Of a DNA stretch of 64,000 nucleotides, positions 1-64,000 are shown piece by piece. The notes beneath the pieces are model-generated. The model ran no database searches and had not been told where the DNA came from. It saw only the letters and a program-made list of their open reading frames with translations. Numbering within the stretch: position 1 is the stretch's first letter; each line of letters begins with the position of its first letter. A program made the position numbers and the translations under genes. Source of the DNA: an uncultured Flavobacteriaceae bacterium (GTDB lineage: Bacteria > Bacteroidota > Bacteroidia > Flavobacteriales > Flavobacteriaceae). Where the stretch lies: positions 62,001 through 126,000 of the forward strand of contig CAJIYH010000003.1 of NCBI GenBank assembly GCA_905181615.1, in the 5' to 3' direction.

Positions 1-967
1 TATCTACAAAAGGATGTGAAGTAAAGGCTGAACCTTTTCTTCCATTTGAACAAACATTTCCAACACTACCAGCATTTCCATTAGCATCACCGTAATCGAA
101 CAAATGACCTATATCATAATTAGATTCTCCAAAGGAGTCCGTGAGAACTTCTTGAATTTCCTCGTTAAAATCATCCCCATAAGGATCCGTTTCTGGATCA
201 TCATACAAAAGGTTTGCAGAAGACACGAGTTCTAATCTTACACCAAAATCAATCCCAAAAACTTCATTAATTCGATTAATTGTACTTACTACTTGCACGA
301 AGGCATCTTCCTTGTTTGTTCCATTAGAATCGTCGTCGTCTCCAAAAAACTGAGTAAACTCACCAGTTGCTGAAACTGCAATTCTATAAGTCTTTAAGTT
401 TTGAGTTGAGACTGCTTTAGAATTAGCACCTTTCAAAATTTTGATTTGCGCCTCTGATTGTTTGGAGAAAAGTTTTGAGTCAACCAAACAGTTCAGGCGC
501 TCAAAATCATCATAAAGAGATCCACCTCTTTTATAAAAAAGATGCTCATTTTGATTGCCGTTTCTTTTAGGTTGTATAAAAAACCTTCCATTAGCTGATG
601 TCAGCATAGCATTTATTCCCATGGGGGATGAACTCCATCGAGCATAAACATTGGCGCGTTCTAAACTCTGACCTACATAGGTTTTAATGTTGGGATAAGC
701 TTTGGAAAGACTCAAAGAAAGAACTTCTATTTCTTCTACTGTAAATTGCTCCGTTTGCCCAAATTCATTTGGAAAAGAAATGGTTTCTTTTGATTTAGAA
801 GAAGCCGTTGTAAATAATTTATTTTTGTTTAAAGTAACCGTTTGAATATATTCATCTGAATTGTGATCTAAATGCTGTGAATTTTTCTCAAAACTCCATA
901 GATCTTGTGCCTGAGACGGAACAGATATAATAAAAAGAACCAGAAAATATTTTATAAAGATTTTCAA
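1..967 (-). CDS. Secreted reprolysin-like zinc metalloprotease (partial, C-terminal part off window)
   Basis: Translating the minus strand gives about 322 residues, open at the left edge. A TTG start at 967-965 is chosen because an in-frame stop lies a few codons upstream and a clean signal peptide (MKIFIKYFLVLFIISVPSQA) follows directly. After a propeptide-like stretch comes LKTYRIAVSATGEF and, near the window edge, YDIGHLFDYG, GNAGSVGNVC and GRKGSAFTSH. These match the segments before the zinc-binding HExxH helix in M12B/reprolysin-like proteases of Bacteroidota. The HExxH motif itself would lie off the window, so catalytic competence cannot be checked. Family members often end in fibronectin or type IX secretion sorting domains, which would fit with sprA and porG in this window, but that end is not visible. 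Confidence 0.8.
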   Translation of the reverse strand, partial: MKIFIKYFLVLFIISVPSQAQDLWSFEKNSQHLDHNSDEYIQTVTLNKNKLFTTASSKSKETISFPNEFGQTEQFTVEEIEVLSLSLSKAYPNIKTYVGQSLERANVYARWSSSPMGINAMLTSANGRFFIQPKRNGNQNEHLFYKRGGSLYDDFERLNCLVDSKLFSKQSEAQIKILKGANSKAVSTQNLKTYRIAVSATGEFTQFFGDDDDSNGTNKEDAFVQVVSTINRINEVFGIDFGVRLELVSSANLLYDDPETDPYGDDFNEEIQEVLTDSFGESNYDIGHLFDYGDANGNAGSVGNVCSNGRKGSAFTSHPFVD

Positions 968-1037
968 CAGATTAAATATATATTAATAATAGAATTAAAC
1001 ATACTGAAATTATACCCATTTTTAGACAGTAAAATCA

Positions 1038-1045
1038 TAGTTTTG
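1038..1045 (+). promoter_or_regulatory. Candidate -7 promoter element TAGTTTTG upstream of ribF
   Basis: TAGTTTTG matches the Bacteroidota TAnnTTTG -7 element and lies 30 bases before the ribF GTG start, in the gap between ribF and the divergent metalloprotease. No clear TTG -33 element is seen at the expected distance. The call rests on the motif and its position only. Confidence 0.45.
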
Positions 1046-1075
1046 TAGCGTTAGAAATAAATATAATAGATTTTA

Positions 1076-2023
1076 GTGAAAATAGTAACGAAAATTGAAA
1101 ATTATCAGGAAGAAAAATCTTGCATACTGACAATAGGGACCTTCGACGGTGTTCATATTGGGCATCAAGAGATTATCCATAATTTAATAACCGAAGCCAG
1201 AAAAAAAAATATCTTAGCTGTAGTCTTAACGTTCTTTCCGCATCCACGAATGGTTTTGCAAAAAAATAGGGAAATTAAATTAATTGATAGTATAGGGGAT
1301 AAACAAAAAATACTTGCCTCTTTGGGTGTAGATGTTTTGGTAGTTCACCCTTTTTCTGAAGAATTTTCTAGATTAACACCGCTTGAATTCACTAGAGACA
1401 TTTTGGTAAACACCTTTAACATTTCAAAAGTAATCATTGGTTATGACCATCGATTTGGGAGAAATAGAGAAGCATCCATAACGGACTTACGCCAATTCTC
1501 TTCAGTTTATGGTTTTGAAGTAGAAGAAATACCCGCTCAAGAAATTGCTTCTGTAAATGTTAGCTCCACTAAAATAAGAGCCGCTCTAGAAGAAGGGGAC
1601 ATCGAAAAGGTGAACCAATTTTTGAACCGCCCTTTTTTACTTACAGGAAAAGTTACTCGAGGCGCTGGACTTGGAAGAACAATTAATTTCCCTACCGCAA
1701 ATATCGAAATAAAAGAAACCTATAAACTTTGCCCACCCAATGGGGTTTATCGTGTTCAGTCAATTATTGACGGAAAACAAGTTCTTGGAATGATGAATAT
1801 TGGAGTTAGACCAACTATGGGTGGAAATAATAAAACCATTGAAGTTCATTTTTTTGAATTTAATAACGATTTATATCAGCAAACCTTATCGATAGAAATC
1901 TTGAGTAAGATAAGAGAAGAACAAAAATTTGATTCGGTAGAGGAACTTCAAAATCAACTTAAAAAAGATAAAAAAAAAAGTACTGCGTTATTTGATTCCG
2001 AAAGATCAAATGGCAAAGCTTAA
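1076..2023 (+). CDS. ribF: Bifunctional riboflavin kinase / FAD synthetase
   Basis: This 315-residue cytoplasmic enzyme phosphorylates riboflavin to FMN and adenylylates FMN to FAD. The N-terminal nucleotidyltransferase domain carries GTFDGVHIGH (residues 21-30, with the HxGH motif) and VSSTKIR (162-168). The C-terminal flavokinase domain carries GAGLGRTINFPTAN (196-209) and NIGVRPT. Length is normal for the family. The start is a GTG at 1076 preceded by a TAnnTTTG element. It is followed by serS after 34 bases. The 3' end contains a run of ten A residues (1970-1979) in a Lys-rich tail, outside the conserved domains. Confidence 0.96.
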   Translation: MKIVTKIENYQEEKSCILTIGTFDGVHIGHQEIIHNLITEARKKNILAVVLTFFPHPRMVLQKNREIKLIDSIGDKQKILASLGVDVLVVHPFSEEFSRLTPLEFTRDILVNTFNISKVIIGYDHRFGRNREASITDLRQFSSVYGFEVEEIPAQEIASVNVSSTKIRAALEEGDIEKVNQFLNRPFLLTGKVTRGAGLGRTINFPTANIEIKETYKLCPPNGVYRVQSIIDGKQVLGMMNIGVRPTMGGNNKTIEVHFFEFNNDLYQQTLSIEILSKIREEQKFDSVEELQNQLKKDKKKSTALFDSERSNGKA

Positions 2024-2028
2024 AACGA

Positions 2029-2036
2029 TATCTTTG
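2029..2036 (+). promoter_or_regulatory. Candidate -7 promoter element TATCTTTG upstream of serS
   Basis: TATCTTTG is an exact TAnnTTTG match just after the ribF stop and 21 bases before the serS ATG. It suggests serS can be transcribed independently of ribF. No convincing -33 TTG was found. Confidence 0.45.
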
Positions 2037-2057
2037 TAATACAATACGACTCGATTT

Positions 2058-3329
2058 ATGTTACAATTAAAATACCTTAGAGAGAACAAAGAAACGGCTA
2101 TAGAGGCACTCAAAAAAAGAAACTTCAAAGGAGCTGAACTCATTAACCAATTACTTGAATTGGATGAAAGCCGAAGAAAAACTCAAACGGATCTTGATCA
2201 ACAATTATCCGAAGCGAACAATCTTGCTAAAGAAATCGGGAAAATTTTTAAAAGTGGTGCTGCAGATAAAGTATCTGCTTTAAAAGAACGATCTACAGAA
2301 CTTAAATCCAGCTCAAAAGAACTACAAGAAAACTTACAAGAAATAGAAATACAGTTGCGAGCTCTTCGCCTTCAAATACCTAATATTCCTCAAGAACTTG
2401 TTACTAGCGGAATCTCTGAAGAAGACAATATTGAAACCGAACGTGCTGGAAAAATTCCTGTTCTATCTGAGGATGCTATGCCCCATTGGGAATTGGCTAA
2501 AAAATATGACCTGATTGATTTTGAACTTGGAAGTAAAATTACAGGTGCAGGTTTTCCTGTATACAAAGGAAAAGGCGCACGTTTACAACGTGCTCTCATA
2601 AATTATTTTTTAGACAAAAATACTGCTGCTGGTTATCAAGAAACGCAAGTTCCCCATTTAGTAAACGAGCTTTCTGGCTATGGAACTGGACAATTACCTG
2701 ACAAAGAAGGACAAATGTACCACGTAACCGGAGATGATTTATATCTAATTCCGACGGCTGAAGTTCCCCTCACTAACATATTTAGAGATGAAATTTTAGA
2801 GGAAAAAGAACTCCCTATTTGCTTAACTGGATATACCCCTTGTTTTAGAAGAGAAGCCGGAAGTTATGGGTCACATGTTCGTGGATTGAATCGATTGCAT
2901 CAGTTTGATAAAGTAGAAATAGTTCGTCTTGAAACTCCCCAAAGGTCAAGTGAAGCCTTAAAAGAAATGGTAGACCATGTGCGTGATATTTTGATAGAAC
3001 TAGAAATGCCCTATCGTGTTTTACGTCTCTGTGGAGGAGATTTAGGTTTTACTTCAGCTTTAACTTATGATTTTGAATTGTTCTCTACTGCTCAAGACAA
3101 GTGGCTTGAAATTAGTTCTGTTTCTACATTTGAAGGATTTCAATCAGAACGATTACGTTTGAGATACAAGTCTAAAGATGGAAGTAAACACCTCGTTCAT
3201 ACACTTAACGGAAGCGCTCTTGCCTTACCAAGAGTACTCGCCGGCATACTAGAAAACTGTCAAACATCCGACGGGATTAAGATACCTAAAGTACTCGTGC
3301 CTTATACTGGGTTTGATTTGATCTCCTAA
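2058..3329 (+). CDS. serS: Seryl-tRNA synthetase
   Basis: This 423-residue class II aminoacyl-tRNA synthetase charges tRNA-Ser. The first roughly 110 residues are a charged, heptad-like helical arm that binds the long variable arm of tRNA-Ser. The catalytic core follows, with class II motif 2 (CFRREAGSYG), the TSALTYDFEL segment and motif 3 (LNGSALALPRVLAGILEN) near the C terminus. Length and motif order are standard for bacterial SerRS. It is the first ATG gene after a TATCTTTG promoter element, and the DUF4286 and rsmA genes follow closely on the same strand. Confidence 0.98.
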   Translation: MLQLKYLRENKETAIEALKKRNFKGAELINQLLELDESRRKTQTDLDQQLSEANNLAKEIGKIFKSGAADKVSALKERSTELKSSSKELQENLQEIEIQLRALRLQIPNIPQELVTSGISEEDNIETERAGKIPVLSEDAMPHWELAKKYDLIDFELGSKITGAGFPVYKGKGARLQRALINYFLDKNTAAGYQETQVPHLVNELSGYGTGQLPDKEGQMYHVTGDDLYLIPTAEVPLTNIFRDEILEEKELPICLTGYTPCFRREAGSYGSHVRGLNRLHQFDKVEIVRLETPQRSSEALKEMVDHVRDILIELEMPYRVLRLCGGDLGFTSALTYDFELFSTAQDKWLEISSVSTFEGFQSERLRLRYKSKDGSKHLVHTLNGSALALPRVLAGILENCQTSDGIKIPKVLVPYTGFDLIS

Positions 3330-3338
3330 AAACATCCT

Positions 3339-3656
3339 ATGTTTATATATAATGTTACCACTCACGTAGAACCATCTATTGAAAAACAATGGATAGACTG
3401 GATGCATGAAGAACACATCCCACAAATGATTAAAACGGGTAAATTTACCAAAGCATTATTATTAAAAGTTAAGACAGAAGATGATGATAACTTAGGAGGT
3501 AAAAGCTATGCCACCCAATTTCAATGTGTTGATCAAAGTTCATTAGAAGCATATCTAAAAAAAGATGCGGGCATTTTGAGGAAATCAGCCCAAGAAAAAT
3601 TTGGTGAAAAAGTCTTGTCATTTAGAACCGAACTCGAACTAATTTCAACATTTTAA
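3339..3656 (+). CDS. DUF4286 family protein
   Basis: A 105-residue soluble protein with no signal peptide or membrane segment. The N-terminal pattern ([18 protein letters not shown], then [16 protein letters not shown]) is typical of the DUF4286 family of small alpha/beta proteins, often found next to rsmA in Flavobacteriia. Its function is unknown. It starts 9 bases after serS, and its stop overlaps the rsmA start by one base (TAATG), so it is very probably co-transcribed and translationally coupled with rsmA. Confidence 0.85.
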
Positions 3657-4444
3657 TGAAAGCAGTAAGAGCCAAAAAAAGATTAGGCCAACATTTTTTG
3701 AAAGACCTCAGCATTGCTTCCAAAATTGCAGAAACATTGCGTTTTGATACCTATGAAAAAGTTCTTGAAATAGGTCCAGGAATGGGAGTGTTAACTCAAT
3801 ATTTACCATTCAAAAAAGGTAATGTCAATTTAATTGAAATTGACCGGGATTCAATTACCTATTTAAAAAACAAATATCCGCTCAACCATCAAAACATTAT
3901 TGAAGGAGACTTTTTGAAATATGATCTAAGTGCTATTTTCGACAATACCCCTTTTGCAATCATCGGAAATTTTCCTTACAACATTTCGACTCAAATAGTT
4001 TTTAAAACGCTGGAGCACAGAAACCGAATTCCATTTTTCTCGGGAATGTTTCAAAAAGAAGTTGCAGAACGGATTTGTGAACCTCCTGGATCAAAGAAGT
4101 ACGGTATTCTATCCGTATTAGCTCAATTATTCTATACCGCAACCTACGAATTTACTGTACCTCCACACGTATTTAGTCCACCGCCAAAAGTAGATTCTGG
4201 GGTGCTTACTTTGAAGAGAAAAGAAAACTATTCGTTATCGTGTGACGAAAAACTTTTGTTTAAAATTGTGAAAATGAGTTTTCAACAAAGGAGAAAAACA
4301 ATTCGTAACAGTTTAAAAACTTTACAACTACCTAATTATATTACAGAAGATAGTACCTTTGACTTGCGACCTGAAAAACTTTCGGGAGACGATTTTATAG
4401 CATTGACTCAAAAAATTGGAGATGGCAAAATTTCTGTTAGATAA
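3656..4444 (+). CDS. rsmA: 16S rRNA (adenine-N6,N6)-dimethyltransferase
   Basis: This 262-residue enzyme (KsgA) dimethylates two adjacent adenosines in the 3'-terminal hairpin of 16S rRNA during late 30S assembly. The N-terminal [12 protein letters not shown]-binding [12 protein letters not shown] and catalytic [11 protein letters not shown] (the NxPY motif, here NFPY rather than the usual NLPY) are all visible. The C-terminal helical domain contains [12 protein letters not shown]. Its start overlaps the DUF4286 stop, and its end overlaps the start of mgtE by 23 bases, so the three genes form one transcription unit. Confidence 0.97.
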
Positions 4445-5780
4445 CGAAACCTTAACGCATATAACTTCTCTTGTTGAAAAACGAGCGAATAAGAAGTTGA
4501 TTTCTAAGTTGGCTGATTTTCATCACGCAGATATTGCAGAAATCATAGAAAGTCTTTCGATTGAAGATGCTCTATATCTAATAAAACTTTTAGATAGCGA
4601 AAAAACAGCTGAAGCCCTTGCTGAAGTTGATGAAGATTTTAGAGAGAAAATTTTAACTAAACTTTCGGCTAAAGAAATTGCTGAGGAAATCGAAGAATTA
4701 GACTCTGATGATGCAGCTGACCTTATTGCTGAGCTCCCTGAAGAAAGACAAGAAAAAGTAATGTCCGAAATTTCGGATAGCGAACATTTAAAAGATATTC
4801 GTGAATTACTTACCTACGAAGAAAACACAGCAGGTGCTTTAATGGCAAAAGAGCTTGTTAAAGTACAAGAGGACCTTAGTATTCATAAGTGCCTAAACGC
4901 AATGCGAACTCAAGCTGAAGAAGTTACTCGTGTTCACTCAATATATGTAGTAAATGGCAAAAACAAACTCTTAGGAAGACTTTCCTTGAAAGACCTTTTA
5001 ACGGCAAATTCTAAAGCAACTGTTAAGGATATTTACATTCCAAAAGTTGATTTTGTCGGTGTATATGAAAATGTTGAAGAAGTCGCTAAAATAATGTCCA
5101 AGTATGATCTGGAAGCTATTCCTGTTGTAAATGACAAGCACCAATTATTAGGCCGAATTACAATTGATGATATCGTTGATGTAATAAGAGAAGAAGCGGA
5201 TAAAGATTATCAACTAGCTTCAGGTATATCTAATGATGTAGAAGCAGATGATACTATTTTTGAATTATCACGCGCACGATTACCTTGGTTGTTTTTAGGG
5301 CTACTTGGAGGTCTTGGAAGTGTTTTTATATTAAAAGATTTTGAGGCTATAATGTCTCAACCCCATTTAAGAAGCTTGTTTTTTTACACCCCACTGATTG
5401 CGGCAATGGCAGGAAATGTAGGTGTCCAATCTTCGGCTATTATTGTTCAAGGTCTTGCTAATGATGTGGTTAAAGGGTCGCTATTAAACAGACTTATTAA
5501 AGAAGTTGGCTTAAGCTTAATCAATGGATTTTTCTTAGCAATTTTATTGCTGCTTTTTGGATGGATAATAGATCAAGATTTAATATTAAGTTTAACCGTA
5601 GCAGGATCCATGATGGGCGTTATTATTGTGGCCGCTTTAATTGGAACATTTGTTCCCATAATTTTAAATAAGCGAGGTATTGACCCTGCAATTGCAACGG
5701 GTCCATTCATTACTACCTCAAATGATATTTTCGGTATTTACCTTTTCTTTTACATCGCTCAAACTTTTTTAGAATTTTAA
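4422..5780 (+). CDS. mgtE: Magnesium transporter MgtE
   Basis: A 452-residue Mg2+ channel or transporter. Architecture in order: an acidic helical N domain with repeated [13 protein letters not shown]-type motifs (about residues 1-130), two CBS domains (about 135-255, including [20 protein letters not shown]), then five membrane helices (about 280-450) with [12 protein letters not shown] and the terminal pore region. Cytosolic Mg2+ bound between the N and CBS domains gates the pore in the family. ATG 4422 is preferred over the upstream in-frame TTG at 4416. The gene overlaps rsmA, and the dehydrogenase gene follows after 9 bases. Confidence 0.96.
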
Positions 5781-5789
5781 GCCAAAAAA

Positions 5790-6752
5790 ATGAACGTGCT
5801 TCATGTTGATGAAAATCATCCATTATTAATTGATAACTTATCTCACGCTGGGTTTAAAAATACAGAGGCGTATAGCAAAACGTTAAATGAGGTACTTGAG
5901 ATGGTAGACCAATTCGAGGGTTTAATAATTCGCAGTCGTTTCCCTATTAATCGTGATTTTTTAAATCGAGCTACCAAACTAAAATTCATTGGTCGTGTAG
6001 GTGCTGGTGTTGAAAATATTGACCAAAAAATAGCCCAAGAAAAAGGAGTTAAATTATTTTCAGCACCTATAGGCAATAGTAATGCAGTTGGAGAGCATAC
6101 ACTTGGTTTGCTACTTTCTTTATTCAATAAATTACATCTCGGAAATCAAAGTATTCGAGAAGGTAACTGGCTCAGAGAAGAACATAGAGGGCTAGAGCTA
6201 GAAGAAAAAACAATTGGTATTATTGGTTTTGGCACAATGGGTAAAAGCTTTGCAAAAAAACTTGAGGGTTTTGACGTAAAGAGGGTTGTTTTTCATGATA
6301 TACTTTCTATCAATAATACTAAAAATGCTTCTCAAGTTTCGTTAGAAGAACTTCAAGAAAGTGCAGATGTATTGAGCATCCACACTCCGCAAACTCCATT
6401 AACTATTGGAATGATTGATGAAAAATTCATCAGTAAAATGAAAAATAATTTTTGGCTATTGAACACCGCTCGTGGAAGTATAGTAAAAACTAAGGCTTTA
6501 GTTGAAGGTTTGAGAAACGGAAATATTTTAGGATCCGGACTCGATGTACTTGAATACGAAAGCACATCTTTTGAAAATATTTTTCTTACCCAACAAGACA
6601 ACCCTGATTTTTCCTATTTAATGAATGCTAAAAACGTATTACTCAGTCCTCATGTTGCAGGATGGACAATAGAAAGTCACCGCAAATTAGCAAAAATAAT
6701 TACAGAAAAGATAACTTCTTCTTTTAACCCTAATAACTATAATATTAAATGA
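5790..6752 (+). CDS. D-isomer-specific 2-hydroxyacid dehydrogenase (phosphoglycerate dehydrogenase-like)
   Basis: A 320-residue NAD-dependent dehydrogenase. The substrate-binding FIGRVGAGVENID, the Rossmann loop GIIGFGTMG (about residues 143-151) and the catalytic trio Arg in LNTARGS (R228), Glu in the GLDVLEYE segment and His in LLSPHVAGW (H288) are all present. It lacks the C-terminal ACT domain of long SerA enzymes. 3-Phosphoglycerate oxidation is possible, but a different 2-keto acid is equally compatible with the sequence, so no gene symbol is given. Its stop overlaps the downstream reductase start by 4 bases. Confidence 0.88.
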   Translation: MNVLHVDENHPLLIDNLSHAGFKNTEAYSKTLNEVLEMVDQFEGLIIRSRFPINRDFLNRATKLKFIGRVGAGVENIDQKIAQEKGVKLFSAPIGNSNAVGEHTLGLLLSLFNKLHLGNQSIREGNWLREEHRGLELEEKTIGIIGFGTMGKSFAKKLEGFDVKRVVFHDILSINNTKNASQVSLEELQESADVLSIHTPQTPLTIGMIDEKFISKMKNNFWLLNTARGSIVKTKALVEGLRNGNILGSGLDVLEYESTSFENIFLTQQDNPDFSYLMNAKNVLLSPHVAGWTIESHRKLAKIITEKITSSFNPNNYNIK

Positions 6753-7168
6753 AAAAAATTTTAATCATTTGTACTGGAAATTCATGCAGAAGTCAAATTG
6801 CTCATGGGTTTATGAAATACTTCGGGAAAGAAAACTTAAAGATATACAGCGCCGGAATAGAAACTCATGGAGTGAATCCAAGAGCTATAAAAACTATGAA
6901 AAACGTTGGTATCGATATCTCAAAGCACACCTCTAATCTTATATCTGAATATGAAAAAATCGATTTCGATTATATATTAACGGTTTGTGATCATGCAGCA
7001 GAAAATTGTCCGATTTTTTCTGGCAGTGCACTCGTGAAATTACATCATAATTTCACAGATCCATCTAAATTAAAAGGAACTGAAAAAGAAATAGAAGCTG
7101 CATTTGAAGCAACTCGATTGGAAATCAAAAATTACTGTGAAAATTTTTCGCAAAAGTATTTAAACTAA
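6749..7168 (+). CDS. ArsC-type arsenate reductase / low-molecular-weight phosphotyrosine phosphatase family protein
   Basis: A 139-residue protein with the P-loop C8-TGNSC-R14 (CX5R) followed by SQIAHGFMKYF. The later VCDHAAENCPIF provides Cys80 and Cys87. The Cys8/Cys80/Cys87 trio matches the thiol relay of thioredoxin-coupled ArsC enzymes, which favours arsenate reductase over a plain tyrosine phosphatase. The gene is coupled to the preceding dehydrogenase (4-base overlap). No ArsR regulator or ArsB/Acr3 exporter is adjacent, so a role in arsenic resistance is an inference from the protein alone. It converges on the aspartate kinase gene with only 5 bases between stops. Confidence 0.85.
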   Translation: MKKILIICTGNSCRSQIAHGFMKYFGKENLKIYSAGIETHGVNPRAIKTMKNVGIDISKHTSNLISEYEKIDFDYILTVCDHAAENCPIFSGSALVKLHHNFTDPSKLKGTEKEIEAAFEATRLEIKNYCENFSQKYLN

Positions 7169-7173
7169 CTTCC

Positions 7174-8430
7174 TTACTTTTCTAACACATATTGTATAGT
7201 TTCCTGGGCACGTTGCTGTAGGAGAATCTTATCTTTCTGAGCTTCGATAGATTTTAGGGCTTCGGAATCAAAATGGCGAACGGTATATAAATCAACATTT
7301 TCGAAAAAAGTCACTTTGAATTTCGAGCGTAAAACTTGGAGTAACTCTTCTAATCTGTCGTATTTATTGTTTACACAAACCGAAAAACTAATTGCAGAGT
7401 TTTGAATCAAATCTACTCGCATTTGAAACTTATAAAGTAATGCAAAAACCTCGCTGATGTTGTCTTCAACCATAAAAGAAAAATCTAAAGAAGAAAGACG
7501 TATCAAGACCTGATTAGGCTTCAAAATATAACATGGTATAAGAGGTTCAAGTTTTTTTCCTTTAGAAACAGATGTGCCAGGTCCTTCGGGGTTTAAAAAA
7601 GATCGAACGTATAAAGGAATTTCTTTTCGCTGAAGTGGTTGCAAGGTTTTTGGGTGAATTACGGAAGCTCCATAAAAAGCCAACTCTATAGCTTCAGCAT
7701 AAGAGATTTGGTTCAAAAGTTTGGTGTTTTTAAATACTCTAGGATCTCCATTCAAAACACCTGGAACATCTTTCCATATAGTAACAGACTCTGCACTTAG
7801 AGCATAAGCAAAAATTGCAGCGGTATAATCTGAGCCTTCTCTTCCTAAAGTAGTAGTGAAGTTATTTTCATCACTCCCAATAAACCCTTGAGAAACAACT
7901 ATTCTTTTGTTCGAAACCTGCCCTTTTATTGCCTGTTTTGTCTTTTCCCAATCTAAATTTGCATCGCGATAATAGGAGTCTGTCTTTACACACTTTCGAG
8001 CATCCAACCATTCCGAATCAATATTAACATGATTCAAATAAGCATTAATAATTGTAGTGGAAAGTAATTCTCCAAAACCGACTACTTGATCATAAACGAA
8101 ACTATAATTGGAGGCTTTATTATGTTTAAAAAAACGTTTAAGCTCTTCTGTATGATTTAATAATTTGAGGTCTAATGGACTTGACAAAGAACCTAAAAGC
8201 TCTTTTGAAATTTGTAAATGGAACTGTTCCAATTCTAATATAGCACTAGGAAGTTGCTTTGGGTGATTAAAATAATGATCTACCACAACTTCAAGAGCAT
8301 TTGTTGTTTTGCCCATTGCCGAAACTATAACTAGCGTGTCCTCATACCCAACTTTATTGAGAACTTTTGCTACATTTCTAACTCCTTGGGGATCTTTAAT
8401 CGATGCTCCTCCAAATTTAAATATTCTCAT
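7174..8430 (-). CDS. lysC: Aspartate kinase (monofunctional)
   Basis: This 418-residue enzyme phosphorylates L-aspartate, the entry step to lysine, threonine and methionine. The N-terminal kinase motif is KFGGASIKDPQGVRNV, and the substrate/ATP region has FTTTLGREGSDYTAAI. The C-terminal part (about 295-418) has weak ACT-like regulatory character. There is no homoserine dehydrogenase fusion. It starts 9 bases after the GNAT gene on the same strand. The symbol is given for the function; which aspartate kinase paralogue this is cannot be told from one window. Confidence 0.93.
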   Translation of the reverse strand: MRIFKFGGASIKDPQGVRNVAKVLNKVGYEDTLVIVSAMGKTTNALEVVVDHYFNHPKQLPSAILELEQFHLQISKELLGSLSSPLDLKLLNHTEELKRFFKHNKASNYSFVYDQVVGFGELLSTTIINAYLNHVNIDSEWLDARKCVKTDSYYRDANLDWEKTKQAIKGQVSNKRIVVSQGFIGSDENNFTTTLGREGSDYTAAIFAYALSAESVTIWKDVPGVLNGDPRVFKNTKLLNQISYAEAIELAFYGASVIHPKTLQPLQRKEIPLYVRSFLNPEGPGTSVSKGKKLEPLIPCYILKPNQVLIRLSSLDFSFMVEDNISEVFALLYKFQMRVDLIQNSAISFSVCVNNKYDRLEELLQVLRSKFKVTFFENVDLYTVRHFDSEALKSIEAQKDKILLQQRAQETIQYVLEK

Positions 8431-8439
8431 ATTATAATA

Positions 8440-8913
8440 TTAATGGGATGATTTAACATAAGACGCTATTGCATTTTCATCCATTTGAACTGTATTCCAA
8501 TCATCAAGAACATGCGCTCCGCTTTTTTTATAAAAATCTATTGCTTGTGTGTTCCAATCGAGCACAACCCATTCAATTCTTTTTACCCGCTTCTCTGCCG
8601 CAAAAGTTATAAAGGCAGTGTATAAATCTTTTCCATATCCTTCGCCTCTTAAACTTTGGGTAACAATAAGATCTTCGAGATGCAATGTAACCCCTTTCCA
8701 AGTAGAATAACGGGGATAAAACAATGCCATTCCAACAATTGTTCCGACCTTTTCTGCAACCAAGCAATGGAATTTAGGATCGACTCCAAAACCGTCTTTT
8801 AACAAATCTTCTTCAGTAATTATTACTGCATCAGGTTCTTTTTCAAAGTCAGCAAGCTCTTGAATTAAGCTTAATACAAAAGACATATCTTCTTTACGAG
8901 CAAATCGAATCAT
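8440..8913 (-). CDS. GNAT family N-acetyltransferase (diamine acetyltransferase-like)
   Basis: A 157-residue GNAT-fold protein. The acetyl-CoA pyrophosphate-binding motif is RGEGYGKDLY (about residues 90-99), preceded by LEDLIVTQSL and followed by the C-terminal VLDWNTQAIDFYKKSGA signature. The N-terminal FARKEDMSFVLSLIQELADFEKEPD pattern resembles the spermidine/spermine and thialysine acetyltransferase branch. The true substrate cannot be read from the sequence. It is followed by the aspartate kinase gene after 9 bases and lies 94 bases downstream of the hydrolase gene. Confidence 0.88.
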   Translation of the reverse strand: MIRFARKEDMSFVLSLIQELADFEKEPDAVIITEEDLLKDGFGVDPKFHCLVAEKVGTIVGMALFYPRYSTWKGVTLHLEDLIVTQSLRGEGYGKDLYTAFITFAAEKRVKRIEWVVLDWNTQAIDFYKKSGAHVLDDWNTVQMDENAIASYVKSSH

Positions 8914-9007
8914 TTTGTTGATAATTATAATGCTAAATTAAGAGTTCTTTTGGAAGCAATTAAATTTATGGGGGATTATCACATTTTGCCCCCTTGGTGT
9001 TTAAAAA

Positions 9008-9778
9008 TTAAACCCACCAGGATTCAATGGAATTTAAAAAAGCTGTTGGATTTTCGGCATGAAGCCAATGTCCTGCTTTTTCGACGTCTTTGAGTGCGTA
9101 ATTTGGAAAATGATGATGTAATATCAAGCGATCTTGATCTGATATATAGCCCGACAAAACGCCTCTCAAAAATAAAGTAGGTCCATCAAATTTTTGATGA
9201 GATTCTAATCCTTCTCCTACTATTTCTCCTACAGCTTTTAGTGTTTCAATATTAATCCTAAGACCTAACTGTTCTTTTTTTATCCAATACAGGTTTTTTA
9301 ATAAAAATTGACGAACTCCGACTTCCGGAACAAAATTAGAAAGTTCCTGATCCGCTTGGGTTCGCGATTTGAGGATTGAAAAGTCTAAAGATGCAAGCCC
9401 ATTTAAGATTTGCTGATGGTGAGCTGGATATGCTTTTGGCGCAATATCAGCTACTAATAGTTGTGTAATATATTCTGGGTTTTGGGAAGCAAAAAACATA
9501 GCTGTTTTACCCCCCATAGAATGCCCTAATAGGGTGCATTTTTGAATTTCATAATGATCTAAATATGCTTTTAAATCTTTTGCCAAAATTGAATAATTAA
9601 ATGCTGTTGACCAAAAACTACGACCGTGATTTCTTTGATCTATTAGATGTACACACCAACCTTGAGACTCCCAATGCTTAGCATGTGATTTCCAATTATC
9701 TCCCATCCCTAGAAAACCGTGTAAAACGATTAAATGACGTTGACCGCTCCCTAAAATTAAGCTGTGTAATAGTTTCAT
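9008..9778 (-). CDS. Alpha/beta hydrolase (YbfF-like esterase)
   Basis: A 256-residue cytoplasmic hydrolase. The oxyanion-hole strand is VLHGFLGMGDNWK (about 18-30), the DQRNHGRS motif follows (about 47-54), the nucleophile elbow is GHSMGG (Ser87), and a catalytic His sits in KAGHWLHAENP near the C terminus. This motif set is typical of YbfF-type esterases of unknown natural substrate. Its start overlaps the pdxJ stop by 4 bases, so the two are co-translated, a pairing common in Flavobacteriia. Confidence 0.9.
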   Translation of the reverse strand: MKLLHSLILGSGQRHLIVLHGFLGMGDNWKSHAKHWESQGWCVHLIDQRNHGRSFWSTAFNYSILAKDLKAYLDHYEIQKCTLLGHSMGGKTAMFFASQNPEYITQLLVADIAPKAYPAHHQQILNGLASLDFSILKSRTQADQELSNFVPEVGVRQFLLKNLYWIKKEQLGLRINIETLKAVGEIVGEGLESHQKFDGPTLFLRGVLSGYISDQDRLILHHHFPNYALKDVEKAGHWLHAENPTAFLNSIESWWV

Positions 9779-10491
9779 TGAGATAAACGTTGAAGATACA
9801 TTGGAATTACATTCTCAAATCCCAGGTAAAGAGATTCACAAACAAGGGCATGCCCAATCGAAACTTCTAATAATTGAGGAATATGTTTTGCGAAATATTG
9901 AATATTGTCTAAACTCAAATCATGCCCTGCGTTTATGTCTATACCCAATTCATTCGCTCGAATTGCTGATTCTATGTAGGGCTTAATTGCGTCTTCTGGA
10001 CTTGACGCATAAGAACTTGCGTATTCTTCAGTATAAAGTTCTATTCGATCTGTTCCTGTCGCAGCAGCTCCCTCTATCATTTTTATATCTGGATCAACAA
10101 AAATTGAAGTTCTAATCCCTGCAGCCTTAAAATCGAATATTACTTTTTTTAAGAATTCAAGATTTTTATGAGTATCCCATCCAGCATTAGAAGTTAACGC
10201 GTCTATAGCATCAGGCACTAGGGTAACTTGTGTAGGGCGTATATCTAAAACCATTTTTATAAACTCCGGAATTGGATTTCCTTCTATATTATATTCCGAA
10301 GTTACTACTTTTGGAAGTGCATAGGCATCTGTAAATCTAATGTGTCGTTGATCAGGGCGGGGATGAACCGTAATCCCTTGGGCTCCATAAGACTGTAGGT
10401 CGGTAGCAACCTTTAAAAGATTAGGAGCATTCCCTCCTCTTGAATTTCGGAGTGTAGCGACTTTATTAATATTAACACTGAGCTTAGTCAT
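9775..10491 (-). CDS. pdxJ: Pyridoxine 5'-phosphate synthase
   Basis: This 238-residue TIM-barrel enzyme condenses 1-deoxy-D-xylulose 5-phosphate with 3-amino-2-oxopropyl phosphate to give pyridoxine 5'-phosphate (DXP-dependent vitamin B6 route). The N-terminal LSVNINKVATLRNSRGGN, catalytic VHPRPDQRHI, GTDRIELYTE and phosphate-binding NAGHDLSLDN are all present. It is divergent from nadK across a 125-base gap. On its own strand a TTG followed after 21 bases by TAATTTTA, an imperfect TAnnTTTG, precedes the start. Confidence 0.97.
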   Translation of the reverse strand: MTKLSVNINKVATLRNSRGGNAPNLLKVATDLQSYGAQGITVHPRPDQRHIRFTDAYALPKVVTSEYNIEGNPIPEFIKMVLDIRPTQVTLVPDAIDALTSNAGWDTHKNLEFLKKVIFDFKAAGIRTSIFVDPDIKMIEGAAATGTDRIELYTEEYASSYASSPEDAIKPYIESAIRANELGIDINAGHDLSLDNIQYFAKHIPQLLEVSIGHALVCESLYLGFENVIPMYLQRLSQ

Positions 10492-10592
10492 TCTTTTTTT
10501 TGTAAAATTACGAACTTAACGCTGCGTATCCCAAGAGATTGATGAAGAAAATAATGTTAAAATTAGTACACAACGTAGTACATAAGTTTTTG

Positions 10593-10600
10593 TACTTTTG
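10593..10600 (+). promoter_or_regulatory. Candidate -7 promoter element TACTTTTG upstream of nadK
   Basis: TACTTTTG matches TAnnTTTG exactly and ends 16 bases before the nadK ATG, inside the divergent pdxJ-nadK gap. Just upstream, TAGTACA occurs twice with 12-base spacing (10564-10570 and 10576-10582), where an activator or repressor could bind. Confidence 0.5.
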
Positions 10601-10616
10601 AAACAAAGATACAGTT

Positions 10617-11489
10617 ATGAAGATTGCGGTAATATGTCCTTTCCAAAACGAACGTTCTCAAGGATACGCCCAAGGTGTAATTGAACACCTTCTCGAACGA
10701 AAGGTGACTGTTTTGGTTGATGCTAATATGGTTCAATTCTTGGAAGATCCAGATGTGGCTTCTTATGTTTCTGTATTTGAGTCACTTCCACTTGATACTG
10801 ATTTTTTGTTTTGTATTGGAGGCGATGGTTCCATGCTAAGAGCGATTATAACTGTTAAGGATAGTAATGTTCCCATTTTAGGTATTAACACCGGAAGACT
10901 AGGTTTTTTGACAAGCTTACAAAAAGAATCCTTAAATATTGGTTTAAAGCAATTATGGGAAAATAAATATTCTATTATTAAAAGAAGTTTATTAGAAGTG
11001 AAACTTCCTGAGACTCACCAAGAAATCGATTCCTTTCCATACGCTTTAAATGAAATAAGTGTTAATAGAAAAAATACTGCCTCTTTAATTTGTATTGATA
11101 CCCGTTTAGATGATCAACCCTTAACAACTTATTGGGCAGATGGTTTGATTATTTCGACACCCACCGGCTCTACAGGATACTCCTTAAGTAGCGGTGGGCC
11201 TATAATGTCTCCTCAAACAGCTGGTTTTGTTCTAACCCCTATTGCCCCTCACAATTTAAATATCCGCCCACTAATAATCCCCAACAATACGCGTATTGAG
11301 CTTGAGGTTACTGGACGTGGAGAGGATCATTTACTTTCTTTAGATTCCAGAATAATCTCTGTAGATCAAGGCACTAAAATTTTAGTAAAAAAAGCTTCTT
11401 TTACAGTTGCAACTGTTGAATTGCATGATAATGCATTTTTCAAAACTTTAAGAGACAAATTATTTTGGGGGTTGGACACTAGAAATTAA
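10617..11489 (+). CDS. nadK: NAD kinase
   Basis: This 290-residue enzyme phosphorylates NAD to NADP. The phosphate-binding GGDGSML (about 68-74), ALNEISVNRK and STPTGSTGYSLSSGGPI signatures are present, and length is normal. It heads the plus-strand envelope cluster (porG-like, uppS, bamA, two ompH). In many Flavobacteriia, as I recall, a CBS-domain gene sits between pdxJ and nadK; none is seen here. Confidence 0.97.
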   Translation: MKIAVICPFQNERSQGYAQGVIEHLLERKVTVLVDANMVQFLEDPDVASYVSVFESLPLDTDFLFCIGGDGSMLRAIITVKDSNVPILGINTGRLGFLTSLQKESLNIGLKQLWENKYSIIKRSLLEVKLPETHQEIDSFPYALNEISVNRKNTASLICIDTRLDDQPLTTYWADGLIISTPTGSTGYSLSSGGPIMSPQTAGFVLTPIAPHNLNIRPLIIPNNTRIELEVTGRGEDHLLSLDSRIISVDQGTKILVKKASFTVATVELHDNAFFKTLRDKLFWGLDTRN

Positions 11490-11575
11490 ACAATAATTCC
11501 ATCAAAAATCAGTTTAAAGTAATGGAATATCCACTTATTGGATAATCCTTAAACATTAGCATTGCCCAAGTTCTG

Positions 11576-12277
11576 ATGAATAGAATATTCCTAATTTGTT
11601 TAATTTCACTCCTCCCGCTTACTTCAGCCGCTCAAATGCATGAAATAGGTGTTTTTCTTGGGGGTAGTAACCTTGTTGGAGACATCGGATCACGTAAATT
11701 TATAAATACAAAAGCACCTGCATACGCTTTAATTTATAAATACAATATCACTACACGGTATTCCTTTAGAGGAAGTTTTTCGTATAGTAAACTAGAAAAT
11801 AAAAATTTTCACACAAACGATCTCAATCGTTTTTTAACTTTTTTAGGTGCTACAAATAAAATTATAGAATTTTCTGCAGGCGTGGAATTTAATTTTTTTG
11901 AATTTAATTTACACGATCAAGATTTAGATTTTAGCCCCTATGTATACTTAGGGCTAAATTATTTTCAATACGATTTGTTTTATACAGACAAAAATCAGCC
12001 TTTAAACCCTGTAAAGTATGACGATGACCTTGAATTTTCAATACCTCTAACCATTGGAGTTAAGGCTAAGTTGAGCCCAGAGTTTGTTTTAGGGTTTGAA
12101 ATTGGAGCACGATATACATTCACCGATAATCTAGATGGAAGTAATCCAGTATATCAATTTGAAACAAATCCTAACCTAAAACACGGGGCACTATATAATA
12201 ATGACTGGTATGTCTTTACTGGTTTAACTTTAAGCTTTACCTTTGGAAGATTACCATGTTATTGTAAAGAGAAATAA
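11576..12277 (+). CDS. porG: PorG-like outer membrane protein (DUF6089 family), putative type IX secretion component
   Basis: A 233-residue protein with a signal peptide (MNRIFLICLISLLPLTSAAQ) followed by MHEIGVFLGGSNLVGDIG and alternating aromatic/hydrophobic segments ending in a terminal strand, as expected for a small outer membrane beta-barrel. This N-terminal pattern and its position directly upstream of uppS and bamA match the DUF6089/PorG family, linked to the type IX secretion trans-envelope complex in Porphyromonas. The assignment is by family pattern and synteny. It overlaps uppS by one base (TAATG). Confidence 0.75.
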   Translation: MNRIFLICLISLLPLTSAAQMHEIGVFLGGSNLVGDIGSRKFINTKAPAYALIYKYNITTRYSFRGSFSYSKLENKNFHTNDLNRFLTFLGATNKIIEFSAGVEFNFFEFNLHDQDLDFSPYVYLGLNYFQYDLFYTDKNQPLNPVKYDDDLEFSIPLTIGVKAKLSPEFVLGFEIGARYTFTDNLDGSNPVYQFETNPNLKHGALYNNDWYVFTGLTLSFTFGRLPCYCKEK

Positions 12278-13008
12278 TGAATTTGGATTTAACTAATATA
12301 CCTTCACATGTTGCCATAATTATGGACGGTAACGGACGTTGGGCTCAAACAAAAGGCAAAAACAGGATTTTTGGACACAGAAATGGAGCGAAAGCTGTCC
12401 AAAAAATCGTTAAGGAGGCAGCCCGTTTAGGAATAAAAAACTTAACGCTTTATGCTTTTTCTACCGAAAACTGGAAGCGACCTAAGATAGAAGTGAACAC
12501 TTTAATGTCACTTCTAGTCAATTCATTAAAGAAAGAAATGAGTCAAATGGTTGAAAACAACATTAGCCTTAATGCCATAGGGAATTTAAATAAGCTACCC
12601 GAAGCTGTTCAGATTGAATTAAACGAAACAATAGCGCTTACTCAAAACAATTCTGGCATGGTTTTGACTTTAGCATTAAACTATGGAGGGAAAGAAGAAT
12701 TGACTCAGGCATTTATGGAGATCGCTTTTAAAGTTAAAAATAATATAATTTCTCCCGAAAATGTTGATGAAACGATAATAAATAAGCATCTTTACACGCA
12801 AAATTTACCAGATGTAGATTTGTTAATTCGAACCAGTGGCGAGCAAAGAATAAGTAACTTTTTGCTTTGGAAAATAGCTTATGCAGAACTTTATTTTTCA
12901 GAAGTCCTTTGGCCAGAATTTAATGAATCGGATTTTCATCTAGCAATACATAATTACCAAAAACGAGAACGTAGATTTGGAAAAACTAGTGAACAACTTA
13001 AGGCTTAA
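12277..13008 (+). CDS. uppS: Isoprenyl transferase (undecaprenyl diphosphate synthase)
   Basis: This 243-residue cis-prenyltransferase makes the C55 lipid carrier for peptidoglycan and O-antigen. The catalytic HVAIIMDGNGRWAQ (Asp17), GHRNGAKAV, FSTENWKRP and the C-terminal RTSGEQRISNFLLWKIAYAE motif are all present. The start is coupled to the porG stop, and the 3' end overlaps the start of bamA. This order is the standard flavobacterial envelope cluster. Confidence 0.97.
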   Translation: MNLDLTNIPSHVAIIMDGNGRWAQTKGKNRIFGHRNGAKAVQKIVKEAARLGIKNLTLYAFSTENWKRPKIEVNTLMSLLVNSLKKEMSQMVENNISLNAIGNLNKLPEAVQIELNETIALTQNNSGMVLTLALNYGGKEELTQAFMEIAFKVKNNIISPENVDETIINKHLYTQNLPDVDLLIRTSGEQRISNFLLWKIAYAELYFSEVLWPEFNESDFHLAIHNYQKRERRFGKTSEQLKA

Positions 13009-15568
13009 TCCTTTTTGTAGAAAAATATTATTCTTAGCTATATCTTTTGCTTTTTTTTTAGTGGGAGAAAAAGTGCATGCGCAGAATCCAACTCCGGCGA
13101 GTTATAATTCTTCTAAGAAATATACTATTGATTCGATCAAAGTAACTGGACTGAAGAGCTATAGTAGCAAAACTGTTGTTTCTTACAGTGGTCTTAGAAA
13201 AGGTCAGGTAATTCAGATTCCAGGAGAAGAAATCAGTGCAGTAATTCAAAAGCTTTGGAATCTAGAACTTTTTAGTGATATCAATTTTTATATAGATGAT
13301 GTAAAGGGCAACCTAATGACTCTTGAAATTGAAATCGAGGAATTACCAACACTATCTGAAGTCAAAATAGTGGGAGTTAAAAAAAATAAAGCTGAAACCT
13401 TAATTAAGGATACGGAGTTAACGAAAGGAAAAAAGCTTTCAGAAAGCTTTCTGACAAATACTAAAAATTACATTGTCAATAAATACAAAAAAGAAGGGTT
13501 TTTGAATACTAAAGTAACCCTTAATACAATCCCTGACTCTACTGCGCAGAATGTTTTGAAAATGGTAGTTAATATTGATCGTGGGGATCGAGTTAAAATA
13601 AAATCTATCGATTTCGAAGGAGCTGAAAAGTTTAGTGCTTTAAAGCTTGCCTCTCAGTTTAAGAACACCAAACAAAAAAAGTTTTTCCGTTTTTGGAAAA
13701 AATCAAAATATATTGACAAAGACTACCAAGAAGATCTAATCTCACTTATTGATTTTTATAAAGAAAAAGGCTATCGTGATGCACGAATAAAATCTGACAC
13801 AATAATTGATGCCGGTAATACAGATCTTGCTATCAAAATAGCAATAGAAGAAGGAAATCAATATTATTTTGGAGACATCAAATATCTTGGAAATGCCGCC
13901 TATACTGATCGTGTTCTAGCTTCGGTTTTAGGAATTAAAAAAGGAGACACTTACAACGGGATTCTTTTGAAAGAAAGAATTGCAGATGATTCTAAACCAG
14001 ATGGTAACGACATTACCAATCTATATCAAAATAACGGATATCTATTTTCTAATATTAATGCTGTCGAAGTAAGTGCCGAAAGTGATACCATTAATTTTGA
14101 AATCAGAGTAACCGAAGGAAAGTTAGCTTCCTTTAACAAAATCACTGTTATAGGTAACGACAAAACTAATGATCATGTTATTTTTAGAGAATTAAGAACA
14201 AAACCCGGTGAACTATATAGTAAAGACATGGTTGTTCGAACGGTTCGAGAATTAGGTCAATTAGGGTTTTTCGATGCGGAACAAATTAATCCAGATTTCA
14301 AAAACGTAGATCCAAATGCAGGTACTGTAGATATTGAGTTTGGATTAGTAGAGTCTGGTGCTAGTCAAATTGAGCTTCAGGGAGGTTATGGTGGTGGTGG
14401 CTTCATTGGTACACTTGGATTATCCTTCAATAATTTTTCTATGCGAAACATCTTCGATAAAGCATCGTATAGACCTGTCCCTTCTGGAGACGGTCAATCA
14501 TTGAGTTTACGTTTACAAGCAAGTCAGTTTTATAATACCTATAGTTTTTCATTCTCAGAACCTTGGTTAGGAGGAAAACAACCTGTACAGTTTTCCACAT
14601 CACTCTCAAGAACCAATCAATTTAGATACGATTATTTCACTCAAAGGGCTGATAAAAGTCAATCTTTTCAGATTAGTAGTATAACCTTAGGCCTTGCAAA
14701 GAGACTAAGAGTGCCCGATGATTTTTTCACACTTTCACAGGCAGTTTCTTATCAATATTACAACCTACAAAATTATTTTACGGGACTATTTACCTTCGGA
14801 AATGGAGAATCTAACAACATATCATATACCGTTTCACTTTCTAGAAACAATACTTCTGTAAATCCAATATTTCCTACTGCTGGTTCAAGTTTTGTGATCA
14901 GTGCAAAGTTTACTCCCCCTTTCTCTTTATTTTCAGATTTAGATTTTGGGAATTTGGAAAACTTATCTGAATACAAAACTTTGAATGCTAGTGGAGAGCT
15001 GGTTGCCGATCAAGCTAAAATTGACCAAGAGAAATTTCGTTGGTTGGAATTTTATAAAATCAAATTTAATGGAACTTGGTACACTCGAATTATTGATAAA
15101 TTAATTTTAAAAACTCAGGCTGACTTTGGGTTCTTAGGAACTTACAACGAAGATCGTGGTGCAATTCCTTTTGAGCGTTTTTACCTTGGAGGAGATGGAA
15201 TGGCAAATTATTCGCTTGATGGAAGAGAAACTATTGCCCTTCGTGGATATGAAAATCAGTCGTTATCTACTCGCGATGGATCAACAATTTATAATAAGTT
15301 TTCGTTAGAATTACGTTATCCCATAACGCTTAAACCTAGTGCATCGATATATGCACTTACTTTTCTTGAAGCAGGTAATGGATATAATAGTTTTAGTGAT
15401 TTTAACCCTTTCAACTCCAAGCGATCAGCTGGTGGAGGTGTTCGGATTTTTATGCCAGCATTTGGACTTTTAGGTATTGATTTTGGTTATGGATTTGATG
15501 CTGCAAATACTGCAGAACCTTCCCCACACGGATGGGAGACTCACTTTATAATTGGTCAACAATTTTAG
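12989..15568 (+). CDS. bamA: Outer membrane protein assembly factor BamA
   Basis: About 859 residues: signal peptide, five POTRA domains (about 35-450, beginning TIDSIKVTGL), then a 16-strand Omp85 barrel with the substrate-pore loop motif IALRGYENQ, the (V/I)RGF equivalent, near residue 755. BamA folds and inserts outer membrane beta-barrels. GTG 12989 is preferred because GGAAAA precedes it at a suitable distance and the signal peptide follows; an in-frame TTG at 12977 is the alternative. Either start overlaps the end of uppS. Two Skp-like chaperones follow, consistent with a role in barrel assembly. Confidence 0.96.
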   Translation: MNNLRLNPFCRKILFLAISFAFFLVGEKVHAQNPTPASYNSSKKYTIDSIKVTGLKSYSSKTVVSYSGLRKGQVIQIPGEEISAVIQKLWNLELFSDINFYIDDVKGNLMTLEIEIEELPTLSEVKIVGVKKNKAETLIKDTELTKGKKLSESFLTNTKNYIVNKYKKEGFLNTKVTLNTIPDSTAQNVLKMVVNIDRGDRVKIKSIDFEGAEKFSALKLASQFKNTKQKKFFRFWKKSKYIDKDYQEDLISLIDFYKEKGYRDARIKSDTIIDAGNTDLAIKIAIEEGNQYYFGDIKYLGNAAYTDRVLASVLGIKKGDTYNGILLKERIADDSKPDGNDITNLYQNNGYLFSNINAVEVSAESDTINFEIRVTEGKLASFNKITVIGNDKTNDHVIFRELRTKPGELYSKDMVVRTVRELGQLGFFDAEQINPDFKNVDPNAGTVDIEFGLVESGASQIELQGGYGGGGFIGTLGLSFNNFSMRNIFDKASYRPVPSGDGQSLSLRLQASQFYNTYSFSFSEPWLGGKQPVQFSTSLSRTNQFRYDYFTQRADKSQSFQISSITLGLAKRLRVPDDFFTLSQAVSYQYYNLQNYFTGLFTFGNGESNNISYTVSLSRNNTSVNPIFPTAGSSFVISAKFTPPFSLFSDLDFGNLENLSEYKTLNASGELVADQAKIDQEKFRWLEFYKIKFNGTWYTRIIDKLILKTQADFGFLGTYNEDRGAIPFERFYLGGDGMANYSLDGRETIALRGYENQSLSTRDGSTIYNKFSLELRYPITLKPSASIYALTFLEAGNGYNSFSDFNPFNSKRSAGGGVRIFMPAFGLLGIDFGYGFDAANTAEPSPHGWETHFIIGQQF

Positions 15569-15570
15569 AA

Positions 15571-16164
15571 ATGAAAAAAATAAGTACCCTATTACTTTTT
15601 GTAATGCTGTTATGTTCTTCTATAAATTGGGCACAAAGAGGGGTTCGAATTGGTTATATCGATATGGATGTAATTCTAGAAAATGTAGACGAATATAAAA
15701 CCGCCAATGTGCTTCTGAATAAAAGAGTAGAAGATTGGAAAAAAGAAATTGAACTTCAAAAATTACAGCTAAAAAAGTTAGAAGACACACTAAATGCTGA
15801 AAAGGCACTACTTACTCCAAACTTGATTATGGATAGGGAAATAGTGATAAACGATTTTGCAGCCGACATCGTAAATCTTCAAAATCAGAAGTTCGGTCCT
15901 AACGGAGCTTTAATGCAACAAAAATCCAGACTTTTGAAGCCAATTCAGGATCGAGTATTGGGAATTGTAAGAGAAATTGCCAAAGAACGTAAATATGACT
16001 TCATTTTTGATAGATCTTCGGACTTGGTTATGTTATATTCCGCAAAAAATTACGATATTAGCGACCTAGTTTTAAGAAAAATAAATTCTCAAGATCGAAT
16101 TAAGGATCGAAAAGAAGATCTTAAAAAAAGACAAAAACAAATTAAAAAATTAAAAAACAACTAA
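15571..16164 (+). CDS. OmpH/Skp family periplasmic chaperone (first copy)
   Basis: A 197-residue protein starting at ATG 15571, two bases after the bamA stop. It has a signal peptide (MKKISTLLLFVMLLCSSINWAQ), the N-terminal strand VRIGYIDMDVILENV, a long charged coiled-coil arm, then YDFIFDRSSDLVMLYSAKNYDIS, the typical OmpH/Skp C-terminal beta core. Skp trimers hold unfolded outer membrane proteins between Sec and BamA. It ends in a Lys-rich tail (after residue 170) that the second copy lacks. Confidence 0.93.
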   Translation: MKKISTLLLFVMLLCSSINWAQRGVRIGYIDMDVILENVDEYKTANVLLNKRVEDWKKEIELQKLQLKKLEDTLNAEKALLTPNLIMDREIVINDFAADIVNLQNQKFGPNGALMQQKSRLLKPIQDRVLGIVREIAKERKYDFIFDRSSDLVMLYSAKNYDISDLVLRKINSQDRIKDRKEDLKKRQKQIKKLKNN

Positions 16165-16191
16165 AAATACTCTCAATTTAATTTAAAACCA

Positions 16192-16701
16192 ATGAAGAAT
16201 TTAAAATCACTTTTACTCACTACTTTAATGATTGCACTTCCTATGACAGTAACTTTTGCTCAGTCAAAGATTGCTCATATTGACACTCAAAAATTGATCA
16301 GTGAGATGCCTGAAGTTATTGCTGCTCAAAAACAAATTCAAGCTTTAGAGAAAACTTACGCTAACGATATTGAAAATTCAATTAAAGAATATACTGCTAA
16401 AGCTCAAGCATATGAAGCTGAGGCAAGAAACCAAACTGATATAGTTAACCAAGCACGTCAGAATGAAATGCAGAGTATGCAACAAAACATTCAAACATAC
16501 CGTGAAACGGCAACTCAAGATTTACAAAAAAAACAAGCTGAAATGATGCGTCCTTTATATGATAAGGCTATCGCTGCAATTGAAAAAGTTGCTGCTGCAC
16601 AAGGCTTTGAATATGTACTTGATGCAAGTGCAGGTGGAGGAGTTCTTGTTTCTAAAGGGAAAGACCTTGAGGCAGAAGTTAAAGTTGAATTAGGTTTTTA
16701 A
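16192..16701 (+). CDS. OmpH/Skp family periplasmic chaperone (second copy)
   Basis: A 169-residue protein with a signal peptide ending in TFAQ, then SKIAHIDTQKLISEMPE, a Gln/Ala-rich coiled-coil arm (about 40-125) and the beta-core return GFEYVLDASAGGGVLVSKG. It is shorter and less basic than the first copy 27 bases upstream. Tandem ompH genes after bamA are usual in Flavobacteriia, and division of labour between them is unresolved. A hairpin terminator follows directly. Confidence 0.95.
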   Translation: MKNLKSLLLTTLMIALPMTVTFAQSKIAHIDTQKLISEMPEVIAAQKQIQALEKTYANDIENSIKEYTAKAQAYEAEARNQTDIVNQARQNEMQSMQQNIQTYRETATQDLQKKQAEMMRPLYDKAIAAIEKVAAAQGFEYVLDASAGGGVLVSKGKDLEAEVKVELGF

Positions 16702-16724
16702 GAAAACTTACTCTAAATAATAAT

Positions 16725-16759
16725 AAAACTGCCTTATTTTAATAAGGTAGTTTTTTTTT
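16725..16759 (+). terminator. Rho-independent terminator after the bamA-ompH cluster
   Basis: AAAACTGCCTTATT pairs with AATAAGGTAGTTTT (one G-T wobble) around a very short loop and runs into nine T residues. It ends the nadK-ompH transcription unit 24 bases after the second ompH stop. The T-tract ends just 3 bases before the murI ATG, so murI expression probably depends on read-through or on a promoter within or before the hairpin. Confidence 0.85.
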
Positions 16760-16762
16760 ACA

Positions 16763-17560
16763 ATGAAAATAAATAAAAATTCATTTATAGGTGTTTTCGA
16801 CTCTGGGATTGGAGGGCTTTCGCTTTTACCAGCACTAATATCTATATTGCCAAATGAGAATTTTCTATATGTATCTGATGATGCCTTTGCCCCTTATGGT
16901 CTAAAAAATAAAGAATCTATAGTTAATCGCTGTGAAACTATAACCGACCACTTAATTGAAAAAGGGTCTAAGCTAATTATAGTCGCCTGCAATACAGCAA
17001 CGACTAACGCGATTGAAACGCTAAGATCTAACTATTCAGTTCCTTTTATAGGAATTGAGCCAGCAATAAAACCAGCAGCCTTTAAAAGTAAAAGTAAAAG
17101 TATTGGGGTTTTGGCAACAGAGGGAACACTCAGTAGTTCATTATTTGCCAAAACAAGTGCAACTTTTGCTAAAGATGTTAAGGTTATAGAACAAATTGGA
17201 AGCGGTTTAGTCGAATTTATAGAAAGTGGTTCGTTAGACGACCCAAAATTATCTGTTTTGTTGGAATCTTATATTAAACCCATGCTTAAACAAAATATAG
17301 ATACACTTGTGTTGGGTTGTACTCATTATTCTTTTTTACTTCCTCAGCTTAAAAAATTGCTACCTAATAAGGTTCAAATTGTAGACAGTTCGGATGCGGT
17401 AGCTATACAAACATTGAGGATTTTAGAAAAAAACAATCTTCAAAGTTCAAGAAAAGAAGAAGGAAGTATTCAGTACATCAGCTCTGCAATAGAATCATCT
17501 TTGTTAAACTTTCTGCCAAAGAATACTAACGTCTCAATGCTTTCTACTGATCCGATTTAA
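16763..17560 (+). CDS. murI: Glutamate racemase
   Basis: This 265-residue enzyme makes D-glutamate for peptidoglycan. It has FDSGIGGLS (catalytic-site Asp13), VACNTATT (Cys76) and VLGCTHYSF (Cys186), the two-cysteine racemization pair. Its 3' end overlaps the convergent gamma-carbonic anhydrase gene by 17 bases. Confidence 0.97.
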   Translation: MKINKNSFIGVFDSGIGGLSLLPALISILPNENFLYVSDDAFAPYGLKNKESIVNRCETITDHLIEKGSKLIIVACNTATTNAIETLRSNYSVPFIGIEPAIKPAAFKSKSKSIGVLATEGTLSSSLFAKTSATFAKDVKVIEQIGSGLVEFIESGSLDDPKLSVLLESYIKPMLKQNIDTLVLGCTHYSFLLPQLKKLLPNKVQIVDSSDAVAIQTLRILEKNNLQSSRKEEGSIQYISSAIESSLLNFLPKNTNVSMLSTDPI

Positions 17561-18062
17561 ACCAGCCGGAATACATTAAATAATTTTTTGCTATTCTTTC
17601 TATTTCTCCTTTTTGAAGGTCAAAATCAATGTCTTTAATTTTTCGAGCGGGAACTCCTGCGTATATAGTTCCTGCAGGTACATGTGTGTTTTGAGTTACT
17701 ACACTTCCAGCAGCAATAATACTATTAGACTCCACCATACAATTATCCATAACGATACTTCCCATTCCAACCAAGACATTGTCTTTTAAGATACACCCGT
17801 GTACAATTGCGTTATGTCCTATAGAAACATCATTACCAATTATTGTTTTGGTTTTCTCGTAAGTTGCGTGGATTACTGCTCCGTCTTGAATATTAACACG
17901 ATTTCCTATACGAATAGAATTTACATCTCCCCTAATAACTGCCTGATACCAGACCGAACATTGGTTACCCATCACTAAATCACCAATTAGGGTTGCGTTT
18001 TCGGCAATGAAGCAGTCAGAGCCCCATTGAGGAGTAAAATCACGTACGGTTTTGATGAGCAT
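17544..18062 (-). CDS. Gamma-carbonic anhydrase-like hexapeptide-repeat protein
   Basis: A 172-residue left-handed beta-helix protein. Hexapeptide repeats run through IGDLVMGNQCSVWYQAVIRGD, IRIGNRVNIQDGAVIHAT and IGHNAIVHGCILKDNVLVGMG. His residues in HAT and in IGHNAIVHG are placed as the zinc ligands of the gamma-class carbonic anhydrase/YrdA family. Activity is uncertain for this branch, many members of which are called only by fold. The gene is divergent from nfu and converges with murI. TATCTTCG (complement of 18077-18084) is a near match to the TAnnTTTG element upstream of its start. Confidence 0.88.
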   Translation of the reverse strand: MLIKTVRDFTPQWGSDCFIAENATLIGDLVMGNQCSVWYQAVIRGDVNSIRIGNRVNIQDGAVIHATYEKTKTIIGNDVSIGHNAIVHGCILKDNVLVGMGSIVMDNCMVESNSIIAAGSVVTQNTHVPAGTIYAGVPARKIKDIDFDLQKGEIERIAKNYLMYSGWFKSDQ

Positions 18063-18139
18063 AATTTTGTTTTAACCGAAGATACTAAATTCAACAAAAT
18101 GAAAGCACCTAAATCCTATCATTGGATTAAGGTTTTGTG

Positions 18140-18147
18140 TATTTTTG
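18140..18147 (+). promoter_or_regulatory. Candidate -7 promoter element TATTTTTG upstream of nfu
   Basis: TATTTTTG is an exact TAnnTTTG match 13 bases before ATG 18161, with a TTG at 18122-18124 upstream (15-base gap, slightly short for a -33 element). Its position argues against translation from the in-frame codon at 18137 and decides the nfu start. Confidence 0.5.
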
Positions 18148-18160
18148 TAAAAAATATATA

Positions 18161-19054
18161 ATGACCACATATTCTGTTATCGCATCTCAAACAAAAGAAA
18201 AAACAATTGCTCTGTTTAAAACTTCACCTGCTTTAGAGGTTACTCAAGCTTCAAAGTATAATAATATTGATGAGGCTAAAGAAGCTCCATTGGTTCAGCA
18301 AATGTTTTATTTACCCTTTGTGAAATCAGTTTTACTTTCAAAAGAAGGATTAGAGATCGAGCGTTTTAATATTCTAGAATGGAATGATGTATTACAGGAT
18401 GTGTCTCTTGAAATTGAAAATTACCTCAACAAGGGAGGTGTAATTATTAATGAAACTGAACCCTTAAAGAAAGTTCCTATTTCCATTTATGCAGAAAGCA
18501 CTCCAAATCCTGGAGTAATGAAGTTTGTTGCAAATAAAAAATTAGTCGAGCAAATTTTTGAATATAAGACCATCGACGAAACCACTTATGCACCCTTAGC
18601 TCAAAAATTATTTCACTTCCCGTTTGTAAAGGAAGTTTTTATGGATACTAATTACATTTCAATAACCAAGTTTGATGTTTCTGAATGGGACGAGATTGTA
18701 CTCGAAATTCGTGAATTTCTTCGTTCTTACTTAGAAGAAGGAAATGAAATCATGATACCAGTTCAAGAAGAAGCAGTGGAAGAAAATTCAGAATCATCTT
18801 CTGAACCCTTAGATGAAATTTCTCGACAAATCGTTGGAATTATAGAAGAATACATAAAGCCAGCTGTTGCGGCTGATGGAGGAAATATACTTTTTGACTC
18901 CTATAATACCGATGATAAAAGCGTACAAGTAATCCTTCAGGGTGCATGCAGTGGTTGTCCATCTTCCACTTTCACATTAAAAAGCGGAATTGAAAACATG
19001 CTTAAAGAAATGTTGCCTGGAAAAGTTTCTACTGTAAATGCTATCAATGGATAA
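18161..19054 (+). CDS. NifU/Nfu family iron-sulfur cluster scaffold protein
   Basis: A 297-residue protein with two tandem Nfu N-terminal-type domains (the second begins ISIYAESTPNPGVMKFVANK; the first is more degenerate) and a C-terminal NifU domain with the cluster-binding GACSGCPSS (Cys263 and Cys266). Nfu proteins carry a 4Fe-4S cluster to target apoproteins. An acidic linker (about 205-220) separates the halves. The domain duplication is usual in Bacteroidota. The DUF255 gene starts 5 bases later. Confidence 0.92.
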   Translation: MTTYSVIASQTKEKTIALFKTSPALEVTQASKYNNIDEAKEAPLVQQMFYLPFVKSVLLSKEGLEIERFNILEWNDVLQDVSLEIENYLNKGGVIINETEPLKKVPISIYAESTPNPGVMKFVANKKLVEQIFEYKTIDETTYAPLAQKLFHFPFVKEVFMDTNYISITKFDVSEWDEIVLEIREFLRSYLEEGNEIMIPVQEEAVEENSESSSEPLDEISRQIVGIIEEYIKPAVAADGGNILFDSYNTDDKSVQVILQGACSGCPSSTFTLKSGIENMLKEMLPGKVSTVNAING

Positions 19055-19059
19055 GCCCC

Positions 19060-21096
19060 TTGAAATCTAAACCCCACACAAACGCTTTAATCGATGAGCT
19101 AAGCGCTTATTTGCTTCAGCATGCTCATAATCCAGTAAACTGGTTTCCGTGGGCACAGCAGCACTTAGGTCAAGCTAAAGAAGAGGGTAAACTACTTTTA
19201 ATTAGTATTGGGTATGCATCTTGTCATTGGTGTCATGTTATGGAGCGTGAATGTTTTGAAGATGAAGAAGTTGCTTCAGTTATGAACGCTAATTTTCTGA
19301 ATATTAAAGTGGATCGAGAAGAACGTCCAGATGTCGATCAAGTTTATATGAATGCGCTACAATTGATAAGTGGTCAAGGTGGTTGGCCATTAAACATGAT
19401 TGCTTTGCCCGATGGCCGACCAATTTGGGGAGGCACCTACTTTCCAAAAGAACGATGGCTTCAAGTTTTGTCTCAAATCAGTACCCTAGCTAAAGATAAA
19501 CCAGAAGAACTAATTCAGTATGCCGATAACTTAGAAAAAGGGTTGGCAAGTTTTGAGTTAAATGAAGCTTCAAAAGAAAGCTTGAGTTTAGATGAAATAT
19601 CAGGAAGTTTAGAAGCTTTACTTTCTAAAATAGATTCTAGAAACGGTGGTCTGATCGGAGCACCAAAGTTTATGATGCCAACTTTACTTAAGTTTTTTTA
19701 CCAAGGCGGTCTGCTTTGTTCTAATACACTTGCTCGAAATCATTTTCATTTTTCTCTTAAAAAAATGGCTTTAGGCGGAATTTTCGATGCAGTTCACGGT
19801 GGGTTTTCTCGCTACGCAGTTGATGATCAATGGCACATTCCCCATTTCGAAAAAATGGGTTACGATAATGGGCAATTAATTTCTTTATATGCACAAGCCT
19901 ATAAAGAAAAGCCCGAAGCCTTATATAAAGAAACAGTAGATAAAACCATTTTATTTTTTAAAGAACATTTATGTTCTCCTGAAGGCGGTTTTTATGCTGC
20001 ATTGGATGCAGATAGCCTAAATCAAAACAAAAAACTAGTTGAGGGAGCATATTACGTCTGGACACAAAAAGAAATTGAAAAACTATTCCCTAAAGAGTAC
20101 CCTTTAGTTTCTGCTTTCTATTCAATTGATGAGGATGGGTATTGGGAAGAAGGAAATTATGTTTTGAGAAGAATGCAAAGCGATGAAGAGTTTTCAAAGC
20201 TTCATAGACTAGAGTTGTCTGAATTAAAGTTAAAGGTTTTGGGTTGGAATGAAGTCCTTTTAAAGGAGCGTGATAAGCGCTCATCCCCTCGACTCGATGA
20301 CAAAATAATTTGTTCTTGGAATGCCTTACTTACCTCAGGACTTTTGGAAGCTTATACAAGTTTCAAAAACTCGTCACATCTAAATTTAGCACTTAAGAAT
20401 CTAGATTTTATAGAAAGAAATTTTGTTTCTATAACGGGGAAGTTAAAACGAATTTCTAAGGGTGGGGTTAATAAAATAGATGGTTTTTTGGAGGATTATG
20501 CTGCAATAATCAAGCTATTTATAGATGCCTATGAGACTGTTTTTAATGAGCGCTATCTTCTAGAGGCTGAAAAAATAACTGAAGTTTGTATTGTTCTTTT
20601 TAAAGACAAAAACGGACCTTTATTCTACTTCAGTCCAACTTCGGACTTGGTGCTTAGAACCAAAGAAACTTCTGATAATGTAATTCCGTCTTCTAATGCG
20701 GTTATGGCAGAAAATTTAGTCCGTCTCTCTAGTCATTTATTAAAACCTGACTATAGAAAACTAGCGAAAGAAATGGTTATGGCCTGTAAATCAGAGCTTA
20801 TCAACTACCCTAGGAACTACTCTTACTGGCTTTTAGTAGGCTTAAGAATATCAAAACCCAGCTTTGAAATCGTAGCTGTTGGACCTGATGCAAAAGAGGA
20901 AATAAAAGAGCTTCAAATGCTAAATACCATCAATTGTAGTTGGGCCGCAGCAGAACAGTCCAGACTACCCTTGTTTCAAAACAGAGGTTCTACAGAAAAA
21001 ACGATGTTCTACTTATGTAGAAACAATCAATGTGAACTTCCACTGGAAGATATAGAGGCAGTAAAGCAAAAACTAGAGGAGTATTTTAATTCTTAG
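19060..21096 (+). CDS. Thioredoxin domain-containing protein (DUF255, YyaL/SPATA20-like)
   Basis: A 678-residue cytoplasmic protein. The N-terminal thioredoxin-like domain (about 1-165) opens HTNALIDELSAYLLQHAHNPVNW and carries the redox motif SCHWCHVM (Cys55, Cys58). An (alpha/alpha)6-barrel-like domain follows, similar to N-acylglucosamine epimerases, with DDKIICSWNALL and FLEDYAAIIKLFIDAYE. The family is universal but poorly characterised. The start is a TTG at 19060, 5 bases after nfu, with the conserved N terminus following at once. The 3' end overlaps tsaB by 11 bases on the opposite strand. Confidence 0.92.
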   Translation: MKSKPHTNALIDELSAYLLQHAHNPVNWFPWAQQHLGQAKEEGKLLLISIGYASCHWCHVMERECFEDEEVASVMNANFLNIKVDREERPDVDQVYMNALQLISGQGGWPLNMIALPDGRPIWGGTYFPKERWLQVLSQISTLAKDKPEELIQYADNLEKGLASFELNEASKESLSLDEISGSLEALLSKIDSRNGGLIGAPKFMMPTLLKFFYQGGLLCSNTLARNHFHFSLKKMALGGIFDAVHGGFSRYAVDDQWHIPHFEKMGYDNGQLISLYAQAYKEKPEALYKETVDKTILFFKEHLCSPEGGFYAALDADSLNQNKKLVEGAYYVWTQKEIEKLFPKEYPLVSAFYSIDEDGYWEEGNYVLRRMQSDEEFSKLHRLELSELKLKVLGWNEVLLKERDKRSSPRLDDKIICSWNALLTSGLLEAYTSFKNSSHLNLALKNLDFIERNFVSITGKLKRISKGGVNKIDGFLEDYAAIIKLFIDAYETVFNERYLLEAEKITEVCIVLFKDKNGPLFYFSPTSDLVLRTKETSDNVIPSSNAVMAENLVRLSSHLLKPDYRKLAKEMVMACKSELINYPRNYSYWLLVGLRISKPSFEIVAVGPDAKEEIKELQMLNTINCSWAAAEQSRLPLFQNRGSTEKTMFYLCRNNQCELPLEDIEAVKQKLEEYFNS

Positions 21097-21763
21097 TTTT
21101 TGTAGAATAAAAATCTTTAAGGTAAAAAGGCTCAAAATAAGCTACATCTTCGGTTTGGTTCGCCTCAAATTTAGCAGTTGCTCTGCTTATCATGTTTTGA
21201 GCTGAAGGAAACTGAAGCTCATCAACATAAATTGTTTTTGAGTCCGGTACTATTCCTTTGCATTTGTGAGCTCCATTCCCAAAAAACACCAAGCGCCCTT
21301 TACCTTGAAATTCCTGAAAAGAATTTGAAGATACTATCTCTGCGAAGGTAGGCTTCAAGATTTCTTTCTTTGAATTAAGAACAAGAGCAAATACTTCCAT
21401 TCTTCTGGCATCTAACATGGGGATTAATAAGTCAGAATCTACTGGACCATAAGCTTCAGCAAGGACTTCTAATGTGTTGATTGCTATTAAAGGGATGTCA
21501 CATGCGTAGCATAGTCCTTTTGCAGTAGAAACTCCTATACGAAGTCCTGTATAAGAACCCGGGCCAATGCTTACCGCTACTCCAGACAATTGGTTTATTT
21601 GAAGGTTACTTTCTTTTAAGAGTTTTTCAATAAAAAGATGGAGGTGGTCGCTATGTCGAAAATCTGCTTCGTTGTTTTCTATACAATGAAGCAGGTTTCC
21701 GTTTTGTGATAATGCTACGGAACAATTAGTTGTAGCAGTTTCGATATGTAATAGATAAGCCAT
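21086..21763 (-). CDS. tsaB: tRNA threonylcarbamoyladenosine biosynthesis protein TsaB
   Basis: A 225-residue ASKHA-fold partner of TsaD in making t6A37 of ANN-decoding tRNAs. The N-terminal LLHIETATTNCSVAL and SIGPGSYTGLRIGVSTAKGL (about 65-82) are diagnostic. It is the last gene of the minus-strand export operon, 26 bases after the TolC-family gene, and converges with the DUF255 gene. Confidence 0.95.
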   Translation of the reverse strand: MAYLLHIETATTNCSVALSQNGNLLHCIENNEADFRHSDHLHLFIEKLLKESNLQINQLSGVAVSIGPGSYTGLRIGVSTAKGLCYACDIPLIAINTLEVLAEAYGPVDSDLLIPMLDARRMEVFALVLNSKKEILKPTFAEIVSSNSFQEFQGKGRLVFFGNGAHKCKGIVPDSKTIYVDELQFPSAQNMISRATAKFEANQTEDVAYFEPFYLKDFYSTKTKN

Positions 21764-21789
21764 AACGCAAAACTAAGAAGAACCTGCTT

Positions 21790-23214
21790 CTAAATTTCAA
21801 GTTTTAGCCCAAAATAAAATTCCAAAACTTTAAGTTTAAAAACATAATCAAATTTAGCTCGTAACTCATCCGATACTGATGCTTCATAACGCTGCTTGAT
21901 TTGAGTGAATTCGAAAGAATTCATAACACCTGCATCAAATCTTTTAGTGGCGTCTTGGTATGCATCATTTCGAGCTATTACAGTTTTTTGAGCAGCTTTG
22001 TAAAAATTAAAAGCTCCTTTTGCATCGTTATAAGCTTGGTTAACTGTACTTTCTAAGCCGAGTTTTTGTTGCTCAAATTGATTTTCAAAACGCATCAAAT
22101 TTACTTTACTTCGCTTTACGTTGTTCTTTGCAGAAAATCCATTTAAAATTGGAATACTCAATTGAATTCCAAAATTATGACCATCATTCGTTTGAAGTTG
22201 GTCTACAAAAGAACTTGGTCCAATTACGCCTCTTTGCTCGACTTGTGTAACAACTTCTTGACCTGTTGCGGCTACTGTTCCAATTGGAAATTGATTGAAA
22301 ACACCTGTTCCCGTTAATCGATCGCTGTATGAAATTCTTGTACTGTAACTATAAAATGCAGATAGAGAGGGTTGCAAAGAAGTCTTTGCTATTTCGATAT
22401 CTGTTTTAGAAATTTCCAAGTTGGTTAAAGATAGCTTGATGTCATTTCTGTTAGACAATGCTTTTTCAAAAATAGCTTTAGGTGTTTCATCTAAAATTTG
22501 AGGGAATGGAACATCAAAAGCTTCAACGGCAATATCAAAACTTTCGTAATCTGTAATCAATAGCAATTGGGCTAAGTTGATTTTAGTTAATCGTAAATTA
22601 TTTTGAGCTTGAACAACTGACTGTTGTTGAGAAGCAATGGTAGCTTCTATTTCAAAAATATCCCTTGTTGTCAGAACCCCAGCTTCAATTAATATTTTGG
22701 TACGTTCTAACTCCTTCAAAGAAACAGCAAATTGACTTTCTTGAACCCCTAGTTGTTCTCTATTGAACATTACTTGTAAGTAAGAATTTGCAACTAAAAG
22801 CGCGGTGTCATCTGTAATGTCTGCTAGATTGTACTGCTGCGCAATAATTGCCAGATTAGCACGGTGTAAACGTTTAACATTTTGTAATCCATTATAAACA
22901 TCAACTCCCATATTAACTCCTAAAGAAGAAAATTGCGTTGTCAAGTTTTCTAATAATCCTGTAGTAATATTCTGATTCAGTCCAATGTTCCAAGAATGAC
23001 TTGTTTGCGCGTTGATATTGGGAAGAAAATTCCCAAAAGCATTACTCTTATCTAATTCAGCATTTGCAATATCCAATTCCGATTGCTTAATGGTGATGTT
23101 CTTTTCAAGGGCAAGTTCAACACACTCTTGAAGAGTAAGTGTTTGTCCTTGCATATAAAAAGAAACACAAAAGATAAGGGCTGTAAACGTGATTTTTAAT
23201 GTGGTATATCTCAT
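21790..23214 (-). CDS. TolC family outer membrane efflux protein
   Basis: A 474-residue protein with a signal peptide (ending MQGQ), then LTLQECVELALEKNITIKQSELD, the standard opening of outer membrane efflux channels, and two repeats of paired long helices and beta strands. It forms the trimeric outer membrane duct of a tripartite pump. It directly follows the adaptor gene (19-base gap), so adaptor, permeases and ATPase form its system. Confidence 0.95.
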   Translation of the reverse strand: MRYTTLKITFTALIFCVSFYMQGQTLTLQECVELALEKNITIKQSELDIANAELDKSNAFGNFLPNINAQTSHSWNIGLNQNITTGLLENLTTQFSSLGVNMGVDVYNGLQNVKRLHRANLAIIAQQYNLADITDDTALLVANSYLQVMFNREQLGVQESQFAVSLKELERTKILIEAGVLTTRDIFEIEATIASQQQSVVQAQNNLRLTKINLAQLLLITDYESFDIAVEAFDVPFPQILDETPKAIFEKALSNRNDIKLSLTNLEISKTDIEIAKTSLQPSLSAFYSYSTRISYSDRLTGTGVFNQFPIGTVAATGQEVVTQVEQRGVIGPSSFVDQLQTNDGHNFGIQLSIPILNGFSAKNNVKRSKVNLMRFENQFEQQKLGLESTVNQAYNDAKGAFNFYKAAQKTVIARNDAYQDATKRFDAGVMNSFEFTQIKQRYEASVSDELRAKFDYVFKLKVLEFYFGLKLEI

Positions 23215-23233
23215 AATAAAGTAGGAATTATAC

Positions 23234-24367
23234 TTAGTTGTTTTTAGAAGCCTCGTCCTCGTCTTCCTTCTTTTCTTCTTCTGTTTGATTCCATACTTTG
23301 ATGTTATCTTCGATGGTTATTCCAGAAATTATTTCAACATTAATCCCGTCAGAAATACCAGTTTTGATATCTCGACGTTCGAATTTTTGATCGTTAATTT
23401 GAACCTCAACATAAGGCTTTTCTGATTTTTTATCAAATTGTAACAACGCTTCAGGTATAGCCAAAATGCTGTCTTTACGTTCTAGAACTAAGGATGCGTT
23501 AGCACTGTATCCTGCTCGAACAAAAAAGTCTTTATCCAAGTAAACGTCTCCTTCAATTTTAAACTGAACTGCTCCTTGCTCTTCATTACCTTTAGGAGCA
23601 ATAAATTTTAATTTAGCTTCGAATTCTTTGTCTTGAATTGCACCAAGATTAACTGTAAGTGGCATACCTACTTTCAATTTTACGACTTCAGACTCATCAA
23701 CTTTCCCTTCGAAAATCATTTTACTCAGGTCAGCTATAATTGCAATTGTTGTTCCGTTATTAAAGGTATTACTCTCAACTACTTGATCTCCCTCTTTAAT
23801 AGGCATTTCAAGTACAGTACCTGCCACAGTAGCACGAATATTAGTGTTAGCAGTTGCTGAACCACCTGCTGAGCCTAATTTGATTATCTGTAAATCAGTA
23901 TCTGCATTAGAAACATCCTGCATTGCTCTGCTGAGGTTTAATTCTGCATTTTGAAAGTCTTGTTGAGAAATAATTTCTTTATCGAAAAGACTTTTATTTC
24001 TATTATATTCGATTTTGGCGTTTTCCATCAAAATTTTGGTGTTGGCCAAACGACCCTTAGCACTATTCAAAGACTGCTCATTAGGAACAACTTTTACTTT
24101 TGCTAATAGATCTCCCGTTTTAACATTATCTCCTTCTTCAACATAAAGTGTTTCGATTATTCCAGAGATTTGAGGTTTGATTTCAACTTCATCTTCAGGA
24201 ACTACTTTTCCAGTAGCTACAGATTTCATTTCAATAGAAGTAATTAAAGCGGTCTGCGTATCGTATTGAATAGAAGGCTTACTGTTTGACTTGATGAAAT
24301 AAGTAGCTGCATAAAGGACTCCAAATAGAATGGCGGCTATTGATATATATTTAAATACTTTTTTCAT
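23234..24367 (-). CDS. HlyD/MacA-like periplasmic adaptor protein
   Basis: A 377-residue membrane-fusion protein: one N-terminal membrane anchor (about 7-25), lipoyl half-motif KPQISGIIETLYVEEGDNVKTGD, an alpha-helical hairpin with SLFDKEIISQQDFQNAE, second lipoyl half, beta-barrel and a highly acidic C-terminal tail rich in Glu/Asp/Lys. It links the MacB-like permease to TolC. The acidic tail (last 15 or so residues) is not part of the conserved fold. Confidence 0.94.
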   Translation of the reverse strand: MKKVFKYISIAAILFGVLYAATYFIKSNSKPSIQYDTQTALITSIEMKSVATGKVVPEDEVEIKPQISGIIETLYVEEGDNVKTGDLLAKVKVVPNEQSLNSAKGRLANTKILMENAKIEYNRNKSLFDKEIISQQDFQNAELNLSRAMQDVSNADTDLQIIKLGSAGGSATANTNIRATVAGTVLEMPIKEGDQVVESNTFNNGTTIAIIADLSKMIFEGKVDESEVVKLKVGMPLTVNLGAIQDKEFEAKLKFIAPKGNEEQGAVQFKIEGDVYLDKDFFVRAGYSANASLVLERKDSILAIPEALLQFDKKSEKPYVEVQINDQKFERRDIKTGISDGINVEIISGITIEDNIKVWNQTEEEKKEDEDEASKNN

Positions 24368-24405
24368 GGGTAATGGTTTATTAGTTATTTCTAGATTTGA
24401 TTATG

Positions 24406-25683
24406 TTATTCTTCTCTAAGAGCATCAATAGGTTTTATACTTACTGCTCGTTGTGCCGGTATTAGACCAATTAAGGTTCCCAAGGTTACCATAATTGCTA
24501 GCGCTCCAAGAACGAAGGATATGGGTACCGTTGGATTAGTGTAAGGGAAATCATCTAAATCTGCAGTAGCGGCATCTATTCCTGACAAAACAAAAGCTCC
24601 AAGTATGATTCCGAAAACACCAGCTACAAAAGTTAAAAAAACAGATTCTAAAATAATTTGAGCTCTAACTTCTGCGGGAGTAGCTCCTAATGCACGCCTA
24701 ATTCCTAACTCTTTGGTTCGCTCTTTAACCGAAATTAATAAGATGTTTCCAATTCCAATTACACCTGCTATAATAGTAGCAATTCCTACAATAAGAGACA
24801 AAAAGGTCATTCCTTTTGAAAAGCCCATGATCCGTCCGAAAATTTCTCCAAGATTAAAGGATCCAAAAGCACGTTCATCTTCTGGAGATATCCGGTGAAT
24901 TCTTTTAAGCGTTTGTTTTACTTGCGCTTCTACTTCTAGGACATCGGCATCGTCAAATGCTGCTATTGTAAGCCAATCTACATTGTCTCCAGTATTGTAG
25001 AGTTTTTTATATGTGGAAAAAGGTATAAAAACGTCCCCATCACTTTCAAAACCTCCGCCCTCAATAAATTTATGAACTCCTATAACTTGAAAATAAATAT
25101 CGTCTATGCGAATGTATTTCCCTACTGGGCTTTCTCCTTCTTCAAATAATTCTTTTTGTGTGCGTTCTCCGATAACACATACTTTTCTTTCTGCATCAAT
25201 GTCAGCTTGATTTATAAAACGCCCACCATCGTAAATTTTCTTAGTAGCAATTCTAGTATATTCCGGGAAATCACCATAAGTAGTGTAAGTCCCCGATTTA
25301 GAGCCTCGTACCATTTGAGATCCGCCAGAACCATCGAATATACCTTTTGCATTTCTAGGTGCGATGAATTGAATTGCTGGAATATTGTTCTTAAGAGTTT
25401 GAACGTCTTGAATCTTAAGTTGTGGCCTTCTTCCGGTTTTAAATCCTTGATAGGGTACACTTGTACTCTGAGCCCAAACGAACATTGAATTCATAGCAAC
25501 GTTTTCGAACTGACGTTCAAAGCCATTGTCTAGACCTTTAGCAGCTCCTGAAAGTGCTATATAAATAAAGATTCCCCACAAAACACCAATTACTGTAATA
25601 GCAGTTCGTACTTTGTTTTTCTGAATAGAGCCAAAAATCTCTTGCCAGGTATCTCGATCAAATATTATTTTTAAACTATTCAT
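24406..25683 (-). CDS. MacB-like ABC transporter permease (second)
   Basis: A 425-residue protein with an N-terminal membrane helix, a large periplasmic MacB-PCD domain, and three C-terminal helices with the FtsX/MacB coupling sequence KERTKELGIRRALGATPAEV, ending in PIDALREE. ATG 25683 is chosen since a four-codon upstream extension is not conserved-looking. It overlaps the 3' end of the first permease by 8 bases. The two permeases are alike in layout and motifs, so they may form a heterodimer. Confidence 0.93.
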   Translation of the reverse strand: MNSLKIIFDRDTWQEIFGSIQKNKVRTAITVIGVLWGIFIYIALSGAAKGLDNGFERQFENVAMNSMFVWAQSTSVPYQGFKTGRRPQLKIQDVQTLKNNIPAIQFIAPRNAKGIFDGSGGSQMVRGSKSGTYTTYGDFPEYTRIATKKIYDGGRFINQADIDAERKVCVIGERTQKELFEEGESPVGKYIRIDDIYFQVIGVHKFIEGGGFESDGDVFIPFSTYKKLYNTGDNVDWLTIAAFDDADVLEVEAQVKQTLKRIHRISPEDERAFGSFNLGEIFGRIMGFSKGMTFLSLIVGIATIIAGVIGIGNILLISVKERTKELGIRRALGATPAEVRAQIILESVFLTFVAGVFGIILGAFVLSGIDAATADLDDFPYTNPTVPISFVLGALAIMVTLGTLIGLIPAQRAVSIKPIDALREE

Positions 25684-26905
25684 CTCTAAGAGCAACTATG
25701 GGTTTAATTCGTGCAGCACGTTTAGCTGGTATATATCCTGCGATTCCGCCAAATAAGATTAATATTATTGTAGCAAATAAAGCTGTTGTAGTATCAATAT
25801 ATGGGTCTTTAATGAAGTAATCTTGAAGGGAAACTCCAATAGACTTTAGTACAAAAATCCCTATAAATAGTCCAACATATCCTGATATGGTAGTAATAAA
25901 AACAGATTCCTGAAGGATCATTTGAATTACCGATTTTGGAGTTGCTCCAAGAGCTTTTCTTATTCCCAATTCTTTGGTTCTTTCTTTGACTACAAAAACC
26001 ATAATGTTCGAAATTCCAATTATACCCGCAATCAAGGTTCCTAGACCAACAAAGGTTACAATCAGCTGAAGTACATTGGCAAATTGTTGATTTTGTTTTA
26101 ATATATCTGCTCTATTTCTAAAGAAAATTCCATTTGGATCTTTAGGCGCAATTGATTTTTTCTTCTTTAAAAACTCACGTAATTTTCTTTCAAAAACTAA
26201 AGATCCCGAGTGGCCCAATTGAGGCTTAAAAGCCAATACTATTTGATCTACTTTATCATTACTTTTTTCAAGTAATTGTCTTGTAGTGTATGGTATATAA
26301 ATATAACGCTCTTCTCGATCTCCTCCATCATCTTGAAATATTCCTATTACTTTAAAAACGCTATTTCCAATTTCAATAAATTGTCCTAGCGCATCACCTT
26401 GATTAAACAAATCTTGAGCAACTAAACGACCAATAACAGCATACTTTGTTTTGTTTTCGATGTCTTTTTCATTGATGTAACGCCCCTTCATCATAATGGT
26501 TTTCTCTGCGAACTGATGAGCAGGTCCAACACCTCTAGTAGAGTAATTGTCAAACTCATTCTTGTATTTTACAGAAGCACTCCTTGAAATTCTAGGAGTA
26601 ATATATTCTAGAAAAAAGGGAAAATTTTCTTTAATGTCGGCTAAATCTGAGTTATCAAATTCAATGCGACGATTTGATTTGAACCCTTGATAGGGCATTG
26701 AAGTTTTACCCGCAAACAAAGTTATTGTATTGGTAGCATCATCTAAGAAAAATTCTTGAAATTGATTTTTAAGACCATTTCCAAAACCAAAAAGGATTAT
26801 AAAAATAAAAATACCCAATGCAACTGTAAAACCTGAAAGAAAGGTTCTCAGTTTATTCTTTCGAATGGTGTCAAATATTTCTTGCCAACGATCTCTACTA
26901 AACAT
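25676..26905 (-). CDS. MacB-like ABC transporter permease (first)
   Basis: A 409-residue paralogue of the downstream permease. Membrane helix near residues 15-40, periplasmic domain (about 50-280), then three helices with KERTKELGIRKALGATPKSV and a PIVALRDE end. The periplasmic domain has a basic KKKKS segment (about 240-245) that the partner lacks. It overlaps the ATPase gene by 8 bases and the second permease by 8 bases, so stoichiometric expression is likely. Confidence 0.93.
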   Translation of the reverse strand: MFSRDRWQEIFDTIRKNKLRTFLSGFTVALGIFIFIILFGFGNGLKNQFQEFFLDDATNTITLFAGKTSMPYQGFKSNRRIEFDNSDLADIKENFPFFLEYITPRISRSASVKYKNEFDNYSTRGVGPAHQFAEKTIMMKGRYINEKDIENKTKYAVIGRLVAQDLFNQGDALGQFIEIGNSVFKVIGIFQDDGGDREERYIYIPYTTRQLLEKSNDKVDQIVLAFKPQLGHSGSLVFERKLREFLKKKKSIAPKDPNGIFFRNRADILKQNQQFANVLQLIVTFVGLGTLIAGIIGISNIMVFVVKERTKELGIRKALGATPKSVIQMILQESVFITTISGYVGLFIGIFVLKSIGVSLQDYFIKDPYIDTTTALFATIILILFGGIAGYIPAKRAARIKPIVALRDE

Positions 26906-27599
26906 AATTCGCTGCTATAACTTGTTTTACCTTTTTATCTTCAACGATAACGCCATCTTTTAACTTTACAATGCGTTTACACATTTTAGCAATATCTTCT
27001 TCGTGTGTTACTACTAATATTGTGTTTCCTTCTTCGTTGATTTTTTGGATCAGATCCATTACTTCATAAGAAGTTGTTGTGTCTAAAGCTCCTGTTGGTT
27101 CATCTGCCAAAAGCACTTTTGGCTTAGAAGCCATTGCACGTGCAATTGCAACTCTTTGTTTTTGACCTCCTGAGAGCTCGCTGGGTAAATGAGTTGCCCA
27201 TTCAGCCAAACCAACCATAGTTAAATATTTTAAAGCCTCTTCTTGTCTTTCTTTACGGGCTATACCTTGATAGTAGAGTGGAAGAGAAACATTCTCAATA
27301 GCAGTTTTATAATTAATTAGGTTAAAGGACTGAAAAACAAAACCCAAAAACTTGTTACGGTATTTCGCAGCTTTTGTTTCATCCAAATCTTTAATTAAAA
27401 CATCGTCTAATGTATAAGAACCCTCATCAAGAACATCTAACATACCTAAAATATTAAGGAGTGTAGATTTTCCAGATCCAGAAGAACCCATTATTGCAAC
27501 TAACTCACCTTGTTGAACTTCAAAATCAATGCCTTTTAGCACGTGAAGTGATGAATTACCCATTTTATAGGATTTATGAAGATTTTTTATTTGTATCAT
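26898..27599 (-). CDS. ABC transporter ATP-binding protein (MacB/LolD-like)
   Basis: A 233-residue ATPase with Walker A GSSGSGKS (38-45), Q-loop at Gln90, signature LSGGQKQR (142-149), Walker B VLLADEPT (162-169) and the switch His199. It energises the two FtsX-like permeases encoded downstream. MacAB-type pumps move substrates from the periplasm outward. The cargo here (antibiotic, peptide or lipoprotein-like) cannot be told from sequence. First gene of the export operon, 79 bases after the small CxxC gene. Confidence 0.95.
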   Translation of the reverse strand: MIQIKNLHKSYKMGNSSLHVLKGIDFEVQQGELVAIMGSSGSGKSTLLNILGMLDVLDEGSYTLDDVLIKDLDETKAAKYRNKFLGFVFQSFNLINYKTAIENVSLPLYYQGIARKERQEEALKYLTMVGLAEWATHLPSELSGGQKQRVAIARAMASKPKVLLADEPTGALDTTTSYEVMDLIQKINEEGNTILVVTHEEDIAKMCKRIVKLKDGVIVEDKKVKQVIAANYV

Positions 27600-27678
27600 G
27601 GGTTTGGAATATAAATGTCTTTTGAACCAAAACTTATTTATAAGACGTCAAAAAAACAAAAAAGTTACATTAAAATTA

Positions 27679-27891
27679 TTATTTTTTTAAAAGTCTAAAG
27701 ACTGCATATCCAACAACACCAATTAAGACATATGGAATGGCCATCAAATATACAATTCCATTATTAATCCCTTTTGCTGTTTGCTGTCCTTCTTCGGATT
27801 CAAGAACCGCTCTACACATAGAGCATTGAGCTTCTGAATCAAATGATCCGACCAGGAACAAGAAAACGATAAGCAGAATTATTTTTTTCAT
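27679..27891 (-). CDS. Small membrane protein with CxxC motif, cytochrome oxidase cluster
   Basis: A 70-residue protein of unknown function. The first 20 or so residues form a signal peptide or anchor, directly followed by QCSMCRAVLESEEG (Cys23, Cys26), then a second membrane helix (about 46-66) and a Lys end. The cysteines would face the periplasm. It is the last gene of the cytochrome oxidase cluster, 13 bases after DUF420 and near the SCO gene, so a copper-handling or redox role is a reasonable but unproven inference. Small size and the conserved setting, not homology to a named family, support it as a gene. Confidence 0.75.
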   Translation of the reverse strand: MKKIILLIVFLFLVGSFDSEAQCSMCRAVLESEEGQQTAKGINNGIVYLMAIPYVLIGVVGYAVFRLLKK

Positions 27892-27904
27892 TGAAACACA
27901 GTTG

Positions 27905-28432
27905 TTAATTGTAATACGGGGAAATCATATAATAGACTACAACTCCTGTAACTGTTACGTAGAGCCATATTGGAAATGTAATTCTTGCGATTTTTCTATG
28001 CTGTGTAAATTGTTGAGATATTCCTCGAACAAAGGAAATTAAAACCAACGGAATCAAAGCAATTGATAATAATATATGTGAAATAAGGATGCCAAAGTAA
28101 AGCACTTTAACCCACCCTTCACCACCAAATTTAGTTGGATCTGAAGTTAAATGATAAGCAATATACATCAACAAAAAGGTTAAAGAAAGGCCAATAGCCG
28201 TTTTCATTAACTGCTCATGCAAATTTATCTTCCGTTTTTTAATTGCCCATAGTGCAATTAATAAAATAATTGCAGTATAACCATTAATAGCAGCATAGAT
28301 TGGTGGAAGAAATGAAAATGATTGGATATTTTCTAATCGGAATCTAAACAAAATGGCTACAACAACTGGAATAACTATCGAAACCCCAACAATCGCTTTT
28401 TTATATTTTAATGAAGATTTACTAGCATTCAT
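27905..28432 (-). CDS. DUF420 family membrane protein, putative cytochrome oxidase maturation factor
   Basis: A 175-residue protein with five predicted membrane helices, among them IVIPVVVAILFRF, INGYTAIILLIALWAI and YFGILISHILLSIALIPLVLISF. Conserved His residues occur in LHEQLMK, AYHLTSD and ISHI. DUF420 includes CtaM, needed for maturation of aa3-type oxidases in Firmicutes. A similar role here is suggested by its position between SCO and the oxidase genes. Confidence 0.88.
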   Translation of the reverse strand: MNASKSSLKYKKAIVGVSIVIPVVVAILFRFRLENIQSFSFLPPIYAAINGYTAIILLIALWAIKKRKINLHEQLMKTAIGLSLTFLLMYIAYHLTSDPTKFGGEGWVKVLYFGILISHILLSIALIPLVLISFVRGISQQFTQHRKIARITFPIWLYVTVTGVVVYYMISPYYN

Positions 28433-28438
28433 AATAAT

Positions 28439-29143
28439 TTAGTGTTCGTTAAGTAAAAGCTTGATGTCGTTTAAAAGCATATCTACCCCTTGCTCTTTAT
28501 CGTTTTCTTCGTCTATTCCGCTATAATAAATAATTGAATTACCATAGTTGTCTTGACGAGAACGGATAAAACCCTTTTTATCAATTAAAGCAAAAGATCC
28601 CGAATGTTCAAATCCGTCGGCAATCGCTGGATTTGTTTTTGCAAATATATTAAATCCATTATTTGCTAAATCATATACAGTAGCTTTAGGTCCTGTTAAA
28701 AAATTCCAAGAAGTTGAACTTCCAACATATCCTTCGGAGTAGCTTTTTAAAACAGATGGAGTGTCATGTTCTGGGTCTATGGTAAAAGAGGCAATCCCAA
28801 AATCACTTTTATCCCCGAAATTATCATTAATGATTTTCATGTTTTTATTCATGATCGGACAAATTGAAGGGCAACTCGTGAAGAAAAATTCTACAACATA
28901 AACCTTACCTAAATAATCTTCGTTAGAAACATAAAGGCTGTCTTGATTTAGAAACAGAAAATCTGGAACTTTTCTAGGTTCTCCATTATTCTTAATGTAA
29001 TCAAGCGACTTGAATCCTGGCTTAACAGATCGGCTACTTTCCACAGTAGTGTTTTTAGAAAGACGGGAATAGATTTTTGGAACAACTATTACAGCAAAAA
29101 TGATTACGATGACTATAAGTCCTAAATAAGAAGATTTTTTCAT
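28439..29143 (-). CDS. SCO1/SenC family copper chaperone
   Basis: A 234-residue membrane-anchored thioredoxin-fold protein. One N-terminal helix (about 7-23), then FFFTSCPSICPIMNKNMK with the CxxxC copper site (Cys91, Cys95), DPEHDTP, and the third ligand His180 in GFEHSGSF. SCO proteins deliver copper to the CuA site of cytochrome oxidase subunit II. All copper ligands are present. Six bases separate it from DUF420. Confidence 0.95.
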   Translation of the reverse strand: MKKSSYLGLIVIVIIFAVIVVPKIYSRLSKNTTVESSRSVKPGFKSLDYIKNNGEPRKVPDFLFLNQDSLYVSNEDYLGKVYVVEFFFTSCPSICPIMNKNMKIINDNFGDKSDFGIASFTIDPEHDTPSVLKSYSEGYVGSSTSWNFLTGPKATVYDLANNGFNIFAKTNPAIADGFEHSGSFALIDKKGFIRSRQDNYGNSIIYYSGIDEENDKEQGVDMLLNDIKLLLNEH

Positions 29144-29197
29144 TTTTTAAATGTAGTATTTAATGACATTAAATATGTCCATAATAATAACTCTATT

Positions 29198-29863
29198 CTA
29201 ATTCTGTCTTCTGGCGTTGTTAACTTTAAGAGCCAATCGGTATTGTGCCAAAATCACTTTGACATCGTCTGTCATTTTATTATTAAGCGATGCAACAGAA
29301 GAAGCGTCGTAACCATACAAAGTTCCCACATCTTCATCATCATCACGTCCTCGAAGTGTTTTGTCTTTATCAATAATAAAAACAGTAGATGTACTTTGCT
29401 TAGGGGATAAAACTACATCACTTTGAAGGCTTTTAAATAAGGCTTTAATTTGTTCAGGATTACCAAAAATAAATTTCCAATTCACCATGTCAGTCCCAAC
29501 ACCTATTTGAATCTCTGAAACAATCTCTTTAATTTCATCTTGAAGGCTATCTTGAACTGCAATTACAAACTGAAAATCTTTGAATTTATAGAATCGTTTG
29601 TATATTTTTTGATTCAAATTAAACGCATCTCCTTTTTTATTTTCTAAGTCATTCCCCCAAAAACCTAAAACAGTAATCTTATCATTCAATTTAACAGCAG
29701 GACCGTCTAGGGTTGTCCAAAAATTAATTTCAGGAAGGTTTTCTGTAAGAATTGGAAGTTTTGCAAAATTATTAATTCCAGAAGCGAAAAAAAGGTAAAT
29801 CACGATTGGGAATACAAAAAGAATTCCAAGCACTAAGAACTTTTTAAAGGAGTTATTTTTCAT
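29198..29863 (-). CDS. Membrane-anchored thioredoxin-like protein lacking cysteines, oxidase cluster
   Basis: A 221-residue protein not assigned to a named family. One N-terminal helix (about 9-27), then a soluble domain. ITVLGFWGNDLENKKGDAFNL and STVFIIDKDKTLRGR occupy the places of the strand-cysteine loop and the late FLIDKDGxIR strand in SCO/peroxiredoxin folds, but the protein has no cysteine at all. It may be a redox-dead relative of SCO. Genes like it sit at this position in other flavobacterial oxidase clusters. It starts 8 bases after the subunit IV gene. Confidence 0.7.
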   Translation of the reverse strand: MKNNSFKKFLVLGILFVFPIVIYLFFASGINNFAKLPILTENLPEINFWTTLDGPAVKLNDKITVLGFWGNDLENKKGDAFNLNQKIYKRFYKFKDFQFVIAVQDSLQDEIKEIVSEIQIGVGTDMVNWKFIFGNPEQIKALFKSLQSDVVLSPKQSTSTVFIIDKDKTLRGRDDDEDVGTLYGYDASSVASLNNKMTDDVKVILAQYRLALKVNNARRQN

Positions 29864-29871
29864 TGATTAAT

Positions 29872-30255
29872 TTAGAAATTCCAACTCACAAAACCGGTCC
29901 GCATAACCTCAAAAATATAATCAGCTTCTACTAATAGAATCCAACTTAAGAATGGGATTAAGAATACTAAAGGAAATACGATAGATCCTTTGAAGCTACC
30001 TTTTTCGTCGCGGATGTGCATAAAGTCCCAAGCAATATAATATGCTTTTACAATCGTTAATATGATGAATATCCAGTTCAAGATTTTCATCCCTAAAAAC
30101 ATCCCCATAAGACTTTGGGGCTTGACAATTCCGAGTATTACCTCAACTGTTGTAACTATAGATAAAAAGATCAAAACCCCCCAGATTTTCTGAACGTTTG
30201 ACTTGAATTTTAATAATCCTCTGAAGATGGCTAAGTTTTCTGTATCGTGTGCCAT
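29872..30255 (-). CDS. Cytochrome c oxidase subunit IV family protein
   Basis: A 127-residue protein with three membrane helices: VLIFLSIVTTVEVILGIV (about 25-42), ILNWIFIILTIVKAYYIAWDFMH and IVFPLVFLIPFLSWILLVEADYIF. The helix pattern and the KAYYIAWDFMHI segment fit the prokaryotic COX4 family, a small accessory subunit of heme-copper oxidases. It follows the long subunit III gene after 19 bases. Confidence 0.88.
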   Translation of the reverse strand: MAHDTENLAIFRGLLKFKSNVQKIWGVLIFLSIVTTVEVILGIVKPQSLMGMFLGMKILNWIFIILTIVKAYYIAWDFMHIRDEKGSFKGSIVFPLVFLIPFLSWILLVEADYIFEVMRTGFVSWNF

Positions 30256-30274
30256 GATTTATAATTTATATTAA

Positions 30275-31255
30275 TTAAACAAGATAGAAAAATGTGAATA
30301 CAAATACCCAAACTAAATCTACAAAGTGCCAGTAAAGACCAACTTTCTCAACCATTTCATAGTGTCCTCTTTTTTCATAAGTACCCATTATAACATTAAA
30401 GAAAATAATGATATTAATTACAACTCCTGAAAAAACGTGGAATCCGTGAAATCCTGTTATGAAGAAAAAAAAGTCAGCAAAGAGTCGGTTTCCATATTCG
30501 TTGTGGATTAGGTTCGCCCCTTCTACAACATTGATGGCTCCTTCTAATTGGAGTAAAGAATCTTCTCTCGAAAGTATAATTTTATGCCCTGAAGCATCAA
30601 TTTTTTCACTTTTTATAACCAAATTTTCGTGAGCTACAAAACCTGCAGTCACCTCTTCAACACTATAACTTGGAAGGCTAGTTTCGCCAAAAAACCATAT
30701 TCCGTTGCTTTCTTCATGAGTAACTCTTGGTGTGTCGATGGTGGCAGCAAAGGCCTCTAGAGCAACGCGCTCACCTGTTTCTGCATCCATAAACTGAAGT
30801 ATTTGACCTCCTTTGGTTTCTAGTGCCCCATACTCACCTTTAATAAAGTTTTTCCATTCCCATGCTTGAGATCCAACAAAAATTGCACCCCCAATAATGG
30901 TAAGCAACATATAAAAAGTAACCTTTGCTTTGTTCATATGGTGTCCTGCGTCCACCGCTAATACCATTGTAACCGAAGAGAAAATAAGCACAAAAGTCAT
31001 CAAAGCAACATAGTACATGGGAGCATCAACTCCGTGTAAAAAAGGAAAGTGAGTAAACACCTCATCGGCTATAGGCCACGAATCAATATTTTTAAATCTA
31101 GAAAAACCGTAAGCGACTAGGAAGCCAGTAAATGTTAATGCATCGGAAACGATGAAAAACCACATCATCATTTTCCCATAACTTGTATTAAGTGGTTTAG
31201 CACCTCCACCCCAAGGGTTGGACTCTTCTTTTATATTGTTAGCTGTAACTTCCAT
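30275..31255 (-). CDS. Cytochrome c oxidase subunit III (long form with soluble insert)
   Basis: A 326-residue heme-copper oxidase subunit III. It starts with a short soluble stretch, then helices (about 28-50, 80-100, 112-130), an inserted hydrophilic segment of about 120 residues (137-258), and the last helices with FITGFHGFHVFSGV and YWHFVDLVWVFVFTFFYL, the COX3 signature. The insert is not part of the canonical subunit. It presumably lies outside the membrane. It lies 42 bases after the short subunit III gene. Confidence 0.93.
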   Translation of the reverse strand: MEVTANNIKEESNPWGGGAKPLNTSYGKMMMWFFIVSDALTFTGFLVAYGFSRFKNIDSWPIADEVFTHFPFLHGVDAPMYYVALMTFVLIFSSVTMVLAVDAGHHMNKAKVTFYMLLTIIGGAIFVGSQAWEWKNFIKGEYGALETKGGQILQFMDAETGERVALEAFAATIDTPRVTHEESNGIWFFGETSLPSYSVEEVTAGFVAHENLVIKSEKIDASGHKIILSREDSLLQLEGAINVVEGANLIHNEYGNRLFADFFFFITGFHGFHVFSGVVINIIIFFNVIMGTYEKRGHYEMVEKVGLYWHFVDLVWVFVFTFFYLV

Positions 31256-31297
31256 AAAAAACTGTCAAATTTTAATTTTACAAAAATAGTATTTTTT

Positions 31298-31870
31298 TTA
31301 ACTATACACGCTCACGAAAACGTATAAATAAATCCATAAAAAATCAAGAAAATGCCAAAACAATTCTGCCAGCTCATACCCGAGTTTTTGATCTGGGGTG
31401 TAAGCGTTTTTATAGCTTTGGAAAATCACGATCATTAAAACAATTAAACCACCAAAAACATGGGCAAGATGGAGTAATACTAAAACGTATATAAATGAGG
31501 TATTTATGGAGCTTGCAGCTCCAGTAAAGTAATATCCTTGAGCGATAATCTCTGAAAACCCTGTAAATTGTAAATAAACAAATAATAAGGTTAGCCCTAA
31601 GGTAGTCCAAAGAAATGTTTTTTGAAGTGATGTTTTTCCTTGATTCAAAGCCTTTTTTCCAAGAAAAAAAGAAATACTACTCAGTAAAAGAAGAATCGTA
31701 CTGTACGTAAATACATCGGGTAATTCAAAAGATGTTAACCAATCTGCTCTAGAACTACTAACTACATAGGCGCTGGTTAATCCTGCGAATGTCATCGTCA
31801 TACTAATCATTGCAAACCAAAGCATCATTTTTTTGGCTCGAGCGTTTTTTTCTTGCATCGTCTTTTCCAT
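31298..31870 (-). CDS. Cytochrome c oxidase subunit III (short form)
   Basis: A 190-residue, five-helix subunit III with LVLLHLAHVFGGLIVLM and the closing ELFWHFLDFLWIYLYVFVSVYS, equivalent to the COX3 signature. A second, longer subunit III gene follows, so the cluster carries two COX3-family proteins. Subunits I and II are not in this window and presumably lie elsewhere. It begins immediately after the ctaB stop, with no gap. Confidence 0.93.
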   Translation of the reverse strand: MEKTMQEKNARAKKMMLWFAMISMTMTFAGLTSAYVVSSSRADWLTSFELPDVFTYSTILLLLSSISFFLGKKALNQGKTSLQKTFLWTTLGLTLLFVYLQFTGFSEIIAQGYYFTGAASSINTSFIYVLVLLHLAHVFGGLIVLMIVIFQSYKNAYTPDQKLGYELAELFWHFLDFLWIYLYVFVSVYS

Positions 31871-32782
31871 TTACAAAATCATTTTATCAATTACATATAT
31901 AATTTGAACAAGTGTAATATACCCTACACTAGAAAACATTAATTTTTTTGCTGCTTCTTTTGTTTTCAAAAACATTAATTGAAGAGCAAAATATAACATA
32001 ATCAAACCTAAAATCCCTACTATAATAGCACCCGCCAAACTTAAATTAAAACTTCCTGTAAAGGCGGTGACGGGCAATAAAGAAATCACAAGCATCCAAA
32101 GGGTGTAAAAGACAATCTGAAAAGCCGTAGCTTTATCTGCTTTACCTGAAGGTAACATTTTGAAACCTGCTTTTTTATAATCATCATCTAGCATCCATCC
32201 AATAGCCCAAAAGTGTGGAAATTGCCAGAAGAATTGAATCATAAACAAAACTCCAGGTTCTATACCAAACTGATCTGAGTAGGCTAGCCAACCTAACATA
32301 AAAGGTATTGCTCCAGGAAAGGCACCAACAAAAACAGCCAAAGGTGTTATTGTTTTAAGGGGTGTATACACACACACATATAAGAAAATTGAAAGACCTC
32401 CAAAAAAAGCTGTTCTAGTATTTATTGCGCATAAAACTAACAAACCTAAAATCGTTAGAATCCCAGCGATTACAAGGGCCGATTGAACCGACATTCTTCC
32501 CGAAGGGAGAGGTCTGTTTTTGGTTCGATTCATGAGTGCGTCAAGGTCTTTTTCTATAACTTGATTAAAAGCATTTGAAGCTCCAACCATAAAATAACCT
32601 CCGAAGGCCAATAAAATCATATCGGTTAAAACAGGAACATCTGCAGCTAACAAATAACCTGCAATTGAAGAAAAAACAACACTCAAAGCCAGTCGCACTT
32701 TTGTCAACTGTTTAAAGTCGTCCAAAAAAAGTGATAATGAAGATGGGCTGGCGGTGTCTATTTGAATTTTATCTACATTCAT
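31871..32782 (-). CDS. ctaB: Protoheme IX farnesyltransferase (heme O synthase)
   Basis: A 303-residue UbiA-family membrane enzyme that farnesylates heme B to heme O. It has the prenyl-diphosphate site NAFNQVIEKDLDALMNRTK, PLPSGRM, and the second Asp-rich loop around WMLDDDYKKAGFKMLP, with about nine helices. ATG 32782 is chosen over the in-frame TTG 32794 because that codon lies inside a TATCTTTG promoter element. First gene of the oxidase operon. Confidence 0.94.
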   Translation of the reverse strand: MNVDKIQIDTASPSSLSLFLDDFKQLTKVRLALSVVFSSIAGYLLAADVPVLTDMILLAFGGYFMVGASNAFNQVIEKDLDALMNRTKNRPLPSGRMSVQSALVIAGILTILGLLVLCAINTRTAFFGGLSIFLYVCVYTPLKTITPLAVFVGAFPGAIPFMLGWLAYSDQFGIEPGVLFMIQFFWQFPHFWAIGWMLDDDYKKAGFKMLPSGKADKATAFQIVFYTLWMLVISLLPVTAFTGSFNLSLAGAIIVGILGLIMLYFALQLMFLKTKEAAKKLMFSSVGYITLVQIIYVIDKMIL

Positions 32783-32791
32783 ATTCTTGTG

Positions 32792-32799
32792 CAAAGATA
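32792..32799 (-). promoter_or_regulatory. Candidate -7 promoter element TATCTTTG upstream of ctaB
   Basis: The complement reads TATCTTTG, an exact TAnnTTTG match 9 bases before the ctaB ATG. The upstream TonB-family gene ends in a terminator (32853-32880), so a promoter here would start the oxidase operon. Confidence 0.5.
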
Positions 32800-32852
32800 A
32801 TGTACAATACCTTATTTACCATAGAAACATAAATCTAAATTATAGCCAACCA

Positions 32853-32880
32853 AAAAGCCCAAAGTTTCCTTCGGGCTTTA
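32853..32880 (-). terminator. Rho-independent terminator after the TonB-family gene
   Basis: On the minus strand AAAGCCC pairs with GGGCTTT across a 12-base interval that can extend the stem (GAAGG...), followed by a T run. It lies 20 bases beyond the TonB-family stop and separates the sprA/gcvH/tonB unit from the ctaB/cox unit. Confidence 0.85.
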
Positions 32881-32899
32881 GTTAAAATAGGATATGTTT

Positions 32900-33604
32900 T
32901 TATTGTAATCTAAATGATATAGGAATGCTAAAAGGCACTCGTACTGGGCGACCTCTTTGTTTTCCTGGGGTCATTTTAGGAAGCTTTGATATAATTCGTT
33001 TTGCTTCTTTCTCTAAGTTTTTATCCGGACCACGCATTCTAATGTTAGTGATACTTCCATCTTTAGAAATAATGAAATTTACATAAACTCGTCCTTGGAC
33101 TCCCATTTCCTGAGCGATTTCAGGGTAACGGAAATTCTTACGGATATGTTTGTTGATTTGCTCTTGAAAACATTTTCTTCGATCTGACTTAGCTACTTTC
33201 TCACATCCAGGAAACAAAGGGACATCTTCAATAACCGCAAAAGGCACATCTACATCTTCAAAATCATCAACGACATCAACAATCTCAACAATTTCTTCTT
33301 GATCTGTTTCGGTAGATTCAATTACTGTTTCTTCAATATCTTCTTCATCTTCAACAATCTCAATTACTTCTGGAGCTGGTGGTGGCGGTGGCGGTGGCGG
33401 TGGTGTTTTTATTTGTTCTGTAATCGGAACTTCTTCATCATCTTCGTCATCGACATTAAGAGCTTCATAATCGAAAGCTGATTTTTCGTAGGTCTTCCAC
33501 TCGATGGCTACCCATGAAAACAGAAGCACTGAGGCAAGTCCAATTGCAAAATACAGACTGCTGTTTTTGGTCAAGTCAGCTTTTGGGGTTTTTTTCAGTT
33601 GCAT
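32900..33604 (-). CDS. TonB family energy transducer
   Basis: A 234-residue inner membrane protein. One membrane helix (about 16-31), an acidic segment (about 45-60), a run of nine prolines (about 69-77), a very acidic periplasmic linker (Glu/Asp-rich, about 80-120) and a C-terminal TonB domain containing GRVYVNFIISKDGSITNIRM. It passes proton-motive force to TonB-dependent outer membrane receptors, of which SusC at 59670-62600 is one candidate among many. It follows the VanZ gene by 23 bases. Confidence 0.93.
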   Translation of the reverse strand: MQLKKTPKADLTKNSSLYFAIGLASVLLFSWVAIEWKTYEKSAFDYEALNVDDEDDEEVPITEQIKTPPPPPPPPPAPEVIEIVEDEEDIEETVIESTETDQEEIVEIVDVVDDFEDVDVPFAVIEDVPLFPGCEKVAKSDRRKCFQEQINKHIRKNFRYPEIAQEMGVQGRVYVNFIISKDGSITNIRMRGPDKNLEKEAKRIISKLPKMTPGKQRGRPVRVPFSIPISFRLQ

Positions 33605-33627
33605 AGAACGTTATTTAGATAGCTAAT

Positions 33628-34008
33628 TTATAAAAATACGGCATTTGACAATAACTTTTTAACTCTTTTTGATAAAAAAATAAACAAAACTATTCCTAGA
33701 GTGTTCGCTAATATATCATAAAGCTCAAAACTTCGGTAAGGCAGAAAGCTTCCTTGAATGATTTCGAGAACCAAACCCAGAGTAAATGCACTTATAATAG
33801 TCGATTTTTTTGATGTTTTAAATTTCCAATCCAGATCTAAAGCCAAAAAAAGACTTGTTGCGAAACAAAAATAAGCAAACCCGTGCGCGAGTTTGTCAAT
33901 TTCTATGACCTGGGTTTCTTTTTGAGGAAAAGCTAAAGGTATGGTCGAAAGAATAACAATACCAATTCCTAAAACAAAACCAATAAAAGTAAATCTATAT
34001 CTAAGCAC
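33628..34008 (-). CDS. VanZ-like family membrane protein
   Basis: A 126-residue protein with four membrane helices. It carries IDKLAHGFAYFCFATSLFLAL and the STIISAFTLGLVLEIIQGSFLPYRSFELYDILANTLG pattern typical of VanZ-like proteins (AHxxxY...E..Q...R..D..N). Its molecular function is unknown in this branch. Its start overlaps the gcvH stop by 8 bases. Confidence 0.92.
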   Translation of the reverse strand: MLRYRFTFIGFVLGIGIVILSTIPLAFPQKETQVIEIDKLAHGFAYFCFATSLFLALDLDWKFKTSKKSTIISAFTLGLVLEIIQGSFLPYRSFELYDILANTLGIVLFIFLSKRVKKLLSNAVFL

Positions 34009-34381
34009 CTATTATCTGGTTGTAAGCATCTGCATCAAGCAGTTCACTTATTTGTGCTTCATTGTCTAATTGAATTTTAATCATCCATCCCTTTCCATAA
34101 GGGTCTTCATTTACCATTTCTGGCTCATCTTCTAGAGACTCGTTAAATTCTATAATGGTGCCAGAAAGTGGCATGAAAAGATCTGAAACTGTCTTTACTG
34201 CCTCTACAGTCCCAAAGACTTCGGATATTTCAAGCTTTTCATCTAAAGTTTCAACTTCAACGTATACAATATCTCCTAATTCACCTTGAGCAAATTGAGT
34301 AATTCCTACGGTTGCAATTCCATTTTCAATAGAAATCCATTCGTGGTCTTTAGTGTATTTTAATGTAGTGGGTGTGCTCAT
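34001..34381 (-). CDS. gcvH: Glycine cleavage system H protein
   Basis: A 126-residue lipoyl carrier. YTKDHEWISIENGIATVGIT is the family's N-terminal pattern, and the lipoylated lysine is Lys63 in VEAVKTVSDLFMPLSG. It shuttles the methylamine group between GcvP, GcvT and dihydrolipoamide dehydrogenase. The other glycine cleavage genes are not in this window. It sits 43 bases downstream of sprA, a common flavobacterial arrangement. Confidence 0.97.
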   Translation of the reverse strand: MSTPTTLKYTKDHEWISIENGIATVGITQFAQGELGDIVYVEVETLDEKLEISEVFGTVEAVKTVSDLFMPLSGTIIEFNESLEDEPEMVNEDPYGKGWMIKIQLDNEAQISELLDADAYNQIIGA

Positions 34382-34424
34382 CTTTTGGTTGTTTTAAAAA
34401 AACAAATATAACAGATTCTCTCTA

Positions 34425-37400
34425 TCAATTCCCAAAATTATATCGAATGCTTATACCGGAACGAATTGATGTTTGTGGAAAAGCAGACGAAATAGCAAAT
34501 TCAGAGAAGTTATGATCGTAAAAAAATTGACTTGTAAGGTTTTTTGAGAGTGCGTAATCTGCTGTTAGCTTAATGGACCATAAAGTCTGCCCAGCTGTAA
34601 CTTGATTGTTGTCTATTTCTAGGTTTCGTAGGACGGTTATGTTGTTCCGATAAGATAAATCAGCCTTAATATTTAGGTCTCCTGAAAGCGTAGTTCGTTT
34701 CCCTCCAACTCGGGTTCTAATTCGTAAATCTTTTATTCGATACCCCATTCCAACTATATATTCTTGTCCTCTAGATTCGGTTAATAAGTTATTATCCAGA
34801 CTTAAAGAAAGTGCCCGATCTGTTTTGAGTTCGGCTAAAAATTTAAATGAATTTTTTAATTCTAAATCTACTCGTAAAAGTGGGTTAAACTGCTCTACCA
34901 AGTTTAGGTTTGAAAATAAGGTAGCAGGAATAAAATTACCTCCGTCATCCAATTGGTTTGGAATTGCTGGATCGAAGTCTAAATTGGACTGGAAATTATT
35001 AATGGTATAACTAGATCTGTATGCATGAGTTAATGAAAAACGATTGAATATTTTTTTCAAAGACTTGATGTCCATTAATCCTGTATATTTTAAATTCCAA
35101 TTGGGCAAGGGGGTCTTCTTGATTGGTTCCAAAGAAATACGTTCTGCCGATGTGCCAGAATATGCAGCTAGAAATGAAGGAATAATCACGGTTTGACTAG
35201 TCCTACCAAATCCTCTAGGAAAGCCTTCTTCATCAACATCTGTAGCTGGAATTCCTGCCGCTATAGCGAGACGCTGTGCCACTACTAATCGGTGTTCTCG
35301 GAACTTCTCGAAGTTAGGATTATAGGACCCTGAAGAGGCATTGAATGCTGTTTTAATTAATAAGGTTGATATCCCAAAATTACCATAGGTGTTTGGATTT
35401 AAAGGAACGTAGGACCCATTAATTACAGAGAAATTCTCAGATAAGTTTTCAGAGAAGTTTCGTTCGGCTGTAAAATCAATTAATAATCCTTTTCCAAAAT
35501 CAAATTGCCCTGAGACCTTTAATTGATTGTTATGAATTTTTGTAAATTGCTGGTTAAAATCAGGGAAGTCTGTTAGCCATCCGTTACGAGCTGCTTCATA
35601 TCGAACATCTGCTTGACTTCCAAAAGTAAAGCCTGGGGTGGGTTGTAATGTGCCTCCAAAACCTAAACTCGGTAAATATCCTGGCAGAACTTTACCGTTA
35701 TTTTCGGTGTATGTAAATTGAATACGCTTCATTACAGATAACACATCAGCTATAGAACGTAACATTCTTTTCTTTTTCTTTGGGACTTTTTTTGTTTCCT
35801 CAACCGGTGTTAAGGTGTTTTTTGAAGTAAGTATTTTTCTTAGTTTTTGTTCTCTATTTTGAATACCAAACAAGCGATAAATTTTAGACATTGAAATCGA
35901 TCCATTTAAAGTCTGAGTGTTTGCATTTTGGACTGTGTTCACAATCCCTAAAACATTCCCATCTATATCTTGAACATCAGCTAAGGCGTTTGAGCCTCGT
36001 TGCCAACTGAAATCTCCAGTGTAGCTATAATTTGCATCGATAAAACTTAAAAAAGGTATGTATTTTAAAGGTAACTTATAATTCAATGTTAAGGATTGAA
36101 AATGACGATTAGGATCTCCAATGTCCCATAAGCCATCCCAAATATCTCGGCTTTTATCTACCATTGAAGCTCCTTGATTGTTTTCTTGATAATAATTACG
36201 GACAATATTATTACTGGAGGCAGTGAAATTCATTTTTAGAGACCGGGACAAATTATGATTGATGCTATACGTCCAATCAAACAAAAAGTTTCGCTGTTGC
36301 AGGTCTGGAAGTGCAAGTTGTTGAGATGCATCAATTTCTTGGGAATAAACCTCTCTAAACTGTTGGCTGTTAAACAGACGGTTAATGTTAGAGCTGATTG
36401 CAATGTTATTTGGCATCAAGTTGAAATTAACTTCACGGAGCCATTGCCAGTATTTTTTTTTGTTAAGCGCTTTTATTTTCTTAAAAGGATTTATTTCTAA
36501 TGGACTAAAACCGTAATTATAATTTGCAGAAAGGGCTACTGTTTTGTTTGATTGACTTTGAATTTCATAATCATGATGAGAAAATTCATTGTATGCATAA
36601 GAAAAGTCAAAATTTTCTACATTATAAAAATGAGGTTTAGCTCCACTCCCATTCTTGCGAACTCCAATAAGGCTAATGCTTTTTCTTTCTGTATAGTCGA
36701 TTGCTTGATTTCTTATGGTGTCCTTTTGAGACTGCGTTGTTGCGGTAGCTATGCGATCTTTTAGAAGTAAATCTTGATAGAAAGGATCGTATTCTGGAGT
36801 AATTTGAGTTGCTCCAACATTATAGTTTAAAGGAATTTGAACCCCCCATTTCTTAGGTAATAATTGACCCACATTTACATTGGTTACAAAGTCGAATTGT
36901 GTAAGGTCTTCTCTGCTTCTTTCGTTAGGTGACTGTTCTATAGATCCAAAACCGATTGTAGACATGCGACCAGAAGCACTTATCGTTGCAAAATCTGCGA
37001 GATTTGCATCTAATGATCCAATAGCTGCCCATCCGCCTTGACTGTCTATTCCTGCGATTCTCAATTCATTGAACCACACTTCTCCACATAACACATCTCC
37101 AATGGCCTGTGAAGGGTTTTTAACCCCAATCATCATAGTCTTTATAGAGCCTAATGATGGATTTCCGATAACCGAAAATTTATATCTTTTTAAACCAGGA
37201 AGAGAACTAATTGGGGTGAATTCATCTATTATATTAAGGTCTTCATCATAGTAAATTGCCCCGTTTGAAATTTTTCCAATACTAGCGGCTTTTAGTTTGG
37301 ATAGAAACTCTATTGGAACATCAATAGAATTAAAGTCTGGTTGCCAAACCTCTTGAGCGCTTAATTTATTTGAAGCTCCTTCCATAAAAGAAGATGGCTT

Positions 37401-40400
37401 TAAAGGCACCTCTATCTGGTAGTAATTATCTTTATAATCTGTTCCAAGACGAATAAAAGCAACCAAACGTTTATCGAACTCATCAAGGGTTCCTTCTCCT
37501 GGAAGTGGGTTTTGACCTTGAACAGATTCGGCGTGAAGGAACATTTTTAATTCCTTGTATTGCCTTAAGTCTACGTTAACGCTTTTATATATTCCTCTCG
37601 AATCCATGGGTTGTAAATCACAAACTCTAAATGATAAGGATTGCTCATTTTGTCTTACTACAGTATTGTTGTTGTTAATTTGCTCTCTTTGAATATCGGG
37701 AGGTAATACATAATTAACTGGAACCCTATTTTCATTTTCCAAAACATTCACCGTACTAATGTCTACGGTGGTATTTACATTTCCTAAAATGTTTTCATTT
37801 AAGGGTTGGTTATACCTTCTCCAGTCGCCACGAACTAAATCTAATGTTCCAAATCTGAATACTACTGGGGTTTCAAAATCACTCAAAACCATCCGCATAA
37901 AACGTATAGATCTTAAATCTTCTATGCCGTTAATGTTATCAAAATAGCTGTTAAAGCTGGTCCCTTGATAATAGCGCTTGTCAATAGGCACTTTGAACTG
38001 AATCCAACGAGAGGTCAGTTGTTGTCCGTTAGGAAGATCTATGGTAACATTTTCACGTACATCGGTTATGAAAGGATGATTTCCTACAGTCATGTCTTTA
38101 GAAATAGGAACTCTATATTCAAAATAACTGTTTATGGTGTTCATGGTTTGATCACGGTTGATGTCCTCTGTATCGGGTTCGGCTGTACTTCCGCGGTTGG
38201 TGTCCGAAAAAGCTATCGGTGAGTTTCCGTCCGTTCCATTGTAGTTTTTGTATCGGTTTACTATTCCTCCTGTTGCCTGAACAAAATACTCGTAATTATC
38301 TCCTGCCGGGTCTTCTAAAGGGCCATTTGGATATACCAAACGTTCTTCTTGGTCATTCAATCCATCAAATCCAACATCTTGAAGTAAACGATCTTCTTCG
38401 ACTGTATTGAACGTATAAAGTAAAGACTGTGCTGCAGGAGTTTTTCCCCAATTACTTTCTTGGGTTGAAGCTGTTTCTGTTCCAGGAAGCCCATTTTCAT
38501 ATTGCTTTCTTCCGTCCTGAAGAACGTCTTCAGAAATGTTACCTAAATGGAAAACCAAAGACCCTAAGTCTTGCACGGGAGTTTCTAACTCGGTAAAGGT
38601 ATCCAGCAGCCAGAACTCAATAAATTCTACATTAGACTGCTCAAAGTTGGTTGCATTAATCGATCGCATTATTCCTCCCCAGTTTTGATTGGAGTTGGAA
38701 ACAAAAGTATCTGTTTCTTGGTTGTTATACGGTCCTTTCTCTTCAGGGAAATAAGCTAGATCAAGTGTTGGTTGGAAGGTTGATTGACCTTGAACTAAAT
38801 CTTGTTCTGGGAAAATTTCATTAATAAAAATTCGGCGTGTTGTATTTAAAGAAATATCATCATTCCCAATTCCAGCCGGCCTTGATTGTGAAGTGTAAAA
38901 AATAGGATCTATACTGTACCAAGCTAACTTAGCTCGATTATATCCAGCTGACAAATCATCTATTTCGGCTTCAGAGCCTTCAAATCCTTCGGAAGGAACA
39001 CTCGACAGGTTCCATGCAAAAAATCCTTTAACATCTAAATTCGTTTGCGCACCTTCAAAGTCATCTAAATAGACATTTGTTTGTCCATTTAACTGGGTGT
39101 TTTTGGGATTACCCGCTATAAAAGTAGCTACTTCCCCACGAAATGATATTCGGGATGGGACTGTTGTTTCTATATTTGGCAACTTGTTTACTAAGCGGGT
39201 CAAGAAAGGAAGTTCTGTTGAGAAATTTGTGTTGATTCCAATCATGGTGTTATTGACTGGCTCCGTTCCGTAGTTTGCTTTTTGAGTTAATGGATTTTCA
39301 CTCAAATTGATCAATGTTCCGCCCAGCACAAAATTATTATTGAATTGGTGCAATATATCAACACCCGAGAAGCGTTTGTTTTGTTGCCCAAAAAAAGAAT
39401 TATTCTCCACCGATATCTGAATTGGAATATTAGAAGCTTGAAGTGCAGGGTCTATAATTTTGACTCGTCCTATTTGATAATTCACTGTATAATCAATACC
39501 CTCTCTTAAAACTCTCCCTCCTGCGGTTACACTTACGGAACCTCGAGGGACATTGAATGCACCAATTGCTATTCCTTCCCCACCTGCAGACTTATACCTT
39601 CCCTTAAGTTGATATTTGTTTTGTTCGGATGTTTCTAAAGCCGCTGCCTGAGTCAAGGCATACATGTCTCTAAAAACATATTTCTGTTGGTTAGCGTTGT
39701 ATGTTATTTCGCTGTCGTATAGCTCGTTTGAGGTGTCTGGATTGTCTAAGAGTTTAAAAAGGTTTTCACCAAATGGTTCGACCGTTGGGAAAATAATTCT
39801 TCCATATTGAGGGTCGACCGTTATTCCAGGGACAAAATCAAAAAAACCATCCCCTTCTGGTTCAGGATCATTATATAAATTAAGCCGGTCTAGATTTAAA
39901 GTCCGCAATAAAATTTGATTTTCTAAAGAAGCAGGCCAAATGGAAGAATCCACCGGAGCTAAATAATTAATTGGTGAGGGGTCAGAATATAAAATATTCA
40001 ATCTGAAATCTTCTTGCTCTAATTGAAATGCACCTGTGTTGTAGATGTTTTTCATCATCAAATCCCAAACGGGCTGACGCACATCAGTAATGGTACTTTT
40101 TAATAGTTTAACAACTAAGTTGTTTGTTACGATTATCTGAGATTGACCTGAAGTATTACTATCAATTATAGAAGTGCCTTCAATACCTCCGTTAGCAAAT
40201 TCTCCTACTTGATAAACATTTCCTTGAAATGTAAACTGAAAAGCTACCCCCAAAATTTCATCATTACTTAAGCGCTGATTTAAAGAAATATATCCCAACT
40301 GTGGATTTAAGCTATATTCTGTTGGTTGTAATTTTCTTGCACTTTCTAATACAGCATAATCAAACCCTTCCCGAACCCTTCCATTCAAAGCTCCAAAACC

Positions 40401-41843
40401 ATTCGGAACTGTAGCCACATCACGAATAGCATCTGAGATAAAGGATGCTCCTGAATTAGGGTTTGGGTCTAATTTATTAGCTTCATTTGTCGGAATTCCT
40501 CTTGGAGTCGGTGGGTTAAAAAAAGAAGCATTTAGTTCATCTGCTCTCGTGTTATCAGGATCTGACTCTCCTAAATCTTGAAGTGCAATGATATTTCTAA
40601 TGTTGTTCGTCTGTGACTGGCGGTTGGTTACCCATACCTCAACCCGTGTAATTTGAATTGGAGAATTGATGTAAGGATATGTTTTTAAAAAACCGTTATA
40701 ATTGTCTCTGAAATAATGTGCTAAAAAGAAATGGCGGTCAGCTTCATAATCAAGAGCAAATAAAGAAAACTCTTGAAGCTTCCCCCCCCCTTGAGCTGTT
40801 ACTGATTGGGCTTGCGAACGTTGTTCGGCAAAAACACCTGTAATGTTGGTTCTTCCAAATTTAACCTCAGCCTTAACCCCCATAAGACTTTGAGCTCCTG
40901 AAATAAGAGTGCTGTTAAGTGGCATGCTGACATTTCCTATGTCTATATTTTGGAGGATGGCATCTTCCGATGCTGGCTTATTTAGAAAATCATTGATTTT
41001 GTTTTGATATTCCCCTGCTTTATTTTGAACAGAAGCTACTTTACTTTCTACAGATGAAATTTTATCATTAATTTTTGAGGCAAACCCAGAGACTTTGTCA
41101 ATTGCATTATTTGCTTTTCCTTCTAATTCATTTATCTTGTTTGAAACGGAAGTTGGCAAATAGTCTTTAAGTTCATTGATCTTGGGCGGGTTGAATTCTA
41201 ATTTAACTAGGTTTTGAAAATCAAAGGTAGATTCGGTATCATAGTTAGCCGTTATTTGAAGTCGTTCTCCAATTTTACCTAATAAGCTCAAGCTGATTCG
41301 TTGATCAAAATCAAAACCAAAATTTCTCCTGTTTCGTGGAGAAAAAGAAGGGTTATCTGTTTTTTGATAGCGAGCCCCTAAATCAATTCCTATAGAACCC
41401 TGAGGAGTTACGTCTATTTCGTTTCCACCAAAAATAGAAGTGAAAAATTTAGAATTTACATATAGTTCTGGTAAAAGGTCTTTTTGAGCTGCATCTTGAA
41501 TGCTTCCTTTTTTCTGAGAAATTGCAGTTACTTTATCTTTAAAATACGAATTCATTTGCTCCTTGAGAAACAAGCGTTGGTATTCTTCTGGAGAAAGAAC
41601 TAAAGGGGTATTTAATGGGTAATTTCCGCCTGACTGAACGTATACATAAAGATCTAATACTGTATCGTAAACATAATGATCTAGGGGGGTGTTTTTTTTG
41701 GGGAATGAAATAGTACCCAACTCATATGAAGAGTCGGTATTGTCTTGGCCATATAAAGAAGCATTAAAGGTGAGTCCAATAAAAAGGATTACAATTAAGC
41801 TATGGCTAAGAGTATTAAAATAAGTACTCTTTGTTCTAACCAA
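34425..41843 (-). CDS. sprA: SprA (Sov): type IX secretion outer membrane translocon
   Basis: A 2472-residue outer membrane protein, the giant beta-barrel through which the type IX system exports adhesins and enzymes; it is also needed for gliding in many flavobacteria. Recognisable parts are the signal region (to about 32), NRRNFGFDFDQRISLSLLG, VGNVSMPLNSTLISGAQSL and the C-terminal strand SIRSGISIRYNFGN. Two repeats of the SprA N-terminal-type domain are expected in the family. A 70-residue coiled-coil-like insert (about 221-290) interrupts the first conserved block. Three glycines (352-354) are encoded by nine consecutive G bases (complement of 40782-40790). It lies 7 bases after ruvA and is intact. 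Confidence 0.97.
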   Translation of the reverse strand: MVRTKSTYFNTLSHSLIVILFIGLTFNASLYGQDNTDSSYELGTISFPKKNTPLDHYVYDTVLDLYVYVQSGGNYPLNTPLVLSPEEYQRLFLKEQMNSYFKDKVTAISQKKGSIQDAAQKDLLPELYVNSKFFTSIFGGNEIDVTPQGSIGIDLGARYQKTDNPSFSPRNRRNFGFDFDQRISLSLLGKIGERLQITANYDTESTFDFQNLVKLEFNPPKINELKDYLPTSVSNKINELEGKANNAIDKVSGFASKINDKISSVESKVASVQNKAGEYQNKINDFLNKPASEDAILQNIDIGNVSMPLNSTLISGAQSLMGVKAEVKFGRTNITGVFAEQRSQAQSVTAQGGGKLQEFSLFALDYEADRHFFLAHYFRDNYNGFLKTYPYINSPIQITRVEVWVTNRQSQTNNIRNIIALQDLGESDPDNTRADELNASFFNPPTPRGIPTNEANKLDPNPNSGASFISDAIRDVATVPNGFGALNGRVREGFDYAVLESARKLQPTEYSLNPQLGYISLNQRLSNDEILGVAFQFTFQGNVYQVGEFANGGIEGTSIIDSNTSGQSQIIVTNNLVVKLLKSTITDVRQPVWDLMMKNIYNTGAFQLEQEDFRLNILYSDPSPINYLAPVDSSIWPASLENQILLRTLNLDRLNLYNDPEPEGDGFFDFVPGITVDPQYGRIIFPTVEPFGENLFKLLDNPDTSNELYDSEITYNANQQKYVFRDMYALTQAAALETSEQNKYQLKGRYKSAGGEGIAIGAFNVPRGSVSVTAGGRVLREGIDYTVNYQIGRVKIIDPALQASNIPIQISVENNSFFGQQNKRFSGVDILHQFNNNFVLGGTLINLSENPLTQKANYGTEPVNNTMIGINTNFSTELPFLTRLVNKLPNIETTVPSRISFRGEVATFIAGNPKNTQLNGQTNVYLDDFEGAQTNLDVKGFFAWNLSSVPSEGFEGSEAEIDDLSAGYNRAKLAWYSIDPIFYTSQSRPAGIGNDDISLNTTRRIFINEIFPEQDLVQGQSTFQPTLDLAYFPEEKGPYNNQETDTFVSNSNQNWGGIMRSINATNFEQSNVEFIEFWLLDTFTELETPVQDLGSLVFHLGNISEDVLQDGRKQYENGLPGTETASTQESNWGKTPAAQSLLYTFNTVEEDRLLQDVGFDGLNDQEERLVYPNGPLEDPAGDNYEYFVQATGGIVNRYKNYNGTDGNSPIAFSDTNRGSTAEPDTEDINRDQTMNTINSYFEYRVPISKDMTVGNHPFITDVRENVTIDLPNGQQLTSRWIQFKVPIDKRYYQGTSFNSYFDNINGIEDLRSIRFMRMVLSDFETPVVFRFGTLDLVRGDWRRYNQPLNENILGNVNTTVDISTVNVLENENRVPVNYVLPPDIQREQINNNNTVVRQNEQSLSFRVCDLQPMDSRGIYKSVNVDLRQYKELKMFLHAESVQGQNPLPGEGTLDEFDKRLVAFIRLGTDYKDNYYQIEVPLKPSSFMEGASNKLSAQEVWQPDFNSIDVPIEFLSKLKAASIGKISNGAIYYDEDLNIIDEFTPISSLPGLKRYKFSVIGNPSLGSIKTMMIGVKNPSQAIGDVLCGEVWFNELRIAGIDSQGGWAAIGSLDANLADFATISASGRMSTIGFGSIEQSPNERSREDLTQFDFVTNVNVGQLLPKKWGVQIPLNYNVGATQITPEYDPFYQDLLLKDRIATATTQSQKDTIRNQAIDYTERKSISLIGVRKNGSGAKPHFYNVENFDFSYAYNEFSHHDYEIQSQSNKTVALSANYNYGFSPLEINPFKKIKALNKKKYWQWLREVNFNLMPNNIAISSNINRLFNSQQFREVYSQEIDASQQLALPDLQQRNFLFDWTYSINHNLSRSLKMNFTASSNNIVRNYYQENNQGASMVDKSRDIWDGLWDIGDPNRHFQSLTLNYKLPLKYIPFLSFIDANYSYTGDFSWQRGSNALADVQDIDGNVLGIVNTVQNANTQTLNGSISMSKIYRLFGIQNREQKLRKILTSKNTLTPVEETKKVPKKKKRMLRSIADVLSVMKRIQFTYTENNGKVLPGYLPSLGFGGTLQPTPGFTFGSQADVRYEAARNGWLTDFPDFNQQFTKIHNNQLKVSGQFDFGKGLLIDFTAERNFSENLSENFSVINGSYVPLNPNTYGNFGISTLLIKTAFNASSGSYNPNFEKFREHRLVVAQRLAIAAGIPATDVDEEGFPRGFGRTSQTVIIPSFLAAYSGTSAERISLEPIKKTPLPNWNLKYTGLMDIKSLKKIFNRFSLTHAYRSSYTINNFQSNLDFDPAIPNQLDDGGNFIPATLFSNLNLVEQFNPLLRVDLELKNSFKFLAELKTDRALSLSLDNNLLTESRGQEYIVGMGYRIKDLRIRTRVGGKRTTLSGDLNIKADLSYRNNITVLRNLEIDNNQVTAGQTLWSIKLTADYALSKNLTSQFFYDHNFSEFAISSAFPQTSIRSGISIRYNFGN

Positions 41844-41850
41844 AAGGTTT

Positions 41851-42432
41851 TTACAATTTGTTCAAAGCTATTTTGATAACCTCCTCTATGGAGCTATCTG
41901 GGGTGCTTTGAAGTATGTTATCAATTACTTTTTCAGACTGTCTTCTTGGGTAACCAAGGACTTCTAATGCTGATAACGCTTCTTCTTTAGTTCTATTGCT
42001 TTGAAGTATAGGAATTTCATCATTTCCTTCTATTTTTTGGACCTTATCTTTTAACTCAATCAAAACGCGTTGAGCAGTCTTAAGTCCGATGCCTTTAACG
42101 GCTTTAATTGCTGCTAGGTTTTCAGTTAAAATTGCGTGTTGAATTTCGATGGGTGACATTGATGAAAGCATGGTTCGAGCAATACTTGCTCCAATTCCTG
42201 AAATGGATATTAAAAGTCTAAATACAGTTCGCTCTATAGGCTGAAAAAAACCAAATAAGGTGTGTGAGTCTTCTTTAATCTGAAGGTGAGTAAATAATTT
42301 AATAGCCTCATCGTCTCCTAACTGTCCATAGGTGTGTAACGATATGTTGACCATGTATCCCAATCCATTACAGTCAATTATTACATGAGTAGGGTATTTT
42401 TCGATGAGTTTTCCTTTAATCTGTGCAATCAT
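41851..42432 (-). CDS. ruvA: Holliday junction DNA helicase subunit RuvA
   Basis: A 193-residue protein that binds four-way junctions and loads RuvB. N-terminal OB domain (MIAQIKGKLIEKYPTHVIID), two helix-hairpin-helix motifs (ISGIGASIARTML and VKGIGLKTAQRVLIEL), and a C-terminal domain (EEALSALEVLGYPRRQSEKV) that contacts RuvB. It overlaps maeB by 4 bases. Confidence 0.97.
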   Translation of the reverse strand: MIAQIKGKLIEKYPTHVIIDCNGLGYMVNISLHTYGQLGDDEAIKLFTHLQIKEDSHTLFGFFQPIERTVFRLLISISGIGASIARTMLSSMSPIEIQHAILTENLAAIKAVKGIGLKTAQRVLIELKDKVQKIEGNDEIPILQSNRTKEEALSALEVLGYPRRQSEKVIDNILQSTPDSSIEEVIKIALNKL

Positions 42433-44702
42433 TTTTTCTGTTTTTGTTGCGCATCAATTACAGCCACTGAAGCCATATTAACTATTTCTTCTACACTAGC
42501 GCCTAGTTGTAAAACGTGGATTGGTTCTTTTAATCCTAATAAAATTGGACCAACAGATTCGTTTTTATTCAATTCTTTCATCAACTTGTAGGTAATATTA
42601 GCAGATTCTAAGTTTGGAAAAATTAATGTGTTGACGTTCTTTTTGGCAATTTCAGAAAAAGGGAATTTTTCTTGCAACATATCCCGATTTAAAGCAAAAT
42701 CTGACTGTAGAGGTCCGTCAACAACTAATTCAGGATAGTATCGGTGTAAATAAGCTACAGCTTCACTTACCTTTCCTGCGTTTGGATGTTTAGAGGATCC
42801 AAAGTTTGTATAAGAAAGCATGGCAACCACAGGCTTATGTCCAAACATCTCGACTATTTGAGAGGTCATGTGAGCAATTTTTGCCAATTCTTTAGCAGAA
42901 GGATCAATATTAATTGAGGTGTCCGATAAGAAAATAGGTCCTCGGTCGGTCAGCATCATGTTGGTAGCTGCTATTTTAGATATTCCTTTATCTTTTCCTA
43001 CAACGTCAAGAACAGGTCTTATTACAGAAGCATAATTTCGAGAATATCCCGATAACATAGCGTCTGCATCTCCGTTTTTAACCATCATTGATGCAAAATA
43101 ATTCCGCTCGCGCATCATTGATTCTGCTTCATATAGCGTTACACCTTTGCGTTTTTGTTCTTCCCAAAAAATAGTTGCATACTTGTTTTTTATTTTAACA
43201 TGTTCATCACTCTTAGGGTCAATAATAAGAACTTTTTCTGAAAAGTTAATAGACTCCATAAGGTCAGAAATTATCTCTTTTCTACCTAGTAAAATCGGTA
43301 CTCCTATTCCTTCTTCTAGAACAATTTGAGCCGCTTTAAGCACATCCAATTGATCCGCTTCTGCAAAAACAACTTTTTTAGGTGCAGACCTTGCTCGATC
43401 GTGAATGAGACGAATCATTTTTTGGTCTCTGCCTATTAGCCCCGCCAACTGCTCTCTGTATTTTTCCCAATCTTCTATCGGCTCTTTTGCTACTCCCGAT
43501 TCTATTGCTGCTTTTGCAACTGCAATTGGCACTTCTTCTATTAGACGTGGATCAAAAGGTTTTGGAATAATATATTCTCTACCAAAGGATAAGTTGGTTT
43601 CCTGATATGCTATGTTAACCTGTTCTGGGACTGGCTTTTTAGTTAGTTCAGCTAATGCTTTGACCGCAGCCATCTTCATAGCCTCGTTAATCTTAGTTGC
43701 TCGAACATCGAGAGCTCCTCTAAAAATAAAAGGAAATCCTAGAACATTATTTACCTGATTTGGATGATCTGAACGCCCAGTTGCCATTATGATGTCATCA
43801 CGAACGGAACAGGCTAAATTATACTCTATTTCGGGGTCAGGGTTCGCCATTGCAAAAACAATAGGATTTGCATTCATAGAAAGTAACATGGCTTCATTTA
43901 CAATATTTGCCATAGACAAACCAATGAATACATCTGCTTGAACCATTGCTTCATCGAGTGTGTGTAAATCAAGTTCTGTTGCAAATTCTAGCTTTTCAGA
44001 ATTTAGGCTGTCTCGATCCTTTCGGATAACCCCTTTACTGTCTGTCATTACAATATTTTTGTCACGGGCTCCAAAGGCTTTGTATAATCGAGTACATGAA
44101 ACTGCTGCGGCTCCTGCTCCAGAGATTACAATGCGGACATCTTCAATCTTCTTCTCTGCTAGTTCCAGTGCATTTAACAAAGCTGCACAAGAAATAATAG
44201 CTGTACCGTGTTGATCATCATGCATTACTGGAATCTCCAGCTCTTCTTTTAAACGACGTTCAATTTCGAAGGCCTCAGGAGCTTTAATGTCCTCTAGGTT
44301 TATTCCTCCGAAAGTAGGGGCTATAGCTTTTACAGCTTCTATGAATTTTTCTGGATCTTTTGCATCTACTTCAATATCAAACACGTCTATTCCTGCAAAA
44401 ATCTTGAATAACAAACCTTTTCCTTCCATTACCGGCTTAGAAGCTTCTGGACCAATATTACCTAGGCCTAAAACTGCAGTTCCATTAGATATAACTGCAA
44501 CTAAATTTCCTTTGTTTGTGTATTTATAAACATCGTCAGGTTTTTTTTCGATCTCAAGACAAGGAACTGCTACCCCTGGAGAATAGGCTAGAGCCAAATC
44601 TCGTTGTGTGTTATAACTTTTTGTAGGCACTACTTCAATCTTACCGGGTCTAGGCTTGGCATGATATACTAATGCTTCTCTTCTTTTGCGTTCTTTGCTC
44701 AT
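42429..44702 (-). CDS. maeB: NADP-dependent malic enzyme with phosphotransacetylase-like domain
   Basis: A 757-residue enzyme: malic enzyme domains (1-about 425; YSPGVAVPCLEIEKKPDDVY, VMHDDQHGTAIISCAALLN, NAD(P) loop VISGAGAAAVSCTRL) followed by a phosphate acetyl/butyryl-transferase-like domain (about 430-757; LSYTNFGSSKHPNAGKV). It decarboxylates malate to pyruvate; the C-terminal domain is thought to bind acetyl-CoA as a regulator. First gene of the maeB-ruvA-sprA-gcvH-vanZ-tonB run. Confidence 0.96.
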   Translation of the reverse strand: MSKERKRREALVYHAKPRPGKIEVVPTKSYNTQRDLALAYSPGVAVPCLEIEKKPDDVYKYTNKGNLVAVISNGTAVLGLGNIGPEASKPVMEGKGLLFKIFAGIDVFDIEVDAKDPEKFIEAVKAIAPTFGGINLEDIKAPEAFEIERRLKEELEIPVMHDDQHGTAIISCAALLNALELAEKKIEDVRIVISGAGAAAVSCTRLYKAFGARDKNIVMTDSKGVIRKDRDSLNSEKLEFATELDLHTLDEAMVQADVFIGLSMANIVNEAMLLSMNANPIVFAMANPDPEIEYNLACSVRDDIIMATGRSDHPNQVNNVLGFPFIFRGALDVRATKINEAMKMAAVKALAELTKKPVPEQVNIAYQETNLSFGREYIIPKPFDPRLIEEVPIAVAKAAIESGVAKEPIEDWEKYREQLAGLIGRDQKMIRLIHDRARSAPKKVVFAEADQLDVLKAAQIVLEEGIGVPILLGRKEIISDLMESINFSEKVLIIDPKSDEHVKIKNKYATIFWEEQKRKGVTLYEAESMMRERNYFASMMVKNGDADAMLSGYSRNYASVIRPVLDVVGKDKGISKIAATNMMLTDRGPIFLSDTSINIDPSAKELAKIAHMTSQIVEMFGHKPVVAMLSYTNFGSSKHPNAGKVSEAVAYLHRYYPELVVDGPLQSDFALNRDMLQEKFPFSEIAKKNVNTLIFPNLESANITYKLMKELNKNESVGPILLGLKEPIHVLQLGASVEEIVNMASVAVIDAQQKQKK

Positions 44703-44720
44703 AATTTAGGTATCGAATAA

Positions 44721-44728
44721 CAAATGTA
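44721..44728 (-). promoter_or_regulatory. Candidate -7 promoter element TACATTTG upstream of maeB
   Basis: The complement reads TACATTTG, an exact TAnnTTTG match 18 bases before the maeB ATG, downstream of the terminator of the preceding MFS gene. Confidence 0.5.
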
Positions 44729-44773
44729 GCAAGACTGGGTGATTAATGAATGTCTAAAAGGAAAATATTAGCC

Positions 44774-44802
44774 AAAAAAAGAGCACCTAAGTACTCTTTT
44801 TT
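44774..44802 (-). terminator. Rho-independent terminator after the MFS gene
   Basis: On the minus strand AAAAGAGTAC pairs with GTGCTCTTTT (one G-T wobble) around a four-base loop and continues into T residues. It lies 20 bases past the MFS stop and closes the SusCD/FG-GAP/haloperoxidase/MFS run. Confidence 0.85.
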
Positions 44803-44823
44803 ATATGTTTATTTAAATTTATT

Positions 44824-46191
44824 TTAAGCGACTTGTTCTTCAGCCTCTTTTACAAAAAGGGAGAAAAATCCAGCAATTGCAAGACAAGCACCAGCCAATC
44901 GAATTACATTAATAGGATTGCTACCTAGAAGATCATAAACAAAATATTGCATTGAGAAAATCTGAATGATCATTGGAATTACAATGAACATGTTGAATAT
45001 TCCCATATAAACACCCATTTTATCACTTGGGATAGACGTGGCTAACATTTGGTATGGCATTGCCATCATCGATGCCCAGGTAATCCCCAATCCAAACGAA
45101 AATAAGTAAATTTGAGAAACAGCAATTCCACTACCAAGTGGTATGGTAAATAGAATGTCTGTATCGTTTAAATACGGCATGGCCATCAACCCAATCCCTC
45201 CTAGAAGAAGACTCAAGAAATGTAGGTTCTTTGCGCCCAACTTTCTTGCAATAGGAATCATTGGAAAAGCGATTAAAACACAAATAATGTTATAGGTACC
45301 GTTTAAATTTCCTGTTAAGAGTTGAGCTTGATTGAAAAACTCTGTACTCTCGTCTAAGGTGAAAAAAAGTGATAGCGATAAAGCAGAGGTTAGATATTGC
45401 CAGTAACAAAACATAGCGTACCAAGAGAAAAACATTACCGGTATGAGCTGTCTCATTGTTTTAGGCATTTTTACAAAAGAGGCTTTGATGTCGTTTAACG
45501 ATCTTAAAAAAGCGTTCCCTTTAGCTTTGTTGGCTTTTATAACTGCCAATTCCTCTTCAGTTGGTGGGTATTCAGATGTTGTTAATACAGTAACTAAAAT
45601 AGTCCCTATAGAGGCTATTGCTCCAATAGCAAATGCCCAATAGGTAGAAACTGGAATTCCGTTATCCATTTTGTCGCTTAAAGCTAGAATTCCAAAAGAA
45701 ACTAAAATAGCAGGAGTGAAGTTCGACATAACGCTTCCCAGCCCAGTAAAGAAGCTTTGCATTAAAAACCCTATTGAATACTGTTTTTTTGGAAGTTTAT
45801 CCGAAACAAATGCTCGATACGGTTCTAGAGCTACGTTATTGGCAGCATCTAAAATCCAAAGTAAACTTGCCGCCATCCAGATAGAACTTGAATAAGGCAT
45901 TACAACTAGAGCTACACTGGCTAATAAAGCTCCAATTAAAAAAAATGGTTTTCTTCTTCCAAGTTTTGGAGACCAAGTACCATCACTTATTGCACCAATA
46001 ATGGGTTGAACCAATAATCCTGTTACAGGGCCTGCAAGCCAAAGCATGGGTAACTCAGATTCATTTGCTCCGAGGTACTTGTAAATAGCACTCATGTTAC
46101 TTTGCTGCAATCCAAAACTAAATTGAACTCCAAAGAATCCGAAGTTCATGGTGAGAATTTGCCAAAAAGAAAGTTGTTTTTTTTGCATCAT
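44824..46191 (-). CDS. MFS transporter, SLC45/sugar:cation symporter-like
   Basis: A 455-residue inner membrane transporter with twelve predicted helices. MNFGFFGVQFSFGLQQSNMS, the loop between helices 2 and 3 with Asp70 and LGRRKPFF, and VGIAWASMMAMPYQML-like sequence (GITWASMMAMPYQML) resemble SLC45 and sucrose/maltose transporters of Bacteroidota sugar loci. Two ATG codons in tandem (46191, 46188) can serve as start. It is the last gene of the SusCD operon, 3 bases after the haloperoxidase, so it likely takes the product of that system into the cytoplasm. The substrate is inferred, not shown. Confidence 0.88.
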   Translation of the reverse strand: MMQKKQLSFWQILTMNFGFFGVQFSFGLQQSNMSAIYKYLGANESELPMLWLAGPVTGLLVQPIIGAISDGTWSPKLGRRKPFFLIGALLASVALVVMPYSSSIWMAASLLWILDAANNVALEPYRAFVSDKLPKKQYSIGFLMQSFFTGLGSVMSNFTPAILVSFGILALSDKMDNGIPVSTYWAFAIGAIASIGTILVTVLTTSEYPPTEEELAVIKANKAKGNAFLRSLNDIKASFVKMPKTMRQLIPVMFFSWYAMFCYWQYLTSALSLSLFFTLDESTEFFNQAQLLTGNLNGTYNIICVLIAFPMIPIARKLGAKNLHFLSLLLGGIGLMAMPYLNDTDILFTIPLGSGIAVSQIYLFSFGLGITWASMMAMPYQMLATSIPSDKMGVYMGIFNMFIVIPMIIQIFSMQYFVYDLLGSNPINVIRLAGACLAIAGFFSLFVKEAEEQVA

Positions 46192-46194
46192 AAT

Positions 46195-47550
46195 TTATTT
46201 TAAAGCAAGATTCTTGTTGTACCCTATGTAGGTTTGAATTCTTTTAACTACATGCTGACCAACTTCTTCTCCTTGTGCTACTCCTTCTTCAATTGCCATC
46301 ATGTAATGTATACCTCCATAAAGCCTGGACAGGGCAGCTTCTTCAGAAGCTTCTATAAAGGATCCGTAGGACCTAACGGGTAAACCGTATTCTATTTCTG
46401 TAGTATCTTCGAAGGAAAAATTATCGCCAAATAGGTCTGTTAGTGTTATTGCAGCAGCTCTAGAGATGACAGAGTGACCGCTAGTATATTCTGGAAAAGG
46501 TGGAGTCTGAAGAATAGGCAACCACTCTTCGTCATAGTGCTTGTTAATTAAAGTCTCTGGACGAACTACAAGGGTATTCCATTTTTCATCCCAACAACTT
46601 ATGAAAGCATCAAAAAGAGCAATAGATACATTAGTATAGGCATTTGTAGTTGCCTGAAAGTCACTTTTAGCTTTTCGAGTAACTAAAGATGTAATCCCGA
46701 TCCAATGTCCTCCTGGAGTTATTTTTTTAGTTGCAAACATCGCATGGCCTCTATGATGCGTTACATAAGGATTACAATCCCAAAATTTAGCAATCTCTAA
46801 TTGTTCGTCGGTTATGTTATTTACAATTTCAAAGACTTCGTTTAACTGAATTTGAAATGGGCTCCCTTTGGTTAAATCAAATTTTAATGGAGGCTTAGGC
46901 GGAAATTGATTGGAAGAGTCCAAAGCCATCGTTCGGATTTTTTTCCAATGCGGTTCAATTCCGTCCATATAGTCTGGTGGGGTTGGTTTCCAATAATATT
47001 CTTCTTCTTGGATGGTATATTTTGGATAGGTTCTTGTTTGATTGTATAAATCGCCTTTTGCCCAAGCTAAAATATGGTCGGCAACAACTTCGCCATATTT
47101 TTTTGAAGCCTTAAGTACTGAACCTGGAACTCCTCTTTCTTTTAGATCTTGATCTAGATTCTCTTGAAAAAGTGTCATTTTATCCTCTGAGAATATTAAT
47201 GCTTTTCCTACTTCATTAAAGGCATGAAGTGAAGCTATATTATAATTTACTTTTTCACTAGATGGTTTTGGTAAAGGCGCTAAGCCATTAACCTGTCCAC
47301 TTAACGATGCATAATTTTCTTGATTCGCCAATTGCATGGTCTGGTATGACGCTATAGCTGGATAAAGATAAACTCGGCTTGCTACAGGTGGAGAAAAAAT
47401 ATCATAAACAATAATGTCGGTTAGGTTTTTGACATTAGCTTGAACTAATTCAGGATCTTCTAATTTCTTTAGGTAGCTCAGGTCAGTTTCACAGCCAACC
47501 AAAAACAATTGAATCAGGAAGAGCATCAATAAATGTTTACTTATTTTCAT
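46195..47550 (-). CDS. Vanadium-dependent haloperoxidase / PAP2-family lipoprotein
   Basis: A 451-residue lipoprotein (lipobox LFLVGC, Cys20), starting at ATG 47550; an upstream in-frame extension lacks signal-peptide character. The vanadate/phosphate-binding set is complete: K323-x6-R330-P331, S357-G358-H359 in EYTSGHSV, and S408-R409-x5-H415. Two other conserved stretches are THHRGHAMFATKKITPGGHW and FQATTNAYTNVSIALFDAFI. Family members oxidise halides with peroxide or act as acid phosphatases, and these residues are shared by both. It overlaps the third FG-GAP gene by 14 bases and precedes the MFS gene. Confidence 0.9.
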   Translation of the reverse strand: MKISKHLLMLFLIQLFLVGCETDLSYLKKLEDPELVQANVKNLTDIIVYDIFSPPVASRVYLYPAIASYQTMQLANQENYASLSGQVNGLAPLPKPSSEKVNYNIASLHAFNEVGKALIFSEDKMTLFQENLDQDLKERGVPGSVLKASKKYGEVVADHILAWAKGDLYNQTRTYPKYTIQEEEYYWKPTPPDYMDGIEPHWKKIRTMALDSSNQFPPKPPLKFDLTKGSPFQIQLNEVFEIVNNITDEQLEIAKFWDCNPYVTHHRGHAMFATKKITPGGHWIGITSLVTRKAKSDFQATTNAYTNVSIALFDAFISCWDEKWNTLVVRPETLINKHYDEEWLPILQTPPFPEYTSGHSVISRAAAITLTDLFGDNFSFEDTTEIEYGLPVRSYGSFIEASEEAALSRLYGGIHYMMAIEEGVAQGEEVGQHVVKRIQTYIGYNKNLALK

Positions 47551-50500
47551 TTGATTTGGTTTTGGATAATAAATAAACATAATCATTATTTGACATAATT
47601 AACTTAGTTTCTTTGTCTAACTTAAGAATTCTTTTAGCATTTATTCCAATTGGAAGTGGTAAAAAAGCATCTTCTTCAAAGGTGTTTTTATCTGAATTCC
47701 ACTGAGAAAGCACCCCTCCGGTATTAGAAGAACTATTCCCTAAATCTGTAATATATTGATCGTAGTTCCCAACATAAAATAAGCGTAGAGTAGCATGGGA
47801 TTGGTCTAAATAAAATTCTTGTATGCTACTTAATTGTGCTTTGGGAGGAAGCGCATGTCCTTCAAACTTATTGTCCTTTTGGAGGTAAACCATAGATCTT
47901 GTTTCTACGATTTTTTTTATTTCCAAAATATCTTTTTCATTTCGGTCGGTCAAGTCTTGAATGTTTCTAACTCCAGAAAACTTTTTATAACTATTGAATT
48001 TTTTCTTTAGATAAGGTAGTTGAACAGATAACTTGTTTTTTGATGAAAATGGAACGTAGTCTCCAAAGTAGTTGTAAAAAATTATAGGATCTAGTTGCTC
48101 GTTTTCATCAAAATCATCTAAATAAAGAAATACAGGCTTTTCAACAGAAGCTTGCCACTTAAAGTTAGTTCCTGCATTACCTGCAATAATGTCAAGTAAA
48201 CCGTCACCATCAATATCTTCGATTGCAACTGTATTCCACATGCCTTCAGTGTCAGTCATATTCATGGACTGATTAGCAATTTCAAACTTAGCTGCACCTT
48301 TATTTAAAACTACAGTAATTGGCATCCAATCACCTACGACAACTAAATCAATTAAATCATCATTATTAATATCTGCCCAAGCGCTATCAGTTACCAAACC
48401 AAAACGACTTTTTAAAGTCATTTCAAATCCAAACATCGTATTGTTTCTCAATAAAAAACTATAAGGACTAAGTCCATAAGCTCCTGGTAGAGATCGACTA
48501 CCAATAAATAAATCGTCAAATCCATCGTTGTCAAAATCTGCTACCTCAACTGTACCTCCGTTTGTTTGTGCAAGAACTATTTTGAATCTAGAAAAATTAG
48601 CTTTACCATCGTTGATGTAGATTCGATCCATCAAATAGTTTTCGTTTTCTTTAAAATCTCCACCCCCGCTAACTACATAAAGATCTAGGTCTCCATCATT
48701 ATCAAAATCGAAGGAAGCTGCATCTACATCTTCAAAATTTATGTCTTTTATAAAGTCAATTGTTTTACGTTCAGTATAAGTTTTGTTTTTAGTTCCTATA
48801 TATAATTTTGATTCTTGATATCGAGCTCCCCCTATATAAATGTCTTTAATTCCATCACCATTAAAATCATTTAAAACTACTGCAGGCCCTTCTTTAGATA
48901 GTTTTTCTGGCATGAGCTGTTCTCTCTCATAATCTAAATAGATGTTTTCTTTGTGCTGAAATGAAAACACCGAAATAGTGTAATCTGGAATTTTAGTAGT
49001 TAGAAGTGATTTTTGATAAGCCTCTATATTCCGGTTAATAACCAATTCTTGGTTGGTTTGATAAGCTCCTAATCCTTGTGTTTTTCCGTCGGGCCATCTT
49101 ATAGAAATAGAATCTATTTTGCTTATTTCACCTAACCCAAAAAATAGTTTTTGAGTAGAAGAAGACTGAAATCCTTTAGTCGTTTGTTGTTCTTTTCTGA
49201 ACTTTTTTTGCCCTGCATAAAGAGTTACTTGTGTGCCTTTAATAATTGAGTAACTGGAGTCGCCTTTTAAGTTTATGGAAAGGTAATTAGATGAATCCCC
49301 AACAGTCTTGTTTTCTAAAATTGAAGCTTGAGCATTGAGGTTATTTAGTATTAAGTCTAAATCGCCGTCGTTATCCAAGTCGCTATATGCAGTTCCATTT
49401 GTTAATGAAGGTTTTCCAACAAAAGATTCTTTAACCTCACTAAATTGTAATTCCCCTTTATTTTTAAATAAAATGTTTGGTATTTTCAAAACAGGCATTT
49501 GACCTATAAGTTCCTTTTTGAGAATATCATCTTGAGATTTTTCATAGGCTGCATAATTAACATTACTAAGGAAGTTTATGTAATCCAAATCATTTGGCCT
49601 TTTAGCAATTCCGTTTGAAACAAAAATATCGTTCAATCCATCGTTGTCAAAATCTTGTAATAAAACAGACCAGCTCCAGTCTGTAGCAAAAGTTTGGGTT
49701 TTAAGTGCTATTTCTGCATAATCCCCATATTCTTTTTTAACATGAAAATGGTTCCTAGAAAATTGAGGTCCAAAACCAAGGTCTTTCTTAATTTGAGTAA
49801 CCTTATCTGTGTCTTCTCCACCTGATTTTAATAGTATATCAGCCTCATAAGGCATCATGTCTGTTGTAAAAAAATCAAACAATCCATCGTTATTCATGTC
49901 TGCAAAATCGATGCCCATTGTAAATCTAGAAGAGTGATTTATGTAAGTAGATGAAGACTCAGTGAAGGTCTTATCCTTATTGTTTATGTAGATATAATCA
50001 TTTTCATGAAAGTCGTTTCCTACATATAAATCCATCCAACCATCAGCATTAATATCTGAGGCAGTAATGGCAAGTCCATATCCTAAGGGACTGCTTAAAA
50101 TATTCGCCGCTTCTGTAACTTCTTCAAAAAAAGCCTTACCCTCATTCAATTTATTTTCATAAAAGCGATCCCCAGAAAGGCTGTCTTTTTCAGATCTTTT
50201 TTCAGTGGTTCCATAACTTCTTATGGAATGAATTCCGTGGTTTAAAAGATACATATCCAAGTCACCGTCTCGGTCATAGTCGAAAAAAGTTGCTTGTGTC
50301 GAGAATCCTGAAAAATTTAATCCATAAGCCTCTGATTGTTCAGTAAACGTATTATCTCCGTTATTTAAGTATAACATATTATGAGATCCTTTTTTATTGA
50401 ATAGACCTACTTTAGTAACATAAATATCAAGAAAGCCATCGTTATTTACATCTTCCAAAGAGACCCCATTAGACCAAGTTGCTTCCATGTCTAATCCAGC

Positions 50501-50821
50501 ACTTACAGATATATCTTCAAAGGTTAGGTTTCCTTTATTCAAATAAAGTCTATCGGGAAGTTGATTTGCAGAAAAATACAAATCCTCTAAGCCATCGTTA
50601 TTAATGTCCCCTACAGCTACTCCTCCACCATTATAATAATACAGGTATTCAATAATATTTAGTCCTGTAGAATACGTTAGCTGGTTTGAAAATGAAATCC
50701 CCGTTTGTTCTGCACCTAGGGTTACAAAAGGGATTGAATTGAGCGCGTCTCTGTCCTCTTGACAGCTTACTAAAAGTGAGATTAAACTAAAAAATAAAAA
50801 AAACTGTTTTAAATACTTCAT
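47537..50821 (-). CDS. FG-GAP/VCBS repeat lipoprotein with ASPIC/UnbV domain (third copy)
   Basis: A 1094-residue surface or periplasmic lipoprotein (LISLLVSC, Cys20). ATG 50821 overlaps the stop of the previous gene (ATGA). Calcium-binding FG-GAP repeats such as GDINNDGLEDLYFSAN, DVNNDGFLDIYVTK and DYDRDGDLDMYLLN fill residues 30-430, the ASPIC/UnbV core (KGFQSSSTQKLFFGLG, SIRWPDGKTQG) lies near 540-580, and more repeats follow to about 900. A beta-propeller/integrin-like fold is expected. Function is unknown. Paralogous to the two upstream copies. Confidence 0.92.
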   Translation of the reverse strand: MKYLKQFFLFFSLISLLVSCQEDRDALNSIPFVTLGAEQTGISFSNQLTYSTGLNIIEYLYYYNGGGVAVGDINNDGLEDLYFSANQLPDRLYLNKGNLTFEDISVSAGLDMEATWSNGVSLEDVNNDGFLDIYVTKVGLFNKKGSHNMLYLNNGDNTFTEQSEAYGLNFSGFSTQATFFDYDRDGDLDMYLLNHGIHSIRSYGTTEKRSEKDSLSGDRFYENKLNEGKAFFEEVTEAANILSSPLGYGLAITASDINADGWMDLYVGNDFHENDYIYINNKDKTFTESSSTYINHSSRFTMGIDFADMNNDGLFDFFTTDMMPYEADILLKSGGEDTDKVTQIKKDLGFGPQFSRNHFHVKKEYGDYAEIALKTQTFATDWSWSVLLQDFDNDGLNDIFVSNGIAKRPNDLDYINFLSNVNYAAYEKSQDDILKKELIGQMPVLKIPNILFKNKGELQFSEVKESFVGKPSLTNGTAYSDLDNDGDLDLILNNLNAQASILENKTVGDSSNYLSINLKGDSSYSIIKGTQVTLYAGQKKFRKEQQTTKGFQSSSTQKLFFGLGEISKIDSISIRWPDGKTQGLGAYQTNQELVINRNIEAYQKSLLTTKIPDYTISVFSFQHKENIYLDYEREQLMPEKLSKEGPAVVLNDFNGDGIKDIYIGGARYQESKLYIGTKNKTYTERKTIDFIKDINFEDVDAASFDFDNDGDLDLYVVSGGGDFKENENYLMDRIYINDGKANFSRFKIVLAQTNGGTVEVADFDNDGFDDLFIGSRSLPGAYGLSPYSFLLRNNTMFGFEMTLKSRFGLVTDSAWADINNDDLIDLVVVGDWMPITVVLNKGAAKFEIANQSMNMTDTEGMWNTVAIEDIDGDGLLDIIAGNAGTNFKWQASVEKPVFLYLDDFDENEQLDPIIFYNYFGDYVPFSSKNKLSVQLPYLKKKFNSYKKFSGVRNIQDLTDRNEKDILEIKKIVETRSMVYLQKDNKFEGHALPPKAQLSSIQEFYLDQSHATLRLFYVGNYDQYITDLGNSSSNTGGVLSQWNSDKNTFEEDAFLPLPIGINAKRILKLDKETKLIMSNNDYVYLLSKTKSNENK

Positions 50822-53800
50822 TGCTTTTTCCAAGTATAAATTTTTAAACTATCTCTATTTCTTGCTACGATCATTTGTTCTTCGTCAATTTGAATAGACC
50901 GTATTTGTCCAGGAAGTGAAAATCCATTTCCATCTTGATGAAACTCAAAAGTTGCATTTCCATTATTTTCAAGATAAACGCCATAAGACGCATCGTAAAT
51001 TCCAACTTCTGGTTTTGCATTATATAAATTACCTCCCATTACAACATCCAAATCTCCATCTTGGTCAAAATCAGCCGTATTGATAGCATAGACTGGACTA
51101 AATTGCACTTGATTAGGAAGCTCTACTTGTGTGAAAGAAAAATTTCCATTATTGATCCATAATTGAGTTTCTAATGTATTTACTTCTGTGATTTGAACTC
51201 CTTCCATTTGTTCCTTTGAAAATATCACATGAATATCGGCTTCCTTGAAAGATTCAAAATCTGGAAATTTCTTTTTCAAACTCTTTACTTGATCAATGAG
51301 GTTATGTCGTAATGCAAATGGAAAATATTTTCCATTCTCTGCTTTAAAAGTCAAAACACCTTCTTCAGCGCCATTGAGGTCAAAATCATTTAGGTACATG
51401 CGAATAGGAAATTTCTCAGAAGCTCTAAATCGGCTATTTGTTCCATGGTTTCCTATAAAAAAGTCAAGATCACCATCTCCATCGATATCTGCGGCATGAA
51501 TGGCGTTCCACCACCCTTTACTTGAAGCCATATCGTGGTTCTTATTTATTGAAAATCCCTGTGGGGTGTTTTCTAGAATTGTTATCCCCATAAACTCTCC
51601 TATAACAATTAAATCTTGATCGTCGTCTTGGTCTAAGTCTATAAACAAGGCATCGGTAATCATTCCAATATCTTTTAATTCAGAAGCTAATATTGACGTT
51701 TGATCTTCAAAAAAACCATCTCCATTGTTAACCAAAATATAACCTGACCCTGGCTTACCATAGGATCCTATTTTTGAGCGCTCACCAACAAACAAATCTT
51801 GATCTCCATCGCCATCAATATCTGCATATTCAACCACTCCTGAATTAATTCGACCATCTACAGAAGGAAGTTGTTGATTAGTTTTACTGAAGTTTCCATT
51901 TCCATCATTCAGCAATAAATCATCATATAAATAAGGTGAGAAAGAGGTAATTTCTACTCCTCCTGAAGCTAAATAAATATCTAAATCTTGATCACCATCA
52001 GCATCAAAAACTGCAATATCTGAATAATCTGAGCTTTTAAGTTTAGCAAAATCTGTAGTGTTAGAAATCGCATTATAAGAAATAAATCCACTTGATGTTC
52101 CTTTCGAAAAACTAACTTCATTGCTTTTAGAGCCTGGTATTACCAAATCGTTTTTACCGTCTTGATCAAAATCTGCTAGAGCGACATGAGGACCCTGCGT
52201 GCTCATCATATGATAAATTAATCGTTCTCTGTGAAAGTCTACAAAATTATTTTCCTGATGAACATAAGGGTTTAATTGATCTTTTGTTTTAAACAACAAA
52301 TCAGGTTGATCCATGAAAGTTTCCATAGCAAGAGCTTCAGATTCTTTTACCACAAGGGTTTGATTAGCTGAAATTTCTTTCAAAATTGAAACCTTACCGG
52401 AAGGCCATATGATTTCTACATCTGCCAGCAGAGCTTTACCAAGACCGATTAAAGGCATCGTCTCCATGCTGGACTGAAAACCACGCACTGGTTGGACTTC
52501 CTGGTAAATAGTTTTGTTGGGGGTTGTGATTTTTATCTTAGACCCTACGGCAAAAATATTTTTTTCAGCACCCTTAAGATCAAATTTTAAATACGAATTA
52601 GCAAAACGCTCTGCCGTGTTTTTAAAAACAAACAACGGCATATTCACGTTGTTTACAATCAAATCTAAATCTCCATCGTTATCTAAATCTCCGTATGCTG
52701 AACCATTAGAAAAACTTGGAATATTAAGTCCTGAAGATATGAAGAATTCAAAATCCAAATTACCTAAATTTTTATAAGAATGATTTGGAACTTTATTTGA
52801 AGGAATTATTTCTATGAGTCTATTATAATCAACTTTTTGATTGACTATCATCGATTTCATTACCTCTTCATTTGCAACATATTGAAGGTAATCTTGATTG
52901 GTAAGGTCTTGATATATTCCGTTGGCAATAAACAAGTCTTTGAAGCCATCGTTATCCATGTCAAAAAAGAGCGCACCCCAACTCCAATCTGAAGCTTCAA
53001 CTCCTGTAAAACGACCAATTTCGCTAAAAGTACCGTTGTTGTTGTTTAAGTGCAACATGTTTCTGGTAAACTGGTGGTGGTAACCATTTTTTACAACATA
53101 TTGATATTTATTCCAATCCTCAAATGTCGTAACTGTTTTCAGACGTTTATAGTCCGAAGGAAGCATTTCGGTTACAAAAATATCGTTGGCACCATCGTCA
53201 TTTAGATCTGCCATATCAGCACCCATCGAAGCACCACTTATCGAACGCATTTGCGAGGTTAAATCTTCTTCGAAGGTTCCGTCTTTTTGATTGAGGTATA
53301 AATAATCTCGTTCGAAAAAGTCATTGGACACAAAAATATCTTCCCAAGAATCTCCGTTTATATCGCCAACACTAACACCCAGTCCAAAGCCTATTACACT
53401 TCCATAAATACCAGCTGCTTCACTTACATCTGTGAAGACTCCGTTTTGGTTTTGCATTAATTTATCTCCTCCTTTAGGGTCTCGTTTGGGGCGTTCGTTT
53501 CTTCTAAGGTCAAAACTCCCAATTGCTTGATACGAGTTATTTAGAAGGTATGCATCCAAATCTCCATCTTTGTCATAATCAAAAAACGAAGCGTGCGTAG
53601 AAAAGCCCTGATCCGCTAGGTTATATTTTTCTGCAGATTCTGTAAAGGTTAAATCTCCGTTATTTATAAAAAACTCGTTTTGTTTATTATCTCCTTCTAC
53701 ATCGCCCGAGTTACAAACATAAATGTCGAGAAAGCCATCGGCATTAATATCTACCATGGTAACTCCTGTTGACCAAGCTTTGGTTCCACCTACACCAGCT

Positions 53801-54111
53801 TCATCGGTAATATCTTTAAATTTAAAATCTCCAAGGTTTAAAAACAGTTTATTTTGCTGCTGATTGGCAGTTAAATAAACATCAATTAGTCCGTCGTTAT
53901 TTATATCTCCGAGCGAAACTCCACCTCCGTTATAATAGTTTCGATAGGTATAAACATTGAATTTTTGATCGAACGATAAGTCATTTTGAAAAGACATTCC
54001 AATAGTTTCATTATTCTGAATTTGAAATAAATTTTCCTCTTTTTTGTTAGAACAAGAAAGCAGTGATAAAAGTCCTAATAGAAGAATAAAAAAATTTGCT
54101 ATCCCTTTCAT
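50818..54111 (-). CDS. FG-GAP/VCBS repeat lipoprotein with ASPIC/UnbV domain (second copy)
   Basis: A 1097-residue lipoprotein (LLSLLSC, Cys20). Repeats include GDINNDGLIDVYLTAN, DINADGFLDIYVCN, DYDKDGDLDAYLLN and, late, DIDGDGDQDLFVGE. The ASPIC/UnbV core has RGFQSSMETMPLIGLG and IIWPSGKVS (about 540-585). It is followed by VHQENNFVDFHRERLIYHMMS, a motif that all three copies share in similar form and may mark a functional surface. It begins 6 bases after the small lipoprotein gene and overlaps the third copy by 4 bases. Confidence 0.92.
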   Translation of the reverse strand: MKGIANFFILLLGLLSLLSCSNKKEENLFQIQNNETIGMSFQNDLSFDQKFNVYTYRNYYNGGGVSLGDINNDGLIDVYLTANQQQNKLFLNLGDFKFKDITDEAGVGGTKAWSTGVTMVDINADGFLDIYVCNSGDVEGDNKQNEFFINNGDLTFTESAEKYNLADQGFSTHASFFDYDKDGDLDAYLLNNSYQAIGSFDLRRNERPKRDPKGGDKLMQNQNGVFTDVSEAAGIYGSVIGFGLGVSVGDINGDSWEDIFVSNDFFERDYLYLNQKDGTFEEDLTSQMRSISGASMGADMADLNDDGANDIFVTEMLPSDYKRLKTVTTFEDWNKYQYVVKNGYHHQFTRNMLHLNNNNGTFSEIGRFTGVEASDWSWGALFFDMDNDGFKDLFIANGIYQDLTNQDYLQYVANEEVMKSMIVNQKVDYNRLIEIIPSNKVPNHSYKNLGNLDFEFFISSGLNIPSFSNGSAYGDLDNDGDLDLIVNNVNMPLFVFKNTAERFANSYLKFDLKGAEKNIFAVGSKIKITTPNKTIYQEVQPVRGFQSSMETMPLIGLGKALLADVEIIWPSGKVSILKEISANQTLVVKESEALAMETFMDQPDLLFKTKDQLNPYVHQENNFVDFHRERLIYHMMSTQGPHVALADFDQDGKNDLVIPGSKSNEVSFSKGTSSGFISYNAISNTTDFAKLKSSDYSDIAVFDADGDQDLDIYLASGGVEITSFSPYLYDDLLLNDGNGNFSKTNQQLPSVDGRINSGVVEYADIDGDGDQDLFVGERSKIGSYGKPGSGYILVNNGDGFFEDQTSILASELKDIGMITDALFIDLDQDDDQDLIVIGEFMGITILENTPQGFSINKNHDMASSKGWWNAIHAADIDGDGDLDFFIGNHGTNSRFRASEKFPIRMYLNDFDLNGAEEGVLTFKAENGKYFPFALRHNLIDQVKSLKKKFPDFESFKEADIHVIFSKEQMEGVQITEVNTLETQLWINNGNFSFTQVELPNQVQFSPVYAINTADFDQDGDLDVVMGGNLYNAKPEVGIYDASYGVYLENNGNATFEFHQDGNGFSLPGQIRSIQIDEEQMIVARNRDSLKIYTWKKQ

Positions 54112-54117
54112 TCGAGC

Positions 54118-54729
54118 TTATAAATTATATTTCAAGAGGGTGTTCTCAATTCGAAGTTCAACATAGCGACTATCTAAAATAAACATATGGATCTGTCTAT
54201 CTCCATCGATTTTTACTTTCGCGGGATGTGCTTCATCTTTTGTGTCAAAATCAATGAAATTATTTCCTGGATAAGGTGCTAATAAATCTGAACTAAGTTG
54301 GTTCATCAAATCATCGGATTGAAGAGCTTCGTTCCATGGTGCCCATGCAGCGTATGAAAATTTCATTTTCATACCGACAATGTTTTTTTTATCATCAAAA
54401 ACCCCGTAGAATAGCATGTCTATTTTATTGTCCGATGGAAAAAATGTACTTGTTGAATCAATTACGTAGAGTACTGATTGGTTTCCTGGACCTTGACTAA
54501 TTAGCCCTTTTTTATTTAATTCCCAACACTGTGTGTAAAAGTCTTTTTGTGTTTGGCCCATTTTTATTTTAAAAATAAGATCAGTATACTTTTCACCAGT
54601 TGCAGCTTCTGCTTTTACCAATTTAGTGAAATCAGATTGACATGCAGTAATGCTCAAAAAACCGAAAGCTAGAATCAGTAAAGGAATCTTAACTCTACTT
54701 AACTTTTTTAAATTTAACATCATCATCAT
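54118..54729 (-). CDS. Unrecognised lipoprotein between FG-GAP genes
   Basis: About 200 residues, not assigned to a family. Four ATG codons in a row (54729-54718) open it; the last (54720) is a likely start. Signal peptide then FLSITACQSD, a lipobox. The mature part begins with Lys/Glu-rich helix, then LIFKIKMGQTQKDFYTQCWELNKKG, which resembles the opening of BamE/SmpA-like small lipoproteins (G-x-T-x3), then beta-strand-like segments. It overlaps the 3' end of the first FG-GAP gene in another frame by about 26-35 bases. Its fixed place suggests a partner role for the FG-GAP proteins. Confidence 0.8.
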   Translation of the reverse strand: MMMMLNLKKLSRVKIPLLILAFGFLSITACQSDFTKLVKAEAATGEKYTDLIFKIKMGQTQKDFYTQCWELNKKGLISQGPGNQSVLYVIDSTSTFFPSDNKIDMLFYGVFDDKKNIVGMKMKFSYAAWAPWNEALQSDDLMNQLSSDLLAPYPGNNFIDFDTKDEAHPAKVKIDGDRQIHMFILDSRYVELRIENTLLKYNL

Positions 54730-57700
54730 TTATACTAATTAATAGGTGTTTTTTATTTTGAAAATCTATCTGTTCAATTGCTCTAATTTGACCTTTAACA
54801 CCCAAAGGTTTCGGTATTTTAAATAACATTTCGCCTGCATCATTATCAAAATCTAATCGCCAGCCTTTAGATGCATCATGCCTTCCAAACTGTGGTTTTA
54901 CCAAGTATTGATTTCCTCCCAAATATAATGACTTTTTTGATGTTTTTTGATCATTTAACAAAGCGATTGCATAGACCGAAGAGTATTGTATTTCAGCAGG
55001 TAATTCAATTGATTCAAAGCCTATTTTTGTTCCAAGAAAAAGAGAGGTTTGTAATATATCAATGTCGAAAAACTGACTTTCTTTTAGCGTCTTTTGATCA
55101 AAAATTTGATCCATACTTTTAGAAGCATAATCCTTATAGTAAACCATTTGTTTTTTTAGATAAGGGAGTTGACCAATAAGTTCATCTTTATCAATAATCG
55201 GGTAATATTTTCCGTCTTTTAAACTGGTGATAATTTGCTCTCTAGATCCATTTTGATCAAAATCATTTAAATACATCCGATACCCTTTTTCATAGAATGT
55301 ATTTTCTCCCATATTACCAGCGATAATATCGAGAATCCCATCTGAATTAAAATCGTCTACTAAAAGTGTGTTCCACAATCCTGAGGTTATTTTTAATCCA
55401 TATTCTTTAGTTGCGTTTTCAAAAACACCTCCATCATTAAGAAGAATCGTCAAGGGCATCCATTCTCCAGACAAAACTAGGTCAATCTGTTGGTCGTTAT
55501 TGATGTCTATAGCCTGAGCTCCCGTAATCATTCCAATATCATTTAGAGCGTCTTGTTCTTGATATTCAAATTGATTGCCACCTAAATTCATCATCAAAAA
55601 ACCGGAGCCTTTAAGTCCGTATGTGTCCGGATGAAAACGTTCACCCACAAAGATATCTATCTTGCCATCTCCATTAAAATCTGCTGCTGCTAGAGCGCCT
55701 GTTGAAATGTGTTTAGGAAAGTTAAATGATTGGGTTGTTTTTGTGAAATTTCCATTTCCATCGTTAATATAATATCGATCATCTAAAAGTGAAGAAAATT
55801 TAGAAAAAACCTTTCCCCCTGACGCTACAAATAAATCAAGGTCTCCATCTTGGTCTCCATCAAAAAATAAAGAGACTACATCTTCTGAGGATTCATCTTT
55901 TTCAAAAGGAAATGTTATTTCATCATAACCTCCTTTGGTGGAGGAAATAAAAAGTACAGCTGATTGATTTTTTCCGCCTCCTATAAAAACATCATCTTGT
56001 CCATCTTTATTTATATCAGCAACCGAAACAGAAGGTCCTTCGTTGTGATGCATTTCAGGAAGTAAACGTTCTCTATTAAATTCTATAAAGTTGTTTTCTT
56101 TATGCTTGAAATTAAATGGATTTTTTAAGTTTGTCACCATAACTTCATCAAGGACAGCAGAAGTTTGAGAACTAGTTACAGCATCCTGTTCGTACAACGA
56201 ATAATGCTTGTTTGTTTTTAAATTATAGAGGATTTGTTTTTTGTTGCTTGGCCAAAAAACAATTGCGCTATCGATTACTTGGGTTGAACCTGTTCCAAAA
56301 TGAAGTCGGTTACTAACTGAGGATTGAAAACCACGAGAAGGAAACTGCTCCGCCATGGCTCTTTTGTTTTTATTGTAATAAAGAAGAATTTTAGCGCCCA
56401 CACCAAATTTATTATTTTCTACCCCTTTGAAATCAAAAGTCAAACTCCTTTGGCTAAGGGTGTCTGTTTTATTTTCATAAATAAAGGAAGGCATATTGAC
56501 ATTGTTAACCAATAAATCTAAGTCCCCATCATTGTCTAGATCTGCATAGGCATTTCCATTAGAAAAACTGGGCTGATCTAATCCCCAAGTTTGGGTACTT
56601 TCCTCAAAGTCAAAGTTTCCCTTGTTTTTATAAGCAAAGTTAGGAACAGCTTCAGAGGGCATAATATCGATCAACTTTTTGATAACTCCTTCTTGTTTTT
56701 GTATCAACAGCCTAACCTGTTCTTCGTTTGCCATATAAGCCAAGTAATCTCGATCTAATAAATCTTTATTAATTCCATTGGAAATAAAAATATCCTTAAG
56801 TCCGTCATTATCAATATCAAAAATTAGAGAAGCCCAGCTCCATTCTGTTGCTGCAACACCACTTTTTCTCCCAATTTCAAAAAAGCCATTTTTCCCCATA
56901 TTACGTTGCAGCATATTTCTAGGAAACTGCTGTGAATAACCTCTTTTTTGGGTGAGAGCATATTTATCCCATGAATCGTATTTAGCTTTTGTTTTTTTTC
57001 GCTCCAATGTAGATGGAAGCATTTCGGTAACCAAAAGGTCAGGAAGTAAGTCGTTGTCTAAATCCGCTGCATCAGCACCCATAGATCCCATAGAGAGGGA
57101 TTCAAAATAAGTGTCCGAAAGCTCATCAAAACCACCTTCAGTTGTGTTTAGGTATAAATAATCTTTTTCAAAAAAGTCATTAGAAATGAAAAGATCGGGC
57201 CAGCTATCGTTATTAAAATCAGAAATAGTAATTCCAAGCCCAAAACCAATTGAGCTTGAATACATTCCTACTCCTGTAGTGACGTCATAAAATTTGTTAT
57301 CTCTATTCTCAAAAAATTTATTGCCGTTGTTGTTGGCATCAACTATCTCCCGCTGACCTTCTATTAGATCATACCCGCCTACACTTCTAATTGAGTTATT
57401 AAGAACATAACAATCTAGGTCTCCGTCCTTGTCAAAATCAAAAAAAGCAGCATGAACTGAAAGTCCTGTAACGTCTAAACCGTATTCTTTGGATTGCTCC
57501 TTGAACGTAAGGTCTCCGTTATTGATGAATAGTTCGTTGTTTCTATTGCTTCCGCCTGGCTTACCAGACTTACAAACATATAGATCCAAAAAACCATCTC
57601 CATTAACATCTGCAAAAGTAGCCCCTGTAGACCATACATTTGCACAAGCAACACCAGCAGTGTTTGTGATTTCCTCAAATTTCCAGTTTCCTTTGTTTAG

Positions 57701-57955
57701 AAAAAGTTTATTATCAACAATGTTTCCTGTAAAATAAACATCGACTAAACCGTCGTTATTGATGTCACCTATTGCAATTCCAGCACCATTATAAAAATTA
57801 CGGTAAGTATAGGGATTGAACTCTTCGGTATAGATTAAATCATTAAAAAATTCCATTCCAATTTGTTTGTCTTTAAGCTCAAATTTAGGAGCAGAAGGTT
57901 CATTACATCCTGACAGAAATATTGATAGCGTAATGAGACAAAAGAATTTTTTCAT
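54695..57955 (-). CDS. FG-GAP/VCBS repeat lipoprotein with ASPIC/UnbV domain (first copy)
   Basis: A 1086-residue lipoprotein (SIFLSGC, Cys17). Repeats include GDINNDGLVDVYFTGN, DVNGDGFLDLYVCK and DFDKDGDLDCYVLN; ASPIC/UnbV core with SRGFQSSVSNRLHFGTG and IVFWPSNKKQ near 540-585, then FKHKENNFIEFNRERLLPEMH. Such proteins bind calcium and probably form large propellers on the cell surface. It is separated from susD by 85 bases that hold a strong hairpin, so its expression relative to SusCD may be reduced. It shares layout with the two later copies. Confidence 0.92.
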   Translation of the reverse strand: MKKFFCLITLSIFLSGCNEPSAPKFELKDKQIGMEFFNDLIYTEEFNPYTYRNFYNGAGIAIGDINNDGLVDVYFTGNIVDNKLFLNKGNWKFEEITNTAGVACANVWSTGATFADVNGDGFLDLYVCKSGKPGGSNRNNELFINNGDLTFKEQSKEYGLDVTGLSVHAAFFDFDKDGDLDCYVLNNSIRSVGGYDLIEGQREIVDANNNGNKFFENRDNKFYDVTTGVGMYSSSIGFGLGITISDFNNDSWPDLFISNDFFEKDYLYLNTTEGGFDELSDTYFESLSMGSMGADAADLDNDLLPDLLVTEMLPSTLERKKTKAKYDSWDKYALTQKRGYSQQFPRNMLQRNMGKNGFFEIGRKSGVAATEWSWASLIFDIDNDGLKDIFISNGINKDLLDRDYLAYMANEEQVRLLIQKQEGVIKKLIDIMPSEAVPNFAYKNKGNFDFEESTQTWGLDQPSFSNGNAYADLDNDGDLDLLVNNVNMPSFIYENKTDTLSQRSLTFDFKGVENNKFGVGAKILLYYNKNKRAMAEQFPSRGFQSSVSNRLHFGTGSTQVIDSAIVFWPSNKKQILYNLKTNKHYSLYEQDAVTSSQTSAVLDEVMVTNLKNPFNFKHKENNFIEFNRERLLPEMHHNEGPSVSVADINKDGQDDVFIGGGKNQSAVLFISSTKGGYDEITFPFEKDESSEDVVSLFFDGDQDGDLDLFVASGGKVFSKFSSLLDDRYYINDGNGNFTKTTQSFNFPKHISTGALAAADFNGDGKIDIFVGERFHPDTYGLKGSGFLMMNLGGNQFEYQEQDALNDIGMITGAQAIDINNDQQIDLVLSGEWMPLTILLNDGGVFENATKEYGLKITSGLWNTLLVDDFNSDGILDIIAGNMGENTFYEKGYRMYLNDFDQNGSREQIITSLKDGKYYPIIDKDELIGQLPYLKKQMVYYKDYASKSMDQIFDQKTLKESQFFDIDILQTSLFLGTKIGFESIELPAEIQYSSVYAIALLNDQKTSKKSLYLGGNQYLVKPQFGRHDASKGWRLDFDNDAGEMLFKIPKPLGVKGQIRAIEQIDFQNKKHLLISINDDDVKFKKVK

Positions 57956-57983
57956 TTTGAAAAATAAATAAAATAGGTAGTAA

Positions 57984-58019
57984 AAAAAGGGGTTATTTCT
58001 TTCGAAATAACCCCTTTTT
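57984..58019 (-). terminator. Strong hairpin between susD and the FG-GAP genes
   Basis: AAAGGGGTTATTTC pairs perfectly with GAAATAACCCCTTT around a four-base loop and is followed by a T run on the minus strand. It lies 21 bases past susD. Because the downstream genes are on the same strand with no clear TAnnTTTG promoter before 57955, it may act as a partial terminator or as an mRNA-stabilising end for susCD. Confidence 0.88.
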
Positions 58020-58040
58020 AAATTTTAAACTTATGGATTA

Positions 58041-59651
58041 TTAGTATCCAGGATTCTGTGTTAAACCTGCACCAGCTTGAATTTGATCAAACGGGATTGG
58101 GAATAAAGCAGTGTGATCGTCAGCCTCAGTTGGCTTTTCCCACCAAGCACTAGTCCATTGACCGAAACGAATAAGGTCAGTTCTTCTAGAAGTTTCTTGG
58201 AACATCTCACGACCTCTTTCCGCTAAGAAATCTGCCGCAGTTAAAGAACTCATTGCAGATACACCTGCTCTAGCTCTAATAGCATTAACATCTGCTAAAG
58301 TTGCAGCATCGCTCCAGTTAGAAACTACACGTGCTTTAGCCTCTGCACGAACAAGGTGTACATCTCCTAAACGAATGATTGGAAAATCATTGTTTTGATC
58401 AGGACGACCAAATTGTTGGAAGCTAAATTTACCTAAACGAGCACCACCTTCTCTTAAAGCATTAGGCTGAAGTTCGTTAATGTTAGGCGTGTATACTAAT
58501 GGCGGGTCACCGTCATCAGAAGCGTAATCTAATACTGCAGATCCACCAAAGTCTAACTGTGCTCCAACGATAAAGTTATTTGCACGACGTAAATCTCCAG
58601 CCTCGTAAGAGTTATAGAAATCTTCTAATGCAGCATATCCGTTCCACGGTTGATCTTGGAAGTTCCAGGTAAACTGTGAAGCATAATGTAAAGTCATTTT
58701 AGCGAAATTCATACCACCGGCAGTAGCTTCATCATAATTAACAGTAAAAATATGCTCTGGATTACCTTGGTTGTTAGGAGCAAAAACTGCTGCATAACCA
58801 GTTAAGGTATTTGGATCAGAATCTACAGCAGGACGTTTCCCTAAGTTAGGAACTGAAACGCTAGAGTCAGATAAAGAGTAAGGTCCGTTTGTGATAATAT
58901 AATCAGCTGCATCATGAGCTTCTTGATATTTTGCAACACCAGTATAAGCTTCAGAATTTAAGTATAATTTAGAAAGGATACCTAAAGCAGCATAACGGTT
59001 AATTCTGTATGCATTAGCCTCTAATCCAAGTGGACTTGAAGAAAGGTCCATTGAAGCAGTAATCGCAGATACTCCAAGAGTTGCTAACAATTCTGTTTCA
59101 ATAAAATTAAATACTTGCTGAGGATTAGATTGCGTAGCCGATTGACCAGGAGTTGTTACAATTTTAACACTTCCAAACATATCTAATAACCTCCAGTAGA
59201 AATATGCTCTTAAAGCCTTTAACTGAGCTTTTTGAGAATTATCTAAATCTAGGTTAGCAATTGCATCGTTGATGTTACCAATTGCGCCGTATTGACCGTT
59301 CCACGCACTTCCAACCATACCGTTTGTAGGAGAGTAAGTGTGTTGGTGAACCTCTATAAGAACTCCTCCATCATACCAGTCACCACCTTTAGCGGCAATA
59401 GCCATTTCATCTGAAGCAATTCCGTTAAGAGAAAAATAGCCAAAGTGATTCGCGGTTCCAGAATTTCTTAATTCTGCGTAAGCACCAGCAAGGGCATCTC
59501 CGCCTCCGCTTCCGCTTCCTGCACTAGCAGGAGCATCAACCGATACTGCTGTAGTGATGTCCCCAACTAACTCTTCATCAAGATCTGTACATGAAAAAAG
59601 TACAACTGAAGCGATAGTGGCAAGCAACATTGTTTTAAACAAACTTTTCAT
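58041..59651 (-). CDS. susD: SusD/RagB family outer membrane lipoprotein
   Basis: A 536-residue surface lipoprotein (VVLFSC, Cys21), followed by a Ser/Gly-rich linker (about 43-50). The SusD fold shows in KALRAYFYWRLLDMFGSV, RYAALGILSKLYLNSEAYTG and the C-terminal FPIIRLGDVHLVRAEAKAR, VNAIRARAGV and FLAERGREM...RTDLIRFGQW, ending FPIPFDQIQAGAGLTQNPGY. It caps the SusC channel and binds the glycan or other ligand. It follows susC by 18 bases. The symbol names the family, not a proven starch role. Confidence 0.95.
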   Translation of the reverse strand: MKSLFKTMLLATIASVVLFSCTDLDEELVGDITTAVSVDAPASAGSGSGGGDALAGAYAELRNSGTANHFGYFSLNGIASDEMAIAAKGGDWYDGGVLIEVHQHTYSPTNGMVGSAWNGQYGAIGNINDAIANLDLDNSQKAQLKALRAYFYWRLLDMFGSVKIVTTPGQSATQSNPQQVFNFIETELLATLGVSAITASMDLSSSPLGLEANAYRINRYAALGILSKLYLNSEAYTGVAKYQEAHDAADYIITNGPYSLSDSSVSVPNLGKRPAVDSDPNTLTGYAAVFAPNNQGNPEHIFTVNYDEATAGGMNFAKMTLHYASQFTWNFQDQPWNGYAALEDFYNSYEAGDLRRANNFIVGAQLDFGGSAVLDYASDDGDPPLVYTPNINELQPNALREGGARLGKFSFQQFGRPDQNNDFPIIRLGDVHLVRAEAKARVVSNWSDAATLADVNAIRARAGVSAMSSLTAADFLAERGREMFQETSRRTDLIRFGQWTSAWWEKPTEADDHTALFPIPFDQIQAGAGLTQNPGY

Positions 59652-59669
59652 AATTATTATTTTTTTTTA

Positions 59670-62600
59670 TTAAAATTTAATGTTTACACCCAAAGTAAAT
59701 GATCTAGAAGCGAAATAACTATTTCTTCTATCCATACCTGGAGACAATACATCTGATCCACCACCATTTTCACCTATATCAACTAAAGCTGGCTCTGGGT
59801 CTAGACCTGTATAACTCGTCAAAACGATTGGATTTTGAGCGTTTAATGAAATTTGAATTGAATCGAAAGAATCCGAACCACTCATATCAAAATTACGGGT
59901 AACTGTAAGGTTATCTAATTTAAAGAAATCAGCTTTTTCAACATATAATGAACTGAAACGAGCAGTTGTTAAACCGTCTTGAGCTAACTCTGTATTAACG
60001 TAGTTGTAAGAACCTTGAGTAGATAATCTTGGCTCATAGAAAGCACGGAATGTGTTTACTAAACTGTGACCAAATGCTCCTCTAAAGAATGCGTTGATTG
60101 TCCAGTCGCCAAAAGCGATTTGGTTAGTCCAACCTAATTCAAGATCAGGAATACCATTACCTAGTTCAGTAAAATCAACATTATCATCAAGAGCTTTATC
60201 TTGACCAACAATTAACTCACCATCTCCATTAATATCTTGGAAAACAGGATTTCCTCCAGAAACGCTTTCAAATATTGGACCCCAAATTTGACCGATTTCT
60301 TCTCCTTTTTTAACACGGATAACAGAAGTAGAATTTTGACCAGGTGCACCTAATTCAGCTCTAACCTCAGCATCTAAAACATAATCTTCAAGAATTGTTT
60401 TGTAGTTAGAAAGAACAAGACCTGTAGTGTACATGTCATTAACTTCATAGTTTAAAGCTAATTCAACTCCTTTAGTATTCAATGTACCAGCATTCTCGTA
60501 ACGACGTCCTGTTGGGTATAACGATACGTCAACATCACGTTCTAATATAAAGTCAGATATATCTCGAGTATACAAGTCTAAAGTTGCATCCCATTTACCT
60601 TTACGGTATTCAATACCTAAGTTTGTTTCAGCTTTTTCTTCCCATTTAAGTGTTGGGTTAGCATCACGACTTGGAGAAGATGATCCACCACCTTGACCAC
60701 CGTCATAAGTAAAGTTTCTGATTTGTTGTGAAAGACCATTTGGTCCAGGTAAAGCACCTGTTACACCATAACCAACACGAACTTTAAATTTGTCAGCACC
60801 TGTGTTTAAGTATTTATTTAAATCAACACCTACACCAATAGCAGGGAAAAGACCCCACTGCTCATCAGCTCCTAACTTAGAAGAACCTTCACGACGAATA
60901 GAAGCGTTAACAAAAATACCATCATCAATTGTTATGTTAGCACGACCAAAGAATGCAATAATTCTATCATCAGGGCTTACATTCGAATTTGCTCCGATTA
61001 AACCAGCGTTTAATAAATCTTGAGAATATTCAATTGCGTTTATATAATCCAAAGAATCATCTGGAAAATCTCCAAGTGAAAGGAAATGATCTTCAAAATT
61101 TTGCTGTTGGAAAGAGTAACCTGCAGTTAAAACAACACTAGCAGAACCGAGGTTAAGGTTATAGTTACCATATACTTCAGCTAATTTGAAGCTGTATGTT
61201 TGATCATAAAATTCAGCTGAACCTTTTCTTAATGGAGAAGCAGCGTTACCACCTCTTAATAATGTAGTAGGGTTATATAGCTTGTTAGAGTAGTTACTTA
61301 CTTGATTTGCAAAGTTACCGTTGATACTTAAAGCATCAGTAAATCTGTAATTCAAGTTAACACTATAGTTTACTTCAGTTTTATCCCCTTCGTTAATTTG
61401 CTGTTCAGCAATAGAAACAGGATTGTAAGAATCAAATAAACCTAATGTTTCGAAATATCCACCATATTGCTCAGAGGCAAATTGGTAAGGAGAATTAACT
61501 CCGTAAACTGGTGCAGTTGGGTTATATAAAACTGCATATTTCATAGACTCACTAGATCCATTGTTTTGCTCTCTTTTAGTTAAAGCAGAGTTGAAATTGA
61601 TCGTAAGTTTATCGTTAAGTGCTTTTGTAGAGAAATTCAAACGTGTGTTAAATTGTTTGAAGTCAGAGCTAATTAAAACTCCTTCTACATTTCTAAAGTT
61701 AGCAGAAACACGATAAGAAGTATCTCCTTGTCCACCAGCAGCAGAAAAGTTATGGATACTTGTCATAGCTTGACGCGTTACCTTGTCAACCCAATCCGTA
61801 CTACTTCCTAAGTCAGTACCTCCTGCAGCAACAAACTCTGCAGCAGTCATAATGTCTACTGTGTTCATCGCAGAAGTTACACCGAATTGACCGTTATAGT
61901 TAAACTGAACTTTACCTTCTTTACCACCTTTAGTGGTAACTAAAATTACCCCTGAAGATCCACGAGAACCATAAATTGAAGCAGCAGAACCGTCTTTAAG
62001 GACGTTAATGCTTTCTATATCTGAAGGGTCAACGTTAGCAAGAGATGCTCCAATTACACCATCTATAACAATCAAAGGCTGTGCATTTGATCCAACTGTA
62101 GAGATACCTCTTAAGCGGATAGTAGCAGCAGCATTAGGGTTACCCCCTCTGTTGTAAACTTGTAAACCTGCAACCTTACCTTGTAAAAGTTGAGAGGCAT
62201 CACTAATTGAACCTTGGTTGAAATCTTCAGCGTCTACCTTAACAACAGCAGCTGTAATTTCTTTTTGACGTTGAGAACCATAACCTGTAACAACAACTTC
62301 ATCAAGTTCATTGTTCGTAGCTAGAGTAATTGTGATTTGATCTTGTCCTGCAACAGCAACTTCTTGCGTTGTAAAACCAACAAATGAAACCTCTAATACA
62401 GCATCTGCAGAAGCAGCAATGCTAAAGTTTCCATCAAAATCAGTAGTAACACCGTTTGTTGTTCCTTTAACAACAACGGTTGCCCCAGGTAGGGGACCAT
62501 CTTCACTCGTGACCGTACCGGATACAGACTGAGCGTACATCCCTAAACCTACAAAAAAAAGTAGGGCAGAAAGAAATGCTTTAAATTGATTTTTTTTCAT
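59670..62600 (-). CDS. susC: SusC/RagA family TonB-linked outer membrane transporter
   Basis: A 976-residue TonB-dependent transporter. Signal peptide (to MYAQ), a carboxypeptidase-regulatory-like domain (about 25-95), TonB box region DEVVVTGYGSQRQ, plug with LQGKVAGLQVYNRGG, RLRGISTVG and GSRGSSGVILVTTKGGK, then a 22-strand barrel closing in RSFTLGVNIKF. With SusD it forms the lidded importer for large ligands. First gene of the operon, divergent from the LacI-family gene. The symbol names the family; substrate is not known. Confidence 0.96.
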   Translation of the reverse strand: MKKNQFKAFLSALLFFVGLGMYAQSVSGTVTSEDGPLPGATVVVKGTTNGVTTDFDGNFSIAASADAVLEVSFVGFTTQEVAVAGQDQITITLATNNELDEVVVTGYGSQRQKEITAAVVKVDAEDFNQGSISDASQLLQGKVAGLQVYNRGGNPNAAATIRLRGISTVGSNAQPLIVIDGVIGASLANVDPSDIESINVLKDGSAASIYGSRGSSGVILVTTKGGKEGKVQFNYNGQFGVTSAMNTVDIMTAAEFVAAGGTDLGSSTDWVDKVTRQAMTSIHNFSAAGGQGDTSYRVSANFRNVEGVLISSDFKQFNTRLNFSTKALNDKLTINFNSALTKREQNNGSSESMKYAVLYNPTAPVYGVNSPYQFASEQYGGYFETLGLFDSYNPVSIAEQQINEGDKTEVNYSVNLNYRFTDALSINGNFANQVSNYSNKLYNPTTLLRGGNAASPLRKGSAEFYDQTYSFKLAEVYGNYNLNLGSASVVLTAGYSFQQQNFEDHFLSLGDFPDDSLDYINAIEYSQDLLNAGLIGANSNVSPDDRIIAFFGRANITIDDGIFVNASIRREGSSKLGADEQWGLFPAIGVGVDLNKYLNTGADKFKVRVGYGVTGALPGPNGLSQQIRNFTYDGGQGGGSSSPSRDANPTLKWEEKAETNLGIEYRKGKWDATLDLYTRDISDFILERDVDVSLYPTGRRYENAGTLNTKGVELALNYEVNDMYTTGLVLSNYKTILEDYVLDAEVRAELGAPGQNSTSVIRVKKGEEIGQIWGPIFESVSGGNPVFQDINGDGELIVGQDKALDDNVDFTELGNGIPDLELGWTNQIAFGDWTINAFFRGAFGHSLVNTFRAFYEPRLSTQGSYNYVNTELAQDGLTTARFSSLYVEKADFFKLDNLTVTRNFDMSGSDSFDSIQISLNAQNPIVLTSYTGLDPEPALVDIGENGGGSDVLSPGMDRRNSYFASRSFTLGVNIKF

Positions 62601-62703
62601 TCTTAAAAGTTTAAGTTAATTTGATTTGTTTTGTATCATAGACCAAAGTACAATGCATAGCCTAATATATGGTTATTAAATGTTAAAAAAATTAACAGTT
62701 AAT

Positions 62704-62719
62704 AACGAAATCGTTTTCG
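62704..62719. promoter_or_regulatory. Candidate operator in the susC-lacI divergent region
   Basis: AACGAAATCGTTTTCG holds the partly palindromic AACGAAATCGTT (one mismatch) and the nested CGAAA-TCGT-TTTCG. A second short palindrome, TTAACAGTTAA, lies at 62692-62702. The site is placed 18 bases upstream of a TATATTTG element for the LacI-family gene and 104 bases before susC. LacI-family operators are CG-centred palindromes of similar length, so this is a plausible target of the adjacent regulator. Confidence 0.45.
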
Positions 62720-62737
62720 AATTACAAAATTGATCTG

Positions 62738-62745
62738 TATATTTG
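62738..62745 (+). promoter_or_regulatory. Candidate -7 promoter element TATATTTG upstream of the LacI-family gene
   Basis: TATATTTG is an exact TAnnTTTG match 18 bases before ATG 62764. It overlaps the only upstream in-frame start codon (62743), which supports the shorter gene. The candidate operator covers its expected -33 region. Confidence 0.5.
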
Positions 62746-62763
62746 GTGATATTTATCATTTTA

Positions 62764-63780
62764 ATGAAAAACTTAACTTTAAAGGACATAGCGGCAGCAT
62801 TAGATATATCAGTAACAACTGTTTCTAAGGCGCTTCAAAATTACCCAGATGTTAGCGAAAAAACAAAAGAACGCGTTAAAGCTTATGCTGAAAAAGTAAA
62901 TTTCAAACCGAACTCTTTTGCAGCTTATCTTAGAACCCATGAATCTAAAACGGTTGGAATTGTTATTCCTCGTCTAAATCACTTTTTCTTTAGCAGTATT
63001 CTTAGAGGTATTATTTCAGAAGCCGAAAAACATGAATACATGACTTTTATTTTATGTTCCGATGAATCCTATGAATTAGAAAAAACCCAAATTAACAGAT
63101 TATTAAATAAAAATGTAGATGGAATTTTTCTTTCTATAGCAGATAAAACCCATAATTTAAGTCACATTCAAAACATTATGAACAAAGGAACCAATTTGGT
63201 TATTTTCGACAAATATTCAAAACTCACCACTTGTTCAAGTATCGTTATTGATGATCAAAAGGCTTCATATACCGCTGTAGAACACCTAATAAAAAAAGGG
63301 AAGAAACGGATTGCACATTTTAGAGGGCCACTACTTCCCCAGAATTCGATTGACCGCTTTTTAGGTTACAGGAAAGCGCTCGAAGATCATGGAATTGAAT
63401 ACAACAAAGACCTTGTTTTTATTTGTGATGAAATTAGTAACAGAGAAGGGTACGATCATATGCAGACAATTTTGGATAAAAAACTGGATGTTGATGCTGT
63501 TTTTGCTGTTGCTGACCTTCCGGCTATTGGAGCTATAAAGTGTTTGATAGAAAATAACATTAAAATACCCGAAGAAATTTCTGTTATGGGGTTCAGTAAT
63601 TGGTCAATCTCATCTCTTATTACTCCCACACTTAGTACAATTGATCAACCAGGAGAACTGATGGGTAGAAAAGCATTTCAAGTTTTTCTTGAAGAGCGGG
63701 ATGCCAAAAAAAGAAAAGAGCCTCTAGTTTTTAAAAAATATATTATTGAAACTACATTAATTGAAAGAAAATCTACCTAA
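62764..63780 (+). CDS. LacI family transcriptional regulator
   Basis: A 338-residue repressor-type regulator. Helix-turn-helix at residues 4-24 ([21 protein letters not shown]) with hinge region [12 protein letters not shown], then a periplasmic-binding-protein-like ligand domain (about 62-335; [51 protein letters not shown]). It is divergent from susC and most likely controls that operon in response to a sugar-like ligand. Its end overlaps queG by 4 bases on the other strand. Confidence 0.94.
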
Positions 63781-64000
63781 TTTATTTCCTTTAAGAAGTT
63801 AATGTTTCTTGACAAGCCTTCAAATTTTGTTCTTTTAACTGCACTGTCTTTAAAAACCTCCTTAAAAGTTTCAAGAGTTAATTCTTTCCAGTCGTTTGAG
63901 GTCATTTTAAGCAATTCTGGATGCGGATTAAACAATGGTTCTTCATTAGGTTTAGAGAATTTATTCCAGGGGCATACATCTTGACAAACATCACATCCAA
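63777..64000 (-). CDS. queG: Epoxyqueuosine reductase QueG (partial, C-terminal end)
   Basis: The last 73 codons and stop are within the window; the gene continues off the right edge. [17 protein letters not shown] is the second 4Fe-4S cluster motif (CxxCxxxCP), followed by [32 protein letters not shown] and SRNINFL, the family's C-terminal pattern. QueG performs the last step of queuosine formation in tRNA. The TAG stop at 63777-63779 overlaps the LacI-family stop on the opposite strand. Confidence 0.93.

Follow-up and report, generated by a model that had tools for sequence, protein, structure and literature searches.

A probable vanadium iodoperoxidase relative in a putative sugar-linked operon of a Flavobacteriaceae bacterium and its changing UnbV and SusCD neighbours

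The PF01569 (PAP2) model of Pfam takes in phosphatases and haloperoxidases alike. It was the only Pfam name obtained (33.4 bits against a curated cut-off of 27.2) for an enzyme encoded in the window analyzed here, a whole stretch of 64,000 nucleotides from an uncultured Flavobacteriaceae bacterium. The gene lies in one run with genes for SusC, SusD and UnbV proteins, and the locus raises the question of what the enzyme does and whether this company has a part in it.

The start adopted for the gene (Table 1) lies 12 codons inside the frame of the mechanical ORF list, which opens at 47586. Numbered from that start, the protein contains K323-x6-R330-P331, S357-G358-H359 and S408-R409-x5-H415, with Thr at position 356. 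Its N-terminus, MKISKHLLMLFLIQLFLVGC, fits a lipobox with Cys20 according to a simple pattern, not a trained predictor, and the enzyme is probably lipidated at this residue. A sequence-only reading had described a haloperoxidase-family lipoprotein with every signature residue intact, and the ORF and the residue positions were found as claimed. The seven vanadate-site residues (K323, R330, S357, G358, H359, R409 and H415) are identical to those of the Zobellia vanadium iodoperoxidase 4cit, and we take their roles in vanadate binding and catalysis to be those of the haloperoxidase family. Residues 7-439 aligned with 4cit/4usz at 504.7 bits (E 2.4e-150, about 51% identity); a chance match of the motifs was rejected because of this full-length homology.

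The conservation of the site was determined in an alignment of 164 family ORFs, that of the window included, plus 4cit, in which groups were cut at 58% identity to the window enzyme or to 4cit. All seven residues were those of 4cit in 152 of the 165 rows (4cit and window included), the 13 exceptions comprising 12 rows that belong to neither main clade and one shortened close relative. Among the close relatives the site residues were invariant in 79/79 rows (78 for H415, one row being shortened). PAP2 and class A acid phosphatases carry the motif KxxxxxxRP ... PSGH ... SRxxxxxHxxxD. The window enzyme has KxxxxxxRP and SRxxxxxH, with TSGH for PSGH and Ala419 at the place of the HxxxD Asp. Thr precedes SGH in 79/79 close relatives, 20/24 members of the Zobellia group and 40/60 others, as well as in 4cit; the earlier remark that Thr is unusual where Pro is expected is correct for the generic motif but not within this family, where Thr is the rule, and Thr as a sign of altered function was rejected. 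Four residues after the His, Ala was found in 78/78 close and 24/24 Zobellia-group rows, and Asp in 9 of the 60 others. The other PAP2 protein of the genome, which reads SRVYIGVHYPLD, keeps the Asp. The red-algal 1qhb row of the PDB alignment reads HYFSD, so that this Asp alone cannot separate the two activities.

In a single-sequence search of the PDB, 4cit/4usz were followed by five further matches at E 0.0017-0.66, each a haloperoxidase or NapH homologue; phosphatases were absent from the matches at E <= 1, 6/6 of which were haloperoxidases or NapH homologues. With a 44-row profile, 13/13 sequences at E <= 0.01 were haloperoxidases or NapH-type homologues. The AlphaFold model of the enzyme (pLDDT 91.5) superposed on 4usz with Z 56.3 and an rmsd of 1.6 Å over 408 residues, in comparisons taken from Foldseek and VIA match lists, which do not rule out other folds. 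NapH1, NapH3, XhnO11 and the fungal vanadium chloroperoxidases, which are larger chains with 18-19% identity to the window enzyme, have the same overall fold over about 370-380 residues (Z 30-32). Acid phosphatases scored Z 12-14 over only about 195-204 residues; what they share with the enzyme is mainly the C-terminal half and the K-x6-RP/SGH/SR-x5-H residues. Algal and cyanobacterial bromoperoxidases did no better than these phosphatases (Z 11.6-13.8), so the fold separates haloperoxidases from phosphatases only via the nearer enzymes. What the modelled fold shows is kinship with haloperoxidases of bacteria and fungi, and not with every kind of haloperoxidase.

The earlier view that haloperoxidase and PAP2 phosphatase could not be told apart was therefore too cautious: sequence, whole-chain fold and the missing HxxxD Asp favour a Zobellia-type vanadium haloperoxidase, and kinship with the iodoperoxidase described from that seaweed bacterium is very probable. 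By itself the enzyme is ordinary: one more member, with intact machinery, such as could be expected in a known family.

A FastTree phylogeny of the 165 rows placed the window enzyme in an 82-row clade (support 98) of Flavobacteriaceae, Reichenbachiellaceae, Cyclobacteriaceae and others, and 4cit in a separate 25-row clade (support 100); both fell within a 118-row group whose support of 94 is under the star threshold of the tool. Since this subfamily stands apart from the assayed Zobellia enzyme, halide specificity is a property that we infer. The nearest named relative by tree path was Candidatus Arcticimaribacter forsetii (locus L004), with 17.6 kb alignable at 77% DNA identity. A family hit from the same genus, G010, shares its contig coordinates with the window, which makes this genus the probable source of the window. 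Family members were found in 30/100 genomes and in 84/395 Bacteroidota genomes (E <= 1e-10, the window's own genome counted in both) and, outside Bacteroidota, in a Gemmatirosa record of the plasmid collection (50.7%).

Zg-VIPO1 (4cit, 4usz) resembles the window enzyme in its full-length fold, its vanadate-site residues, TSGH and a Cys ending the signal stretch, and differs in subfamily and in having Tyr and Ala where the window enzyme has W324 and M418. W324, which adjoins a site residue, was found in 79/79 close relatives, against Tyr in 22 and Phe in 2 of the Zobellia group; M418, near a site residue, in 78/78 against mostly Ala; and R364, another clade difference beside the site, in 73/79. 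W320, F352 and Y262 match 4cit. The gene following the enzyme encodes an MFS protein in the window and, at the Zg-VIPO1 locus, a member of a cluster with a GyrI-like representative. The SusCD genes upstream are a further difference from that locus.

Two other activities have to be weighed against iodide oxidation. On the PAP2 site, the protein could be a secreted acid phosphatase for sugar phosphates or other substrates, removing phosphate outside the inner membrane so that the MFS protein imports the free sugar. The Pfam name points that way, as does a sugar context made up of a LacI regulator, a weakly sucrose-like MFS protein and, near some relatives, families for trehalase, GH65, FGGY and ROK kinases or alpha-amylase; moreover, apo-chloroperoxidase, a vanadium enzyme, can act on phosphate according to the title of PDB 3bb0. 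Against these points stand the PDB sequence matches, the whole chain going with 4usz, and TSGH together with Ala at the place of the HxxxD Asp, which the other PAP2 protein of the genome retains, and we regard a phosphatase as unlikely. The enzyme could also be a vanadium haloperoxidase that is not iodide-specific, either oxidizing bromide or doing a non-halogenating job as NapH3 does. Here the clade differences at W324, M418 and R364 count in favour, together with the fold shared with NapH-type enzymes (Z 31-32), and a 2026 paper describes the residues that set halide preference as largely unknown (PMC13198595). On the other side, the vanadate set is that of 4cit throughout, as are W320, F352 and Y262, and ZgvIPO1, the nearest assayed relative, showed only iodoperoxidase activity as a control in PMC10427571. 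This alternative appears unlikely, though less so than a phosphatase. Support for iodide as the substrate comes from that assay of the nearest relative.

On the minus strand the order of genes is SusC, SusD, UnbV3, p203, UnbV2, UnbV1, enzyme and MFS, the SusC/SusD pair being separated from the enzyme downstream by four genes and about 10.5 kb (Table 1). Because neighbours overlap or lie at most 85 bases apart, these eight genes are likely to form one operon. From the lipobox-like starts of SusD, the three UnbV proteins, p203 and the enzyme, the run would encode six successive lipoproteins. Over the relatives a crude lipobox pattern was present in 87/164 enzymes, 88/193 UnbV, 19/25 p203 and 5/42 SusD proteins, but no use was made of these counts because the pattern and the choice of starts are both poor. 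The small protein p203 recurs between UnbV genes in the loci of relatives; its model (pLDDT 89.8) had no PDB match at E <= 0.001, the best being 4ygt at 4.5e-3. The MFS protein matched the sucrose symporter model TIGR01301 weakly, far below the cut-off. Further downstream lie genes for a malic enzyme/phosphotransacetylase fusion, RuvA and an SprA-type protein. In the genome as a whole (2.19 Mb, 95.5% complete) there are two PAP2 matches, five UnbV matches (three at this locus) and three SusD matches. Elsewhere in the window, positions 21790-27599 encode an unremarkable MacB-type ABC exporter set that includes HlyD-type and outer-membrane efflux components.

Table 1. Features of the enzyme locus, in window positions
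Feature	Position	Strand	Remarks
MFS transporter (MFS_1)	44824..46191	-	3 bases after enzyme
Vanadium haloperoxidase-family lipoprotein, 451 aa	46195..47550	-	ATG at 47550, stop ending at 46195
UnbV1, FG-GAP repeats and UnbV_ASPIC, lipobox-like start	47537..50833	-	14-base overlap of its stop with the enzyme start; uncertain whether it begins at TTG 50833 or at an internal ATG
UnbV2, FG-GAP repeats and UnbV_ASPIC, lipobox-like start	50818..54111	-	
p203, small probable lipoprotein, no Pfam family	54118..54729	-	
UnbV3, FG-GAP repeats and UnbV_ASPIC, lipobox-like start	54695..57955	-	
SusD-family protein, lipobox-like start	58041..59651	-	
SusC-type TonB-dependent receptor	59670..62600	-	
LacI-operator-like near-palindrome GAAATCGTTTTC, one mismatch	62707..62718	.	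between LacI and SusC; weak evidence
LacI-family regulator with sugar-binding domain	62743..63780	+	divergent from SusC

As in polysaccharide utilization loci, the window has an adjacent SusC-SusD pair, a LacI regulator and an MFS carrier; it differs from them in that no glycoside hydrolase, lyase or esterase, the CAZyme part of such loci, was among the Pfam matches of the eight-gene run. The same matches of the operon proteins included no H2O2-producing oxidase family. The operator-like pattern recurred perfectly in L028 and with one mismatch in L050, and was not found, with the same pattern, in L016, L005, L006, L008, L009 or L010. Since it occurs 25 times in the window, it is weak evidence for an operator.

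The constancy of the neighbourhood was assessed in 20 genomes of 17 genera with a strong family member, picked regardless of UnbV. In 16 of them the best member had a UnbV gene no more than 10 kb away, and in 15 of these 16 it lay upstream on the same strand; G274, G162, G135 and G200 had none within that distance. Random placement would give 0.40 of 20, and the highest count in 200,000 simulations was 6, well short of 16, a result that is indicative because the genomes are related and their sizes were rounded. For four second family members, UnbV was nearby in two and absent in two. At the level of loci, UnbV was among the two upstream same-strand genes in 43/77 close relatives (window included), 18/24 of the Zobellia group and 25/59 others, three close loci and one other being left out for short flanks. 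SusC or SusD was present in 31/80 close, 7/24 Zobellia-clade and 24/60 other stretches, an undercount where UnbV fills the flank, and neither Sus nor UnbV genes were found in 23/80, 3/24 and 22/60; these counts are rough since the stretches differ in length and some are short. SusC and SusD together within six genes occurred in 0/24 of the Zobellia clade, partly a flank effect (SusD alone in 6/24). The Zobellia-like locus L143/L220, of which L143 is the genome with a 98.4%-identical copy of 4cit, has three UnbV genes directly upstream of the enzyme, and no SusC/SusD profile match was found in about 20 kb upstream and 8 kb downstream. FG-GAP/UnbV_ASPIC proteins are a steadier partner across Bacteroidota than SusCD, and neither is obligatory.

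The coupling to SusCD genes put forward from the sequence alone is real in the window genome, but it is not a fixed feature: SusCD comes and goes while the enzyme stays, and the uptake setting drawn from it is for that reason suggestive only. In some close relatives the enzyme keeps a LacI or MFS neighbour with SusCD and UnbV absent or much diverged. In L005, L006, L008, L009 and L010 a LacI protein 85-87% identical to that of the window adjoins the enzyme, and no SusC, SusD, UnbV or MFS match was found in the stretch; L017, L021, L022, L037 and L070 have MFS without SusCD or UnbV. Compared with the window, L003 and L004 have enzymes at 85% and 84%, MFS proteins at 90% and 92% and malic enzymes at 91% each; their UnbV proteins stand at 55-61% in L003 and 76-83% in L004, and p203 at 37% versus 75%. 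L014, L019 and L028 combine SusC, SusD and a single distant UnbV (34-35%) with an enzyme at 70-71%. Such identities suggest that the block has been replaced and lost around a retained enzyme.

Other arrangements were seen beside family members. Downstream of the MFS gene of L003, at 12872-13766, a SusC start remnant (108 aa, 75% to that of the window) lies beside a partial p203, which we read as the trace of an older or second block. In L055, L056, L059 and L061-L063 a PSD1/PSCyt2-DUF1501-propeller-PSCyt1 set (families read on L055, the other five loci assigned by clustering) is followed by the enzyme and then SusC; in four of these six loci SusD comes after SusC. L188, L191-L193 and L195 have the order SusC, SusD, a small gene in four of the five, a copper monooxygenase/cytochrome-like protein (family read on L191 only), UnbV and enzyme, another oxidative variant of the neighbourhood. 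Among the matches listed from the openly licensed PubMed Central literature, we found no description of the neighbourhood of the enzyme with UnbV/SusCD and none of a bacterial role for UnbV surface proteins.

The link with SusCD might also be accidental, the enzyme being a stand-alone surface protein at a spot where mobile uptake blocks land. The five loci with only LacI beside the enzyme, the five with MFS alone, the stretches with neither Sus nor UnbV (some of them short) and L143/L220, with UnbV and no SusC/SusD match, are all what this explanation would lead one to expect. It accounts poorly for the recurrence of UnbV in 16/20 genomes and for SusC or SusD in many stretches of all three groups, although a chance expectation was given for UnbV only. 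We consider an accidental link a serious possibility, somewhat short of even odds.

In the window the links to sugars are the LacI regulator and the weakly sucrose-like MFS protein. Trehalase, SSF symporter, FGGY and ROK kinase, GH65 and alpha-amylase families lie near some relatives, and trehalase is at most six genes away in 8/77 close, 8/24 Zobellia-clade and 4/59 other members. Trehalose as the common substrate was dropped, the window's genome having no match to the trehalase family, and is kept only as a hint of a sugar context. As for peroxide, no PF00199 catalase match was found in this genome. Outside the window, at G000:C2:826162-828025, matches to the KatG-type peroxidase PF00141 are spread over separate open frames, which may represent one gene that is split or frameshifted; since such katG-type pieces exist, we do not claim the enzyme as the only peroxide defence. 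Iodine uptake by Arenibacter C-21, whose genome has at least five ZgVIPO1 homologues, needs glucose or, instead, an H2O2-generating or iodide-oxidizing system (PMC5064120). In Zobellia, vIPO3 was upregulated with Ascophyllum versus alginate (PMC9296495).

Taking these points together, we give a probability of about 0.7 to the reading that the enzyme is a vanadium-dependent haloperoxidase with a lipid anchor, of the Zobellia iodoperoxidase type, making hypoiodite outside the cytoplasm and encoded in a sugar-linked operon. Points against it are the identity of no more than about 51% to the assayed enzyme, the place in another clade, the clade-specific W324 and M418 beside the site, the low fold scores of the algal and cyanobacterial bromoperoxidases, the PAP2 name in Pfam, the absence of an H2O2-producing oxidase family from the Pfam matches of the operon proteins and the action of apo-chloroperoxidase on phosphate. 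By analogy with the family, vanadate would sit on H415, held by K323, R330, S357, G358 and R409, with H359 as acid/base; H2O2 would form peroxovanadate, which would oxidize iodide to hypoiodite. Hydrogen peroxide would be consumed, and reactive iodine would arise in the periplasm or on the outside of the cell. Transcription probably starts at the SusC promoter and covers the gene together with those of SusC, SusD, the three UnbV lipoproteins, p203 and the sugar-type MFS protein, and a shared transcript beside a LacI regulator would probably tie its expression to a sugar signal. Our favoured guess for its physiological role is that it removes peroxide at the surface and iodinates while the cell feeds on algal sugars.

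The changing UnbV/SusCD company, not the enzyme, is the part of interest. A bolder interpretation, in which a constant surface haloperoxidase with exchangeable UnbV/SusCD modules forms a sugar-switched hypoiodite device for uptake or protection, widespread in Bacteroidota, is offered as a long shot. If the UnbV lipoproteins are true partners of the enzyme, they would provide a functional handle on this group of surface proteins, and marine bacterial iodine oxidation would be tied to sugar uptake and not to defence or secondary metabolism. The finding also adds small-genome marine Flavobacteriaceae to the probable carriers of iodoperoxidases, a point relevant to which organisms oxidize iodide in surface water.
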